Source of the DNA: Watersipora subatra
Lineage: Eukaryota; Bryozoa; Gymnolaemata; Cheilostomatida; Watersiporidae
Direction: 5' to 3'
DNA: 64,000 bases
Assembly: GCF_963576615.1 (NCBI RefSeq)
Contig: NC_088711.1
Location: 22,042,182 to 22,106,181, forward strand
The notes beneath the pieces were generated by a model. The model made no database searches and was not told where the DNA came from. It saw only the letters and a list, made by a program, of their open reading frames with translations. The position numbers and the translations under genes were made by a program. Within the stretch, counting starts at the first letter, position 1. Each line of letters opens with the position of its first letter. Shown here piece by piece: positions 1 through 64,000 of this stretch.

Positions 1-131
1 TTTTGTATTTACCAATCTTCTCATCTTCCTTCTGTACTACCCTTGTGTCTCCAGGTATTGCTATGTCTATGACCTGACACTGTTCGGTTTCTTTGTTTAT
101 TAGTATCAGGTCTGGTCTTCTAGCTTCAATA
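1..131 (-). mobile_element. Truncated R4/Dong-like LINE fragment
   Basis: This piece is nearly identical to positions 33379-33508, which encode part of the endonuclease region of the larger LINE at 33062-35495. Read on the minus strand it contains the same RPDLILINKET-type coding stretch. The copy runs off the left edge of the window, and its 5' junction at about 131 passes directly into an (ATT)n repeat (132-175). It is a 5'-truncated dead copy. Confidence 0.85.
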
Positions 132-1995
132 CTATTATTATTATTGTTGTTACTGTTATTGTTATTATTATATTATTCAGAGTAGAATCTTTCATTTTAC
201 AGTTTAGATTGTTCACTCCCACATAAATTTACAATGGCAAAGGGGGTTTTTAACTGAAATTGGTTTTCATAGTGCTCTTTTTCCAGATGTATTAAAGCAC
301 TGCCCTTCCTCTGAACCAGATAGGGCTCCAGCGATAAGGGCCCTTGGTCAACGCAAGAACCAACCAAGCGGGCTTTTATGTCCTGACAAAGTTCACAAAT
401 GGTTTCTTCTGCATAAGAAAAATAGCGTATGATACAAAATATTTAATCTATCATTTACTGAAACAAAATGATAAAGTTGTGTTTAAAAATGCCGTCAATA
501 AAATAATAGTTTTAGCTAGAGAGATCACTGGGGCATGACTGTTTAGTTGGTAAATAAAGCTTAGAAGTATTTGTGTCCTTTTTTGTGACATTGTTATGAT
601 ATTAGGATTAACTTGTGTGGTTTTAATGCATTGAGTAAATGAACTCTGCACGAGTGTATGAGATAAGAGAAACACCCTTGCAGTTGAGTATTTTTATAAC
701 TGCGTGACTATTTTTTTTACAATTACTCATATATTTCGTCGTTTGTTTTATCTGCTATAATTTTGTGGCTTGGTGAGTAAGGAACTTGTTTACTAATCTT
801 ATTTTGTGTTCAGTTCCCTAGCTTATTATTTCTTACAAATTAATAGTTCTGTCAATTTCTATATTGTGCATACCGGTGTTTTCATGCTGAGTTTCAATCA
901 CTGTGTTTCCACGCTTCAAATAGGTTTAGGGCTGCCTGCTGCCAACGAGTACATTGGTCTCTTTTTATGAAGTTTGTCAGAAACTATGTAGATTGTATAT
1001 AGTTAGACCTGCTAAACCTGCTTAACCTGATTAAACCTGCCATTTTTTTATAGATTTAACAAAATATTTATTACTTCTAGCATGGCAATAATACCAATAA
1101 TAAAGCAAGAATGATAAATTATTATTTGCATGGATTATCTCTTCATTTGTCTAAATTACAGTTTAAAAAAAGTTCGTTACATCACACGCTTAACAAAAAA
1201 CTTTCAACAAACTAGGAGATAAAAGGAAAGACTACTCCTGCAGCATCAGCTCATCTGTTGGCACGTGTAAAACAACTGTTCTTTGGTCATCTAATGGCTG
1301 GTCTTTACTCTTTCCGACTACAACAAATATACTTTCACACTTACACTGTCACATAAATAAATATTTTTATTAGACCAACTATTTAGTCTTGGTTTTCCTA
1401 TTTCACTGCTCGATATAAAATATTGATCCTGATATCTATAGAGTAGTACAAATAACACTTTTTAATACAAGTACATTTTCATCAAAATAATAATTTTTGG
1501 AAATTACTCAACTGAGATGATAACAAACTTATTTTCACTAAAGTTGAAAAGCAGCAGATTCAACGAAATGAGTGATATACAAAGGTAATTAGTTTCACAG
1601 CTTTGTTCATACGTTAAAATCAGTTGTATTCTAAAACAAAAATGATTAAAGGAATGCATTGTATTCTGGTTAATTTGTTTCATGGCTCAAATAAATACTC
1701 ATAAAATTAAAACAAATACATTATATATGATACAAAAAGAGGGAAGCCTAAGCATAAATAAATGGACACAATAAAAGCCTACACTAGCCTAAAAGACACT
1801 AACGAGCATGCCAGATGGCCAGCACTGACCAAACTAAAGGGTACCCCAGGATAGTCATCAAAAAGGTTAAGACTGTTCAAGTAGGAACGGTGTACAAACT
1901 TATGAATATGTTTGAATAAGCCTCAAAATGCTGCCTGGCGATTCTTAAATTCAGGTCCAAAGACTGTCTATAACAACAAAATATACTATCTACTG
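132..1995. other. Intergenic DNA without a recognised gene
   Basis: An (ATT/GTT)n microsatellite occupies 132-175. The remainder is AT-rich unique-looking DNA. I see no convincing coding exon. A short exon-like string at 1232-1254 was considered as the end of the ankyrin gene and rejected in favour of 2985-3043. Confidence 0.5.
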
Positions 1996-2482
1996 CAGGG
2001 GCGGATCTAGGAAAAAAAGTGTGTGGTGCAAAATTTGTGTAATATATCTAGAGAGGAAGGAGGTGCGCGGGGCGACCCCTTACCTGGCCCCGCGCTAGCG
2101 GAACTTTTTGAATTTTAGGCATCTTAGAATAAAGGAGAGGTGTGTTTGAGCCCAAAAAAGTGTAATCATTTATTTGCAGCAAACAACAAGTTTAGAGGTA
2201 AAAATTGACATTAGATATGATTAATTAAATTGGTGTTTTATAATGTTCCTTATACTATGTATATCAAGATTACATGTAAACAGAAAGTTAACAAACATTT
2301 GTGCAATAAAATAAAATCAAGACAAAATCAATCACAAAACCTTAACAGCCATTTGGTTTGGCTGTGCAGAAATTAGCCATCATTTCTGCAAACTACCATA
2401 AAAAATGTTTCGTAGTATTAGCTACATAACGATGCTATTATAAAACAGACATATTATATGCACCACAGTAGATCCCCCCTTG
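1996..2482. mobile_element. hAT-type MITE, 487 bp
   Basis: The left end reads CAGGGGCGGATCTAGG. The right end, on the opposite strand, reads CAAGGGGGGATCTACTG, an imperfect inverted match of the kind seen at hAT-superfamily termini. Five bases, TACTG, occur directly outside both ends (1991-1995 and 2483-2487); hAT insertions normally give 8 bp, so the duplication is either decayed or coincidental. A short GC-rich palindromic block lies at 2065-2105. No transposase is encoded, so it is non-autonomous. Confidence 0.6.
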
Positions 2483-2570
2483 TACTGTTTTAATCCAAAT
2501 GCCATTTTGCCACTTCTGGGCAAAACCTTCACTGACAACTCATGTTCTAGCCTACCTCATGATAGATCGA

Positions 2571-2635
2571 CCACTAAACATAACCACTAAACATGACCAC
2601 TAAACATAACCACTAAACCTAACCACTAAACATAC
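2571..2635. repeat. 13-bp minisatellite (about 5 copies)
   Basis: The unit CCACTAAACATAA recurs head to tail with single-base variation. It lies beyond the 3' end of the ankyrin gene. Confidence 0.85.
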
Positions 2636-2886
2636 CTAGCCTCAACAAGAGGATTAGTTTAAAACTTGCAAAAATAATTTGTTCTATAAGTAACTTTTCT
2701 AACATATATGTACACTGCTACCAAAGAGAATGCTTCCTGTTTTCTGTTTTTGACATAAACATACACATAATACTTTGGTGTCACGTGATTCACATTATTC
2801 CTAATGTAAAAAAAGTATGGTCTCGATAGGTATTGAGAGCATATGACAAGTGTTTAATACAGAAGAGGAAACCATAAAGTGATTTT

Positions 2887-2896
2887 TTTATTTATT
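2887..2896 (-). terminator. Poly(A) signal of the ankyrin gene
   Basis: On the minus strand two overlapping AATAAA hexamers lie about 90 bases after the TAA stop at 2985-2987, a normal distance for a metazoan 3' UTR. This supports 2985-3043 as the last exon. Confidence 0.55.
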
Positions 2897-2984
2897 TAAT
2901 GACGATATCAGTAAGCTTATCGTCGCTAAATTCTAGGTCTATACATAGCAGGAAAAGTCACCCAACAATCTTTGAGCACTGCAG

Positions 2985-5900
2985 TTAACTGTCAAAGTAT
3001 CTCTCCATACAATTAGCCCAATCAGCAAATGATCTGGAGTCATCTAAGTTTACAACTGAGAGATGTGGAGTCATCTACATCTGAGAGATGTGGAGTCATC
3101 TACATCTGAGAGATGTGGAGTCATCTACATCTGAGAGATGTGGAGTCATTTACATCTGAGAGATGTGGAGTCATCTACATCTGAGAGATGTGGTGTCATC
3201 TACATCTGAGAGATGTGGATTGTTTGAGGAAAAAGCGCTATTTATTCAAGAATGCCCATATTATGTAATAAATTTTCACTGGATGAAAGCTCACATATAA
3301 GACAAGGGAGTTGTGTTCTCCTATAATTCAGAAGTATTGTGGCACTGGGCAACTCCTGTGAAACTACTCTTACAGCTGTTGACTAACCTTTAACTTTATT
3401 TAAGGCTGTTTAAAAGCTAGCTCACCATGGTAGATTTTATTACACAATAAGGTGTTCACTCAGCCAAAATGCTTCAGAATGTAATTTTATAAGATATGTT
3501 TGTATAGCAATATTATTTCGATCTAATTTATGACATAAGCACCAAAATACGTTTTGCATCATATCGAATTTTATTATATATATATGTATATATATTATTT
3601 TTATTACTTGATTGGTATTAATTTAATTTCAAACAGAAATGTTTTCCAAAGTATGCCATGGAAGAAAGGCAAAAGTTAGTCGATCAAATTAAGTGAATAG
3701 GTTTACATAAAATGGTTTGACATATAGTGTTCGAAATGCCTTTTTCTGTTCAGATAACAACTATTAGGTGGAGCGTTGTTAAAGGAACTAGCAATAATAT
3801 TTTTGAAATAATTGTTAAAGGTTGCATGCAATTTGTTCATATCGTGAAAGTTGAAACGAGCTGATGGTATGAAATATCAATGAGAAGCTTGGCTTTAAAA
3901 TCACTGAATAATCGGATTTGCCATTGCATGCTGGGAACTTACAATACACGTGAAGCATGCTGGGAACTTACGGTTCTCGTGAAGCTCAGACAATTGAAAA
4001 CATTACAAGATAAGATAATAGTTACTTACCTGTAGGCAGTCCGGTCTTTTCTAGATAGTCTATCCTCTCAACAGCATCTAGTGTGACAGAAAGAAAGGAA
4101 GTGACATGGTGAAAAGGTGTTTCCTGTTAGTTTATACTATTATATACCACCAGATATAGCAAGATCACGTTAACTAAGTGCACACAAAGAGGCAATAGAT
4201 AAACTTATAGCGTGATACAATAGAATGATCCAATGAGTATTACTAATAGAGTCACTTCATGGAGTAGCCTCATTTTATTAGCACTTTATTGGCAATAATT
4301 TCATTTCCAATAGAAATGTTTTTCAATTTATGCCATTTGACAATAATGAAACAGAAAATGGCAACAAGTTGATCATTAAAATTGAATAAATATTTTGAGA
4401 AGTAGTGTTTAAAATGCCTCTCTCTGCTAAAAACGGATATTAGATGGAAGATCGTTAAAGCAGCCGGCAATGATATTTTCAAAATAATTGGTAGTGGTTG
4501 TATGCAATTTGTTCATATCATGAAAGTTGAAATAAGTTGAGAGCCTGTAATTGTCATGTAAAAAATGAGCACACAAACCATGAACAATCATAAACTCTTT
4601 AATTAAAGTAAAATAAATATCTAGCATAGGCAGAGTAAGAAGATGCAAAGATTTGGAAAGATCATTTGTTGGAGTAAGATATGTTGGAATGTGATCTAGA
4701 TTTGCAATTAGTCGAAATGCTCTTTTTTTCAACAAAAATAAATCATTTGTGACATGTCTAGGAGCTAGATTATAATAAATGTGGATACCATATATACTAT
4801 GGCAGAAGATAAACTGATAATAAAATGCAATGACAGATTTTGAGTGTATGTATGGCCTGCGAAACTGCATGGATCAGGGTCAATGACTTTGTGACTATTA
4901 CAAATCGTGTCAACACGATTACTCCAAGAGAGTCGATCTGTCAAAACAAAACCTAGCCATTTTGTCTCACATCTACAAATGATAGATTGATTATTAAACT
5001 TAAGAGTGAAGCTATTGCCAAGATTCTCATTAGTATTATAAAGAAGAAAATACAATTTTTGTAAATTGATTGTCATGTGATTTGAAGTACATCAGTTGCT
5101 GATAATTTGTGAATTATAAGATTGCAGTTTGCCTCAAGAAGTTGCACATCTTTGTGATGACTCACAAAGACAGTATCATCAGCGTAGGCAAAGCCTCTTG
5201 GATTAAATCTGAGAAGATCATTTATATATATATACATGTATATTAAAAACAATACTGGAACAATAAGAGACCCTTGTGGAACACCAACGTCTATTTTTTG
5301 CATCAAGGATTCATTGTAATTCATGGCAACCTTTTGACCCCTTTTGTGAAAATAGGATTGAAGTATTTGCAGGGATTTACTTCTAAAACCAGCTAATGTC
5401 AGATAATTAAATAATATTTTGTGATTGACACAGTCAAAAGCTTTGCTGAAATCCAAAAACATTAAGCACATATTTTCATCCCTTGTTTTAAGATCTAAAA
5501 AGTCTGAGATCTGTTTATGAACAGCACCAGGGCATGAGTGACTTTTCTGAAACCACACTGATAGGGATGTAAAATATCATTTTTGGACAAATGAGAGTAG
5601 ATGTGAATATTTAAGGGCTTTTCAAAAACTTTAGATATAATACGGAGTACTGAGATAAGGCGGAAATTTGATGGGTTGCTATCATCTCCTCCTTTGAGCA
5701 ATGGAGGAAACCGTGTATGCTTCCATGCCGAAGGAAAAAAGCCATCAATCAATATTTTGTTAAACATCGGCGATAATTGGTACAATGAATGGAAGAGTTG
5801 CTTTTAACATTGTTACGGAAATATTGTCTAAACCTGATGCTTTGAAATTAGATATGTTACTGATGTATTTTACAATACCATGAGGAGTAAATTTTGGAAA

Positions 5901-8900
5901 CTCATTCAATGCGGTCTTCAACTTAATGTTTCAACAAGACAAATAAGAACTAGATGACGGTAAAACTAAACTGGAAAGTTTACTTGCAATAGACACATAA
6001 TGTGAGTTAAGTTCTGAAGTTGACAAACAATTGTCACAGCTTTGAGGTTTATATCTTTCACATTCATAGCTTGCCAAAGCTTATGCGTATCACCAGGCTT
6101 TGACTGTTTAATAAGTTCTTCAATAGATTTTATTGAGATTCGTGACAAAATTGTGCTGTTTTTTGGAAGAAATCCAATTTCTGCATTTTTTCAATTTTTC
6201 TTTCAGCTTTATATTTTGCTGTACCTTTTTGTCAAGCCAGATAGGTAAAGATTCTGACTTGACTTTTGTAGTTTTAAGAAGTGCCAACTTATTGACAGCC
6301 AAAGAAAACTTTTGATTAAATAGGTTAGTCATGTCATTAGTGTTCTTTTTAATCAAAATATCATTCCAACTGATGGAGGAAATCTCATTCAAAATATTGT
6401 CAGGCACGAATCCAGAGTAATCGCTACTGTATTAGTAAGTTTTGGAAGAATTGAGTTATGTGTGACACAAATTTTTCTTACAATAAATAACAAATTATGA
6501 TCACACATAGACTATTTAAGTACTCCGGAAAACTTGGTGCAATGAGCAAAATTTGTGTAAACATGGTCAATCAATGTCGAGAAGTTTGCAGTAACACTTG
6601 TGAGTTCGCCAATCAGCTGTTTTAAAGACAATGGATTACATGTTCTGTTTTTCCAATTGAACCCCTCTTTTGTGTTCAACAAGTTGACATTGAAATTACA
6701 CAGTACAAACAATTTTTTAGTGTTGCTGTAACAATCTTTCACAAAAACTGTAATGTAAAAATGTAATACTCTTTCAGTCTGAAGATTTTGTTATCCAATC
6801 TACTGTTGAATTTGCAGGTCTATAAACAAAATACACTTTGTAAGGTCTCGAAATGGCTAGAATGACTTTACTGGAAAGACTATCAGCACCAATTAGCAAA
6901 TACCAAAAAACCGCTTGAAATTAATGGAGTGGTGAATATAGCATAACAAGCCACTTCCTTGGTTATACTTCTTATCATTTCTTATCATATTATTTTGAAA
7001 CAAACAATTTCAAATTTCAAAGTAATCATCCCCATGTCTAGCTAAGAGAAATGCCTCAGAAAAACAAATAACTTTAAATTTATACTTGAAAATCTAATAC
7101 TTGACTTCATCCATTTTAGAAAATAAAACTCTGATATTTAAATGGGCAATGGACAATCTTTTAGAGAGATCTATCATTTAAAGGTTCAGCATGACATGAA
7201 TAATGAGCTGATGATATACTTATTCCATGTGAGATAGCATTTTGGCAGAGTGACGATGAAGAAAACTTGAAGGTTGACTTGCAACAAAAGTCACATTACA
7301 GTGATTTGGTATCAAAAGATTCACCACGTCTTACTCTGCTGTGTTGTAAGTGCAAAATATGTGGAAATGTGATTAAAAGCTCTTAAAAACTCAAAAATGA
7401 ACAGTGAATTGTGGCCATCACAAAACCGCTGTAGATTAGAATCTCTTTCCAAACGGCTCAAGTGGGACGTAGATGAACGAGATGGCTTCTGTTTACACTT
7501 TCATGCAACCTCATTCGTCGAAATATTTGCGCAAATATACTTCACGCATTCAATAAAACCATGTCTATTGTTCTTACGCGTCTATTTCATCATCATTGTA
7601 ATGCTGTCACTTTTAGCACTGATATCTTATAACCTACCGTGAAAATTGTTTAACTTTTTAACCTTAGCTCAAAAGAGTACATATAATGTTTGATAAACGA
7701 TGTCTGATGATGAGCCTGTTGGTTACCTGTGATAATCGAAAAATGCTTCAGAAATTATTTGCGCTGTTTGGCAGGAAGTATGGGTCACATGATCAGATTA
7801 CGACTAGACGATTAGACGAAGCTGAAACAAAACTGTAAAGTAGCGAGCATCTATATTTGATACGAGGTCCTCGGTAAAACCCGAAGTGTTTGTCATAAAC
7901 TAATGCTATGAGAAGTTTTATGTTGAGCCTTTTATTGGTCTTTCAATTCACGTGACAACATCACGTGTCAAAACAATAACTAAACGGATTAACTACGTCA
8001 GAGAAATAAACTGATTCCAATCTACGGCGGTTTCGTGATGGCGGTGATTAATTGTTCATTTTTGAGCTTTTAAGAGCTTGTAATCACATTTCCACAAATT
8101 TTGCCCTTACAACACAGCAGAGTAAGACATGGTGAATCTTTTGATAGCAAACATATGTAATGTGAATTTTGTTGCAAGTCAACCTGTAACCTTTGAGGAT
8201 TTCAATATTTTACTATCTTTGAACAATCTTTCTATAGAGGCATCAGGGTCAGTATCTTTGATATCTTGATTAATGTTATTGTCATCTACATCAAGTGAAA
8301 CACCCTTAACAATAGCTACATTCTCTTTAAGAGGATCCGGATCAATGGACAGTTTACAGGATGATCCATCAAACAGATCAAATTTCCAGCAATCTGTAAC
8401 TAATTTTGTGATGTCCCAAAATCGGAACTGAATCATAATCCTAGGATTGTCTGACTTGAAGTTGTAACGAGTTACGAGTTCAGTGATGGTTGGCCTCGCA
8501 CTGATTGTTAATAGCTTTCTGTACCTGTCTTGGTTAAATGATTTATGGAGAGACGAGTTTAGTCCAATTGAAACCACAATGTTGTTGTTTCCAACAAAAG
8601 CAGTTTTCTGTTGTTTAGGTTGAGCGGGTTGCTTGACAGCTGTTGCGGAATACGTTGATCAACATCCATTAGCATAAGATTTGAACATGAAGGCATATTT
8701 TGTTTGTTGCCGAATTTACTTTCTGGGTTTGAACACACTGTAGCATTGGTTGAGTGTTTCAGTGGTCGTTGACTTTGGACATGAAAATTTCATTTTGTTG
8801 TCTCTGCATAAGAATTCTTAAGTTCTTTGAGCTCAGCAGACAATAATTTTTCCATAGCTAGTAGTTTGTTATTAAGCTGAATCGAGGACCATGGTGAATA

Positions 8901-11900
8901 GTTGATGAATTCAGTCTTAAAACTCTCTGTGGAAGTAGATGTTGAGATAAATTTCAGCTTGGTAGCCAACACTTTACCATCTGCACAATTCACCACCTTA
9001 CAGCGGTTTAGAATAATTGTGCACGTACTTATTCTCTGTGCTTTATCTCTTTACTTGATGATCACTCACAGCTAGACTGCCAAGGTACTATTGTTATACA
9101 GTGTTTAGTTTAGCTTTGTAAGAGCTCAGTTATATCGTTCTAGTATATAAATCTTGTGTTCTATGGTTGCCACCAAATATAACAAGTTGGCATGAAGTCA
9201 AGAAGCCCCTGCTTTAGCAAACATGATCAAAGCTAACCCTGGTGCAGTTAAAGATACATGTAACTACAACTTGAAAATTTTGGAAAGCATGCGTGTCTAA
9301 TCAAGTCTGCATAAATATACCGTAACACTAGCTAGTATATCACAACATCCTGCAATATACCACTATATGCTATAATATATTACAACAGACTATTTGAGAT
9401 CATGATGTAATATATCATAAAAGACTATAAATTGCCAGAGAACATAAAAATTATTGCAGATAAAAATTGTAAAATATGTTACTTGCAACCACTTAGTGTA
9501 AAATATAATCATCAGCAAACAAATTAAACCTGCAGAAAACAAAAAAACGGATGAGCATTACTGTAGCATTCTCGCTTCTCTTAATGCATATTGAATATGA
9601 CCAGATACTATAATATCAGTCTTGTATTATGAAATACTGTCATTAATGCATATTGAATATGACCAGATACTATAATATTAGTCTTGTATTATGAAATACT
9701 GCCATTAACCTTCAATAAAGAAGTTAATTAAACTCACCAGACAGCTTGTCCTTACAAGCACCTGCCTTTTCTCTCATTTCATGGGCTGTTGATGCTGCCA
9801 CGTCCTTCACCTGTCTCTGGCTCTCTTCGAGAGCGGTCAGCCTTTCCTTCTGGTCTGTAATGATAACTTAGTTACAAAAGGCTAAATTACCAATGCAGAA
9901 GGATGGAGACACTTATAGCTAATGAAAATTTATAGCTTAAGTGCTGTAACTCTCTAGAAAAGCAAAACAGCGACAGAACTTAACATCATTTTTATCCCCA
10001 AGGTGCCCTTTATCTGTTTTTACTATTCATGATTAACAAAATGATAAATTAATCTTGTTGACAAGAAATTATATATTAATTCATAAACTGCATTTTAATA
10101 AATTATAGTAAATAATAAATAATAAAATAAATTGCATTCATAAAATGAATCATCATAATATGAGTTGTTTTATAGAATTACATGACCTGAAACTCATGAG
10201 TGTCTAAATGAGAATAAAATTATCATGCTCATATTGGCTTTTGTATTTGATTATTGCTAGCGTTTTATCGAAAGTTGTTTGTAGGAAACAGATTCTACCT
10301 TTCCTTTCTATAAAAAACCAAAGATGACATTTTTGTCATATAGAGTAGGGATATTACAAAAGTTGCTAAACAAAAGATAAAATTGTTGGGTTCAATGCAA
10401 AAGTTTTTTTTAAGAAATTGAAAACAGATGCTCAGGGAAAATCTGCAGTCATCTCTTGTTTGAATTGATCAGCTGAGCCGAAGTTGATGGTAACACCAGC
10501 AGGAAGTAACTCCAGCTTCACACACTGCTATCTGACTGACAAAATAATTCAAGGATGCAATAAATCAATTTTATTACCAGTCAATTGAAGCCAGGGATGC
10601 TATCACGCTATCACGTTACGATGACTAACGCAAGCGTAAGGGACACTCATAGATATAGTAAACCCAGATTTACTATATCTATGGGGACACTAAACGACCT
10701 ACAGTATGCGCTGTAGCAAGGCATTTTACAACACACGTAGCTACAGGGAGGGAAGCAGTCACTTTTGAAAATATATTCTAAGGCCATTAAAAGTTTCCTC
10801 AAAATATGCTTGAACTAAAGATGTCATTTCTGGAATACACTGAATCCCTTGTAGCAAACTATCTGGGTGGAGGCCCAAGGTTGATAGCTCCTGCGAGTCG
10901 TTATCGGCCATCTTGTAAATAAACTATAACCAAGATGGCTGGTCTGCAGTCGGTCAATGTTGCCAAGGCTGTCTAGAGGTCAATGTTGCCAAGGCTGTCT
11001 AGAGGTCAATGTTGCCAAGGCTGTCTAGAGCACAAAGTCAAATAACCTTGAATAATAGTGACAAGTCACACGGGATGGCAGAAATTAAACGGCAAACTTT
11101 TTATAACTAGACATGCCTTGGTTAGACTTCTGTATTCATGGTTGCCATAGTTGAAAGTGTTTGACCCTTATTTAGCTTTGACCTTGATGACTGGCCAATG
11201 AGATCTTGTGAATCGCATTTGTCGAAAAGAATCAGAATTTTATGGTTTACGTTGAAGAGTTTTCTTAAAATCATTCTTTCTTACCACCCAATAAATTAAA
11301 TAATTGTATAGCCTGGCTCATAACTGCCTTCTGTGTATCCTCTCATTATGAATAAGTTGCTACCTTAACTAATAGTCATATTACATAATGTTATACGACA
11401 TAATTCGAAGAAATAAAAGTCACACTTCCGGTCTGTATGTTGTTACATCTTTGTAGCATAACAGAACTATAGAAGTACTAATGATACTAAAGACTACCTT
11501 TAAGCTGCTGTTCTTTGTGTTGCAAACTCACAGAGAGATCTTCAATCTTTTGAGATTGTCTGCGGACAAGGGACAGCATGTCTAGCTGCCGAGCAAGCAC
11601 ATTCAACTCTACAACAATCAGCAAGGTTTCTCCATGAGTAGACTGTTCTTTCTAGAACCACTTTGATGGTTTCACTTTGGATTTCACTTTCATTTTGGAT
11701 AGTAGAAAGATTTGGATTTACAATAAATAATTTGACAGAAAAAAACTAGATTTACAGTTTACGGAGTAATTTTGTGTGAAAATCTCAATAAAAGTTGGCA
11801 TAGATGTATGTTGTTGTTGTGAAATAGCACAAGCCACTAAATGGGACAGAAATCTTTTGGACACACATCTTTTCTATACCAACACAGCAGATAGACATAG

Positions 11901-14900
11901 TATGCTTATCTACTCTTTATGTTGTTGATGTTTATACAGTCATGTTGTTAATGGTCCGCCATTTTTATTTGGAATTATGGTTGAAGACTTGAATTTTTAG
12001 TAATCGAAAAACATAGTATAAGTAGCGATGCTACACTACCATGATAGAAAATAACAAGGCAGCTTTACTTACAATGACTGACTCATACAATCAGTGCAGC
12101 GCTATGTTGTTTACATGACCCAATAGAAATTTATTAGTGTCTCCATTCCTCACTATTCACAGTTGCCCTGAGCAGGCCTTGTAAGAAAAAAAACTTGCTT
12201 ACAAGAATTATGTGTAATGAATGCTTTGTTTGCTCACATATCCATTTTTACTCCAAAATTAGTTATAATCTTTTTGAAATATTTGCAAAAAGGAACATTA
12301 CCCTGAGTTATCCTCCCCTACTATTAAACAATATTCTATACCGTTCAAGAGTTTTCAAAGATAAACTTATATTACTACAAGAAGAGCAGGTACTCTCTTG
12401 TTTCTTTATCCCCTGTTGAGGATATACGTATTGCCCTGCAGGCTTAAATGTTTTACGTTGAACTTGATTATTCCGATTATACATATACATGTATAACTGT
12501 TCTCAAAGTATTACATAGCCATTATATCCTATACAAGGGATACTCTTTTTCAGCAACATGCAGAGAAGCAAACAATGAGTCATACCATGGAACTGGTCAC
12601 ACAATAGTAACAAATGAGAGAACAATGTTATCCGTTATATCTCACTTGATCTTGAGTTCATCAACTCAGTAGAAAAAGATAGCGTTTGGTTGACGGGCCA
12701 TGTGTGAGACTCTTATATGAGGTTATTTAGAATTGTTTACAATGTAACCCGATGTGGACCTTTTTAATTTGGTAGTTGCTTTTTATCTTTGCCCATCATT
12801 CTCACTCTGCCTCTCAATTCAACTTAACTGTAGTCACTTTCCCAATCATGATCTCTGTTCATTGTATCTATTGGGATCAGCTGTGTAGGAATCAACACGC
12901 TTGACCATTTATTATAGTGATTCTGTTATTTGCTGTAAAGCTGGAATAACAATTTTTATTGTATTCCTAATAACATATTTAAATAGCATGATATATAAAA
13001 CAGTGTTTGCTTTGATTGTGATAGATCCTAGAATGTTACATATTATAGTTTTGGCTTAAAGCATGGTTGATGACATTATGAGAATATTATCACTGCTCTC
13101 TGACTTCAACTGAGACCAACTAGTGCTAGTTTTACTAAATAAAGATAAATATCTACTAACCTTGACACAGCCTTCTGTGTAGGTTCAGCAATTTCTCAAG
13201 GCGAGCGAGAAGTTCATCTTTATTTGAAACGTCTGCAGCTTGTTCAGCGTTAGACAGTTCGGTGCGATGATTGTTGATATCTTCACAGCTGCATTCTGCA
13301 TCGCTCTTTAACTTTTGCAGCCCATTCTTCCTCTCTAAAAATTAGGGTCTTGAAGGTTTTTAACTTATTTTATATCCTGTAGCAATCAGCTTTAGGAGTT
13401 TAAAGCTGCATATTTCAACTAAATGTACTTGTAACTGACAAACATGACAGTTTCTGTAGAGGCTATAAAAAACTGCTCTACTGCTAATTAATTGCTGTCA
13501 TTGTAAACAAACTTTAAAAAGCATGATTAACCAATAATTTATTTCTTAATTTACTGCCTAAATATGCTAATGAACCAATCCTATGCCCGCCTATGTGATA
13601 CCCCTAATTTAATGCTTGGAGGGTGCATTCAGCCTAAAAAAACATAACTGGAAAAACATTCCCATTAATTGTTAATTAGCAAACAAGCAAAAACACTGTA
13701 TTTAGTTTAATCTCTTACTCACACCTCAATACTTCTTAGAAAAGCATAAAAGATATACGAGTAACTAGTCCGACACACTGAAACGCTCTTTGATTTCCAT
13801 TTAACAAATATTTCAGATTCACTCACTAACCAGCTTTCATACTTCTTCTTATACATCCAGCCTTATACAGATGACACTGTGTGAGTCATACAGTCAAACC
13901 TAAATGACATTGTATAAATTATACAGTCAAACCTAGATGACACGGTGTGAGTCATACGATCAAACCTAAATGACACTGTATAAATTATACAGTCAAACCT
14001 AGATGACACTGTGTGAATCATGCAGTCAAACTTAGATGACACTGAGGGATTTATACAGCCAAACTTAAATGACACTGTCTGAGTAATACAGTCAAACCTA
14101 GATGACACTGTATGAGTCATACAGTCAAACTTAGTTGACTGTGTGAGTCATGCAGTCAAACCTAGATGATACTGGGTGAGTTATACGGTCAAACCTAGAT
14201 GACACTGTGTGAGTTATACAGTCAAACCTAGATGACACTGTGTGAGTCATACGGTCAAACCTAGAGGACACTGTGTGAGTTATACAGTCAAACCTAGATG
14301 ACACTGTGTGAGTCATACGGTCAAACTTAGATGACACTGTGTGAGTTATACAGTCAAACCTTGTAATGCTTCCAAACTGAGACTGACATTGTCCATTAAT
14401 GTCTGATCATACTCTGCTTTTATCTTGTAATATCGTCTCCTTTGCTCTTGAAAGTTGAGCTCTAGTACCCAAACACCATCTTCCTCAGTATGGTTGACTT
14501 GCACTAGCAAACATATGGTAGGTAAAAGACTCTAACACATTAGTCAAAAGCTTTTGTTTTGAATATTATTGCTGTAGATTCAGTTCCAAAAGTGGCCAAA
14601 AGTTGGAAAGCAAGCCAAACTAGCTTAAGCCGCAAAAAATATTGTTATTGATATAACTTTTTAATACAAACTACACTTTGTTTTGTTGTAGTCAAGAATT
14701 TGCTCTGACATTTGTTAAGTGAAATTGTTTTATGATTTCTATAAAGCTTGTCTATTGTTAATTATTAGTATTAATCGTTTACTATTCCATTTTTTACACA
14801 AAAGATTTCATGAAATGCTACAGGTTTGTTAATTCAGGGTATATAGTGAATTGAACACAATCACCAGTAAATTAAAGCATGGACAATTGCTTGGTTCCTG

Positions 14901-17900
14901 AAGGGATTTTGAGTTTTGACGAATTCAGTCAACTTGCATAAAAATATATCTAAGTTTTTTTTCTATTTTGGTATAATGCAAGTGTAAAAGCACATAAATT
15001 ACATAATTTTTTTTATTGTGTATTTCAATACATCAGAGTCTTGGCTTTCGAATGAGCTATTGTTTGCCATGGTGAGACAGACATTGGTTGGTGTTTATAG
15101 GATTTCCCCAGAGCTCTACCGCGAAAAAGTTTACTGACATAGTCTCGAAAATTGTGACGTCACAATTCTCATATTCGTTGTTGTGTGCTCTTACCGCTTA
15201 TTTATCAACTACGAAAGTGACGATAATGACGCTAGTGGCAGGCGGAGGTAGGACAACTCCAGAGAACGATTGAAGATGACAAAGGAATCAGTGTTATTAG
15301 TTCTCCATGTACATATTATTTCTATGATAAGTACCTCAGACTCCAAGAACCATACTATATTTTCCCGATGATATTATGCACTAGCTCTTTATTTTAATGC
15401 GATGTTAAGGGTGACGACTGAGACTAATTAATTTCAAACATTGCGTGATCTCGCGAAAGTGCGATTGACATTTAGTCCTAGGGCCACGCAGCCGCTGCAG
15501 GTCGTAATTTAATCGATGTGATTACCTTTATTACCTTTATCAACGACAGTACATTTATTGAAGCATAATTAATTAACCCAGAACATGTGTTTGTATTGGT
15601 CGGTCGTTAGCACGATCGCGGGCATTGTTGATTATCTAGAATCTTAATTTATTATTAGCGCTCTCCGGGTTTAACAGCACCGAATGTCACAGAAAAACGC
15701 AGCCTCAATGGCAGCGAAAGGGATCGACGACCTAAGGCTAAATGAGAATTATGACGCCACATTTTGAGTACCTGAACCGAGTGTTTTTTTTTGCAGGACG
15801 TACTTTTGACACCCCGTTTTTCATAGTTCTATCATTCTTTGTGTATTGAATATAGGCTCATTCGAAAGCCAACACTCTGATGTACTGAAATACATAATAA
15901 AAAAATTATGTAATTTATGTGCTTTAAGTTATCACACCTTAAAGATGTAATTGCGTAAAAAAACGTTCAAATGAAATGAAGACCAATAAAAGGCTAAAAC
16001 ATCAGCTACAATTTGATGCTATTTTTGTCTTTTTAGACTAACCCTGTTCAGAGATATAAACTTTTGAATGAGATGATTTTTTTTTAAAGCTCAGATTTGA
16101 GCGGGTGCTTTATTCGTGATGTATATAGTGATACATACGAAAAGAGTCCACGAGCGATAAATATAAGATCTCTTCTTTAGCCAATCATCAGCACGAAATT
16201 TTTTATTGTTCATAATAAATGTTATCACTAGTAAAACGCGTTGTCTGTGATCTCAAAAATTCCGTCGTTAGTGAATTTACTGAATTACTAGATCGCACAT
16301 CGTTAGTCAATTTACTGAATTCATTGACATTGTTACTGAATTACTGCATTGACACATTTTATTGACGTACAACAGAATTGTAAAAATGCTTCCAGTTCTA
16401 GTGGAGGTTACTCAGAGTTTTTTGAGCATCAAGTGGTTAAAGATTGAGGTAGACAGCTTATGGTCAGAGCTGACAGGCGTCAGCAGCATTATGCTGCAGA
16501 GAAAGATAGGAGAATGGAGGTAAATTTATCTTCAACGTTAAGTCTCCTATATACATACTAAACTAAAGGTAATAATTTTACTACTCGTGAATACATTTAA
16601 TAATTAACAAAATTATAAATTTTTGCTATCACCAATCCTCATTTCATAACCTTTTATCATTTCATGTCGCAATAATATTTACTTTAAATTTTCTTTGGCA
16701 GTTTTAGCTAGTAAATTAGATTTATGATTAGAATTTATGTTCACTTCTTACTTGTAGGAAGTGAGAAAAATGGATTGATCAATGCTCATCTTTAACTCCC
16801 AGAAGGAAAGCTTCGAATTGTTGGCTTGGCCTACTTATGCTTTTGTTAAACATTTATTCATTTTGAAAATTACACAATCTATCTAACTCCCAAATTGAAA
16901 GCTTTCAGTGGATACAAGATAGGATGACATATCTATGAATGACATATATTTATTACCTTTGTTTTATTGATTGCAGGATGTTTATGAGGCGCCAACAGTG
17001 GGGCAGTTGTGTCAGCGTGGAAACTGTCATACAGGGGAAAGAGAGACATGAATGTGTGCTGCACAAACCATGATATGTGGCATTCTGTTTCTCAGATACA
17101 TACAGAGTTTGAGTTTACTGAAGTAGAGTAATTTTTCCTATTATATGAGCTGAAACTACTTGAGTGGCCACGATTTGGATGGATGTTTTAAGTAAAAACC
17201 TTCTGCTGAAACAAAAAGTTTTGGCTTGTAAAAATTATATAATAAAATAATAATGTTTAAGATAATGCAAAACAAGATTTGCAGAACTTATTGAATACAT
17301 CATAGCCCGTTGCCACTTGTGTGCAAGCCTTGTCTGATAGATTGGATATAGATGATAGATAGATGGATTTATGAAGTGTAATCATAGCTGTGTTGACAGG
17401 TACTTTTGCATAGCTCGAATTAACTCCAACGGATCCGATATTAAGAGCTACTCCAAAAAGTTTATGCTCCACACTACTAAGTGAATACAAGTGAATCCAC
17501 GCAAAAAGCTGCCAACCAGATGCAAAAATGGCTTTATTAATCCTTTGCCAGAACCGGTGGGTTAATTGATTTCAAAGGAAATGACGTTGTTTTGCGTTCA
17601 CTATTTTGGTCAACTAAAAAAACCATTTGTTTTGTACTTAAATCAACTAATCAAATATGACCAATAAATTTGTTTCTACAAATTGATATTAATAATTACT
17701 AAATAACGTTGACTATACACGACTTTTTAAGGATGCAGTTGGTTTCGCCATATATTTGAACATATTCTTTTCAAAGGTGCGTCTTGCTTTTTTATTTAGT
17801 AACTAGTTTTCAGTGTGGGTTGCAACTGAGAACTTCGCTAATACAAAGGCCGCGATGAAATAAGTTAACTCTACGACCTAATTACCGTAGACTGGCAGAA

Positions 17901-19283
17901 TCGTATTCGGTACTCAGATGTTTATACAGCATTTTGAGGAAACTAATATAACAAATTTTTAATTGTCTTTGTTTGAGACAATTTATAACATTTGAAACAT
18001 TTATAATAATGTATCTGTAGCTAAATTTAACATTTTGTTCTAGCTATAATGAGCAAATATAAAATAAAAAATGTGCGAATAGAGCCGCGTAGGACTAGAC
18101 TTTTATCGCAATAGCCGATGTGAATACGAACAACAACATCTCAGCTGATAACAAACAACAAACAACATCTCAGCTGATAGAAAAAAATCGATACTTTCTG
18201 TTAAAATTGACTAAAATATGGTGCAATCTCAGTTTTTAAACAGATTAAAATATTTATAAATGTCTCGGGTTTTGGCATTTGGAGATGACTGCCTACACAC
18301 ACTTATCCACTGTTACTTATTGTGAACCTTCATGTACCACAATCAAGACAATAAAGCTGCCATATTTCTCCATAATAGTGAAGGGTTTACAATTAGAATC
18401 TGACCGACCAGGGTTTACCCTAATCATGTAACTTTTACGCATAGGAAATCCTGAAGTGCCCGAAGGACCAACCGTCAGTTAAAATGGCAACATTTACCAA
18501 TCAGTGCTGTCCATCTAACATGTCTAGAACATTTAAGTTCAGAACATTCAACTGAAGTTGCTGGCTGCTACATACATTTCTGAGCCTTCAAAGTAAATTA
18601 CTTGCTGCACTTTACTTGCACAATTACTGATGGCAAGTTTCAAATTACTCCCATTGCCATCTTTTGAAATCATGTTCGCATAGTTCCTAGTACATTAACA
18701 CAGCTCACACTCTAGTATTAACTAACTCTATGTATTAATATTTGGAAATACCTTCTGGTAAGTTCTTCTTTTTTGCAATTCTGTTTGAAATCTCTCGAAT
18801 TTGAGTCTGAAGCAAAATGGCCGTTTGAAAGACATTGAAGTGAATAGCCCTCTCTCTTGCGCACTTGCCGGCATCATCAGTCAGCTGAATGTACTCTAGT
18901 TGAAGTTCAGGTGAAGAGAGGAATGATAGCTGCTGTTTGATTGATGATCTCTTACCCGCAACCGCAGCTCTGTGCAAGGGTGTCTGACCAACATGATCCC
19001 TAACATCAAGGGCCTCATATCTTAGTTCTTGGGCTATAGCTTGTAGGAAACACTTCATGGTGTCGCAGTGGTTTCTCAATGCTGCGCAGTGAAATACTGT
19101 GTAGTTATATCTGCCTGAGCGCTTCTTCAATATCTCAAACGCTAGCTCATGTCCGACGGCTTCCAGAAGATATTTAAGCCGGGTCATGTCGAGTTGCATT
19201 CCTGGTATGCAAATGTATTGTTCCATAAGGTCTGCGAGTTCATTATGCGGAGACGATATCACAGAACTCTTTGGAGAAGACAT
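2985..19283 (-). CDS. Ankyrin-repeat plus coiled-coil protein, seven exons, 394 aa
   Basis: Exons, 5' to 3' on the minus strand: 19283-18752, 14503-14360, 13334-13161, 11608-11498, 9854-9738, 4077-4030 and 3043-2985. Every intron has GT-AG ends and every junction is phase 1, so the joined frame is open for 395 codons including TAA. Residues 1-177 hold about three ankyrin repeats: a TVFHCAALRNHCD block near residue 65, GQTPLHRAAVAGKRS near 100 and a weaker one near 145. Residues 178-375 are rich in Glu, Lys, Gln and Leu in heptad spacing and should form a coiled coil. The protein ends in SFADWANCMERYFDS. No signal peptide or membrane segment is seen, so a cytoplasmic scaffold role is an inference. 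I do not recognise a named orthologue. The start is the first ATG after an acceptor-like TTTACACAG at 19291-19299; a further coding exon upstream is possible because the frame stays open back to that acceptor. A LINE, several MITEs and minisatellites lie in its introns. Confidence 0.82.
3045..3220. repeat. 25-bp minisatellite abutting the last acceptor of the ankyrin gene
   Basis: The unit TGAGAGATGTGGAGTCATCTACATC is repeated about seven times (unit given here across positions 3058-3082, key part GGAGTCATCTA). On the gene strand each unit contains TAG followed by ATGACTCC, the same bases as the intron-exon junction at 3043. The array therefore lies in the intron and multiplies the acceptor sequence. 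Confidence 0.9.
3595..3872 (-). mobile_element. 5'-truncated 3' end of the CR1/Jockey-like LINE
   Basis: This stretch aligns with 4287-4540, the last part of ORF2 and 3' end of the LINE at 4265-9060. Shared landmarks are GCAATTTGTTCATATC and TGAAAGTTGAAA. The copy is severely 5' truncated and diverged. It lies in the last intron of the ankyrin gene, near exon 6. Confidence 0.75.
4265..9060 (-). mobile_element. CR1/Jockey-like non-LTR retrotransposon, decayed
   Basis: Coding fragments on the minus strand run in LINE order. An ORF1-like pair lies at 8996-8790 (coiled-coil-like) and 8577-8197. ORF2 opens near 7190 with LSIAHLNIR, the usual start of an AP-endonuclease domain, followed by LCNFNVNLL and LIDHVYTN at 6700-6540. 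The reverse transcriptase lies at 5785-4765 with LDFSKAFDCVNHKIL, VGVPQGSL and the catalytic FAYADDT. The C-terminal part is 4870-4427. The reading frame is broken several times: the RT is spread over overlapping frames at 5785-5495, 5558-5073 and 5076-4765. The element lies in intron 5 of the ankyrin gene, same orientation, and is interrupted by a TIR element at 7271-8185. Clade assignment is from motif style only. Confidence 0.85.
7271..8185. mobile_element. 915-bp TIR element nested in the LINE
   Basis: Terminal inverted repeats of roughly 175-180 bp begin AGGTTGACTTGCAACAAAA. The left arm is about 7271-7450 and the right arm about 8005-8185, differing by scattered substitutions and a small indel. 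It lies between the ORF1-like fragment and ORF2 of the LINE, so it inserted after the LINE. No transposase frame is present. I could not identify a target-site duplication, so the superfamily is unassigned. Confidence 0.8.
9587..9708. repeat. 62-bp tandem duplication
   Basis: The block starting ATGCATATTGAATATGACC is present twice in direct tandem with about two differences. It lies just inside intron 5, within 50 bases of the donor of exon 5 (9738). Confidence 0.9.
10640..10691. mobile_element. 36-bp palindromic insertion with 8-bp target duplication
   Basis: Positions 10648-10683 are a perfect 15-bp inverted repeat (CATAGATATAGTAAA and its complement) around a 6-base loop. The same octamer, GGGACACT, flanks it at 10640-10647 and 10684-10691. 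The combination of perfect ends and a perfect 8-bp duplication suggests transposition of a TIR-only remnant, as hAT-type activity would give. It lies in intron 4 of the ankyrin gene. Confidence 0.6.
10951..11032. repeat. 26-bp minisatellite (3 copies)
   Basis: GGTCAATGTTGCCAAGGCTG plus CTAGA-type ending is repeated three times without visible divergence, so the amplification is recent. Intron 4 of the ankyrin gene. Confidence 0.9.
13863..14359. repeat. 33-bp minisatellite starting at the exon 2 donor
   Basis: About fifteen units resembling TAGATGACACTGTGTGAGT plus a CAGTCAAACC ending fill the 3'-side flank of exon 2. On the gene strand each unit carries AG followed by GTTTGACTG, identical to the donor of exon 2 (CAAG then GTTTGACTG at 14363-14351). 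Because the period is a multiple of three, both strands show long open frames of 11-residue repeats; these are not genes. Confidence 0.9.
14987..15925. mobile_element. 939-bp TIR element (MITE family 2, long copy)
   Basis: Inverted terminal repeats of about 70 bp start AAAGCACATAAATTACATAA (14987-15057 and 15855-15925). They include the conserved CATCAGAGTCTTGGCTTTCG stretch and are well matched. The interior has no transposase. A related, internally deleted copy is at 53085-53416. No clear target duplication could be read. It lies in intron 1 of the ankyrin gene. Confidence 0.8.
16380..17140 (+). pseudogene. Degenerate P2X7-C-terminal-like coding patch
   Basis: Two stretches look formerly coding. 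One is 16389-16525, ending in an acceptable donor (GGAG then GTAAAT). The second begins after TTGATTGCAG at 16978 and reads VGQLCQRGNCHTGERET, then after a stop and frame change CCTNHDMWHSVSQ. The Cys spacing (C-x4-NC, then CC) recalls the P2X7 C-terminal domain found in many invertebrate multi-copy proteins. The frame is broken and the match is from memory, so this is a weak call. It lies inside intron 1 of the ankyrin gene on the opposite strand. Confidence 0.3.
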
Positions 19284-20043
19284 CACGGATCTGTGTAAAT
19301 AAAGGAATAAAGGATAATGGTGTACAAAGACCCGAGATAATGGATAAACCTGTATCAGTTTATTTGATGAGCAAAGCTATGCACCATACAAAAGCAGCAG
19401 TTTGTCACAAAATAGTACTAGGCATACAACAAACCCGACGCAACATGCAAAAATCTTTTGTAACTGTTAGAGAATCTTCCACAAATTTTTTGAGACATTT
19501 GGAAACCAGACATTTACCAACATGTTCAGATACGTGAGCAATCCTTAAACCACTCTGCTTAATAATTCAGTTGAGATGCTTGATTAAATGGAATTTCTTT
19601 GCTGAAGCTAACAGTCATGCATACCTAAGAACACTGCATATACATGTACATATACATCTTTTCATTAGTCTCTGGATATACTACTTTTTCTCTCTTTTAA
19701 CTAGTTATCAGTTTTTTTGGCTCATAAATGATTATCATTAAATTTAACAAAACATATGCGGTGTATTAAAGGACTCTTCAACTGTCGTTATAACTTTGCA
19801 GGCTTATATGAGCAAGGAGTTAGAATGTAAAAGTTTGTCTGAAGTATGACTAAATGTGTCTGTTAGCAGTGATCAAGTTGCATCTGACTTACACATCGTT
19901 TAATAAGATAAGTTGATAAGATAGGTTGATAAGACAGATACCAAAAATTGATATAAAGAGTTGATAAAATGAGTAGACAAAAGTAAACACCTAGTAAAGG
20001 TACTTATATGCAGAGCTGCAAGTGAATGTGAGGTGATCCTCTA

Positions 20044-20215
20044 AAACTTGCAAAGTTGTACTCTAACAGCAAGGTCATACTCTAGCAGCAAGGTCATACT
20101 CTAGCAGCAAGGTCATACTCTAATAGCAAGGTCATACTCTAATAGCAAGGTCATACTCTAATAGTAAGGTCATACTCTCACAGCAAGGTTACACTCTAAT
20201 AGCAAGGAACATAAC
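20044..20215. repeat. 19-bp minisatellite (about 9 copies)
   Basis: The unit AGCAAGGTCATACTCTAAT recurs in tandem with a few substitutions. It lies upstream of the ankyrin gene. Confidence 0.9.
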
Positions 20216-20437
20216 AGGAAGGCCATACTCTAAAATATTCCAACAAGGTCCAAGTAATGGAAAGCAATTTTTGTTACCCACACGTGCTAATAAGCAGTCT
20301 CATCTATCCACAGCAGTATGTTTCTTGATAGAGAGCTTATCATTTATGCCTTTCTGTACATTGGCCAATAAGTCATTTCTGTTTAATTATCTCTTTCTTT
20401 GACCTACTGAACTCTTTTGTTAACTCAACTCCTAGAT

Positions 20438-20553
20438 TACAGGGCATCAGTCGAGGAACTGTACAAACATTTGGGAAAAGTGGCTTCACCTACGTCTTTA
20501 CTTCCTGGTTTAGAGACACGCTTGATTAATAGCAGCGAGTGCGTAATATAAAT
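20438..20553 (+). CDS. Possible isolated terminal exon (35 codons)
   Basis: After a plausible acceptor (CCTAGATTACAG) the plus strand reads ASVEELYKHLGKVASPT and on to a TAA stop, with balanced, protein-like composition. I could not find a matching upstream exon, and it could equally be chance or a gene remnant. No domain recognised. Confidence 0.22.
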
Positions 20554-21929
20554 ATTATCCTATGTGATTAGCGAGGCAGTTAGCTGCAAGTACCACTTTA
20601 TCGTGGTGAACAAAAGAAATGCTGTATGCTGGCATAGTTGGGCTTTTTCAAGCTGCTTCAGTTCTATAGGAAAAGTCAAAGCTGTTAGCGATAGTTATTA
20701 CACCTGGTAGCAAAGGTAATGTAAAGGGTGTACTGGGTTTAGCTATGAAACCTGAGTATATGTATATGAAACAAAATTGCTGCAAAAATGAGTTACCAAT
20801 TCATGAATGTGTTTCTAATCTCACCAACTGTTGCTTTATGATGTAGCAATTACTGTTTAATTCTGAATAAGCTGTTGATGACTCCCTAGATGTCCTTTTT
20901 ATCATAACTTGTTGGCACTTGTCAATCCGTTGCACAAAGAGTGTAAATTGAGTAAGCAAAAGTTGAATCTTTTGCATAACCAAGCCTTACATTTCCGTGA
21001 TAAATTGATAAACTAATATAGTGTTTACTGTTTTGTGAAGCAGAATATATTCCAAAGTACTCAACCGAAGGAAATAGAAACGACAGGTCTCTTGATCCTA
21101 GACTGTATTTACAACTTCCCATCGACTGTAAAAGCAGTGAGGGTAGCACAATTATTTTTGACCAAAATATCATTGTAAAGCTCGAAGCTAGTGGTGCAGC
21201 ATGAGGGCATCAAAAAGCTGTCAAAAAAGTGATTTATTCCTTTTGAAGGTGGGCTATGTGATAAGAGTGGCATCTAGATCAGAATTTTGAGCTAATTTCA
21301 AATATCTGGTTTCTACACCTCTCAGATTGTTCATTTTTGAGCAATACAATTAATATATTATTTTAATTAAATAAATGTCTGTAATGTTTTATGTGCTTCT
21401 ACCAGCAATGTGATAATGAAAATGGCATATAAATACTAAATAATTAGCAATAACCTAAGTTAGAATCAATTCTGATAACACTAGAATATTTATTATTCAA
21501 ATATTAGAATAATATTAGAATCGTATTATATAATATTATGTATTCCCAGTTTTAGCTGATATTGTGGCAGCTTTACAGTTTGTCCTCATTATTCCCCAAC
21601 TCGTATCTCATTATAGATCTGCAAAACACAATTAAAAATATTTTTAAAGACTCACACCATGCATATATAATATTTTAGTATACATATATTCCTCATTAAT
21701 GTTTATTATGTTGAACCATGTGCTTTATTATGCAAGTGAAATCGCAATTAGTCAGTCTTTTATACAGTATGACACATACCAATGTATTCTAATCAAACAT
21801 GAAGCACACCTCTGGTTACAATACCACTCAAATACTAACCTTCTAATTCACAGTCATTTGAGTCTTTTGCATCACTACTTTCATTTCCAGCCTCTTTATT
21901 TCTATTACTACAGCAGCTGCATCTGCACA

Positions 21930-24530
21930 TGTCCTACACTTGAGATCTGTATTGTTGCACTGACTGCGACGAGACTGGTCCCCAGTTTTGCATCGACAAA
22001 ACATGTTATGAGCACATCAGGAGGTGCTGGTTGTTGTGTCATCCATCTAGCTTTAAGCTCACCACCTTCCATAAACTATCCATGTTGCTGTGGGGATGGA
22101 GCATTGATGATGATTTGCTTGGCTCTTCTCCATATCGCGGGCTGATAGGCAGCCCTAAATATATAACGATTTAACTCATCTAGTGTGGGTGGTAGGTTTG
22201 ATTGTGATGTGCGCAACGGTGAACAGAAGATCTTATACAGTGCTTCATTGATGGAATTTGTCTCTTCACTATATAATCTGCATATGAATGTCTCAATAGA
22301 TTCTCTTATGGCACCATCAACTTCAAAATCTATTTTCAATGATTTCAGTGTGTTACAGAATTCAGGATGGTTCTTTAGCAGCTTGCAGAAAGTTACCTTC
22401 CCTTTGGAATAGAATGCGCTTACACTGTCGCATCTACTTAGAGCGTGGAGCCCGAGCAGTGCTTTGCATCGTTTGGGTGTGAGGACGGTAGACAGACAGC
22501 CTATGGTTCCATATCCCAACTGCTCCTTACCACAGCAGTAAATGAGTTCCTGTGATGGCAGCTCATCCACTAGAGATAGACAGCTTAGGAAAACATCTGT
22601 GTCCTGGCACTTGACTAGAAATTTTGAGCTGGGTTTATCTTCCATTATCTTTGCGTTATGTGATAACATGCGCGTATCTGCCTCCTCTTGGTCTGATGTC
22701 AAACTATTTATTTGGCTAACAGCGATTGATCCATCAAGTTCATAGCTGATCATGTGGCATTCTTGAGAAAAAGCTGTTACAAGATCTAGTTTCTGTTTCA
22801 CAGTTCACTTGCTCCATGTATCCTTCAAAAATTTCACTAGGCAGTCTTGTTTGAGCCATCTGCTAAAAATTCAGACCATTTTGGTACTGATTAGTTCGGA
22901 CTAAACACAGCAACCTTCTGCCTTCCTTTCACACTTTTATGACTTCTCTTATCTCCTTCAATGCTGATATCAGGGTATGTGTCAGAAACAAAATCCACAT
23001 GACATGTGTGATACACGTTTGCAATACTAGCCATTGCAAAAGCTGACTTGCAACCATGCCAAAAGTTGGAGGAGCTTTCAGGGTCTAAATCTTGGCCATA
23101 GCAACAACCACAACAGCGTCAAAGACTGGTAGCTGATCCTGGTTAACATAAATTGATGGTTGGTCATCAACATCTTTCTCAACAGCAGCCATCAGAACCA
23201 ACTTAATATAGACTTAAAACTTAACAGTCTTCAATATAGAGCCATCAGAGTTAGCCAGGGACCAGCTGATGTTACCAAGAGAGAATAATAACACTTTTCT
23301 CAAACCCAAGTTACACTGTTGGCTGAGCACTAACAAATTCTCAAACAGTCTGTGCAAACACTTAACGACTTTTTATTTTGATTTCTTCTTAGCTGATGGT
23401 AAGGTAAGGTAAGGCTGAAGGTTTCGAGCTTGTCTGACTTGATGGATGCATTGAAATCAATCTGTTGGGTGCTTAACATCTTCTGGACAAATTCTAAAAG
23501 CTGTATCTCTCCTGTCACATTTACCATTTCAAGATACTGCTTCACTTCAATGGAGGCTTCTGCACCGCTGGTAATATTTACTAGCTAGTGGTTTTAAATG
23601 CAAACTGATTTATTCTTGCTGTTATCAGCCTTTCATGACTTTCCTCATTTCCTCATTAGCCTTCCATGCCTGTTCACACATCTCATAACTTGCTGCATCC
23701 GAATCACTAAACACTAGCCTCTTCTTCATGTCTGTATGTACAGCTGTTCATTCCGGTGCGATAGAGACCAGGGTTGAGAGGCCGATGACTACCTGGTAAA
23801 CCCTATGATTCCACCGTGAGACTTTGAGTCTCTTTTAACTGCTTGCGCAATAGATTGATCACAAGCGATAGAGCTGAATAGACAGTGATGTCGTGATTGA
23901 TATGTAAAATACCCCTTCTTCATAAAAGCCTCATACACCTTGCTATGCAATACTTTTAGATTAGTCATCTCTGCATAATACAGCGTGCAATATCTAGTGT
24001 AGCTTGTGTGGTCATATGCAAAAAACCAAGAAGGATCATACATCTAATTTATCTATACATTTATGTCCAAATTGTAGGCTATAACATGTCATATAAACTG
24101 CAGAGTTAGTTTTGCTGCTCACGAAATGTGCAGACAGAAATGAAAATATTTTCTTTTTCTCTTACCAAAGTACCATCATCAGGGAGTAATCATCATAAAT
24201 TTGTAAAGTGATAAATATCTAGCTTCACCTCTTCTGTTGTATCACATTCTTTCTGTCTCTCATGTCTTTTCTCAGCTCTTTCCATAACGAATTTGTTACA
24301 ATACTTTGTATAACAGGCATGATGACGTAACGAGTCTGCACTCTCATCAAAGTTCTCAATGCTCAGCACTTTTTGAACAGTTTCTCATTGAATGCTCGCT
24401 TCTTCCAATATCAACCATCTGTTTGAATACTGTTTGGCCGTCTCATATTTAAGTTTAGTCACTCTGACTAGGGTTTCATTCACAAACTGATCAAGACAGT
24501 GAAACAAGCAGTCTTGCTGCATCCTTGGCA
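21930..24530 (-). pseudogene. Decayed member of the metazoan EADTR/DTDV multi-copy family
   Basis: Minus-strand fragments occur in the order of a large repetitive family common in cnidarian, mollusc and arthropod genomes. They are an HHACYTKYCNK block near 24330, FAYDHTSYTRY through DSKSHGGIIGFTR at 24043-23789, a QYLEMVNVTGEIQLL piece at 23545-23330, then a 241-codon frame (22801-22076). That frame has QEEADTRMLSHNAK, CQDTDVFLSCLSL and LHALSRCDSVSAFYSKGK. After a frame change the Cys-rich tail CFCRCKTGDQSRRSQC follows at about 22000-21950. The EADTR and DTDV motifs resemble acidic sites of FEN/PIN-like nucleases, which is only an inference. Frames are interrupted several times, so this copy cannot make the full protein. 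The family's high copy number suggests a transposon passenger. Confidence 0.6.
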
Positions 24531-27500
24531 TGGGTTAAGAAATGCTGAGAGTTGGCTCACCTAATCTCAAATAAAAGCATTTAAAAATTTTCGAGATTAT
24601 AAAATAGTTTTCTTCGTCTGATATGTAAGGTTTTCCAAGCAAACTTGGAGTTGCCCCCCTATTTCAAAAGTGCTTTCTAGCTCAGAAATGTGCAAACACA
24701 TAGGTGTAGAAACATTATAATTGAACTTAGCATGAATTTCTGACTACGGAACATCTTCGTTTGAGTAGCCCCCCTCTGAAAGAAAAAGCTGAAAGATAAG
24801 TTTATGTTCCTGCTTTACTAAATAAAAAACCGTGAAAGAAACAGCAATAAAATGGAGTGAATAGTTCCTATGTCACACCCTCTCAAAAGTGATGTTTTAG
24901 AAGTAACTGAAGTAATAGAATTATTACTGTACACCGAATCTGATAGATAGCGTGTGATTTTATAAGTAAAAAAAACAATTGAATTTAGTGTCATTCTTTT
25001 GCTACTGATGAGCTTTTTAGCTTTTACTTTTTCAGCTTTCATTAAACAACTTCAAGTAGTAGTAAATTATTCGAAACTAGTGTCCTGTCAGCGGCCATTT
25101 TTCAGTTCTCGTCAGATGTAAAATGCTCTCAGTTATTTGATGATATCTTGAGAATTAATAGTTCAATCAACTTGAAATGTTAAAATTTTACCTAAAAAAG
25201 ATTACCAACAAAGTGGTCATGTTTTGATATCTTAACTGAACAGAATTTAGGAGGAAACAATTACACCATCGTTAAGTCTCTGGAGCAGAATCGGATGAGA
25301 AAACAACATCCCAAATTATCTGAGGCCGGGTCTTCAAGGTCTTAAACTATAGGCCTAATGTACTCTGAATCTAGTCAATTAGTGTTGTCTATGTCTATTA
25401 TTAGCCTGAAGGTGTTCTCTATGTCTATTATTAGCCTGCAGTAAACTAAAACAACACATCAGTGAGTTTGTACGCATCTTGTATCTTGAGTATGATTTCA
25501 GCTTTGCATGCTGCAAGCTGAGGCTATGGGTTGTAATAACATAGTTACACTAACATGTCTGAGCCAATGGCAGAGAGCCTTGATGACAGGAGGGTGCTCG
25601 ATACCCTTGCTGTCACCACTGGTAAACATCTGTGAAAATTGAACCACCACAATCTAATGTTCGAAAGTTACAAAACCTAGATGACTAAGTCTCCGTTACT
25701 CTCAATAAAGTACAAACGACAATCCAAGCATGGTAAATTCAAATGCAATAATAACACAGTTCACTGCGATTGTCTTACTGACGTGTCAACTAACTCCAAA
25801 GAAAGTAGAAATAGTATATTTCTGAATATCTGACAACTTACATGCAGTATCCAAGAGCAGATTAAATGCGTGTGCAGGTGTATGCATGCACTGCTAAGCA
25901 AAAACAATCATGTAGTTTGGACGGGCAATACTATGTCTGATGGCTTGGAAAACTGGGGAAAAACCAATGACCCAAGACAAAAGCAGTTGAACCGCAGAGA
26001 GGAATATAGACTCCTCCCTCTCGCCCTCTAAAGCGCTTTTCTCGCAAAAGTTTATGCTTTCACCGTTACAATGCAACTGTTTACATCTATTAATAATGCA
26101 CCCAAACAGCAGTCCTAAGACAACGCACACATGTGGGATTCCTATGAATCCATTACGCAATACAAACACATTAGCGTTCTTTCCTTCCAAGTCAGTGCCT
26201 GTAATCAATCCGCAATTCGAGCCTATCTGTCAGTTCAAAAGGAAAAGTAGACCATCCCCTACAGGCGTAGGAAAGGAACTCACAAGTCATTGCTTCCGGT
26301 AAACGGGGTGAGAGTTGTTGAATGCTCACCGCTTGCTTTGTTAGTGGCTCATGCACCAGAAATATACCTCAAGAGGTAGTCAGTCAGTTATATATCTACC
26401 ATGCTTTAGCTTATATCATAACTAAAGATCAACCTCAATACAAAGTACTAGGATTTTCTGACTAAACTTTTCCAGCCAGAGCTGAGACCCACAGTAGAAA
26501 AAATGAAGATTTGATTATTTGCCTTTATAAAGAGAAAGCAAATTATAAAAAAGCATAGCCTGTGTTTCAGCCACTAAATCTAATAACATTAGATACTGAT
26601 TGAACTGGCAGTGTTTATAAATACCACAAGGTAATCAAATGTAGTGATAGGCAGCTTTAGCAAGAGCCGACACGTAAAAGATACTTACACAATAACTATT
26701 GAACTTTTAATAAATTATTAATAATAATTACAAATGCTCCACTTGCATGTTAATGAGCCATTCCAATGCAATATGACTGTGACGTATGACCAAGTTTTAT
26801 GGCCACGCTGTGTGGTCATGCTGTATGGTCACGCTGTTTGATGCTGATCAAATTGCATGACTGTGCATCATGACAGCGCTGTACGACCACACCACACCAA
26901 GCAGTATGACTATATTGCAAGGCTTAGTCATGTCTTCCTCCTATCCAGGGTTTCAGCAAATTTGTCACAAATACTGATATTGACAGCTATGGTATGTCAT
27001 CAGATTGCTTTAAAAGTTCTAACAGTTCATTGAACTCTTTAGTTATTCTAAACAGTGTTTCTGAGTACGTTTGTATGTATGTAGTAAGTATGTTTTGTAT
27101 GAGACGTTTTTACTTTTCAAAAACTTATTATTTAGTTTAGCCTTTTTCGTAGTTTCAAGACAATATACAACAGTGTATTATTTCATTCGTCAAACTGAGC
27201 ATACAACAGAATAACCTAGTCATCTTGTTAGTTCAAAGTTTTCAAACTGAAGAACATGAAGAATGGTGAAAGTGGAACAGATGAAACCTTTAATATTCAG
27301 ATTATAGCTCCGAACAGAGAGACAATTAGGAAGGAGAAAACATGTATTTTCGTAACAAAACTCTGAGGTCTCTGCAGAGTCTCCCATGACAATCATGCTG
27401 GCAACTATGACGGCTTCCAGAAAGCAACTTTCTGTGGTGTATCAAATCATTGGGAAGCAAGATGATGAACAGACAAACCAAGACACACCCACATGAAAAA

Positions 27501-28082
27501 CCATGTGACCATGACACAGCAAAAATCAGGCCCATGTTTAGAAGTCTAGAAAGTATAATTATGGTATGATGTAGTAGCGAAATGCAACAGAGCAAACAAC
27601 AGAATAGTACATGCTTTCAAAGTAGTTGATCAAAGAAATTGAAAATGTGGCCTTGCGATGACAAGTGATCTATTAAAATTGGGTCAGTGCTTACATAAAG
27701 ATATGGGCATACACACCTTCTGAACATAGAAAATGGATTTTCATCGCGAGGCTGTCTGGAGTTTTTTTTAGATTGCTACTATGTTGTAGGCCTACGCCTC
27801 AATGAGTTCAGTTGACAGACTAGTTGTTGCTCACTTTTTAATACTGCGCAAGGAATTGCCTACCCATTTACTTGCTTGAAAGTTGAATGATGCAGAAATG
27901 TAAAAGTAGTTGAAATGAGAAATCTTGGTATATCACCACTCAACAACTGCTTTGTTAAGTTTTTATAATAGTTCAATGAACGGTGACATTTATTCCTGAT
28001 TTTTGCCTAGTTATTTTTTTTCTTATCTTTTGGCATGTAGCAAAAATGTTCTTTTGTCGATGATTACTGATATTTACTATAG
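24531..28082. other. Intergenic DNA with a SINE relic
   Basis: No confident gene. A tRNA-SINE-like relic lies at 25500-25630. Frames at 25894-26302 and 27326-27595 are open on one or both strands but have no recognisable domain, no convincing splice sites and low-complexity composition. Weak 15-bp direct repeats (GGTCATGCTGTA type) occur at 26800-26850. Confidence 0.4.
25500..25630 (-). mobile_element. Probable tRNA-derived SINE relic
   Basis: On the minus strand the segment resembles the one at 32405-32490: both have a GGTGRCAG block, AAGGGTAT and then, downstream, ACCCATAGCCT. The plus strand of the same segment mimics a short first exon with a donor, which I judge a coincidence. Confidence 0.3.
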
Positions 28083-28225
28083 TAAGAGCCGTGTCCGTCT
28101 GTTCATCTGCTCAAAGCCACTCTAAGAGCACAAAGAAAAAAGATTGCCTTGCACAGGAATTGAAAACAGGCCATCAGGTTCAAAGGCGAGCGTGTTACTA
28201 CCACACCACCAATCATACTGATTAC
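28083..28225 (-). mobile_element. tRNA-derived SINE
   Basis: Read on the minus strand it opens with a tRNA-like head: TGGTGTGGTAG resembles an A box and TTTTCAATTCC a weak B box about 50 bases on. It ends in a tail GACGGACACGGCTCTTAC, which closely matches the tail of the element at 51990-52235. Shared head type plus shared tail argues for one SINE family. Confidence 0.5.
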
Positions 28226-28649
28226 TCATGACCATCTCTGACAGTACATGGAACTGGCAAACAATCTAATGCCAATAAAAAGCTATAAATACATCATTAG
28301 CAGGGAAACACAAAATTAAGAGTTGCTTTTTCTTTTATTTAACTTCGAACTGGGAAAGGAGTAGGCAACTCATTGTATAATATTAACCAAACTAACTTGC
28401 ACATTTGCCTGAACCAGCCTTCTAATAACTGTTCAGTTCAAACACTTGGTGAACAAGTTTTAAATTCTTTAATGTTACCACATATCTCCAGGCGTGTTGT
28501 CATACCAGAAAACAATAAAAAACAAAAGACCCCTTGCGACACACAGTCAATGATAATATTCGAAAGTGTCTACTACTTAGCACAAAAAGAGACGTTTTAT
28601 ATTGAGAGAAGTAAGATTATTAAATAAGCAGATGATTGTGAAGATAACT

Positions 28650-31240
28650 CTTATGTAATTACCATCAGTATATTGCTCCTATGTACATGTATCTATTCAT
28701 AGGTAAAGGTGATGGTATTTATGTATGCTGTTAGCATCAACATATTCCTCCTATGTACATGTATCTATCTACAGGTAGAGGTGATGGTATTTATGTATGC
28801 TGTTAGCATCAACATATTCCTCCTATGTACATGTATCTATCTACAGGTAGAGGTGATGGTATTTATGTATGTTGTTAGCATCAGCATATTCCTCCTATGT
28901 ACATGTATCTATCTACAGGTAAAGGTGATGGTATTTATGTATGTTGTTAGCATCAGCGTATTCCTCCTATGTACATGTATCTATTCACAGGTAAAGGTGA
29001 TGGTATTTATGTATGTTGTTAGCATCAGCATATTCCTCCTATGTACATGTATTTATCCACATGTAGAGGTGATGTTGTTTATGTATGTTGTTAGCATCAG
29101 TATATTCCTTCTATGTACATGTACCTATCCACAGGTAAAGGTGATGGTGTTTATGTATGTAGTTAGCATCAGTATATTACTCCTATGTACATGTATTTAT
29201 CCACAGGTAGAGGTGATAGTGTTTATGTATGTTGTTAGCATCAGTATATTCCTTCTATGTACATGTATCTATCCACAGGTAAAGGTGATGGTGTTTATGT
29301 ATGTAGTTAGCATCAGTATATTCCTCCTATGTACATGTATCTATCCACAGGTAGAGGTGATGGTGTTTATGTATGTTGTTAGCATCAGTATATTCCTTCT
29401 ATGTACATGTACCTATTCACAGGTAGAGGTGATGGTGTTTATGTATGTTGTTAGCATCAGTATATTCCTCCTATGTACATGTATCTATCCACAGGTAGAG
29501 GTGATGGTATTTATGTATGTTGTTAGCATCAGTATATTCCTCCTATGTACATGTATCTATTCACAGGTAGAGGTGATGGTGTTTATGTATGTTGTTAGCA
29601 TCAGTATATTCCTCCTATGTACATGTATCTATCCACAGATAGAGGTGATGGCGTTTATGTATGTAGTTAGCATCAGCATATTCCTCCTATGTACATGTAT
29701 CTATCCACAGATAGAGGTGATGGCGTTTATGTATGTTGTTAGCATCAGTATATTCCTCCTATGTACATGTATCTATCCACAGGTAGAGGTGATGGTGTTT
29801 ATGTATGTTGTTAGCATCAGTATATTCCTCCTATGTACATGTATCTATCCACAGATAGAGGTGATGGCGTTTATGTATGTAGTTAGCATCAGTATATTAC
29901 TCTTATGTACATGTATCTATCCACAGGTAAAGGTGATGGTATTTATGTATGTTGTTAGCATCAGTATATTCCTTCTATGTACATGTATCTATCCACAGGT
30001 AAAGGTGATGGTATTTATGTATGTTGTTAGCATCAGTATATTCCTCTTATGTACATGTATCTATCCACAGGTAAAGATGATGGTATTTATGTATGTTGTC
30101 AGCATCAGTATATCCCTCCTATGTACATGTATCTATCCACAGATAGAGGTGATGGTGTTTATGTATGTTGTTAGCATCAGTATATTTATCCTATGTACAT
30201 GTATTTATTCACATGTAGAGGTGATGGTATTTATGTATGTAGTTAGCATCAGTATATCCCTCCTATGTACACGTATCTATTCACAGGTAAAGGTGATGGT
30301 ATTTATGTATGTAGTTAGCATCAGTATATTCCTCTTATGTACATGTATCTATCCACAGGTAAAGGTGATGGTATTTATGTATGTTGTTAGCATCAGTATA
30401 TTCCTCCTATGTACATGTATCTACCCACAGGTAGAGGTGATGGTATTTATGTATGTAGTTAGCATCAGCATATTCCTCCTATGTACATGTATCTATCCAC
30501 AGGTAGAGGTGATGGCCTTTAAGTATGTAGTTAGCATCAGTATATCCCTCCTATGTACACGTATCTATTCACAGGTAAAGGTGATGGTATTTATGTATGT
30601 AGTTAGCATCAGTATATTCCTCTTATGTACATGTATCTATCCACAGGTAAAGGTGATGGTATTTATGTATGTTGTTAGCATCAGTACATTCCTCCTATGT
30701 ACATGTATCTATCCACAGGTAAGGGTGATGGTATTTATGTATGTTGTTAGCATCAGTATATTCCTCCTATGTACATGTATCTATCCACAGGTAAAGGTGA
30801 TGGTATTTATGTATGTAGTTAGCATCAGCATATTCCTCCTATGTACATGTATCTATCCACAGGTAGAGGTGATGGCGTTTAAGTATGTAGTTAGCATCAG
30901 TATATTCCTCTTATGTACATGTACCTATCTACAGGTAGAGATGATGGTATTTATGTATGTAGTTAGCATCAGTATATCCCTCCTATGTACATGTATCTAT
31001 CCACAGGTAAAGGTGATGGTATTTATGTATGTAGTTAGCATCAGTATATTCCTCCTATGTACATGTACCTATCTACAGGTAGAGGTGATGGTATTTATGT
31101 ATGTAGTTAGCATCAGCGTATTCCTCCTATGTACATGTATCTATTCACAGGTAAAGGTGATGGTATTTATGTATGTTGTTAGCATCAGTATCCCTCCTAT
31201 GTACATGTATCTATTCACAGGTAGAGGTGATGTTGTTTAT
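28650..31240. repeat. 72-bp satellite array, about 36 copies
   Basis: A 72-base unit (landmarks GTGATGGTATTTATGTATG, then TAGCATCAGTATATTCC, then ATGTACATGTATCTATCCAC) repeats head to tail with a few per cent divergence and one 6-base deletion near 31192. Since 72 is divisible by three and the unit lacks stops in one frame, the plus strand has an 888-codon frame of a 24-residue hydrophobic repeat. Substitutions between units fall at all three codon positions, with many amino-acid changes, so I see no sign of protein constraint. Each unit contains CACAG directly followed by GTAAAG or GTAGAG. Confidence 0.95.
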
Positions 31241-31318
31241 GTAATCATTCAAAATTCTACACAAAACATGCTTTGTTTCTTATTATTTTATTTACGTAAC
31301 ACAAGAGTTCTGTTATTG

Positions 31319-31385
31319 CTACTGCTCATTGGTCAGCTTGTGGTGCAGACCTACTGCTCATTGGTCAGCTTGTAATGCAGTCCTA
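31319..31385. repeat. 36-bp tandem duplication
   Basis: CTACTGCTCATTGGTCAGCT with a following TGTGGTGCAGAC-type end is present twice; the second copy ends TGTAATGCAGTC. It lies immediately beyond the 72-bp array. Confidence 0.8.
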
Positions 31386-31510
31386 CCGCTGCAGAATATA
31401 CTGCAGAATTTTGCAGTATATTTTCACGAGAACAGAACTCACCTAAATCTGCATTGTTGTTTTGCGAATGATTTTTGTCATGATGTCACAGTGAAATGTC
31501 TGTGGCCCTA

Positions 31511-31672
31511 AATGAACACTTGTGCATAGTCTAAGTGACACATCTCTGGTCTCCTTGGAACACTTGTGCATAGCTTGAGTGACCTGTCTATGGTCCTTAG
31601 TGAACATTTGTATATAGCCTGAGTGACACATCTCTAGTCTCTCTTGAACACTTGTGCATAGCCTGAGTAGTA
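31511..31672. repeat. 44-bp degenerate minisatellite (about 3.6 copies)
   Basis: Units begin AACACTTGTGCATAGYCT and continue with GAGTGACACATCTCTGGTC-like sequence. Divergence between units is about 15 per cent. Confidence 0.8.
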
Positions 31673-33060
31673 AACAAATTTCTCATAAAGCAGCCATTCA
31701 TTCAAACAGATGGTACCTAGATGTAGTTACTAACAAATACCACAGCATATTTAGTATGACTGGAAATCAGCCAAAACAGCAGAGCAAATATCTATTTCTG
31801 TTAAGAGAGCAATGAAACCAAAATCATGTACATGTATCAGGTATACATGTAATATTCACAAAGGTCCTGATATGTTTGAAATGTGAGTGATGGAATGCAG
31901 ATGACAGTGAGTTAGAGCTGCTCCTCTGACGTGGCTTGGATTTTGTAAAAACTCGTCCTTTCTTAGTTTGCTATTAGTTCTGTTCTAACAACTCAATGTA
32001 GAACTTGTATCGCTAATTGCACCTTATTGCTTTGGAGCAAGACTGTGAGGATGAGGCTTTATAAATATCTGAATGGGTGACAGAGAGAGCGCTTCGTAAA
32101 TCCATCATAGCTTTTTTAATGATGAGATAAAAAAAGAGCAAGGGTGCTTCTGGAGTCTTTACACAAATCTTAGAGTAGTACATATGCCAAAATACAGAAA
32201 AATGTTTAAATTAGGGTGAGCTCATAAACTTCATAAACTAGGAGTTGTCTTCGTTTGAAGATATCTCTATATGAAGGCATCTGAGATCTGTGACCAACAC
32301 AGTGATCATTCTGTTGATGAGCTCTGAACGAATCCAGTATACTTTTTAGTAGTTGTTACAAAACAACCTTTCAGCAATTGGAGCCTAAAAACATTAAAAT
32401 AATTCTAAAGATCTCAGGCTATGGGTTTTAATGCTGGATCGACACGCATACCCTTACGCACTGCCACCAGACCATGCCCGACATAATTATTGTGTATGAG
32501 TGTGTACTTCAAGCTAGGCAAAAACTATTTAGTCGCATTTTTACACTATTTCTAGTCCTTGATTTGGTTAATAAAGTGGAGACAACTTGATGTTTCTAGA
32601 ACAAGTAGAAGCGACCTCAAGGAGTCTGTTTTATAAACCAACAGACTTAAAGTTTTATCAGAACTTTTCAGCCATAATATCTTTTTGCCAAGTTCAACAT
32701 TTCTGTGTAGTTATTACAAAGTTGGTCACTGGAGACCATAGACTGTAGACCTTAGACCGTAGGGTGTAGGACGTAGGCAGTAGACGTAGACGTAGACCAC
32801 AAAAAAATAGCATTCATTAGTGATCTACTGTATAACTACAGAAAAATGTAAAAACAGTGCGTCAAACTTCACATCTTTTACTTTTGTAATTTGTCGTAAT
32901 CTTTGTATTTCCATAAGAGAACATCAATTTTTTTGTCATGAAATTTAGTAAAATGTTTAGAAAGATGTGAAAAGTTATTAATAGTAATAGACAAGTACTG
33001 AAGTTAACAATAAAAGTAAAGAATAATGGTGGCTCATTTCAAACAGTTGCAACACTGTTT
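31673..33060. other. Intergenic DNA with a SINE-like relic and a simple repeat
   Basis: No coding exon recognised. A GTAGAC-type simple repeat occupies 32731-32798, and a tRNA-like SINE relic lies at 32405-32490. Confidence 0.4.
32405..32490 (-). mobile_element. tRNA-derived SINE relic
   Basis: Minus strand shows TGGTCTGGTGGCAGTGCG, an A-box-like start, followed by GTGTCGATCC, a B-box-like block, and ACCCATAGCCTGAG. The spacing is shorter than in an intact tRNA. It shares blocks with 25500-25630. Confidence 0.4.
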
Positions 33061-33061
33061 A

Positions 33062-35495
33062 TATTATTATTATTGTAAAAGTTTTTCTTCGCAGTCGTGT
33101 GGTGGTAGATGACTGGTTTCAGTCCGTGTTGAGTCCAGGTTTTAACAAAAGGCCAAAGGATCCAACATCTTCCTCAATTCTACTGAGAGAGGACCTTCCT
33201 CAAAATGTGAGCTGTTCCTAAGATGGCTGTCTTCTGTATAGTCTCAAAAGATATGTTCACTCCCACCTCGGCCAAGTATGATATATGCCTCATTGATATT
33301 GTTCCGAGTGCACCAATTACTATTGGTATCACTTCGGTCTTCACCTTCCACAGGCTGTTTATCTCGAACCCAAGCTCTTTGTATTTACCAATCTTCTCAT
33401 CTTCCTTCTGTACTACTCTAGTGTCTCCAGGTATTGCTATGTCTATGACCTGGCACAGTTTGGTTTCTTTATTTATTAGTATAAGGTCTGGTCTTCTAGC
33501 TTCAATAACCTTGTCTGTCTGCACATCGAAGTCCCATAGCAGCTTCACTTTCTCATTCTCCAATACAGCTTTTGCATGGTGGTCGTACCATTTTGCTGTG
33601 TGGGGCAACTCATGTTTTTTACATATGCTCCAGTGCACTGAACTTGCCACTTTGTCATGCCGCCCTTTATATTCTGTCTGTGCGATCTTACTGCATTCGC
33701 TGACTATGTGGGACACTGTTTCATCTTTCTGCTCGCACAATCTGCATTTCGGATCGTTTGTTGACTTTTCTATCTTGGCCTTCCTATAGTTGGTTCTTAA
33801 TGCTTGATCCTGGGCAGCAATGATCAGGCTTTCAGTCTCTCGTTTGAGACATCCCCTCTTCATCCATTGCCATGTTTCCTTTGCAGCTTGATCTTCTGTC
33901 TGTCTTAGATGTTGTCTGTTCATTGGTTTATCATGCCAGTTTTGCTTTCGTTCAGTTTTCTGATGATTTGTATACTCTTGTCGTCCATCTTCACTGTTGG
34001 TATATATGATCTTACCCGCTGTTCTTATAAATTCGACTGGGCTGCCTTCTGTGTACTTTTTCAGGCTGTGGTTTTTGTAATTCACAGTTTCCTCAACACT
34101 CATTAATCCTCTTCCTCGTTGGTCTCTTTCAACATATACTCTATCTACGTACATCAGATCTTGGATGAAGACCTTTATGCATTGTCATCAGTTTCCGCGT
34201 CCTTCTGTCCAGTTGCTGTAACTCAGTCTTCGTCCACTGAATAATCCCTGCTCCGTATCTGTACAAGGACACAGCCCATGTATTGATAGCGGTAATGAGA
34301 TTTCCAGCAGTCAGCTTTGATTTCAGCACTTTCATAAGCCTGTGAATGTATTCCTTCTTGATCTTAGCTTTCATTTCAGATTGTTTTATGTCATCTGCCT
34401 CCATAACTCCTAAATATTTGTAGCTTTCATTATCTTCTAGTTCATAAATTTTTGTTTCATTTGGTAGCATGATATTTCCTCTGCCAGTTAATTTCCCTCT
34501 TATCATGGTGATGGTAGCGCACTTATCTAATCCAAACTCCATACCAATGTCATCACTGAAGATTCTCACTGTGTGTATCAGTGTCTCAATCTCATTCTTG
34601 TTCTTCCCATACAGTTTCAGGTCGTCCATATACAGTAGATGGTTAACTGCACATTTGTTTTTGAGATGGTACGCTGGTTTAACTTTGCGCAGTACAGTTG
34701 TGAGGGGTATCATTGACATCACAAACATCAAAGGAGAAAGACTGTCCCCCTGAAAGATACCTCGGCTGATCGATACTTTTTCTAGTTCTTTCCCTCCGCT
34801 TGTCAGCTCTGTTTTCCATTGTTTCATACCTGCTGTCATGAACCTCTTGATGTTTTCTGAGATCCCTAACATATCCATTACTTTGATTATCCATGAGTGG
34901 GGAACCATATCATACGCTTTTCTGTAGTCGATCCATCTCATCATCAAGTTGGTTTTTCTTGCCTTACTGTCTTTCATAACACACTTGTCTATTATCAATT
35001 GATCTTTAGTTCCACGACTTTTTCTACCACAGCCCTTCTGTTCCCATGGTAGTAGTTCATTTCTCTCCAGGTGTTCATAATTGCTGTCCGAGATCATTGC
35101 AGTCAGTACTTTGTACATTATTGGCTGGCAGGTAATCGGTCTATAGTTTGATGGTATGTTGCCTTTGCTTGCATCCTTAGGTATTAGCACCGTTCTTCCT
35201 GTTGTCATCCATGATGTCGGAGTGCCTCTCTTGATAATCTCATTCATCTGATTTACAATTCTTGTGTGAAGAGCTGTGAAGTTCTTGACCCAGTAGCCCT
35301 GTACTCCATCCGGTCCAGCGGCTTTCCATGGTGACAATCTTCCAAGGGTTCTGATTAGTTGTCCCAGTAACAGGTTGACGACCGCTCCCTGCCTGGGGTG
35401 GCACAGGTGAGCTGCCGGGCAAGAGTTGACAGGCTGTTCCTGTCCGCTCGGCGCCGTAGGGGTTTCTTTCTGTTTGTGTATTCATCATGGGTATA
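33062..35495 (-). mobile_element. R4/Dong-like LINE: reverse transcriptase plus restriction-like endonuclease
   Basis: The minus strand has an RT frame at 35337-34141 and an endonuclease frame at 34154-33180 that overlap by 14 bases in different phase, so one frameshift separates them. RT landmarks are SPWKAAGPDGVQGYW, NYRPITCQPIMYK, RKAYDMVPHSWI, IFQGDSLSPLMF and the catalytic LLYMDDLKLYGKN. The second frame has a zinc knuckle, C-x2-C-x7-H-x4-C (CRLCEQKDETVSHIVSEC), then the restriction-like endonuclease core RRPDLILINKET ... QVIDIAIPGD. This pairing defines the R2 superfamily. The 5' part before the RT is mostly missing. The 3' end runs into an (AAT)n tail at 33062-33076 and the 5' end into a (TAA)n-rich tract at 35496-35570, as in Dong elements that target TAA repeats. 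Clade naming is from motif style and target. Confidence 0.85.
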
Positions 35496-35574
35496 TTATA
35501 ATAATTATAATAATAATATATAATAATAATATAATAATATTATTATAATAATAATTTTTATTATTATTGTTGTA
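35496..35574. repeat. (TAA/ATT)n microsatellite between two LINE copies
   Basis: An interrupted TAATAA/TTATTA tract separates the 5' end of the long R4/Dong-like copy from the 3' end of the next, short copy in the same orientation. Confidence 0.9.
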
Positions 35575-35895
35575 AAAGTTTTTCTTCACAGTCGTGTGGT
35601 AGTAGGTGACTGGTTGTAGTCCATGTTGAGTCCGGGTCTTAACAAAAGGCCAAAGGATCCAACATCTTCTTCAATTCCACTAAGAGAGGACCTTCCTCAA
35701 AATGTGAGCTGTTCCTAAGATGGCCGTCTTCTGTATAGTCTCAAAAGACATGTTCACTCCCACCTCCGCCAAGTATGCTACATGCCTCATTGATATGGTT
35801 CCGAGTGCACCAATTACTATTGGTTTCACTTCGGTCTTCACCTTCCACAGTCTGTTTATCTCGAACCCAAGCTTTTTGTATTTACCAATCTTATT
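35575..35895 (-). mobile_element. Second, 5'-truncated R4/Dong-like LINE copy
   Basis: This copy matches 33070-33390 at about 93-95 per cent, covering the end of the endonuclease frame (WKVKTEVKPIVIGALGTIS) and the 3' UTR. Its 5' end at about 35895 passes straight into an (ATT)n tract (35900-35940), and its 3' end into the tract at 35496-35574. Confidence 0.9.
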
Positions 35896-35940
35896 TACCA
35901 ATTATTATTATTATTATTGTTATTATTATTATTATTATGT

Positions 35941-37255
35941 ACAAACGTATCGTGACAAGTTCATGCATTTCCATAATTCCAAACTCTCCTATTAATCCTA
36001 TCACACTTCCTAAATCATTACTCTACAAACGTCACAAATTGATGACAGTTCATTTGCACCCCTATTATTTTGTAGCTCACAATTTTTCCAAACGACCAAG
36101 GGTGAACTATTTTGTATAAATTTATTTATTGCTTCCTGTGTTGAAGCATTTGTATACGCTGAGATGACATCACTATGCGTTCAGTAGCTATTTGTATGCA
36201 GTAGTTACATTTGTGATAAGAAACAAAAAGGGCAGATGATTCCAGAGCTTGACACAACAAATTTACTTGAAAACATTGAAATTTTTAGTTTTGCTAGAAA
36301 TTCTCTCAAAGATCTAATTTTTCACCTGAACAAATTCTTTTTTACGTAAAAATACTCTAGTAAAAATTCCCCACATGAGGGTCAAGTAAATATTTATTAT
36401 AATACATTGATGATTGATCTGCAGTAACCAAATCTCATTTCAACTCATGTAGATCATAGCTGATGAAGACGAGACCCCAAGAAGTCAAAATATGTATACA
36501 TAAATAAAAAGAGAATATATTATTCTCAAGTTCTACATTCACCATAGCCATAGCGGGTGCCAGCTGCATACCTGCTTATGTCAAAGTTTTCATTTACATC
36601 AGGCTATCAGGCTCCATAGCATCAGATATCACAGGCAGCTAATTCATGTGATTTCGGATTTGTGTTTCAGCAGTATTAAAACTTTTCAAACAGATTTCTG
36701 AAAGCAGTAATATTTCACAAAGTTGGATGTTATAACATCCTGCACTAGTGTTCCAATAGGCTCTGTTTTCATAAATTCTTTTGTATTACTTCTTTTTTCC
36801 CGCTGAAGGACTCTAGTCACGTTTCTTGAGGTGGACTAATCAAACTCATTACATGACGTAGACTATAGAAACAAATGCTTTAATATTTTCCACATGTACA
36901 TGCACAGTAAAATGCAGCAAAATAATTTTAGCCAAAATCTGACCTAGCACGAGATCTTGCAAACACTTTTAGTGTAGGAAACTAAAAGCAATCGGATTTT
37001 GAAACATAAATTTCATTATGGTTCTTGGTTAATTATTTGCAGTAGGATTTCTACTTGATTTTACATAGCATTTGCTATCAAGATATCAGTGATATACAAA
37101 TATTTACCTAGTTTTTAGGAAGACACCAGTCTTTAGCATGTACAAAATAGTTATATTTAAAAATGATTATTTCCAGAAGCTGTTATTTAAAAGTTTATGC
37201 TTCCTTCTTTACCCATAATTCACTAGATGTATTCTTCCTATTGATCACGGATTAC
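35941..37255. other. Intergenic DNA, nothing recognised
   Basis: AT-rich sequence without repeats of note and without exon-like coding. A poly-TTA tract at 35896-35940 precedes it. Confidence 0.4.
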
Positions 37256-38131
37256 TTGCAGTTTCCTTAGTTGCCAATAATCACCAGGTGCTTCCTTAGT
37301 TACCAATAACAACTAGCCACTTCCTTAGCTACCAATAATGACTAGGTACTTCCTTAGTTACCAATAATGTCCAGGTGCTTCCTTAGTAACCAATAATCAC
37401 TAGTGCTTCCTTAGTTACCACGGATCACTAGAGGATTCGTAACTACCAATAATCACTAGATGCTTCCTTAATTGTCAACAACTACTAAATCCTTCCTTAG
37501 TTACCAATAATCACTAAATGTGTCCTTAGTTACCAATAATTACTAAATTCTTCTTTAGTTACCTATAATCATGAAATGCTTCCATAGTTACCAATAATCA
37601 CTACATACTTCCTTAGTTATCAATAATCACCAAATGCTTCCTTAGTTACCAATAACCACTAAATGCTTCCTTAGTTATCAATAATCACTAAATGCTTCCT
37701 TAGTTACCAATAATCACTAAATGCTTCCTTAGTTACCAATAACCACTAAATGCTTCCTTAGTTACCAATAATCACTAGATACTTCCTTAGTTATCAATAA
37801 TCATTAAATGCTTCCTTAGTTATACCTATAATCATGAAATGCTTCCATAGTTACCAATAATCACTAGATACTTCCTTAGTTATCAATAATCACTAAATGC
37901 TTCCTTAGTTACCAATAATCACTAAATGCTTCCTTAGTTACCAATAACCACTAAATGCTTCCTTAGTTACCAATAATCACTAGATGCTTCCTTTGTTATC
38001 AATAATCACTAAATGCTTCCTTAGTTACCAATAATCGCCAAATGCTTCCTTAGTTACCAATAACCACTAAATGCTTCCTTAGTTACCAATAATCACTAAA
38101 TGCTTCCTTAGTTACCTATAATCACTTGATG
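37256..38131. repeat. 29-bp minisatellite, about 30 copies
   Basis: The unit CTTCCTTAGTTACCAATAAT with CACTAAATG completing it repeats in tandem. Units are diverged at the left edge and nearly uniform to the right of 37600, suggesting recent homogenisation at the right. It ends about 400 bases past the stop codon of the acidic-protein gene at 38528-40023. Confidence 0.95.
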
Positions 38132-38527
38132 ATTGATCTGTCAAAGCAAATCAGACTTATTTACACTTGGAGAATTAAATCAGAAGTTGTGAGTGAAAAA
38201 ACATAATATATTTTGTGGAAAACTTGAAAATAATGCTAAGAATAAAGTTTTTTCATTGTTAATAGTATATAGTAGAAGCAATTTAAATTTACGTTGAAAA
38301 AAATATAAAATATTCAATATCCCTCGATGAGTGAAGTCACCAATGGTAAACTTGACATCCCATAACTATCTGTGAGTAGATTACAGACCAACAAACGCAT
38401 TTAACAACAAACCACAAAAACTGACATTCTAGAAATATGCAATAAAAAGAAGCTATTTGTTAGTGGGGTTAGACAAGATCATGAACTCTGAATAAACTCT
38501 TCAGGTCGCATGTTTCTCTGCTCCAAG

Positions 38528-40023
38528 TTACTTGAACCACGCAGATGTTGTAGAATCGGTGGGTTGATGACTGGAGGTGGGGATCTCTTCACACTCTAAC
38601 AAAAAATACAATTTATGGTTATAAACATTCACTTATGAATACATTGAAATAGTTGCATTTAAAAACCTGTGAAAATTTTTTACACTAGAGATTTGTATTG
38701 ATTGATAACTTTATTGATAGAGTTGGTCAATAGAATTTTGTGCAGAACACCTTATAATACTAAAGGAGTACTACTTACCATGTCTTTTAAAAATTCATTT
38801 TTAGCGTGTCAAAATATGTGTGAAAAACGCCACTATTAAATGAGAAACTTGTAACGCAAATGCTGAAAAACAATTGTGGTCGGCTATTGGTCACACAATT
38901 GTCACAGATTATTCTTTTGATCAATAATCTATGACCAACATTTGCTGTTGCTCTCCCAACCACTTCAACCTAAGATAAACTAACGACTAGCAATTATCAC
39001 AAATGCGCTCAACTTGATGGACATGATTTTATAATGTTAATACAATATTAAAGCTTTTCTAATCAGTTTCTCACAGATGTAACATTTGAAAGTTGAAACA
39101 TTTAAACTAACAGAATTTATTTTTATAAACATCTATTAAGTTTTGTAAGGAAGTGTTACTGGTTAGTAACACCTCTTTACATCTGTAAGAAGTAAGTTTA
39201 GTACACAGCGGTGTTAGCTAAACTGACTTCTTTACGTGTCTACTTCAGTGAAATGAGGTTTGAAATTGCACAACTGACGGTTACTGGCAGCATTTATTTT
39301 CCACTCATTCACAATGAGAGAATTTCATTGCTCATTTTCAGTATATAATTGCTCCAAGCCAAACTGTAACTAATAGATAGGGTGGTACCTTGGTAGTCCT
39401 CAAAGAAATCCCTTTGGAATTTTAGGTACTCCATGCTATTCTCACAATCACCTTGTCGTCTTCTAGAATAATCAAGAGAACACAACACTTAGAAACTGAT
39501 TAGCGATTCTATTTTCGTGTGCATGTATATGGTTCTACAGCTTGCAAATAGTCACACCTGATGTAAACAATTGCACACTCGTTGAATATCATGCTAACTA
39601 GTTAACAGGCATCGCATGATCTCAAAGCGTTCTAGCGGGGTAGTCACTTTGTTATTACTAAGGGCAGTACTTTGTATTAACATTTATAACTTACCCAAAC
39701 CTCTTCGGTCTCTTCTGTTTATCATCATCATTGTCATCCCCACTGCCATCATCATCATCATCTTCTTCAGAAGAACTCTTACTGTTGGATTTAGTGTCAC
39801 ACATTTCACTCCACTCGTCATTTAGCTTTTCCTCCAGTTGATCAACATAGCCTTCTCCACAGTTCACAGTTATATTTGCTATTAACTCCTGAATTTCAGC
39901 CTTCATTCTCTGCTCTCCTCTTCTTCCCCCACCTCTTCCTCTTCTGTTCGGCCTAGCCTCAATTCCGCTCTGCACCAGCAGAACACAGGCTACAACGAAA
40001 CTCATCAGAACGACTACCTTCAT
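38528..40023 (-). CDS. Secreted acidic proprotein A, three exons, 156 aa
   Basis: Exons on the minus strand are 40023-39695, 39462-39389 and 38595-38528, with GT-AG introns of 232 and 793 bases in phases 2 and 1. Residues 1-23 form a signal peptide (MKVVVLMSFVVACVLLVQSG then a likely cut after EA). A basic stretch follows (24-39), then an amphipathic helix with YVDQLEEKLNDEWSEM (59-74), an SSSEE motif (83-87) and an Asp-rich run to 101. RPKR at 105-108 fits a furin-type site, one codon before intron 1. The C-terminal 48 residues include YLKFQRDFFEDY. Four cysteines (55, 75, 116, 136) follow the signal peptide, and N50-I-T is a glycosylation sequon. RFGRR at 108-112 also matches an RFamide-type processing signal. 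Paralogues are at 48794-50071 and 57969-59154. I do not recognise the family; a secreted prohormone or a mineral-associated phosphoprotein are both possible. Confidence 0.85.
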
Positions 40024-40070
40024 GTTGAACAGTAGAGTGTAAGTGATGCATATTTTAGCAGCCAGAAGCC

Positions 40071-40098
40071 TTTTATATACAGGCAGTACAATGAGTCA
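40071..40098 (-). promoter_or_regulatory. TATA box and AP-1-like site of gene A
   Basis: TATATAAAA (40079-40071 read on the minus strand) lies about 50 bases before the ATG, and TGAGTCA occurs at 40092-40098. Both are in the same place in the promoter of the paralogue at 57969-59154; a CCAAT string follows near 40116. Confidence 0.6.
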
Positions 40099-40099
40099 C

Positions 40100-41690
40100 A
40101 TAGGGCTGAACAGACCAATAGCATTGCTACTGACTAGAGGTATTCATAGTGATCTTGGTAAGATAAAATTTTCCTTTACAATATTCAATAATCAAGCAAG
40201 AATCATGTGTGTTGAATATCAAAGGTATAGATAGTATGGACACCTCAAAATTATGACAGTTCACTTTAAGATAGAATGACAAAATAAACAAACATCAATT
40301 CTTTGAAACTGTAATAAAATGATTTATATATTTGCTTAGCAAATAAAGGGAGCATTTGGGAAACATCTAAATACTATATTCAAATAACAGTATGTGGTTG
40401 TCTTAAATAATGAGTACTAAACATTTGAACAAAAACTGAATTCTCTCAAGAACACGTTCATGAAAAGAAGTGATTTACAATAAAATGACGAAGACATGCC
40501 AAAATAAGACTTGCATTATCTAGTAGGAAAAGTTGCAGTAAAGAGAACATAACTCCCTAATAGTGTGTTGCTTAGCACTACAGCTCTCCAGCATTTGAGA
40601 TTTCAAAAAACAAAAATGCCAGAGTTCTTTTGGAATTTAATGTTTGTGTTTTATAATTACAAAATTCATGCTCAAAAATATCTTTTTGAAGCGCCCAAAA
40701 TCCTTTTTGTAAATCTGTTACCAGTTCAACTACAACAACTGGTACAGCCACAAGCAATGACTTCTTTCAAATTGAACATAATTTCCTGTAACAGTTCATA
40801 TTTGCATGTAATATCTGTTGTTAGGCTACTACCTTGTTAAACTTATATAAACTGCAACGTATAGAATATTGTGTTATGCACGTTTCATTTTGAACTACAA
40901 TTATAGTGAGAATTTGGCAATCTTCAGAGAAATACTGTTATTGGGTTACAGAGATTTCGCCTACAAGAAGATTTGGTTACAAGAGATTTTGTTTATAAAA
41001 AAGTTCGGCAATGAGAGGTTTTGTCTATGAGTGGTGAGAGGTTATGTCTATTATCCCTGGATAATATGTCTACAATTATGGAGATGTGCCTGATTAATGA
41101 AGAGATAATGGAATAAAACAGTAAGAAATAATGCAACCTGTACATGGTTGCAACGTTGCAATGTACATTCAACCAATGTACATTGGTTGAAAAGTATACT
41201 ACTGATAGATGTAATCTATCAATCAAAACAAAAATCGCGTGAATATAAAAACACACATCATCAATTTACAATCTCCGTCTTTTACTACCCGTTTTACTAC
41301 TATTACTACTAGTGGCTCCTCGGAACGAATAAAAAATACTTGAATGTATGCTCAGGAAATTTTTAAAGTTAAAGTCAAAAGTTATATGACAATGTTTTAT
41401 TAAACGTACAAATGGTACCATTTCAAGATGTACCACTGACATGATGGTGCTAATATGTGATAAATGAAAAAGTTGAATATAATCAGTTTGTACTGGATGT
41501 TTGTATATTTTTGCAGAATAAATCTTAAACTTGTAATATTTCTGCTGATTCAATTGATGAGATGAGAAAATTTCGAGTAGTGAAAATACTACAAGAATGT
41601 ATATTTAGCATCTGAACTGTAGGGAGTGTAAAATTAGCGTAATTTTTTTAAATTATACATCGAAAGACTATGTTAAAACAGTCGACTTAC
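40100..41690. other. Intergenic DNA, AT-rich
   Basis: No exon recognised. A perfect 20-bp palindrome, CAACCAATGTACATTGGTTG, lies near 41170. Frames at 40565-40840 and 41266-41553 have low-complexity composition and no domain. Confidence 0.4.
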
Positions 41691-41823
41691 GAAATATTCA
41701 TATTAAGATTCTCTGCTATGACGCTTTCTCTTCTTGTAGAATCCAATCTATCAATGTATTGCCAGAATTCGGGTAAATAACCATACTGTATAATATATTT
41801 CTTAGCATATCTAAGTGGACATA
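41691..41823 (-). CDS. Metalloproteinase-propeptide-like exon
   Basis: A 133-base segment bounded by ATTGCAG and GTAAGT reads CPLRYAKKYIIQYGYLPEF, then a charged stretch to LNMNIS. The AxKYxxxYGYLP pattern is typical of the first helix of matrix-metalloproteinase (M10A) propeptides. Incoming phase is 1 and outgoing phase 2. A possible preceding piece ends at 42134 (FLPSFCQ then GTAAGT) in compatible phase. I find no catalytic HExxH exon in the window, so this is either an exon of a very spread-out gene, an orphan duplicate, or a small peptide that resembles the propeptide. Confidence 0.42.
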
Positions 41824-43032
41824 CTGCAATAAAATTAATATATTTAAACTATGAGCAGTAGGTGAAAGTTTTTTATATAAATTAATTTATCAGGTTTTGG
41901 ATATTGATGAAACAGTTCTGCAGAATTCAGATGCCAAAACTCCTTTAAATATCACATGTACAGGGCAAACAATTTATCATAATTAACTTTACTTGGCACT
42001 ATATTTAAAAACTACATATATATAAACATATGCATATATGTAAAACACTAGCATATAATTGAGCAAACCATCCTTTTTAAAAAAAATTAGTAGTCAAACA
42101 GCACAACTCATAGCCTAAGAACCAGGACTTACTCTGGCAGAAACTTGGTAAAAAGTGAAGGTCACCTTTAGCCTCCCATCTTTAGCCCTGCTTGCAACAT
42201 ATGTACATACTAGATACCGTATATGCCAAATTTAACATGATCACAAGATTTGTTTTAATAATGATTTGACAACTCCTCAACTCCTCAACGCTGTACTGTT
42301 CAGTTATGATAAGTTATATTGTAATAGCATTTTGGTAAATTTATGATGTAGAGACATTTAAGCGATTTCTTTAAAAATGTATGAATGACAATCTCAACCA
42401 GCTGTAGAGGAGGCTCTATGTAAGAGTGGGACATAATGATAGCCAATAGAAGATAGACAAACATTTCCAAGGTTATGTCACAGTTATATTGGCTGACAAA
42501 TGAGTACCTCTTTTTGTGATAGGTCGCTCATAGTATATAAAAATATTCAACTATCGAAATGTGTCTGTATGTATGAGACTAACAACTTCAATAATACATT
42601 CGCCCATTTCTTTGCTTTATGATTCATTAAAAATATGGTTTTAACTTTAGAAATCAGTTTTCGCTCTGTTTTAAATGAACAGCTCCTAAAGTTACCATAA
42701 TCCCAATAATTTACGGGTAAGGTAGATTTATATTAATATTTATATTTAAGGTAGATTTTTATATTTTGTTTGATGACCATAAAAATAAGAACATTATTCC
42801 GCATCCTCATTACATGAGCAAGTAATGCAATATAATACTTTTTTGGTACTTTTGATTTATGTATTTTATTTCTTAGTTAAACGTGTGTTGGTATGTACCT
42901 GTGTATACATATAAACTTATACCTATACCATATATATACTATATATGCTGCATACTATATATGTATATATACAGTATACATACTTATATATAGCCTACTT
43001 ATATTTTATAGCTGTATTGTACTTTGCTGTAT
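41824..43032. other. Intergenic DNA, AT-rich
   Basis: A (TA)-rich tract at 42900-43000 leads into the palindrome. Nothing else recognised beyond the possible small exon ending at 42134. Confidence 0.4.
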
Positions 43033-43262
43033 TTTTCGTGTTGAAAGGATAACAAGATCTTATCTAAAGATATTTTCTTTACATATACAATATATATACA
43101 CACACATGCAAAACATACATTCATCATGTCATTCCTTATTTCATATATGAAATAAGGAATGACAGGATGAATGTATGTTTTGCATGTGTGTGTATATGTA
43201 TTGTATATGTAAAGAAAATATCTTCAGATAAGATCTTGTTATCCTTTCAACACGAAAAATAT
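43033..43262. repeat. Near-perfect inverted repeat, arms about 110 bp
   Basis: The arms 43033-43144 and 43147-43262 are reverse complements with roughly four differences and almost no spacer; the centre is TTTCATATATGAAA. Both strands therefore show the same short reading frame, which is a by-product. Transcription would give a long hairpin. An unresolved sequencing or assembly fold-back is the main alternative. Confidence 0.9.
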
Positions 43263-43279
43263 ACCTTACAGAGTTAAAG

Positions 43280-43400
43280 TAGGCGTAATATTTTAGATCG
43301 TAGGCATAGTTTCTCAGCTTGTAGGCGTAATCTCCTGGAGTCAAAATTACTTGTAGACGTCATCTATTGTAGGCGAAGTCACTTGCAGGTGTAATCACTG
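43280..43400. repeat. Degenerate GTAGGCGTAAT repeats
   Basis: About six imperfect copies of GTAGGCGTAATCT-like sequence, spaced 18-22 bases, directly follow the palindrome. Confidence 0.6.
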
Positions 43401-46400
43401 GATCCTCTGTTACCTGGTTTGTTTCGCGATTGAATACTTTTTGCATTTATTACCAACATCCCTTGTCGCGGGGTCTCTCATTTATTTGCATCATTTCCCC
43501 TCTCACACCCTCTTATTTTGAAGTCAAACTTAACTATTAGTTTTTAGTAAGTTTGAAACGCAAGACTTTAAATTTGCAATAAATTGAGCTTCAACAACAT
43601 CTGTAAGTATAATTCGAACTACAGGTTACATAACTTCTAGAATCTGTCATTCTCTCTTTTTCCTCAACATCTCAGCATCATTTTTGACAATATCTTTATG
43701 ATAAAGTAATAGATAGCATTATAAAGCTGCCCATAACTGTTTCTTACACCCAAACCTTTACTACCTTCAATAGAAATAAATACTTATCAACATTCTTCTG
43801 TAACACATCCATTCTTTAGAACTTCAGATTATGAGGAAAACTAGGTTTTTGTTGTTGAAAATGCCATAAAGTGAATAAAAAAAGTGTGTTTCTCTTTTTA
43901 ACCTGTCGTCTATAACATTTATGTTAACTTATTTAAGGAATTTATTTTAACGTTCCTTTTGTGTAAATCATTTCATCTTATTTACAAACTATATAAATCC
44001 TTTAATTTACCAATTATCCAGTTTCCTTTATCTAACAAAATCTATACTTTTGTAAATTTTCTCCTTACATGACCGTTTTTTACTAGCCTAGTATGTTTCC
44101 TTTTAATTTAATTTAATTTAATTATGTAACGTTTTAACTTACCTAACAGCCTTTGGGGGTTTATTTATTATTTAACTTTCTTTGATTTACCAATTGCAAT
44201 AATATACTATGTAATTTATTCTAATTTATCAAATATAAAAAAAATTTTAATATACTTTTACATAACTGTTTTGACTTGTCTGTAATAAAATTTCTTTCAA
44301 CTTTAATTCTTATAAAATGGCTTATTATGTTGATCCTATTGGATCACATCATTTGCTTCAAAATTTTTACAAATTGTCTTCTTCTACACTTTTTGTTATG
44401 ATATGCACACGTATTAGCTTTTCTTTGTGTGGAAAAAAGCCTAAATAGTGAAAAGTACTAAGCGCTCTTCTACATATATTATATGTAATTTAGTCTAGGC
44501 ACTATGCATGTCAAGGTTATAGCTCAGTATTGAGGCAGCGAAGAAAATGGTGGTAGATGTGAACTCACTATGCGACTGCCAGTTAGGGAAAATATAGTGA
44601 GCATCTAATGCTGTCAGCTTGGTGGATGGGAGGCTTCCTAAAGAGTATGAGTGTTATTTCTGCAGGAAGTGAATGCATGAAGGCTAGATAGTAGAGCTAT
44701 GGAGAGAGGCCAGGGAGAGAAAGAAGTTTCACCGAACTGGCTTGAAGTTATTATTTGATCTTTAGAACAGTCATATAAGTTTTATAATACTCTTTGAATA
44801 TTGGTAATGTTTTACATAAGTAGCTTATACTACAACTCGCCCATCAAAAATAAGGATACTCTGATGATAATAAATGCTACCCGAGTTATTCTCTCTTGAC
44901 AGCTTGGGGTAAACAAGGAAAGTCATGCAATAAAGTCTATAAATGTATTGGACTTATAATTCAAGATGAGACAATTCTCATCAACGTTGTAATCTTATAC
45001 AATCTACAATCTGTATAAGATATGTATGGCGTATGACGAATAAGCAGACGTATGTCAGCAGTATGTATGTACCAGTTCAACATTAAATGACTTATGCCTG
45101 AAGAAATCCTTTTCAACTGCATAAATTATTATTATATTTGTATATTTTGAACTAAAGTACTATAGCAGTGATTGAATAATGAAGAGTCTGATGAGATTTC
45201 ACTAACTTGAAAAACTTATAGTTTCTTCAAAATTCTCAACGACCATGTTGCCAAAATAAAGTATTTCAACTGATGATGCATCTGCTATTGAGTTTTTGAT
45301 TGGATGAGTTCTGCGCTAAATGGTTGCTCTGTTCTTGTTAACATTATAATGCAGTTTTGATTTTCCCACGGCCAAACACGAGAGAAGTGAATGTTTGGTT
45401 GTTCTGTTCCTGTTAATATTCTGTTGCAGTTTTAATTTTTAATTCAGAATAATCATTCTCATTCTGCATCTTCCCAGCACACTGACACAGAATAAACACA
45501 CAATGCAAAAGTTCTTGTTTTAAGTACGGGAAAGTATGTGTTGAGTGTAAGTGAGAGTGTGTTGAGTGAGAGAGTGTTGAGAGTATGATATGATCGTTTT
45601 ATTAGAAATTACTTTTGGAATCATATGAAGCACTTCATTACGTTTCATGCAATCATAAAATATAATACAGACATATATGGATAAATTAACAGAGTCAGGG
45701 TAGGGCAGAAAAACAAAAGTCTTTGTTATAATCGTCTTGTCACCTGTTAGATAATATGGTTATCAATTTGACCGAATCATCACCAATGACTAGGAGGGCC
45801 AACAACTACAGTGTTCTAATTTTGGCTATTTACACAATAATAGACATAGAAACTGTTTTGACTAAGCATGGTTGAGACCTTTGCAATAGAGTGATCTTTA
45901 TTTCAGCTTCTTTGTACTTTCTTTTAGCTAGTTTTCTCTACTGCCAGTTGGTTAGTCTTGAGTCAGTCAATAACTTCAATGTTGTTCAAGTGCACATACG
46001 AGACTTGACAAGAATAGCTTACAAATGTATGGGCGGACTCTTTTAGCATCACAGAATGGTTCACTCATTCAACAATATTAATACTTTTAAAATTTTGTAT
46101 GAATCCTAGTTATAATAATGATTAAACGGGCACCATTTAGTATTCTTGACGATATGTAACAACCGATATGTCATTTGAATACTATCTATAAGCTAACTGA
46201 CAAGGAAATTTTTAAAAAAGTTGCTTTATGAAAAAATGGCAAGTTGAACTTAGAAATTCATAGACATGTTTCTAACTTGAAGCTGCCGGTACATGACGTA
46301 AATATTCTCAGTCAGCATTAAAACTCTACAGATTCTGTAATTATTAATACAAAATTATTTCAATAATATTAGTTTTGTAGACTTCATAATTCCAGCTTAA

Positions 46401-48130
46401 ATGAGTAGATCTTCTCTGAAACTTCATTTCAAAGTCTTTCCAGCACTTTCTGCCGAAATAAAGGTAAGGAAACTATCAGATAAAAGCTCACAACTGTGGT
46501 GACACGCGCCTGTGCAATATATTCATTTGGTGAGCAAGTACCTGCTCTATTATTGTAACGAGATGGCAAAAACCTGTCCTATCCACTCTGCCACTGTGTA
46601 ATCAACTCCTTCCGGAGAGTTCCATCACTATCAGCTAAAATTGTTTTTTTACTAAGACTTGCAGCTAGCAGTCATAAATTCATGAATGTGGCAACCATAT
46701 AATGTAGCATATGAACTTTGGAAACTCGAGTGCAAAGGTTTAAATTCATTGATGACTTATAATAAAGTCTCCTGAAAAATGACTCATGATAACTTGTGAC
46801 ATCTGACAGTAACATGTACAACGGCCCTTCCTAAAGAAGCTTCTTACCCTCAGACTATCGGGATAAGATTTCTATCTGACCGTTGATATTTCACGGTCAA
46901 TTTTACAGTTAATATATTATATTAGATTTTAATAGATTCAATTTTGAGAAAATGAGTTGAAAGGTTTCTTTGGGCTGTCAGCATTTATTCTTTTTTGTTA
47001 AAACAGTCTAATAGCATAATGAGACCAATTTGTAACTTAATGACAAATAAAGTTTATATTAAAAAGAGTTGGTGAAATGGTCTGTTGCTGAGAAACTTCC
47101 TCATTTGATGACCACATAGTTGGCTAGTAATGCTAGTAGAGCATAAAAGAGATAGTCTGAGGTAATCATGCTTGTCACATGCTTACCCGCTGTGATATCA
47201 AGGAACAACCTCTCATGCATTTATCATCAAATCTTAGTACAAACTGTTTTTTTACAATTGATGATATTCATACCATGAGCACCTCCCTGACCACAGATAT
47301 AATAGTCTCATCACCTATACTTATAACATACCAGCATCTCTTCATCCATATATATCTGCTGAAACCTCTCACCAACACCTAACAAAGACATTTAACACAA
47401 ATTGGTAACTGTCACCAAAACACATCTTGTGTATGTTATCTGACGATATGACCTATGACCTATGACCTGCTTTATTTATTTTTACTTCATCTACAACTGC
47501 TGAGGCTATTAGATTTGCATTTGTAATAATTTAATATGATTCTCAGGCTAACAAGAAGCTGAATGTGCTTTGGAAGATAATGAGCCCAATCAGTAAATGT
47601 CACTTTTATAACAAACATGCAAGAAATAAAAGTTTGCCACCTAATTTTGTATTATAGTTTTATATTATTTATTTCAATAAATTGTTACATTAAAATGTAG
47701 GAGCTGTTGGTATGCTTATCTCAATAAATAGTTGCAAAGGAAAGCTATAATGTATGTGATCATTTCAACACTAACGTATGGAAGGGAAGTGTGTTATATT
47801 AGTTGATACTAAATATGACAAGGTCGTTATTATAAATATCTTGCATCTTTCAGCGTTTTTGTATAATATATAAAGATATATTACACATTATATGTAACGA
47901 ATAATATATCAAGGCGCTATATTATAGTGACTTGTTCCACCTTGACCTAGAGTATGACTATAGTATAGCAGTGTTCTAGATAGAAAAGAACTACATGCAA
48001 TTATTGTACACTTCCTCAAATTTATTTCAACATTTCACAGTTATTGTTCTTATTGAATGTTTTCCCTCTTTATTTATTTAATGAGAAACTACTGAGTAAA
48101 TCGTAAACTGCAATTGTTAATTCTCTTCTT
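43401..48130. other. Long intergenic stretch, no gene recognised
   Basis: AT-rich sequence. At 45321-45440 a block of about 44 bases (TGGTTGCTCTGTTCTTGTTA type) is duplicated around a CCCACGGCCAAACACGAGAG string, the same terminus as the composite palindrome at 54209-56425. No coding exon stands out. Confidence 0.4.
45321..45440. repeat. Solitary foldback terminus inside a 44-bp direct duplication
   Basis: CCCACGGCCAAACACGAGAG at 45367-45386 matches the A terminus at 54213 with one or two changes. It is flanked by two diverged direct copies of a 44-base block. Confidence 0.55.
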
Positions 48131-48296
48131 TGTATTTAGACCCATGCTATCATACCTAAAGCTGGACTTGAAACGTGAGTTAGATCAGTATTTAGGTCTT
48201 GGAGAGGTTGTCTTCAAACTCAGCAGATTGAATTCTACCAACAAGGCTGGTGGTACATGTGGACGTACCGCCAGATGTTTTAGTAGTTATTTCTAA
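48131..48296 (+). CDS. Possible terminal exon on the plus strand
   Basis: After a pyrimidine-rich acceptor (CTTCTTTGTATTTAG at 48126-48140) the frame reads PMLSYLKLDLKRELDQYLGL and ends GGTCGRTARCFSSYF before TAA. The SYLKLDLKREL stretch is faintly like the YLKFRRDFFE block of the nearby acidic proproteins, but the strand is opposite. No upstream exon found; weak. Confidence 0.25.
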
Positions 48297-48793
48297 CTCT
48301 CCTTGAGCTTCTCATTAGATTAACTGTAACGCTGTTCTTATACTGGATTTATAGATTAACCAAACAGTAAGCAGTTTGGTTTATCGTGAAAGGTGAACTG
48401 TCTGTCTCTCTTGGAGTTATCTGTCTCTTGTTTAGAGATCATATAGTATAAGAACCATTCTACAGGTACCATGTTGCAATTCAAAAACAACAAGATGTGT
48501 AATATGCTTCAAATTTTGCTATTGATTATGATTTTAAAATATAATATGTACTTATAAATTTTAATATAAGAATAAACTTTTATAATATGAATGAGCTGTA
48601 TTTTCAGTTTACAATCTGACATACTTGTTGCAGAACAGAATGATTGAGACTTTGATAAATAATATACCATACATTAGCGGGTTACTATGAGAGCAGTATG
48701 TGGAAACCTAGATATTAGTCTAGCCTTAGGATAACTGCACATAACTCTTCGTGAATAGCCTTCAGCGTTAGTTCTACCGATACAGCTGGAGAA

Positions 48794-50071
48794 CTAATCC
48801 AATGCATCAAATGTTGTGGGCTCATCTGTACTCTCTTCCATATCGAATGGGGTAGTTTCGTCTTCTGGTTCTAAAATAAAACAAATGGTTTCTCAAAAAA
48901 TATTATAAAGGATACAATATGGAACACAGTCTATGTACTAAAATACTGCATAGAAGATACAATTTGATACGCAAAGTTTGCAAACAGCCAGATACATTAA
49001 ACATCTGTTCATAAGTGCATTAGAGTGATTACACACCAAATAAAGAACAAAATCTTTGCTATAAAATTGATAATTCCATTTTATTTGTTTTTTTTCCATT
49101 TATTTTAATCAACGATAGTAATTAAACAAAAGAAAAAATGCTGGAAAAGTGATAAAACCCATAATATGCGTTAGCATAGCTAGTCATGGCGTCAGGCTTG
49201 TTGTCAGCATAATCAAGATCAATTTTTATGAGTAATTAGGTTTTATTCGCTTCCTTTTTAGACATTTATATGCCATTTTTTGAACTATTTACAATTTTAT
49301 TTCCCCTACTGTTAAATTATGCTACAACTCAATGTACCAGTCAGCGAGCATGAAACTTGGTAAAACTTACATGTAAGGTAAACATGAAATTTCCACGTTT
49401 AAAAGGTTTTTACTAGAATAGCTAATCTTGTAAGAAGTAGCTTTGTTAGAGTTCATTGTAAAGTGGATTGTAAAAGCTACAGCTGAGATTTGTTACCTTT
49501 GTAGGAGCTTTTAGTCTCTCTGCTGAACATCGAGCTCTTCTGGTTCTGTTTTCCTTCACCGCTATTTCTGTAATAATCAGAATACACAAAATACTGACAA
49601 AAATATTTTATTTAGTTGAAGTTAGAGCGATGACTGTAAAAAAGCATAAGCTAATATTCTCTCTTTTATCAGCGTGACAATGATCTCTTCAATCTATTTT
49701 TTGCAAGAGTTAACAATTATTTTTCGTACGTACTCAGATCTCTTTTCTCTCTCTAAATTTTCCTCTTCGTTCTCTCCCCCAATGACCTCTTCAGATGAAC
49801 TCTCATCAAGTTCCTTCGGTTCTTTTGACATGTCATCATACCAAGCGACATCGATGTCTTCCTTCACCTCATCCACATACTTATCGGCACAACCCATAGT
49901 GAAATCACTCGACGAGTCCCCGACACTGCCTTTCTCTTTCTCACTTTCTCCACTATTTGCGCAGCCTCTGGTCTGGTCCTTCTTACTCTCTCCTATCGGA
50001 CTAGCATTGACTGCACTCTGCCACAACAGAGCACATGCTACAGATAGACCCAGTAATAGTATAACCTTCAT
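48794..50071 (-). CDS. Secreted acidic proprotein B, three exons, 161 aa
   Basis: Exons on the minus strand are 50071-49734, 49567-49497 and 48870-48794, introns 166 and 626 bases, phases 2 and 1 as in its paralogues. A signal peptide (residues 1-23, MKVILLLGLSVACALLWQSA) is followed by a Ser/Lys/Glu-rich stretch, then KYVDEVKEDIDVAWYDDM (64-81), which aligns with the YVDQL helix of the other two, then ESSSEEV and a Glu-rich run. REKR (108-111) stands immediately before intron 1. The 50-residue C-terminal part is Ser/Lys-rich in exon 2 and Glu/Asp/Thr-rich in exon 3 (ending TFDALD). Cysteines at 37 and 61 only. It is the most diverged of the three: the YLKF-RDFFE block is not conserved here. 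Unspliced reading gives a short alternative tail that I consider intronic. Confidence 0.82.
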
Positions 50072-50118
50072 GATTTGCGACTGGAGTGTTAGTGATGCGC
50101 ACCCTTATAGCTCTAAGC

Positions 50119-50162
50119 TTTTATATACTGCTAGCTTTATGAATCATTTAATTCAGACCAAT
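50119..50162 (-). promoter_or_regulatory. TATA box and CCAAT string of gene B
   Basis: TATATAAAA (50127-50119 on the minus strand) is about 50 bases upstream of the ATG. A plus-strand CCAAT lies at 50158-50162. The AP-1-like heptamer of the paralogues is degenerate here (TGAATCA). Confidence 0.55.
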
Positions 50163-51989
50163 GGCTGGGGAATGTAATGGTGTACAGTCAAATCTCAACT
50201 TGGCATTTTTTGAAAATGAAAAAATACTGCATCTTGACCAATCGGACATTGAGATAAACATTGATTTCTGATGTCTACACTGTACTCACCGGAGTGGATC
50301 AAAGAGTGCCAGACTAAATGTACTTTGCACTAAATGTAAATGCACTAAACGCTTTGCAGGTGGTTTCCAGGTGAGAACAAAGGTAATGCTAATTTTTTCT
50401 TCTTCGAGATTGAAACTCAGGGAATGCATCGTTGTACCGAAAGTTGTTATTCAGACAACTTCAGCGGTATTATTATAGAATTTTGGGAACATTGCCGTAA
50501 AATTTTAATTTAATACTTAAATATCGGCACTTGTGGGTCATGATAAAAAAATCAATTAGTACTGGATGATAGAGAGAAAAGAGAAACCACACAGCTGAGA
50601 CCCACATATTGAAGCAAGCAGAGATTGATCAGAAAAAGGAAATAGGTGGAGCCACAAGCACTGTTAGTGGATGCTAAGAAGAAGGTAGCCATGAAAGAAT
50701 TTTATAACAATACAATTTATATTATTGTATAATTTACAATTTTTTCAATTTTTAATATATAATTTTGTTCAAAAGTTTGAATATGAAGATTTTTGCAATT
50801 ATTTTATTTTAATAGCTTGTATGTAATGCACACTTCACGGGCTTTAAAAATAATTACTTTTAAAACAGTAAAGAGTTTTGGTGCTTATGTTAGGCAACTT
50901 GGTTTTTTTGCAGGCGTTATCCCAACAGGAATGTTCATGAACCATTAGAATGGTGACATATGTTGCATTGCCTTTTACACGGTGTATATATAAAAAATAA
51001 AATGACTTTAAAAATTAACATAGTACAAGTTTACGTATCTGAAAGGCTATTGTAGATAATAAACAGTTCAAGATCTCGGTTGTTAGCTCTTCTCACTCCA
51101 CAACACCTTCTCTCCAGTTAACCGACACCCAGAGAAATGGTCAAACTCTAATTTCAATCTGCGTGTGGGTTTTTATTACCCTGAATGGTTGTAGATTTAA
51201 TAACATAATAATTGTGGCTGACTGCATATTCAAGCACCCAATCCGACAAGGATCGAACTTGAGGCCCACGAATGTATAAACTTTTTCTTGCTCAAGAGCA
51301 AGGGTTCTCTAATAAGGATGCTGAGTTTATAAAGTTTGACACGTAAAGAGATTTCTATGTAAAGAAATTTAATGTAGAAAAACTTTGCAACCTAAAAATA
51401 AGCTTGAAATGTCGATTTGCGATAGGAACTTCTACAGAAATGTGTATATTTAAGTTGAACAGGTCAGTGAACTTGAAACAGCTATGTGAAAGGTATTAAG
51501 TCAAGGAGTATTTTTGAATGTTCTTGAATAAACACATGCTAAAGTGATATGTGACTGCAACTTAGTAAAACAGTGGTTATTACCTTTTCTCCACAATGCG
51601 TAAAGCATGTCTCATTACACCAAATAATTGGTAATTTTTCCTCAAAGATTCTTCATAAAGTTTTTTTGTTGTGCGACTGTCTTTTCTCACCCATGAGATG
51701 ATGACAAAGTCGTCAAGGCTTTGTCATCATTTAACACCCAAAAACTGTGTCACTTTCTGGTTGTTAATTCGAATCAACCTACTTTTGCTATTTCTCCCAC
51801 AGTGAGTAAAACCATAAAATAGTACATGTGTAAGTTCAAAGGGGAGTTTTTAAATATCATTATAGTTTTGATATTATTTTCAGCAGCATCATAAGTGGTT
51901 CAACAAGAGGCCCTGTTACAAATGTCATTATTATATATATTATTTATATTATATATTATATATATTATTATATAACACCAATATTTACA
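50163..51989. other. Intergenic DNA with a tRNA-like relic
   Basis: At 51240-51275, minus strand, AAGTTCGATCCT matches a Pol III B box, probably a SINE fragment. A 13-bp hairpin (GATGATGACAAAG and complement) sits at 51698-51731, and a TA-rich tract at 51930-51975. No gene recognised. Confidence 0.4.
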
Positions 51990-52235
51990 ATAACAAGAGT
52001 CGTGTCCCCTCGTCTGTCCAGATGGATTGGGCAGATGCTTATTATCCACGACAATCTCTCTGGCGCACGAGACTGCCAGTGTATTGGTTATGTACATTCG
52101 AATCACTTAAATACGGAGCAAAATTTACTGTAATAATAGCCGGGTTTGTCATTTCATCCGTTTGTCCGATACCCATGTTGGAGTTTGGGAAAAAATATCA
52201 CATCGTACAAGAATCAAACCCACAATTTTTGGCAT
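51990..52235 (-). mobile_element. tRNA-derived SINE, second copy
   Basis: Minus strand begins with a tRNA-like head (B-box-like GGGTTTGATTC near 52207) and ends with GACGAGGGGACACGACTCTT, matching the tail of the element at 28083-28225. The middle differs in length between the two. Confidence 0.5.
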
Positions 52236-53084
52236 GGTGTAGCATCTCTTTGACAACTGTTCCAATCTTCCACTGTCTAGTACTCCTCAGTAATTGTCTG
52301 TACAGTTATTGCGCCTGATGATCTCTCTGAGTACTAGTAATTATAAAATGTGTAATAATTGGGGAGTTCAAGGCCTTCTTGTATCTACATAATTTAACTT
52401 CTTTATACAAGCAAATGCTAATCGGAATAGACAAGTAAGTGTAACCTCAGTAAGATATTTGATCATTTTGTTACGCAAATATTAACTTAACTCACATATT
52501 AAAAACCTATAAAAAAACTATTACCAAACTTGGCTTGGTATATGATGTTTTTTTCTATTTATACTTGCTGGCTATTCAGTTACAGAGACAGGTAGGTGAA
52601 GTACTTTGAGTACTTCGGATAGTCAGGTCTCTCAGCTATGAGCTCATGAGTTGCCAACCCTGAATAGGAGCTATACCTTCACAGGTCTATTAAAGTGTGC
52701 TTCACAGATGGTTCAGGAAGAACCCTCGGCCTTAAGGTTTTATACTCTTGGGCTATCATAATAACAGTTTTGCCAAACGAGCCAAATAGACTTATAATTG
52801 CTAAATTTTCATGGATAGTATCCGAGATTGATTTTTAATAGGTTCAACTTGTGATGCTAGCTTTAGCGGAGGGCATAAGGTATCTATAAAGAATGCATCG
52901 AAGATGGAGACTGAGGAATCGTCATATATTATTATATATGAAATCATACATGATGATATATAGCATGATGATATATAGCATAACTTAATAACATATATCT
53001 CATAATATTGACATATTAGGAGATTATATGTTATTAAAGCACATCAATTACGTAAGTACTGTTTCAGCTTATTCAGGTTCTTCA

Positions 53085-53416
53085 ATATCTTGGCTTTCAA
53101 ATGAGCCATTGTTTGACATGGTGAGACAGACATTGGTTGGTGTTTATAGGATTTCCTCAGAGCTCTACCGCAGAAATGTTCAATGGTAAAGGCTCGAAAA
53201 TTGTGACGTCACAATTTTCATATTCGTTGTTGTGTGCTCTTACCGCACATTTTGGGAACCGCAACCAAGTGTTCTTTTATTGCAGGACGTAATTTTGACA
53301 CCCTGTTTTTCATAGTTCTATTATTCTTTGTGTATTGAATATAGGCTCATCCAAAATCCAAGACTCTGATGTATTGAAATATATGATAAAAAAATTATGT
53401 AAATAATGTGCTTCAA
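53085..53416. mobile_element. Internally deleted copy of MITE family 2
   Basis: The left 150 bases match 15042-15190 and the right 170 match 15760-15925, both at about 90 per cent, while some 570 interior bases present in the long copy are missing. The outermost left terminal repeat is lost or diverged. Confidence 0.85.
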
Positions 53417-53528
53417 GTAGGAAAAAAGTATCTTAAATGATTTTTCCGTTTTCTCTGTCAGCGCCTAAGGCTGTTACAATAAACACCTGTTCTCAGCAAT
53501 TTAAATAGTTCTGATACTGAATCGAATA

Positions 53529-53664
<136 letters not shown>

Positions 53665-54208
53665 TATACAACAAACTACAAGAGAGAGTCTGCAGGACCT
53701 TCCTAACAAGTCTGCTTATTTCTTTATAATAAGCAGCGTTTGCAAGCTCAAACAGTCAAAAGGTTGTATATATAGAAGACTAGAAATATCTGGTCAGTTA
53801 TTGTCTACTACCAACTGTTCACACAAAATGAACAAACAGCGTAAATTTGTGCAAGCATAAAAGGATACAAAGAAATATCGTAAAAATAGTGGAACATCAT
53901 TGTCTAGTCTAACCAGGTTTAGACTGGACCTACAACTTTGGTTGAAAAGTAGAGTATGCTAAAGGGAAGCAAAAAAACTACTGCTGAAGAGCTGATGGGC
54001 CAGAGAAAAAAACTCTGCTGTGAAACTAGATAAAACTGACTAGATTATGGAATTAGTCAGTACTGCCTGGACTGTGAAACTGAACAGATGTGATCTGATC
54101 ATGACACTCACATCTAAGCCTATGAGATGAATAAAACATGGTGCTCATGGCTATATTCTCATGCTCTTAAGAATAATCTGTACATCAATTGCTAGGATGG
54201 CAATTTGT

Positions 54209-56425
54209 TATCCCACGACCAAACACGAGCGAAGCGATTATTTGGGAGCTTTATGATAAATGCATATGTGCGCACAACTGACGAAAATTATTCATCAACA
54301 ATGTTGCCAACCCTTGTACCGAAATCTCATCAACAAATTTAACCATTTTCCAATAGAGTCGTTTAAGTATAATAACAATACAAAACACATATAAACCTAT
54401 TTAAATATGTTACCAAGTCTTTGAAATTTGTAAACAATATCCTAAACCTTACCCATCTGATAGGATTATACATAAATAGACAGATTAATTTGGCCGAAAA
54501 TCGTTATTAAAATTTGACAAGCCTTATTTTTAACAAAATTAAGACCGGCCAACGAAACGCCGGGCGACAGAGTATAGAACCATTAAGTCGTGCGCATTTA
54601 ACAAAAGAAATGTGCCCATTTCACCAGTCTATGGCATTGTACAGTTGTCGAAGGTTTCTGTAATTAACATAGAAGTACTGAAAAGTAATCATTTCTTTTT
54701 TGCCGATTTCAAAGTAACTGACATTTTGGACACTTAGGAGTACTTTGGTACTCCAACTGATGTCCAAAGCAGTGAAAGTAAAGGAAATGACAATGATATT
54801 TTTTGTAACGATTCTTATGAGATTATTACAATATTTAATTATAAGAACTAAAGATTCCACTGTCATACAGCCCACGACCAAAGAGATATTGGAAAAAAGA
54901 AAGGGTACTGATGATTGAGAAATGCAATATTAGCAGTCAAATGGCACTGCAGGGCAATAGGATAACTGCAATGGTAGCTGTAATGTACTGGGTGTGGATG
55001 TTATTATATACAACAAACAGCAATAATGAAAGGAAAAGATTATATGTTTATATCTCTCCCCCTGCAATAGGAGAAATGCAATATTAACCAATATTGGAAG
55101 TAAAGTGCACGGATATTATTAGAATAACCAATATTATTAATATAGTAATAATATGAAACCAATGCACAATTTTGTTTACATTTCAAAACGTCATAGCTAG
55201 CAATATCAAGAAGTTGTGATATTTATATAGATTTTAAAAAAATTCTGTACTACGTAGTCATTGTTCTGTAGTCATCCAAACTTATAATTAAATATGGTAA
55301 TAATCTCATAAGAATCGTTAGGAAAAAATATCATCGTCATTTCCTTTACTTACACTGCGTTGGACATCAGTTAGAATACCAAAGTACTCAAAAGTATCTA
55401 AAATGTCAGTTACTTTGAAATCGGCAAAAATGAAACGATTTCAGTACTCCTACGTTAATTACAGAAACCTTCGGCAATTCGACAATGCTATAGACTGGTA
55501 AAATGTGCACGTTATTTTTTCGTGAAATGCGCACGACTTAATCGTTCTATTATATGTCGCTCGGCGTTTCAATTTCCGGTCTTAACTTTGATAAAAGTAA
55601 GGCTTAGCAAGTTTTAATAACGATTTTCGGCCAAATAAATCTGTCTATTTGTGTATAATCTGTTCAGATGGGTAAGTTATAAAATACTGTCGACACTTTT
55701 CAAAGACTTGGTAATATATTTGAATAGGTTTATATGTGTTTTGTATCGTTATTATACTTAAACGACTCTACAAAACGATAGTTAAATTTGTTGATGAGAT
55801 TTTGAAACAAGGGTTTGTGACGATGTTAATGAACAATTTTCGTAAATTGTGTGCACATGAACTTATCATAAAAACTCTTAAACTTCGCTCCGCTCATTTG
55901 GTCGTGGGATAGTTATTCAATTTTATAAGATTTAATTATAAGAATAAGCATTCGAATTTACAAGATCGAAGTATATAGTGACCGATGTTAGGCAATATAT
56001 TACTGTTATTATTTTTTTAAATAGTTTTGTTAAATAGATTTTCTAAAAATCTATATAAATATCACAACTTCTTGATATTGTTAGCTATGATGTTTTGAAA
56101 TGCAAACAAAATTGTGCATTGGTTTTCTATTATTACTGTATTATTATATTAATAATATTAGCTATTCTATTAATATCAGTCCATTTTATTTCTAATATTG
56201 CATTTCTCTTATTGCGGGGGAGAGATATAAACATATAATCTTTTCCTTTCATTATTGCTGTTTGTTGTACATAATAACACTTACACCCAGTACATTACAG
56301 CTACCATTGCAGTTATCCTATTGCACTGCACTGCCATTTGACCGCTAATATTGCATTTCTCAACCATCAGTACCCTTTCTTTTTTCCAATATCACTTTGG
56401 TCGTGGGCTGTATGACAGGGGAATT
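54209..56425. mobile_element. Composite foldback element, A-B-A'-B' order
   Basis: Arm A (54209-54855) is inverted at 55262-55916 (A'), and arm B (54856-55245) is inverted at about 56030-56425 (B'), each pair roughly 80-90 per cent alike. All four outer ends carry the same 12-mer CCCACGACCAAA: forward at 54213 and 54869, reverse at 55912 and 56408. No transposase frame is present. The order is not that of a single inverted repeat, which would be A-B-B'-A', so two overlapping foldback units or a rearranged dimer are implied. Confidence 0.75.
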
Positions 56426-56562
56426 TCTAGAAGACTCAGTGGGCCTGCATGGCTTAAAACTTCCAACTCCTTCTGATAATTATTGCCAAGAAATATTTCC
56501 ACTTCTCTAACATTTCCTTCATCAAACTGAGAATCACTAGGTTATCTTTGTATTTGTTAGCC

Positions 56563-56628
56563 AGCAGCGTTACATGAGTTATCCGCTCCCTTATCAGCAG
56601 CGTTACATGAGTTATCCGCTCCCTTATT
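56563..56628. repeat. 33-bp perfect tandem duplication
   Basis: AGCAGCGTTACATGAGTTAT followed by CCGCTCCCTTATC occurs twice in tandem. Confidence 0.9.
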
Positions 56629-56809
56629 TCATGGAATCATAAATTGCAGCTTGAGCACGACTATGAACATCTCACCATAAGTTACTTACTGTTTATAATT
56701 TTAAAGATTCTATGCGAAAACTGATAATCATGTTTATATATTATACAAAGCCCATTGAGATTTGAAATAGTCAGATGTAGAAATAAATGGACAAACTAAA
56801 ATGATAGAT

Positions 56810-57059
56810 AAGCTGGATAGATGGATATATGAACAAACAAACAGACGAACAGACAGATGAGCAGAAAGATGGACTGACAAATTGATGAATAGATGGATAA
56901 TGGACAGACACATGAATGAATGAATGAATGAATGAATGGGCGGACGAATGGACAGGCGGATCAACAGAAAGACAAACAGACTGGCAGAATGAAGAAAAGC
57001 TGAGAAACAAACAGATATACCGACAAATAAACATACCGGCAGACATAGGCCTACTGGCA
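56810..57059. repeat. GACA/GATG-rich simple-repeat region with (GAAT)n
   Basis: Degenerate tetranucleotide sequence (ACAGACGAACAGACAG type) with an uninterrupted ATGAATGAATGAATGAATG run at 56911-56938. The long Ser/Ile/His/Cys frames on the minus strand are products of this composition. Confidence 0.85.
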
Positions 57060-57325
57060 TACAATACAGTTAGACTGGCATTCAATAGTTAGACTGGCAT
57101 ATAATACAGTTAGACTGGCATATAATACAGTTAGACTGGCATATAATACAGTTAGACTGGCATATAATACAGTTAGACTGGCATATAATACAGTTAGACT
57201 GGCATATAATACAGTTAGACTGGCATATAATACAGTTAGACTGGCATATAATACAGTTAGACTAGCATATAATACAGTTAGACTGGCATATAATACAGTT
57301 AGACTGGCATTCAATACAGTTAGAC
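57060..57325. repeat. 21-bp satellite, about 12 copies
   Basis: ACTGGCATATAATACAGTTAG repeats almost without change, indicating recent expansion. The period of 21 gives a 7-residue LTVLYAS frame on the minus strand that is not a gene. Confidence 0.97.
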
Positions 57326-57805
57326 ATTCATGCAGACCGGCAGACCATTAAACAAAGAGATAACTGGAAAGGCTACTCACAGTCTTATTTCATCATTAAC
57401 GACAATAACATTATGAAAAGTGGAGCCATTTCGTATTTTCAGAAATTTATATGACTTCTGAATTTTAAGCGCCGGCCCATCAGCAGGCTTTTATTATGGT
57501 GTTTTATGTACTTCATTCAACTGTTCTACCGATTATAAACTATTATTTTAGGCCTTCAAGAATTGCCAGAAGGAAGAGTTGAGCTGAAGTCCATTGGAAA
57601 TTTAAGGTGTTCCTTATTTATCAACTCATCATGTTCTTGTGTTTTCGCAGTATTGTGGTAGCTTTTCAAACCTACACAGATTTGTTTCTTTCGTGCGGGC
57701 AGATTTTACTAGAGAATAGCTGGCCAGATATGTGTAGTATGTTATTATATACAACCGTATGACTGCTTGAGCTTTCGACACAAAAGATTTTATACGTTAG
57801 TTGAT

Positions 57806-57811
57806 TTTATT
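57806..57811 (-). terminator. Poly(A) signal of gene C
   Basis: AATAAA on the minus strand, about 160 bases beyond the stop codon at 57969-57971. Confidence 0.5.
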
Positions 57812-57968
57812 TTAAATGATTAAGAATAATAACATAAGCATTTACATGAAAACAATGAGCTTCTAGCATTTCTGTACATTATAGAATTATAAAAAATGCA
57901 AAATAAGTCAAAAGAATGAAATACTGTTACTGGCAAACAAACTTGAATATAAAAACTCTTGACTTTCA

Positions 57969-59154
57969 TTAGCTCTCTGAGGTGGTAGCATCTGTGTAAT
58001 CCATTTCTGTTGTGGACTCTGGGCAGTCTAAAACATACACTATTCCGTAAAATGTACTTCAGATTAGGCAATTCGTTCTGGCAACTATTAGCTTGAAGTG
58101 TTTCACCATTTGTGAATTCCTTCATAAGGATGCTAACAAACTGAATTTAGCTAACAGTTATAATTTCAGATAACAAACTCACCAAGAAATATATTATTCA
58201 TCTTCGGTCGCATAACCATCAAACTACCTTTCATCCAGTATTTTTAACATTTAAATGCATTTGCATTGAATTTAGTGTAATTGGGGGTTTTTGATACAAT
58301 CATAGAGAGCTAACAATTAAATACCAAAACAGAAAAACAGTGATGTATGTAACATAAACAGTTCTTTTATACATGCAGATCCTTTAGTTACATGTAACAA
58401 AAATGGCATGCATAACTAATATCAGTTAGCTCATAGGCAGATCATACCTCGGTTTTCTTCAAAGAAATCTCTTCGGAATTTTAGATACGATACGCTTCTT
58501 TTGGCATTATCCCCTTGTCCTTTTCTATAACAGCACATAGCAGCAATATAGCTGACTAACACTTCTTGTATATAATGCAAAAATCTCTGACATATGATTA
58601 TGTATCAACTTTGTTAGCTGCCAGATAGCTTTTAGCAATTTCAAAGGTTTGCAGTCATATCTCCAGAAGCAACATGTTTTCAGCCTTCCCATTGTAACCA
58701 TAAATTTGGAATTATAAAAACTATTTAGCAGTGAGCACTGTTGAAATTTATTTTTACCAAGCTTAATAATATATGCTAGGATGTCTCACCCAGATCTTTT
58801 CTTTCTCTTTACTTCCTTCTCCACCTCACCACTACCACTATCACTATCACTCTCATCGTCCTCATCGTCCTCATCATCCTCATCGTCCTCATCGTCCTCT
58901 TCAGAAGAGCTCTTACTGCTCTCCTTGGATTTACTGTCAGACATCTCATCCCACTCATCATCTAGGTCTTCCATCAGTTGATCAACATAGTCTTCTCCAC
59001 AGTCTGCGGTTATATCTGTAATTAACTCATCAATCTCAGCCTGCAGTTCCAGCTTTTCTCTTTTTCTCCCTCCACCTATCGCTCTAGCCTCAACTCCATT
59101 CTGCACCAGCAGAACACAGGCTACAGTGAGACTCATCAGAATGACTACCTTCAT
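57969..59154 (-). CDS. Secreted acidic proprotein C, three exons, 166 aa
   Basis: Exons on the minus strand are 59154-58790, 58524-58448 and 58027-57969, introns 265 and 420 bases, phases 2 and 1. A signal peptide (MKVVILMSLTVACVLLVQNG, cut likely after residue 23) leads into AIGGGRKREK, then the helix YVDQLMEDLDDEWDEM (56-71), a KSSSEED motif (81-87) and an Asp/Glu run to about 101 built from GAC/GAT codon repeats. RKKR (117-120) stands two codons before intron 1. The C-terminal 46 residues include VSYLKFRRDFFEENR, nearly the same as YLKFQRDFFEDYQ in gene A, and an acidic Thr/Ser-rich end. Cysteines at 52 and 149. Several Ser-x-Glu sites would suit secretory-pathway (Fam20C-type) phosphorylation. 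Closest to gene A, including its promoter, so those two are the younger duplication. Confidence 0.85.
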
Positions 59155-59201
59155 GTTGAACAGTGGAGTGTAAGTGATGCGTATTCTAGCAGCCAGAGGT
59201 C

Positions 59202-59257
59202 TTTTATATACAGACAGTACAATGAGTCACATAAAGCTGATCAGAGTGATGACGTCA
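59202..59257 (-). promoter_or_regulatory. Promoter of gene C: TATA, AP-1-like and CRE sites
   Basis: TATATAAAA at 59210-59202 on the minus strand, TGAGTCA at 59223-59229 and a perfect CRE palindrome TGACGTCA at 59250-59257. The first two are in the same register in gene A; the CRE is unique to this copy. Confidence 0.6.
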
Positions 59258-59454
59258 CTACTGACTGCACATACGCACTAGTAATCAATAGCCTCTGAAT
59301 AGAGCTGTGAAGTGTCTATTGTTGGGAGCTGAGCCATTCCAGAACTCAGTTTATATACATTAGCTACTAAAGGTGTAGCAATATTTGCAGTAGGTTTGAT
59401 GACTGTTGCTAGATGTATATAAACAGAGGTGTGTAGGTATTATTATACATATTA

Positions 59455-59681
59455 CTAGCTATAAATCATCAGCTGAATAGACAATATCAGGTGATTCTTA
59501 TATAAAATACAAGTCATAACATTGTACAGTCCTCCTCCTTTTCCTTCTTTACAAATTATCAGCAGTCTCTCACGTGTCTCAATCTGTGAGCGGGTGACAA
59601 CTTTTGTAGTTAGAGCTTCATCCTTCAATATTTTTATAGTCATTTTCTTTTTTGACTTCTTATTCTTAGGCCTGATTGTAC
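59455..59681 (-). CDS. Probable terminal exon of an upstream minus-strand gene
   Basis: After AAATTACAG the minus strand reads TIRPKNKKSKKKMTIKILKD, then VVTRSQIETRERLLIICKEG and on to a TAG at 59455. The first 50 codons look like conserved protein (basic N-terminal part, then an ordered strand-like stretch); the tail after GLYN is more hydrophobic. Incoming phase is 1. The remaining exons would lie above 59700, but I could not find them with confidence. Its end lies only about 200 bases from the promoter of gene C. Confidence 0.45.
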
Positions 59682-59699
59682 CTGTAATTTAATACAAAA

Positions 59700-61450
59700 A
59701 AAAAGTTCAAACTAACTTGCATTTCCCCATTCATATCAGTCAGATGTGGTTCGTCAATTGAAGTTTTTTAAATTATTGAACGAAACTGACTTAGCTACAA
59801 CTTCTTACCTAAACTATACATATAAGCGCAACTGTTTTAGATTCAGCATGAAAGATGAGAAAAAATTATTTTTTATTAGTTATTGTAAAGGGTTTTTAGA
59901 ATTGTTAGACAACATAATATCATGCAGTGTTACTTTCTAGGATAGGATTGTTCTCTGTGACTAGTTAGCTTCCTGTACATAGGGGAATTCATTTCTGAGT
60001 TTTGTAGCGAATGAACGCATAATTAATATAGATAGGAAACCAAGTAAAACAATGTGTTAGGTTCGTAGTAGAGATAAAAGTCTTAGCTCTCTGTACTTCT
60101 TTTGTTTGCTTCAGATATGTTTCATAGAGTGTTGCTTCATAGAGTGATGCAACTACAAACATAAATCATACTTGATTAATCAGAAGATTGTCAAAATGTC
60201 ATTGTAACAAAATTGCCACATAAGCTAATTTGGAAGAGATAATTGCTGTTCAATCTTGTTAATTTTTTTACGTTAAGCCCTGTGTTGCCCTGTGTTGCCA
60301 TTGAACCCGGTGTTGTCTTTTACGCATGTGAAGGCGCCATCTTGAGTTCCTAACCAGATGGATGTTCAAAAGGCTGGTTCTCACGAAGCAGACGAAGTTT
60401 TGAAACCAAATATTTTTGATGGCTTGGTGGAAGGTACGAAGCATATGCGTATGAAGTTTGACTGAAATTTGCCAAAACATGTGGAACCACTTGGCGTTTA
60501 CACATTTTGTCTGTTAGTCTGTGGAAATGTGTAGCGTTTATGCAGACTAACAGACAGACACAATGACAAAGTGACATTTATTAATAAAGATGTGTTCATA
60601 AGTTATAAAAGGTCAATTATATAAACATCACTTTTAGTATTCTGTATTGCAACTTCAGTTGTATAATGCATGCAAGTATTGAAGCCGATGAAACAGAAAT
60701 ATTTTGAGGAAGGATGATCTGCACGATTTCTAGATTAACTTTCTCTTTTACAGTTGACAGTAACTCAGTCACAAAATGATAGCTTGAGTAAGTTCAAGTG
60801 AACAGGATGACATCCCGATCTCACAGATATGAGCTCTCAAGTGTCTATGGCTAAATATTGGTATACTTTCTAGTAAATGTTACCTCTGTGATGGCTAGCC
60901 TATGGACCTCGTGAGAAAATAATTTATTCTTCATTGACCTCCTTTGTAAGCGTTCACACTGACAAGCTACCACAGTAGGGAGTCACGTAAGGGGATTCGT
61001 GGTATATTAGAATTGTTTCTCATTTCACGGTCGATATACTTAATTTGATCTTAATGTTGGTTCCGTCCTAGCAAAGCTGCAGAGGAAAGACCAAAGGTTT
61101 GAATGCAGTTTAAAGCTCTTTGACCTCATGTCTCATTGACCCGCTATTGAGATTGCCAGTAAATTTTCAAGTACACTTCAATGAAATTGTGGCTTGTCCG
61201 CTACCATGAAATACGAACAAACAAATAACTCATCTGGCATTGATGGCAGGATAGTGGTGTTACTATACTGTTGATGACAGACAAAGGAGAAACCTGTTTG
61301 CCTTGGCAGTGTCGTGACAGGCACACTGTCAGCTGACACTGTGAAATGCTACTCTATAAACCACCATATATTGCTGAGACAAATAAAGTAACCATGTTGC
61401 TTGTTTACTTGCTTTTGTGTTACAATTTTCAAAGGACTTGTCATGTGATA
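59700..61450. other. Mostly non-coding stretch with one small candidate frame
   Basis: At 60358-60465, plus strand, a 35-codon frame reads MDVQKAGSHEADEVLKPN and on to KFD, after an acceptor-like CCTAACCAG; it may be an exon or chance. A 13-bp inverted repeat (GTCTGTTAGTCTG and complement) lies at 60509-60554. Nothing else recognised. Confidence 0.35.
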
Positions 61451-61458
61451 TTCTAAAT

Positions 61459-61986
61459 CAGGGATAGTCAAATGTTTTGGTCATGATCCGCTACATCCAA
61501 ATCTGACAAATTAAAGATCCAAAACGAGCTAAAGGTGTGCATTTTTTACCATACATAAACATGCAATTATTTGTGTACACCTTAAAACAAAGCATCAAAT
61601 ACGATTTAAAAAAACTTTGTTTATATGTGACTAAAAATCAGTGAATGAATGGGGTGTAATAAATATGTCTGATATCAATGAGAAAAAGGATGAGCAGGCT
61701 TTGACTTCACAATACTATCGACAGGCTGTTTCTTGCTACTTACAGCGACTCTTAAAGTTTATGAAGAGGAGTATTTGTGAGTCATGTACCATGATTGTTT
61801 TTCACAATATTCATTGCTGAAAACAAAGAATTTACAAACATTCTAATAAAAGTTTACAAAATCTCTTTTAAACCAAATTTTTAACAAAATACTTCAAAAA
61901 TATTTATTGACAGCCAACTTGGAAAATCCACAAAAAAAATGCAGAGATTCGCATCCGGATCAAGAGCCGCTATTTGGCCATAGCTG
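61459..61986. mobile_element. hAT-type MITE, 528 bp, with 8-bp duplication
   Basis: Ends read CAGGGATAGTCAAATGTTTT on the left and, on the opposite strand, CAGCTATGGCCAAATAGCGG on the right, the typical hAT (Charlie-like) terminus style. The octamer TTCTAAAT is repeated exactly at 61451-61458 and 61987-61994. No transposase inside. Confidence 0.85.
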
Positions 61987-62294
61987 TTCTAAATGATTCT
62001 AAGGCTGAAGAAGTAAACATGCTGAGAGCTACGACCATCACTGACAAGTATGTAGGCCTACTGCACTAGTCTTAATGACATGATATTTGTCAGCAAAGAG
62101 CCAATTGGTTTAAAAAGTGGTGGTATTCTCATAAGCCAACCGAACTATTGGAGACGGTAATCGTATAAAAATATCAACACTCAAGCAATATATGCTGTTG
62201 TTTTGAAAAACTGTCAAGAGAGCGAAGAGAGTGTCCGAGTACCAGACCCATGGCCATACCATAAATTGTGACAGTTTTATATACTAGTGTGGAT

Positions 62295-63049
62295 CAGGCC
62301 CGTATTCCCTGAGACGGCTGGCCGGCTGAGCCGCCCCAACTTTCTAGTGATTTTTGGCGGCTAAGTACTAAGAATTTCAGTCTAAGCTCATCACTCGGAA
62401 TTTCCAGCAACTAATTTTCTAGCGACTAGCTTTCTATATTGTCTCTAAGGTGATCTCGCAAAATGACTGATCTTGTGAGAGTTTGTTAAGAAATGGAAAC
62501 TGAGCTTTATTACTTCTAGTGGGAGTGTGAAGAAGACTCCCAAACTTGCATTTTCCTTATCATAATATAACGAATCAAAACATCGATGAGGAGCACTATG
62601 GGGCAGTCTCGTCTAAATAATCTTTTAACATTACAAATATATAAATATGTTGAAATAGATACAGAATCAGTTGTGAAAGATTTCTGCCATGGACACATTG
62701 ACAGAACAAGAGCTATTGCAATAAAAAGTAATAGCTCTTGTTCTGTTAATATCTTGTACAGAAATCTGTAGTGTCATGAGTTTTATATCGCAATTTAATT
62801 ACCGTTCATTGAATAAAGAAATTTTTGCCTGCCATGAACCATAAACAATATATTTATGCAGATTTTGATGCTTACAATTGATGGCATTTATGCATACCTT
62901 GAGGGTTGTTGATGCTTAAAAGGTCTAGAGCTTCTTGGCGCTGCCCCGAACCTCGTTCGGGGGTTTACACCGCCCCCAAACCACCAGGTGTCCATAACTA
63001 GTTGCCTAACATTTGCCGCCCCAACTTGCAACCAGGAAATACAGGCCTG
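62295..63049. mobile_element. hAT-type MITE, 755 bp, with 8-bp duplication
   Basis: Ends CAGGCCCGTATTCCCTG and, inverted, CAGGCCTGTATTTCCTG. Flanking octamers GTGTGGAT (62287-62294) and GTGTGGGT (63050-63057) differ by one base. Subterminal GCCGCCCCAAC blocks are inverted at both ends. An internal 17-bp hairpin lies at 62701-62746. Non-autonomous. Confidence 0.85.
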
Positions 63050-63057
63050 GTGTGGGT

Positions 63058-64000
63058 CCCTATCTAAGTCTGAAGGCGCTGTATGAATAACTGTTGTTAT
63101 TCTGAAAATAACTATTTTATTTGATATTTTTATTCCAACTACAGTGTGTTTTTATATTTGCTATTTGTATCAATAAAATACGTCTGAATTTTTTTATCAT
63201 AATTACAAACAAAACTGGCTTGCAGTCATGTTGAGACTGCCTTCTAACTTTTAATAACATGCTCTACTGTTATTTTTTATGTAGAGCGGCCCTCTAATGT
63301 TACATGTATATTCATTCGAGCTCACACGAGATAGCCGATATGCAAGAAGGACAACCTCGAGAAAACAATTCTCTTACATAGTACACTCAGTAGCATTCGC
63401 TATTTTTTGCATCCAACAACTTTTCATTTAACAACAGTAACGCAATTCAAATTCTCTTTCCTCCCTCTGGTTTTATTTACCTCATTGGTTCTTCATTTGA
63501 TTATTTAATGCTATTGGTTCTTCATTTCATTCTCTAACGCTTTTGGCTAAGCTGTAAAATGTCGATTGCACTTTTTACAGCTGGTGCCATCATAGTAGGC
63601 AAAATTTGTATTACTTTGCAGTAGAATGAAAAGAGATTAAAAGGGAGGCAACTTATTTTGCAACTTTGCTATCCCCTCTGTTTGATTTTGAATTTCAATT
63701 GCACAAGTACGATCTTATTGGACTACTTTCTCGCTATTTTATTAAAACGCTGAAAGCAACAACATAAAAATAATTAAGAACCATATTAGGCTAATAGTAG
63801 CTCCTTGTTTAACACTTTCTTGATACTCCAACATTATGTAGAAAATGGTTCGCAATTTATGACAGTTTATGAACAACTAGTTTTAGGCCAAAAGTTGTGC
63901 CTAGCCATGCCGATAAAAGTTTCTTATTATTTGTGCGAAATGCTACACGTAGGAGTTTTGCTCGGCCAAAAAAATTGTTTGTACACTAATATCAAATAGT
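63058..64000. other. Right-end flank, nothing recognised
   Basis: AT-rich sequence with no convincing exon. A short direct repeat (GCTATTGGTTCTTCATTT type) occurs at 63485-63530. Confidence 0.4.

What the first reader, a model, noticed from the sequence alone, without database searches (positions are those of the whole stretch)
38528..59154. A local family of three secreted acidic proproteins with a strictly conserved exon plan
Three minus-strand genes (38528-40023, 48794-50071, 57969-59154) share a signal peptide, a YVD-x(8-10)-W helix, an SSSEE motif leading into an acidic run, an R-x-K-R site within one or two codons of intron 1, introns in phases 2 and 1, and a 46-50-residue C-terminal peptide. 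The splice sites were read by eye and all nine exons join in frame to a stop. I cannot place the family. The pattern fits a rapidly evolving secreted proprotein cluster, for example peptide precursors or acidic matrix proteins.
Basis: partly seen in the sequence, partly recalled or inferred. Interest (0 to 1): 0.88.

Follow-up and report, generated by a model that had tools for sequence, protein, structure and literature searches.

The report
Casein-like acidic secreted bryozoan proteins
A stretch of DNA most likely from the encrusting bryozoan Watersipora subatra carries three related genes for acidic proteins, two of them not found in the protein collection searched here, that are predicted to be secreted, cut in two and phosphorylated at a motif also found in milk caseins, and that probably bind calcium, perhaps in the animal's calcified walls.

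Summary
Gene A (40023-38528, minus) translates to 156 aa identical to a database protein of the bryozoan Watersipora subatra. A fourth paralog (146 aa) is listed from a contig of the same length and is not in the window. Genes B and C share A's plan (three exons, phases 2 and 1) but were not found in the protein collection. Exon 1 homology is clear; B's exons 2-3 are only moderately supported. I add: (1) a promoter with fixed spacing in all three genes (TGA[C/T]TCA at -75, TATATAAAAG at -56, GCATCACT at -26/-27); (2) C-x3-YVD-x9-W in all four members; (3) SSSEE, the calcium-binding motif of milk caseins, as the longest invariant run after the signal peptide; (4) even cysteine numbers after the signal peptide, split across the RxKR site 1+1 in two members, 2+2 in A, 2+0 in B. 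Best reading: furin-processed, phosphorylated, calcium-binding acidic matrix precursors whose two chains would stay disulphide-linked in three members. Function is inferred and untested. 'Acidic matrix protein' is favoured over 'peptide precursor' because the C-terminal parts are net negative, not amphipathic and not repeated. The window's own genome could not be searched.

The parts
39695..40023 (-). Gene A exon 1: signal peptide, prodomain, SSSEE + acidic run, RPKR; intron 1 phase 2
   Evidence: identical to database protein P0001
39389..39462 (-). Gene A exon 2 (core YLKFQRDFFED); intron 2 phase 1
38528..38595 (-). Gene A exon 3 to stop
49734..50071 (-). Gene B exon 1: signal peptide, prodomain with 2 Cys, SSSEE, REKR; phase 2
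   Evidence: 0 of 2000 shuffles reach its prodomain scores with A, C and P0002; not found in the protein collection
49497..49567 (-). Gene B exon 2, predicted; phase 1
   Evidence: moderate support
48794..48870 (-). Gene B exon 3, predicted, to stop; acceptors at 48864 and 48861 also stay open
   Evidence: moderate support
58790..59154 (-). Gene C exon 1: signal peptide, prodomain, SSSEE + long acidic run, RKKR; phase 2
   Evidence: not found in the protein collection (as part of profiles)
58448..58524 (-). Gene C exon 2 (core YLKFRRDFFEE); phase 1
57969..58027 (-). Gene C exon 3 to stop; acceptors at 58018 and 58039 also stay open
40024..40098 (-). Gene A promoter: TGACTCA at -75, TATATAAAAG at -56, GCATCACT at -26 from the ATG
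50072..50146 (-). Gene B promoter: TGATTCA at -75, TATATAAAAG at -56, GCATCACT at -27
59155..59229 (-). Gene C promoter: TGACTCA at -75, TATATAAAAG at -56, GCATCACT at -26

Best explanation
These are three members of a Watersipora gene family of at least four that encode small acidic preproproteins, predicted to be secreted, probably phosphorylated at an invariant casein-type SSSEE cluster and probably cut once by a furin-like protease at RxKR, and they likely act as calcium-binding matrix proteins of the calcified body wall. The shared promoter plan would switch the genes on together in one secretory cell type. In the Golgi a FAM20C-type kinase would phosphorylate the Ser-Ser-Ser-Glu-Glu cluster (S-x-E sites) next to the Asp/Glu run, making a dense calcium-binding site. 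A furin-like convertase would cut at R-x-K-R, separating an acidic N-terminal chain from a 44-50-residue C-terminal chain. In A, C and the fourth paralog a conserved cysteine in the prodomain and one in the C-terminal chain would keep the two chains disulphide-linked; in B the C-terminal cysteine is absent and a second cysteine sits in the N-terminal chain, so its C-terminal chain would be freed. Shown: gene structures (B's 3' exons with moderate support), promoter, motifs, cysteine pattern, no relative found in the searched collections. Inferred: secretion, phosphorylation, cleavage, disulphides, calcium binding, site of use.
For: Species and splicing of A: (156 of 156). SSSEE is invariant in 4 of 4 members and is the longest invariant run outside the signal peptide (5 columns; 246 of 20000 shuffles of column order reach that), with synonymous codon differences between A, B and C. 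SSSEE is described as a conserved calcium-binding motif of caseins, alongside their signal peptides (PMC10004547, passages). FAM20C targets S-x-E, and its knock-down gives abnormal stacking of crystals on nacre tablets in a pearl oyster (PMC5824888, passages including the abstract). In the Lottia shell matrix 16 of 46 phosphosites fit S-x-E or related motifs, and matrix proteins with pI below 4.5 are described as a class (PMC4094399, passages). N-terminal chain pI 4.61, 4.21, 4.05, 4.35 for A, B, C, P0002 before any phosphate. Cysteines before+after the RxKR site, signal peptide excluded: A 2+2, B 2+0, C 1+1, P0002 1+1. Shared promoter with fixed spacing. Cheilostomes make mineralised skeletons with intra-mineral organic matter (PMC11358562, passages).
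Against: No expression, proteomic or biochemical datum ties these proteins to the skeleton. I did not check that W. [quoted passage not shown] Phosphoserine adhesive proteins are linked to the same kinase family (PMC12621633). Even cysteine counts in four members could be chance (1 in 16 for parity alone). In A the acidic run is diluted by Gly, Ser and Asn; B has only scattered Glu. A's N-chain pI (4.61) is above 4.5. Other basic pairs in A's Arg-rich N-terminus could be cut too. The structure model is poor (mean pLDDT 47.3). Caseins also conserve Pro/Gln residues and hydrophobic C-termini, which this family does not show.
Confidence: 0.4

Rival explanations
1. Phosphoserine-bearing adhesive or mucus proteins (larval attachment glue or colony-edge cement): acidic phosphorylated chains would complex with calcium and basic proteins.
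For: Phosphoserine is a main modified amino acid of tubeworm cement, and FAM20C kinases are expressed in its cement cells (PMC12621633, passages including the abstract). A, C and P0002 are charge-patterned: basic, Gly-rich N-terminus, acidic middle.
Against: Only one SSSEE cluster per protein and no poly-Ser blocks. A paper search on bryozoan larval glue found 13 papers and listed 10; none of the listed titles or abstract openings names a bryozoan glue protein (papers not read).
Confidence: 0.17
2. Defence peptide precursors: the acidic proregion neutralises a C-terminal peptide released by furin; conserved promoter and signal with a divergent C-terminus would reflect host-pathogen evolution.
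For: A-C identity is highest just upstream of the ATG and in the signal peptide (0.91, 0.90), and dN rises from signal (0.126) to C-terminal part (0.412). The first 25 residues of the C-terminal part are net +2 in B, C and P0002. Acidic proregions are common in antimicrobial peptide precursors (recalled).
Against: The C-terminal parts are net negative in 4 of 4, and A's first 25 residues are net -2. The predicted helix is not amphipathic: 928, 974, 3831 and 2819 of 5000 shuffles reach its moment in A, B, C and P0002. A-C dN/dS is below 1 overall (0.267/0.551) and in the C-terminal part (0.412/0.852).
Confidence: 0.17
3. Peptide hormone or neuropeptide precursors that release one C-terminal peptide with core YLxFxRDxxE.
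For: The core YL-x-F-x-RD is kept in A, C and P0002; a single conserved RxKR site precedes it.
Against: No repeated peptides and no plausible amidation site by eye; core not kept in B. The Bugula neritina neuropeptide survey (PMC4990251, passages only) names insulin-like, pedal/orcokinin-like, FDSIG-like and vasopressin-like types; I saw none resembling this family, but its tables were not compared by sequence.
Confidence: 0.12
4. Not a functional family: decayed or spurious gene models.
For: B and C were not found in the protein collection; B's 3' exons are weakly supported; splice signals of B and C fail a strict filter and C's rank 185th of 314 under a loose one.
Against: All three reading frames are intact with in-frame junctions; A is an annotated protein; exon 2 is more alike than introns and 3' flank between A and C (exon 2 0.66 against shuffled 0.48; introns 0.50 and 0.51 against 0.44 and 0.45; 3' flank 0.42 against 0.46; exon 3 gives no DNA signal, 0.59 against 0.57).
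Confidence: 0.06

Closest known systems
Milk caseins / secretory calcium-binding phosphoproteins (vertebrates)
   Same: Small secreted proteins; conservation includes the signal peptide and SSSEE, the rest divergent; clustered genes (clustering of caseins/SCPPs recalled).
   Different: No detectable homology; introns in phases 2 and 1, whereas SCPP introns are phase 0 (recalled); no Pro/Gln-rich hydrophobic C-terminus; RxKR site and cysteine pattern as described here; seen only in this bryozoan.
Unusually acidic molluscan shell matrix proteins (for example scallop cfMSP-1, Lottia CCD1)
   Same: Very acidic, with possible (cfMSP-1) or measured (CCD1) phosphorylation.
   Different: No such protein among the hits; presence in a mineral not shown here; no two-chain proprotein in the passages read.
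Tubeworm cement phosphoproteins
   Same: Secreted, serine-phosphorylated, linked to FAM20C kinases.
   Different: Those are described as polyphosphorylated; here one SSSEE cluster.
Insulin-type two-chain hormones
   Same: Chains cut apart at basic sites and held by disulphides (recalled).
   Different: Two to four cysteines here, not the six of insulin (recalled).

Membership tests
Caseins / SCPP | Signal peptide plus SSSEE / S-x-E cluster | tested here: met
   SSSEE in 4 of 4 members; hydrophobic N-terminal signal judged by eye
Caseins / SCPP | Detectable homology to SCPP members | tested here: not met
   Only W. subatra hits, none in 33; no Pfam model at cut-off
Caseins / SCPP | Phase-0 introns (recalled) | tested here: not met
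   Phases 2 and 1 in 3 of 3 genes
Acidic skeletal matrix phosphoproteins (functional class) | pI below about 4.5 | tested here: inconclusive
   N-terminal chain pI 4.21, 4.05, 4.35 in B, C, P0002 but 4.61 in A, so 3 of 4
Acidic skeletal matrix phosphoproteins (functional class) | Occluded in mineral, phosphorylated | not testable with these tools
   needs a skeletal proteome
Antimicrobial peptide precursor | Cationic amphipathic mature peptide | tested here: not met
   net charge -5, -9, -3, -2; no amphipathic moment
Neuropeptide precursor | Repeated or amidated peptides between dibasic sites | tested here: not met
   one conserved RxKR site, no repeats, no plausible amidation site, by eye
Insulin superfamily | Six-cysteine A/B chain pattern (recalled) | tested here: not met
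   4, 2, 2, 2 cysteines in A, B, C, P0002

The most novel reading that the evidence does not exclude
A bryozoan-specific, independently evolved counterpart of the vertebrate casein/SCPP cluster: tandem genes under one promoter plan that make furin-cut, disulphide-linked two-chain phosphoproteins for calcium handling in skeleton building, and so candidate skeletal matrix genes for a phylum thought to have evolved mineralisation secondarily.
Probability: 0.3. Interest if true: 0.7.

Novelty: new variant of a known kind. Interest (0 to 1): 0.45.

Why it matters
[quoted passage not shown] a block of four of ten mollusc/brachiopod shell genes was not retrieved from bryozoans and phoronids (PMC9484238, passages including the abstract). 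If these proteins sit in the wall, they would be concrete lineage-specific candidates for how it was regained, with a casein-type calcium motif reached independently. My paper listings showed no bryozoan skeletal protein sequences (25 of 206 papers listed; 12 of 66); one passage cites a 2023 study by Lombardi and others of bulk intra-mineral organic matter in three Antarctic bryozoans (PMC11358562), which I did not see. Even without a skeletal role, two genes not found in the protein collection and a shared promoter give a marker set for one secretory cell type.

Tried and rejected
Searches that led nowhere: Rfam on the window, 0 hits. Pfam on exon 1 of A, B and C and on P0001, P0002 and spliced C and B (36 listed weak matches, none at cut-off). 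PDB by sequence: 7 matches, best E 0.042 (methionine aminopeptidase 2, over the acidic stretch), one match, E 3.4; rejected as compositional or chance. Viral and prokaryote contigs: 20 and 32 pattern matches, none a relative. ColabFold on P0001 with four rows, of which B and C were exon 1 only: mean pLDDT 47.3, helices 3-22, 35-54, 56-81, 119-133; too poor for a fold search, so none was run. Protein collection: 2 hits each (7988 and 7987 candidates scored, those sharing most words) and 0 of 67 candidates. C was searched only inside profiles, B also alone. Distant relatives that share few 5-residue words would be missed, and I did not check which other bryozoans the collection holds. Paper searches (0 papers; 2; 8 of 626 listed) gave nothing used. 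One search (a look at 44500-44600) gave nothing used.

Rejected readings: antimicrobial, neuropeptide and insulin-type (see membership table). Promoter caution: the patterns were drawn from these genes, and single motifs are near chance at 3 mismatches (3 matches, all exact, 0.81 expected, 4 of 100 shuffles reach 3; 10 matches, 4.49 expected, 0 of 100 reach 10; 2 exact matches, 0.78 expected, 19 of 100 reach 2). The argument rests on their fixed spacing from three ATGs. TGACTCA or TGAGTCA occurs 14 times in the window strings. Poly-A signals: no AATAAA or ATTAAA within 1200 bases after A's stop, first ones at 228 (B) and 157 (C).
Full report
What is there. Gene A translates to 156 residues identical to a database protein named 'uncharacterized protein [Watersipora subatra]' from a contig of 67,125,504 bases. 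The genome note lists chromosome 4 at 67.13 Mb (PMC12902671, named sections), so the window is most likely from that chromosome. W. subatra is a cheilostome bryozoan. The second hit, P0002 (146 residues, 'isoform X2', three member sequences), is a fourth paralog listed with a contig of the same length; tblastn of P0002 against the window finds A, B and C as its only strong matches, so its gene lies outside the window.

Gene structures. I re-derived all nine exons. A agrees with the annotated protein. C is secure by homology: its tail scores with A and P0002 are reached by 0 of 2000 shuffles, and its path is the best of 314 open paths by similarity to the family, although its splice signals are weak (185th of 314). 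For B, exon 1 is clear (0 of 2000 shuffles reach its prodomain scores with A, C and P0002), but exons 2 and 3 are only moderately supported: 35 of 5000 shuffles reach the joint tail score, and the path ranks 4th of 193 on both criteria. Under a strict splice filter no path is open in B or C, while A's is 2nd of 42. B and C were not found in the collection of 5.8 billion proteins (C only as part of profiles).

Family signature. In four members: a hydrophobic N-terminus read by eye as a signal peptide ending at an Ala, C-x3-YVD-x9-W, SSSEE, an acidic stretch, R-x-K-R, a 44-50-residue tail. After the signal peptide the longest invariant run in the four-way alignment is SSSEE (23 invariant of 130 columns, X columns left out; 246 of 20000 shuffles of column order reach a run of 5), and A, B and C spell it with different codons (AGT/AGC, TCT/TCA, GAA/GAG). 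The acidic part itself varies in length and make-up. Cysteines after the signal peptide are even in number in each of the four: A 2 before and 2 after RxKR, B 2 and 0, C 1 and 1, P0002 1 and 1. The prodomain Cys of the C-x3-YVD motif is in all four; the Cys near the exon 2/3 boundary is in A, C and P0002. B lacks that one and has an extra Cys upstream in the prodomain. This is the basis for proposing a disulphide-linked two-chain product in three members and a freed C-terminal chain in B. It is an inference from pattern only; parity alone has a chance of 1 in 16.

Promoter and divergence. All three genes carry TGA[C/T]TCA at -75, TATATAAAAG at -56 and GCATCACT at -26 or -27 from the ATG. Between A and C, identity is 0.43 and 0.33 in the two stretches upstream of -112, 0.78 from -112 to -57, 0.91 from -57 to the ATG, 0.90 in the signal peptide, then 0.63, 0.83 and 0.67 along the rest of exon 1; introns and 3' flank are near the shuffled level, and exon 3 shows no DNA-level signal (0.59 against 0.57). 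A-C dN and dS are 0.267 and 0.551 overall, 0.225 and 0.416 in the prodomain, 0.412 and 0.852 in the tail (Nei-Gojobori). In the signal peptide dN (0.126) exceeds dS (0.060), on 23 codons, and dS of the acidic run could not be computed, so segment values are rough. The low synonymous change at the 5' end means either nucleotide-level constraint or gene conversion there; I cannot tell which. A-B and B-C are near saturation (dS 1.373 and 1.598).

What it probably does. SSSEE is described as a conserved calcium-binding motif of caseins, which conserve mainly the signal peptide, SSSEE, Pro/Gln residues and a hydrophobic C-terminus (PMC10004547, passages); this family shares the first two only. SSSEE presents S-x-E sites, the FAM20C consensus; FAM20C affects shell formation in a pearl oyster (PMC5824888, passages), and S-x-E-type sites make up 16 of 46 in a limpet shell matrix, though the same passage calls conservation of the recognition site in invertebrates unknown (PMC4094399). 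N-terminal chains have pI 4.05-4.61 before phosphate. Cheilostomes build a calcified skeleton containing organic matter (PMC11358562, passages). I therefore favour calcium-binding matrix precursors (0.40) over adhesive (0.17), defence peptide (0.17), hormone (0.12) and decayed models (0.06). Against the defence and hormone readings: C-terminal parts net negative in 4 of 4, predicted C-terminal helix not amphipathic, no repeated peptides. For the defence reading: the first 25 residues of that part are net +2 in B, C and P0002. The second prodomain helix is amphipathic in C and P0002 (0 and 5 of 5000 shuffles), less so in A (248) and not in B (955); the first is not in A, C or P0002 (802, 2639, 2173). 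The helix limits come from a poor AlphaFold2 model (mean pLDDT 47.3).

Novelty. No relative outside W. subatra was seen, with the limits stated under Tried and rejected. The family is an orphan in those collections; as a kind of thing it is a new variant of lineage-specific acidic secreted phosphoproteins. It is not a casein or SCPP by descent. Further copies in the same genome could not be sought because the genome search did not complete.

Noticed in passing
28652-31243: 36 copies of a 72-bp tandem repeat (93% matches). As 72 is divisible by 3, it leaves an 890-residue open frame (28703-31375, +) of a repeating hydrophobic 24-mer, probably not a gene.
   Followed up: no
37263-38126: About 30 copies of a 29-bp minisatellite end roughly 400 bases downstream of gene A; a 21-bp x 13 array (57053-57325) lies roughly 640 bases downstream of gene C.
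   Followed up: no
33180-35481 (-): Retroelement-like pair of frames: reverse transcriptase (RVT_1, E 3.8e-25) and a zf-RVT match just above cut-off. A second RVT_1 piece is at 5073-5576 (-).
   Followed up: partly
18735-19376 (-): 213-residue open frame with ankyrin-repeat matches (Ank_3 and Ank above cut-off); likely an exon of a normal gene.
   Followed up: partly
54209-54500 and 55624-55911: Two inverted copies, 82% identical over about 290 bases, between genes B and C (the first is cut by the edge of the stretch compared); a smaller inverted pair lies at 53744-53836 and 57681-57774. Possibly dispersed repeats.
   Followed up: no
59085-59154 and 39955-40023: Signal-peptide codons of A and C show dS 0.06 against 0.42 and 0.85 further on: possible gene conversion or nucleotide-level constraint at the 5' end.
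   Followed up: partly
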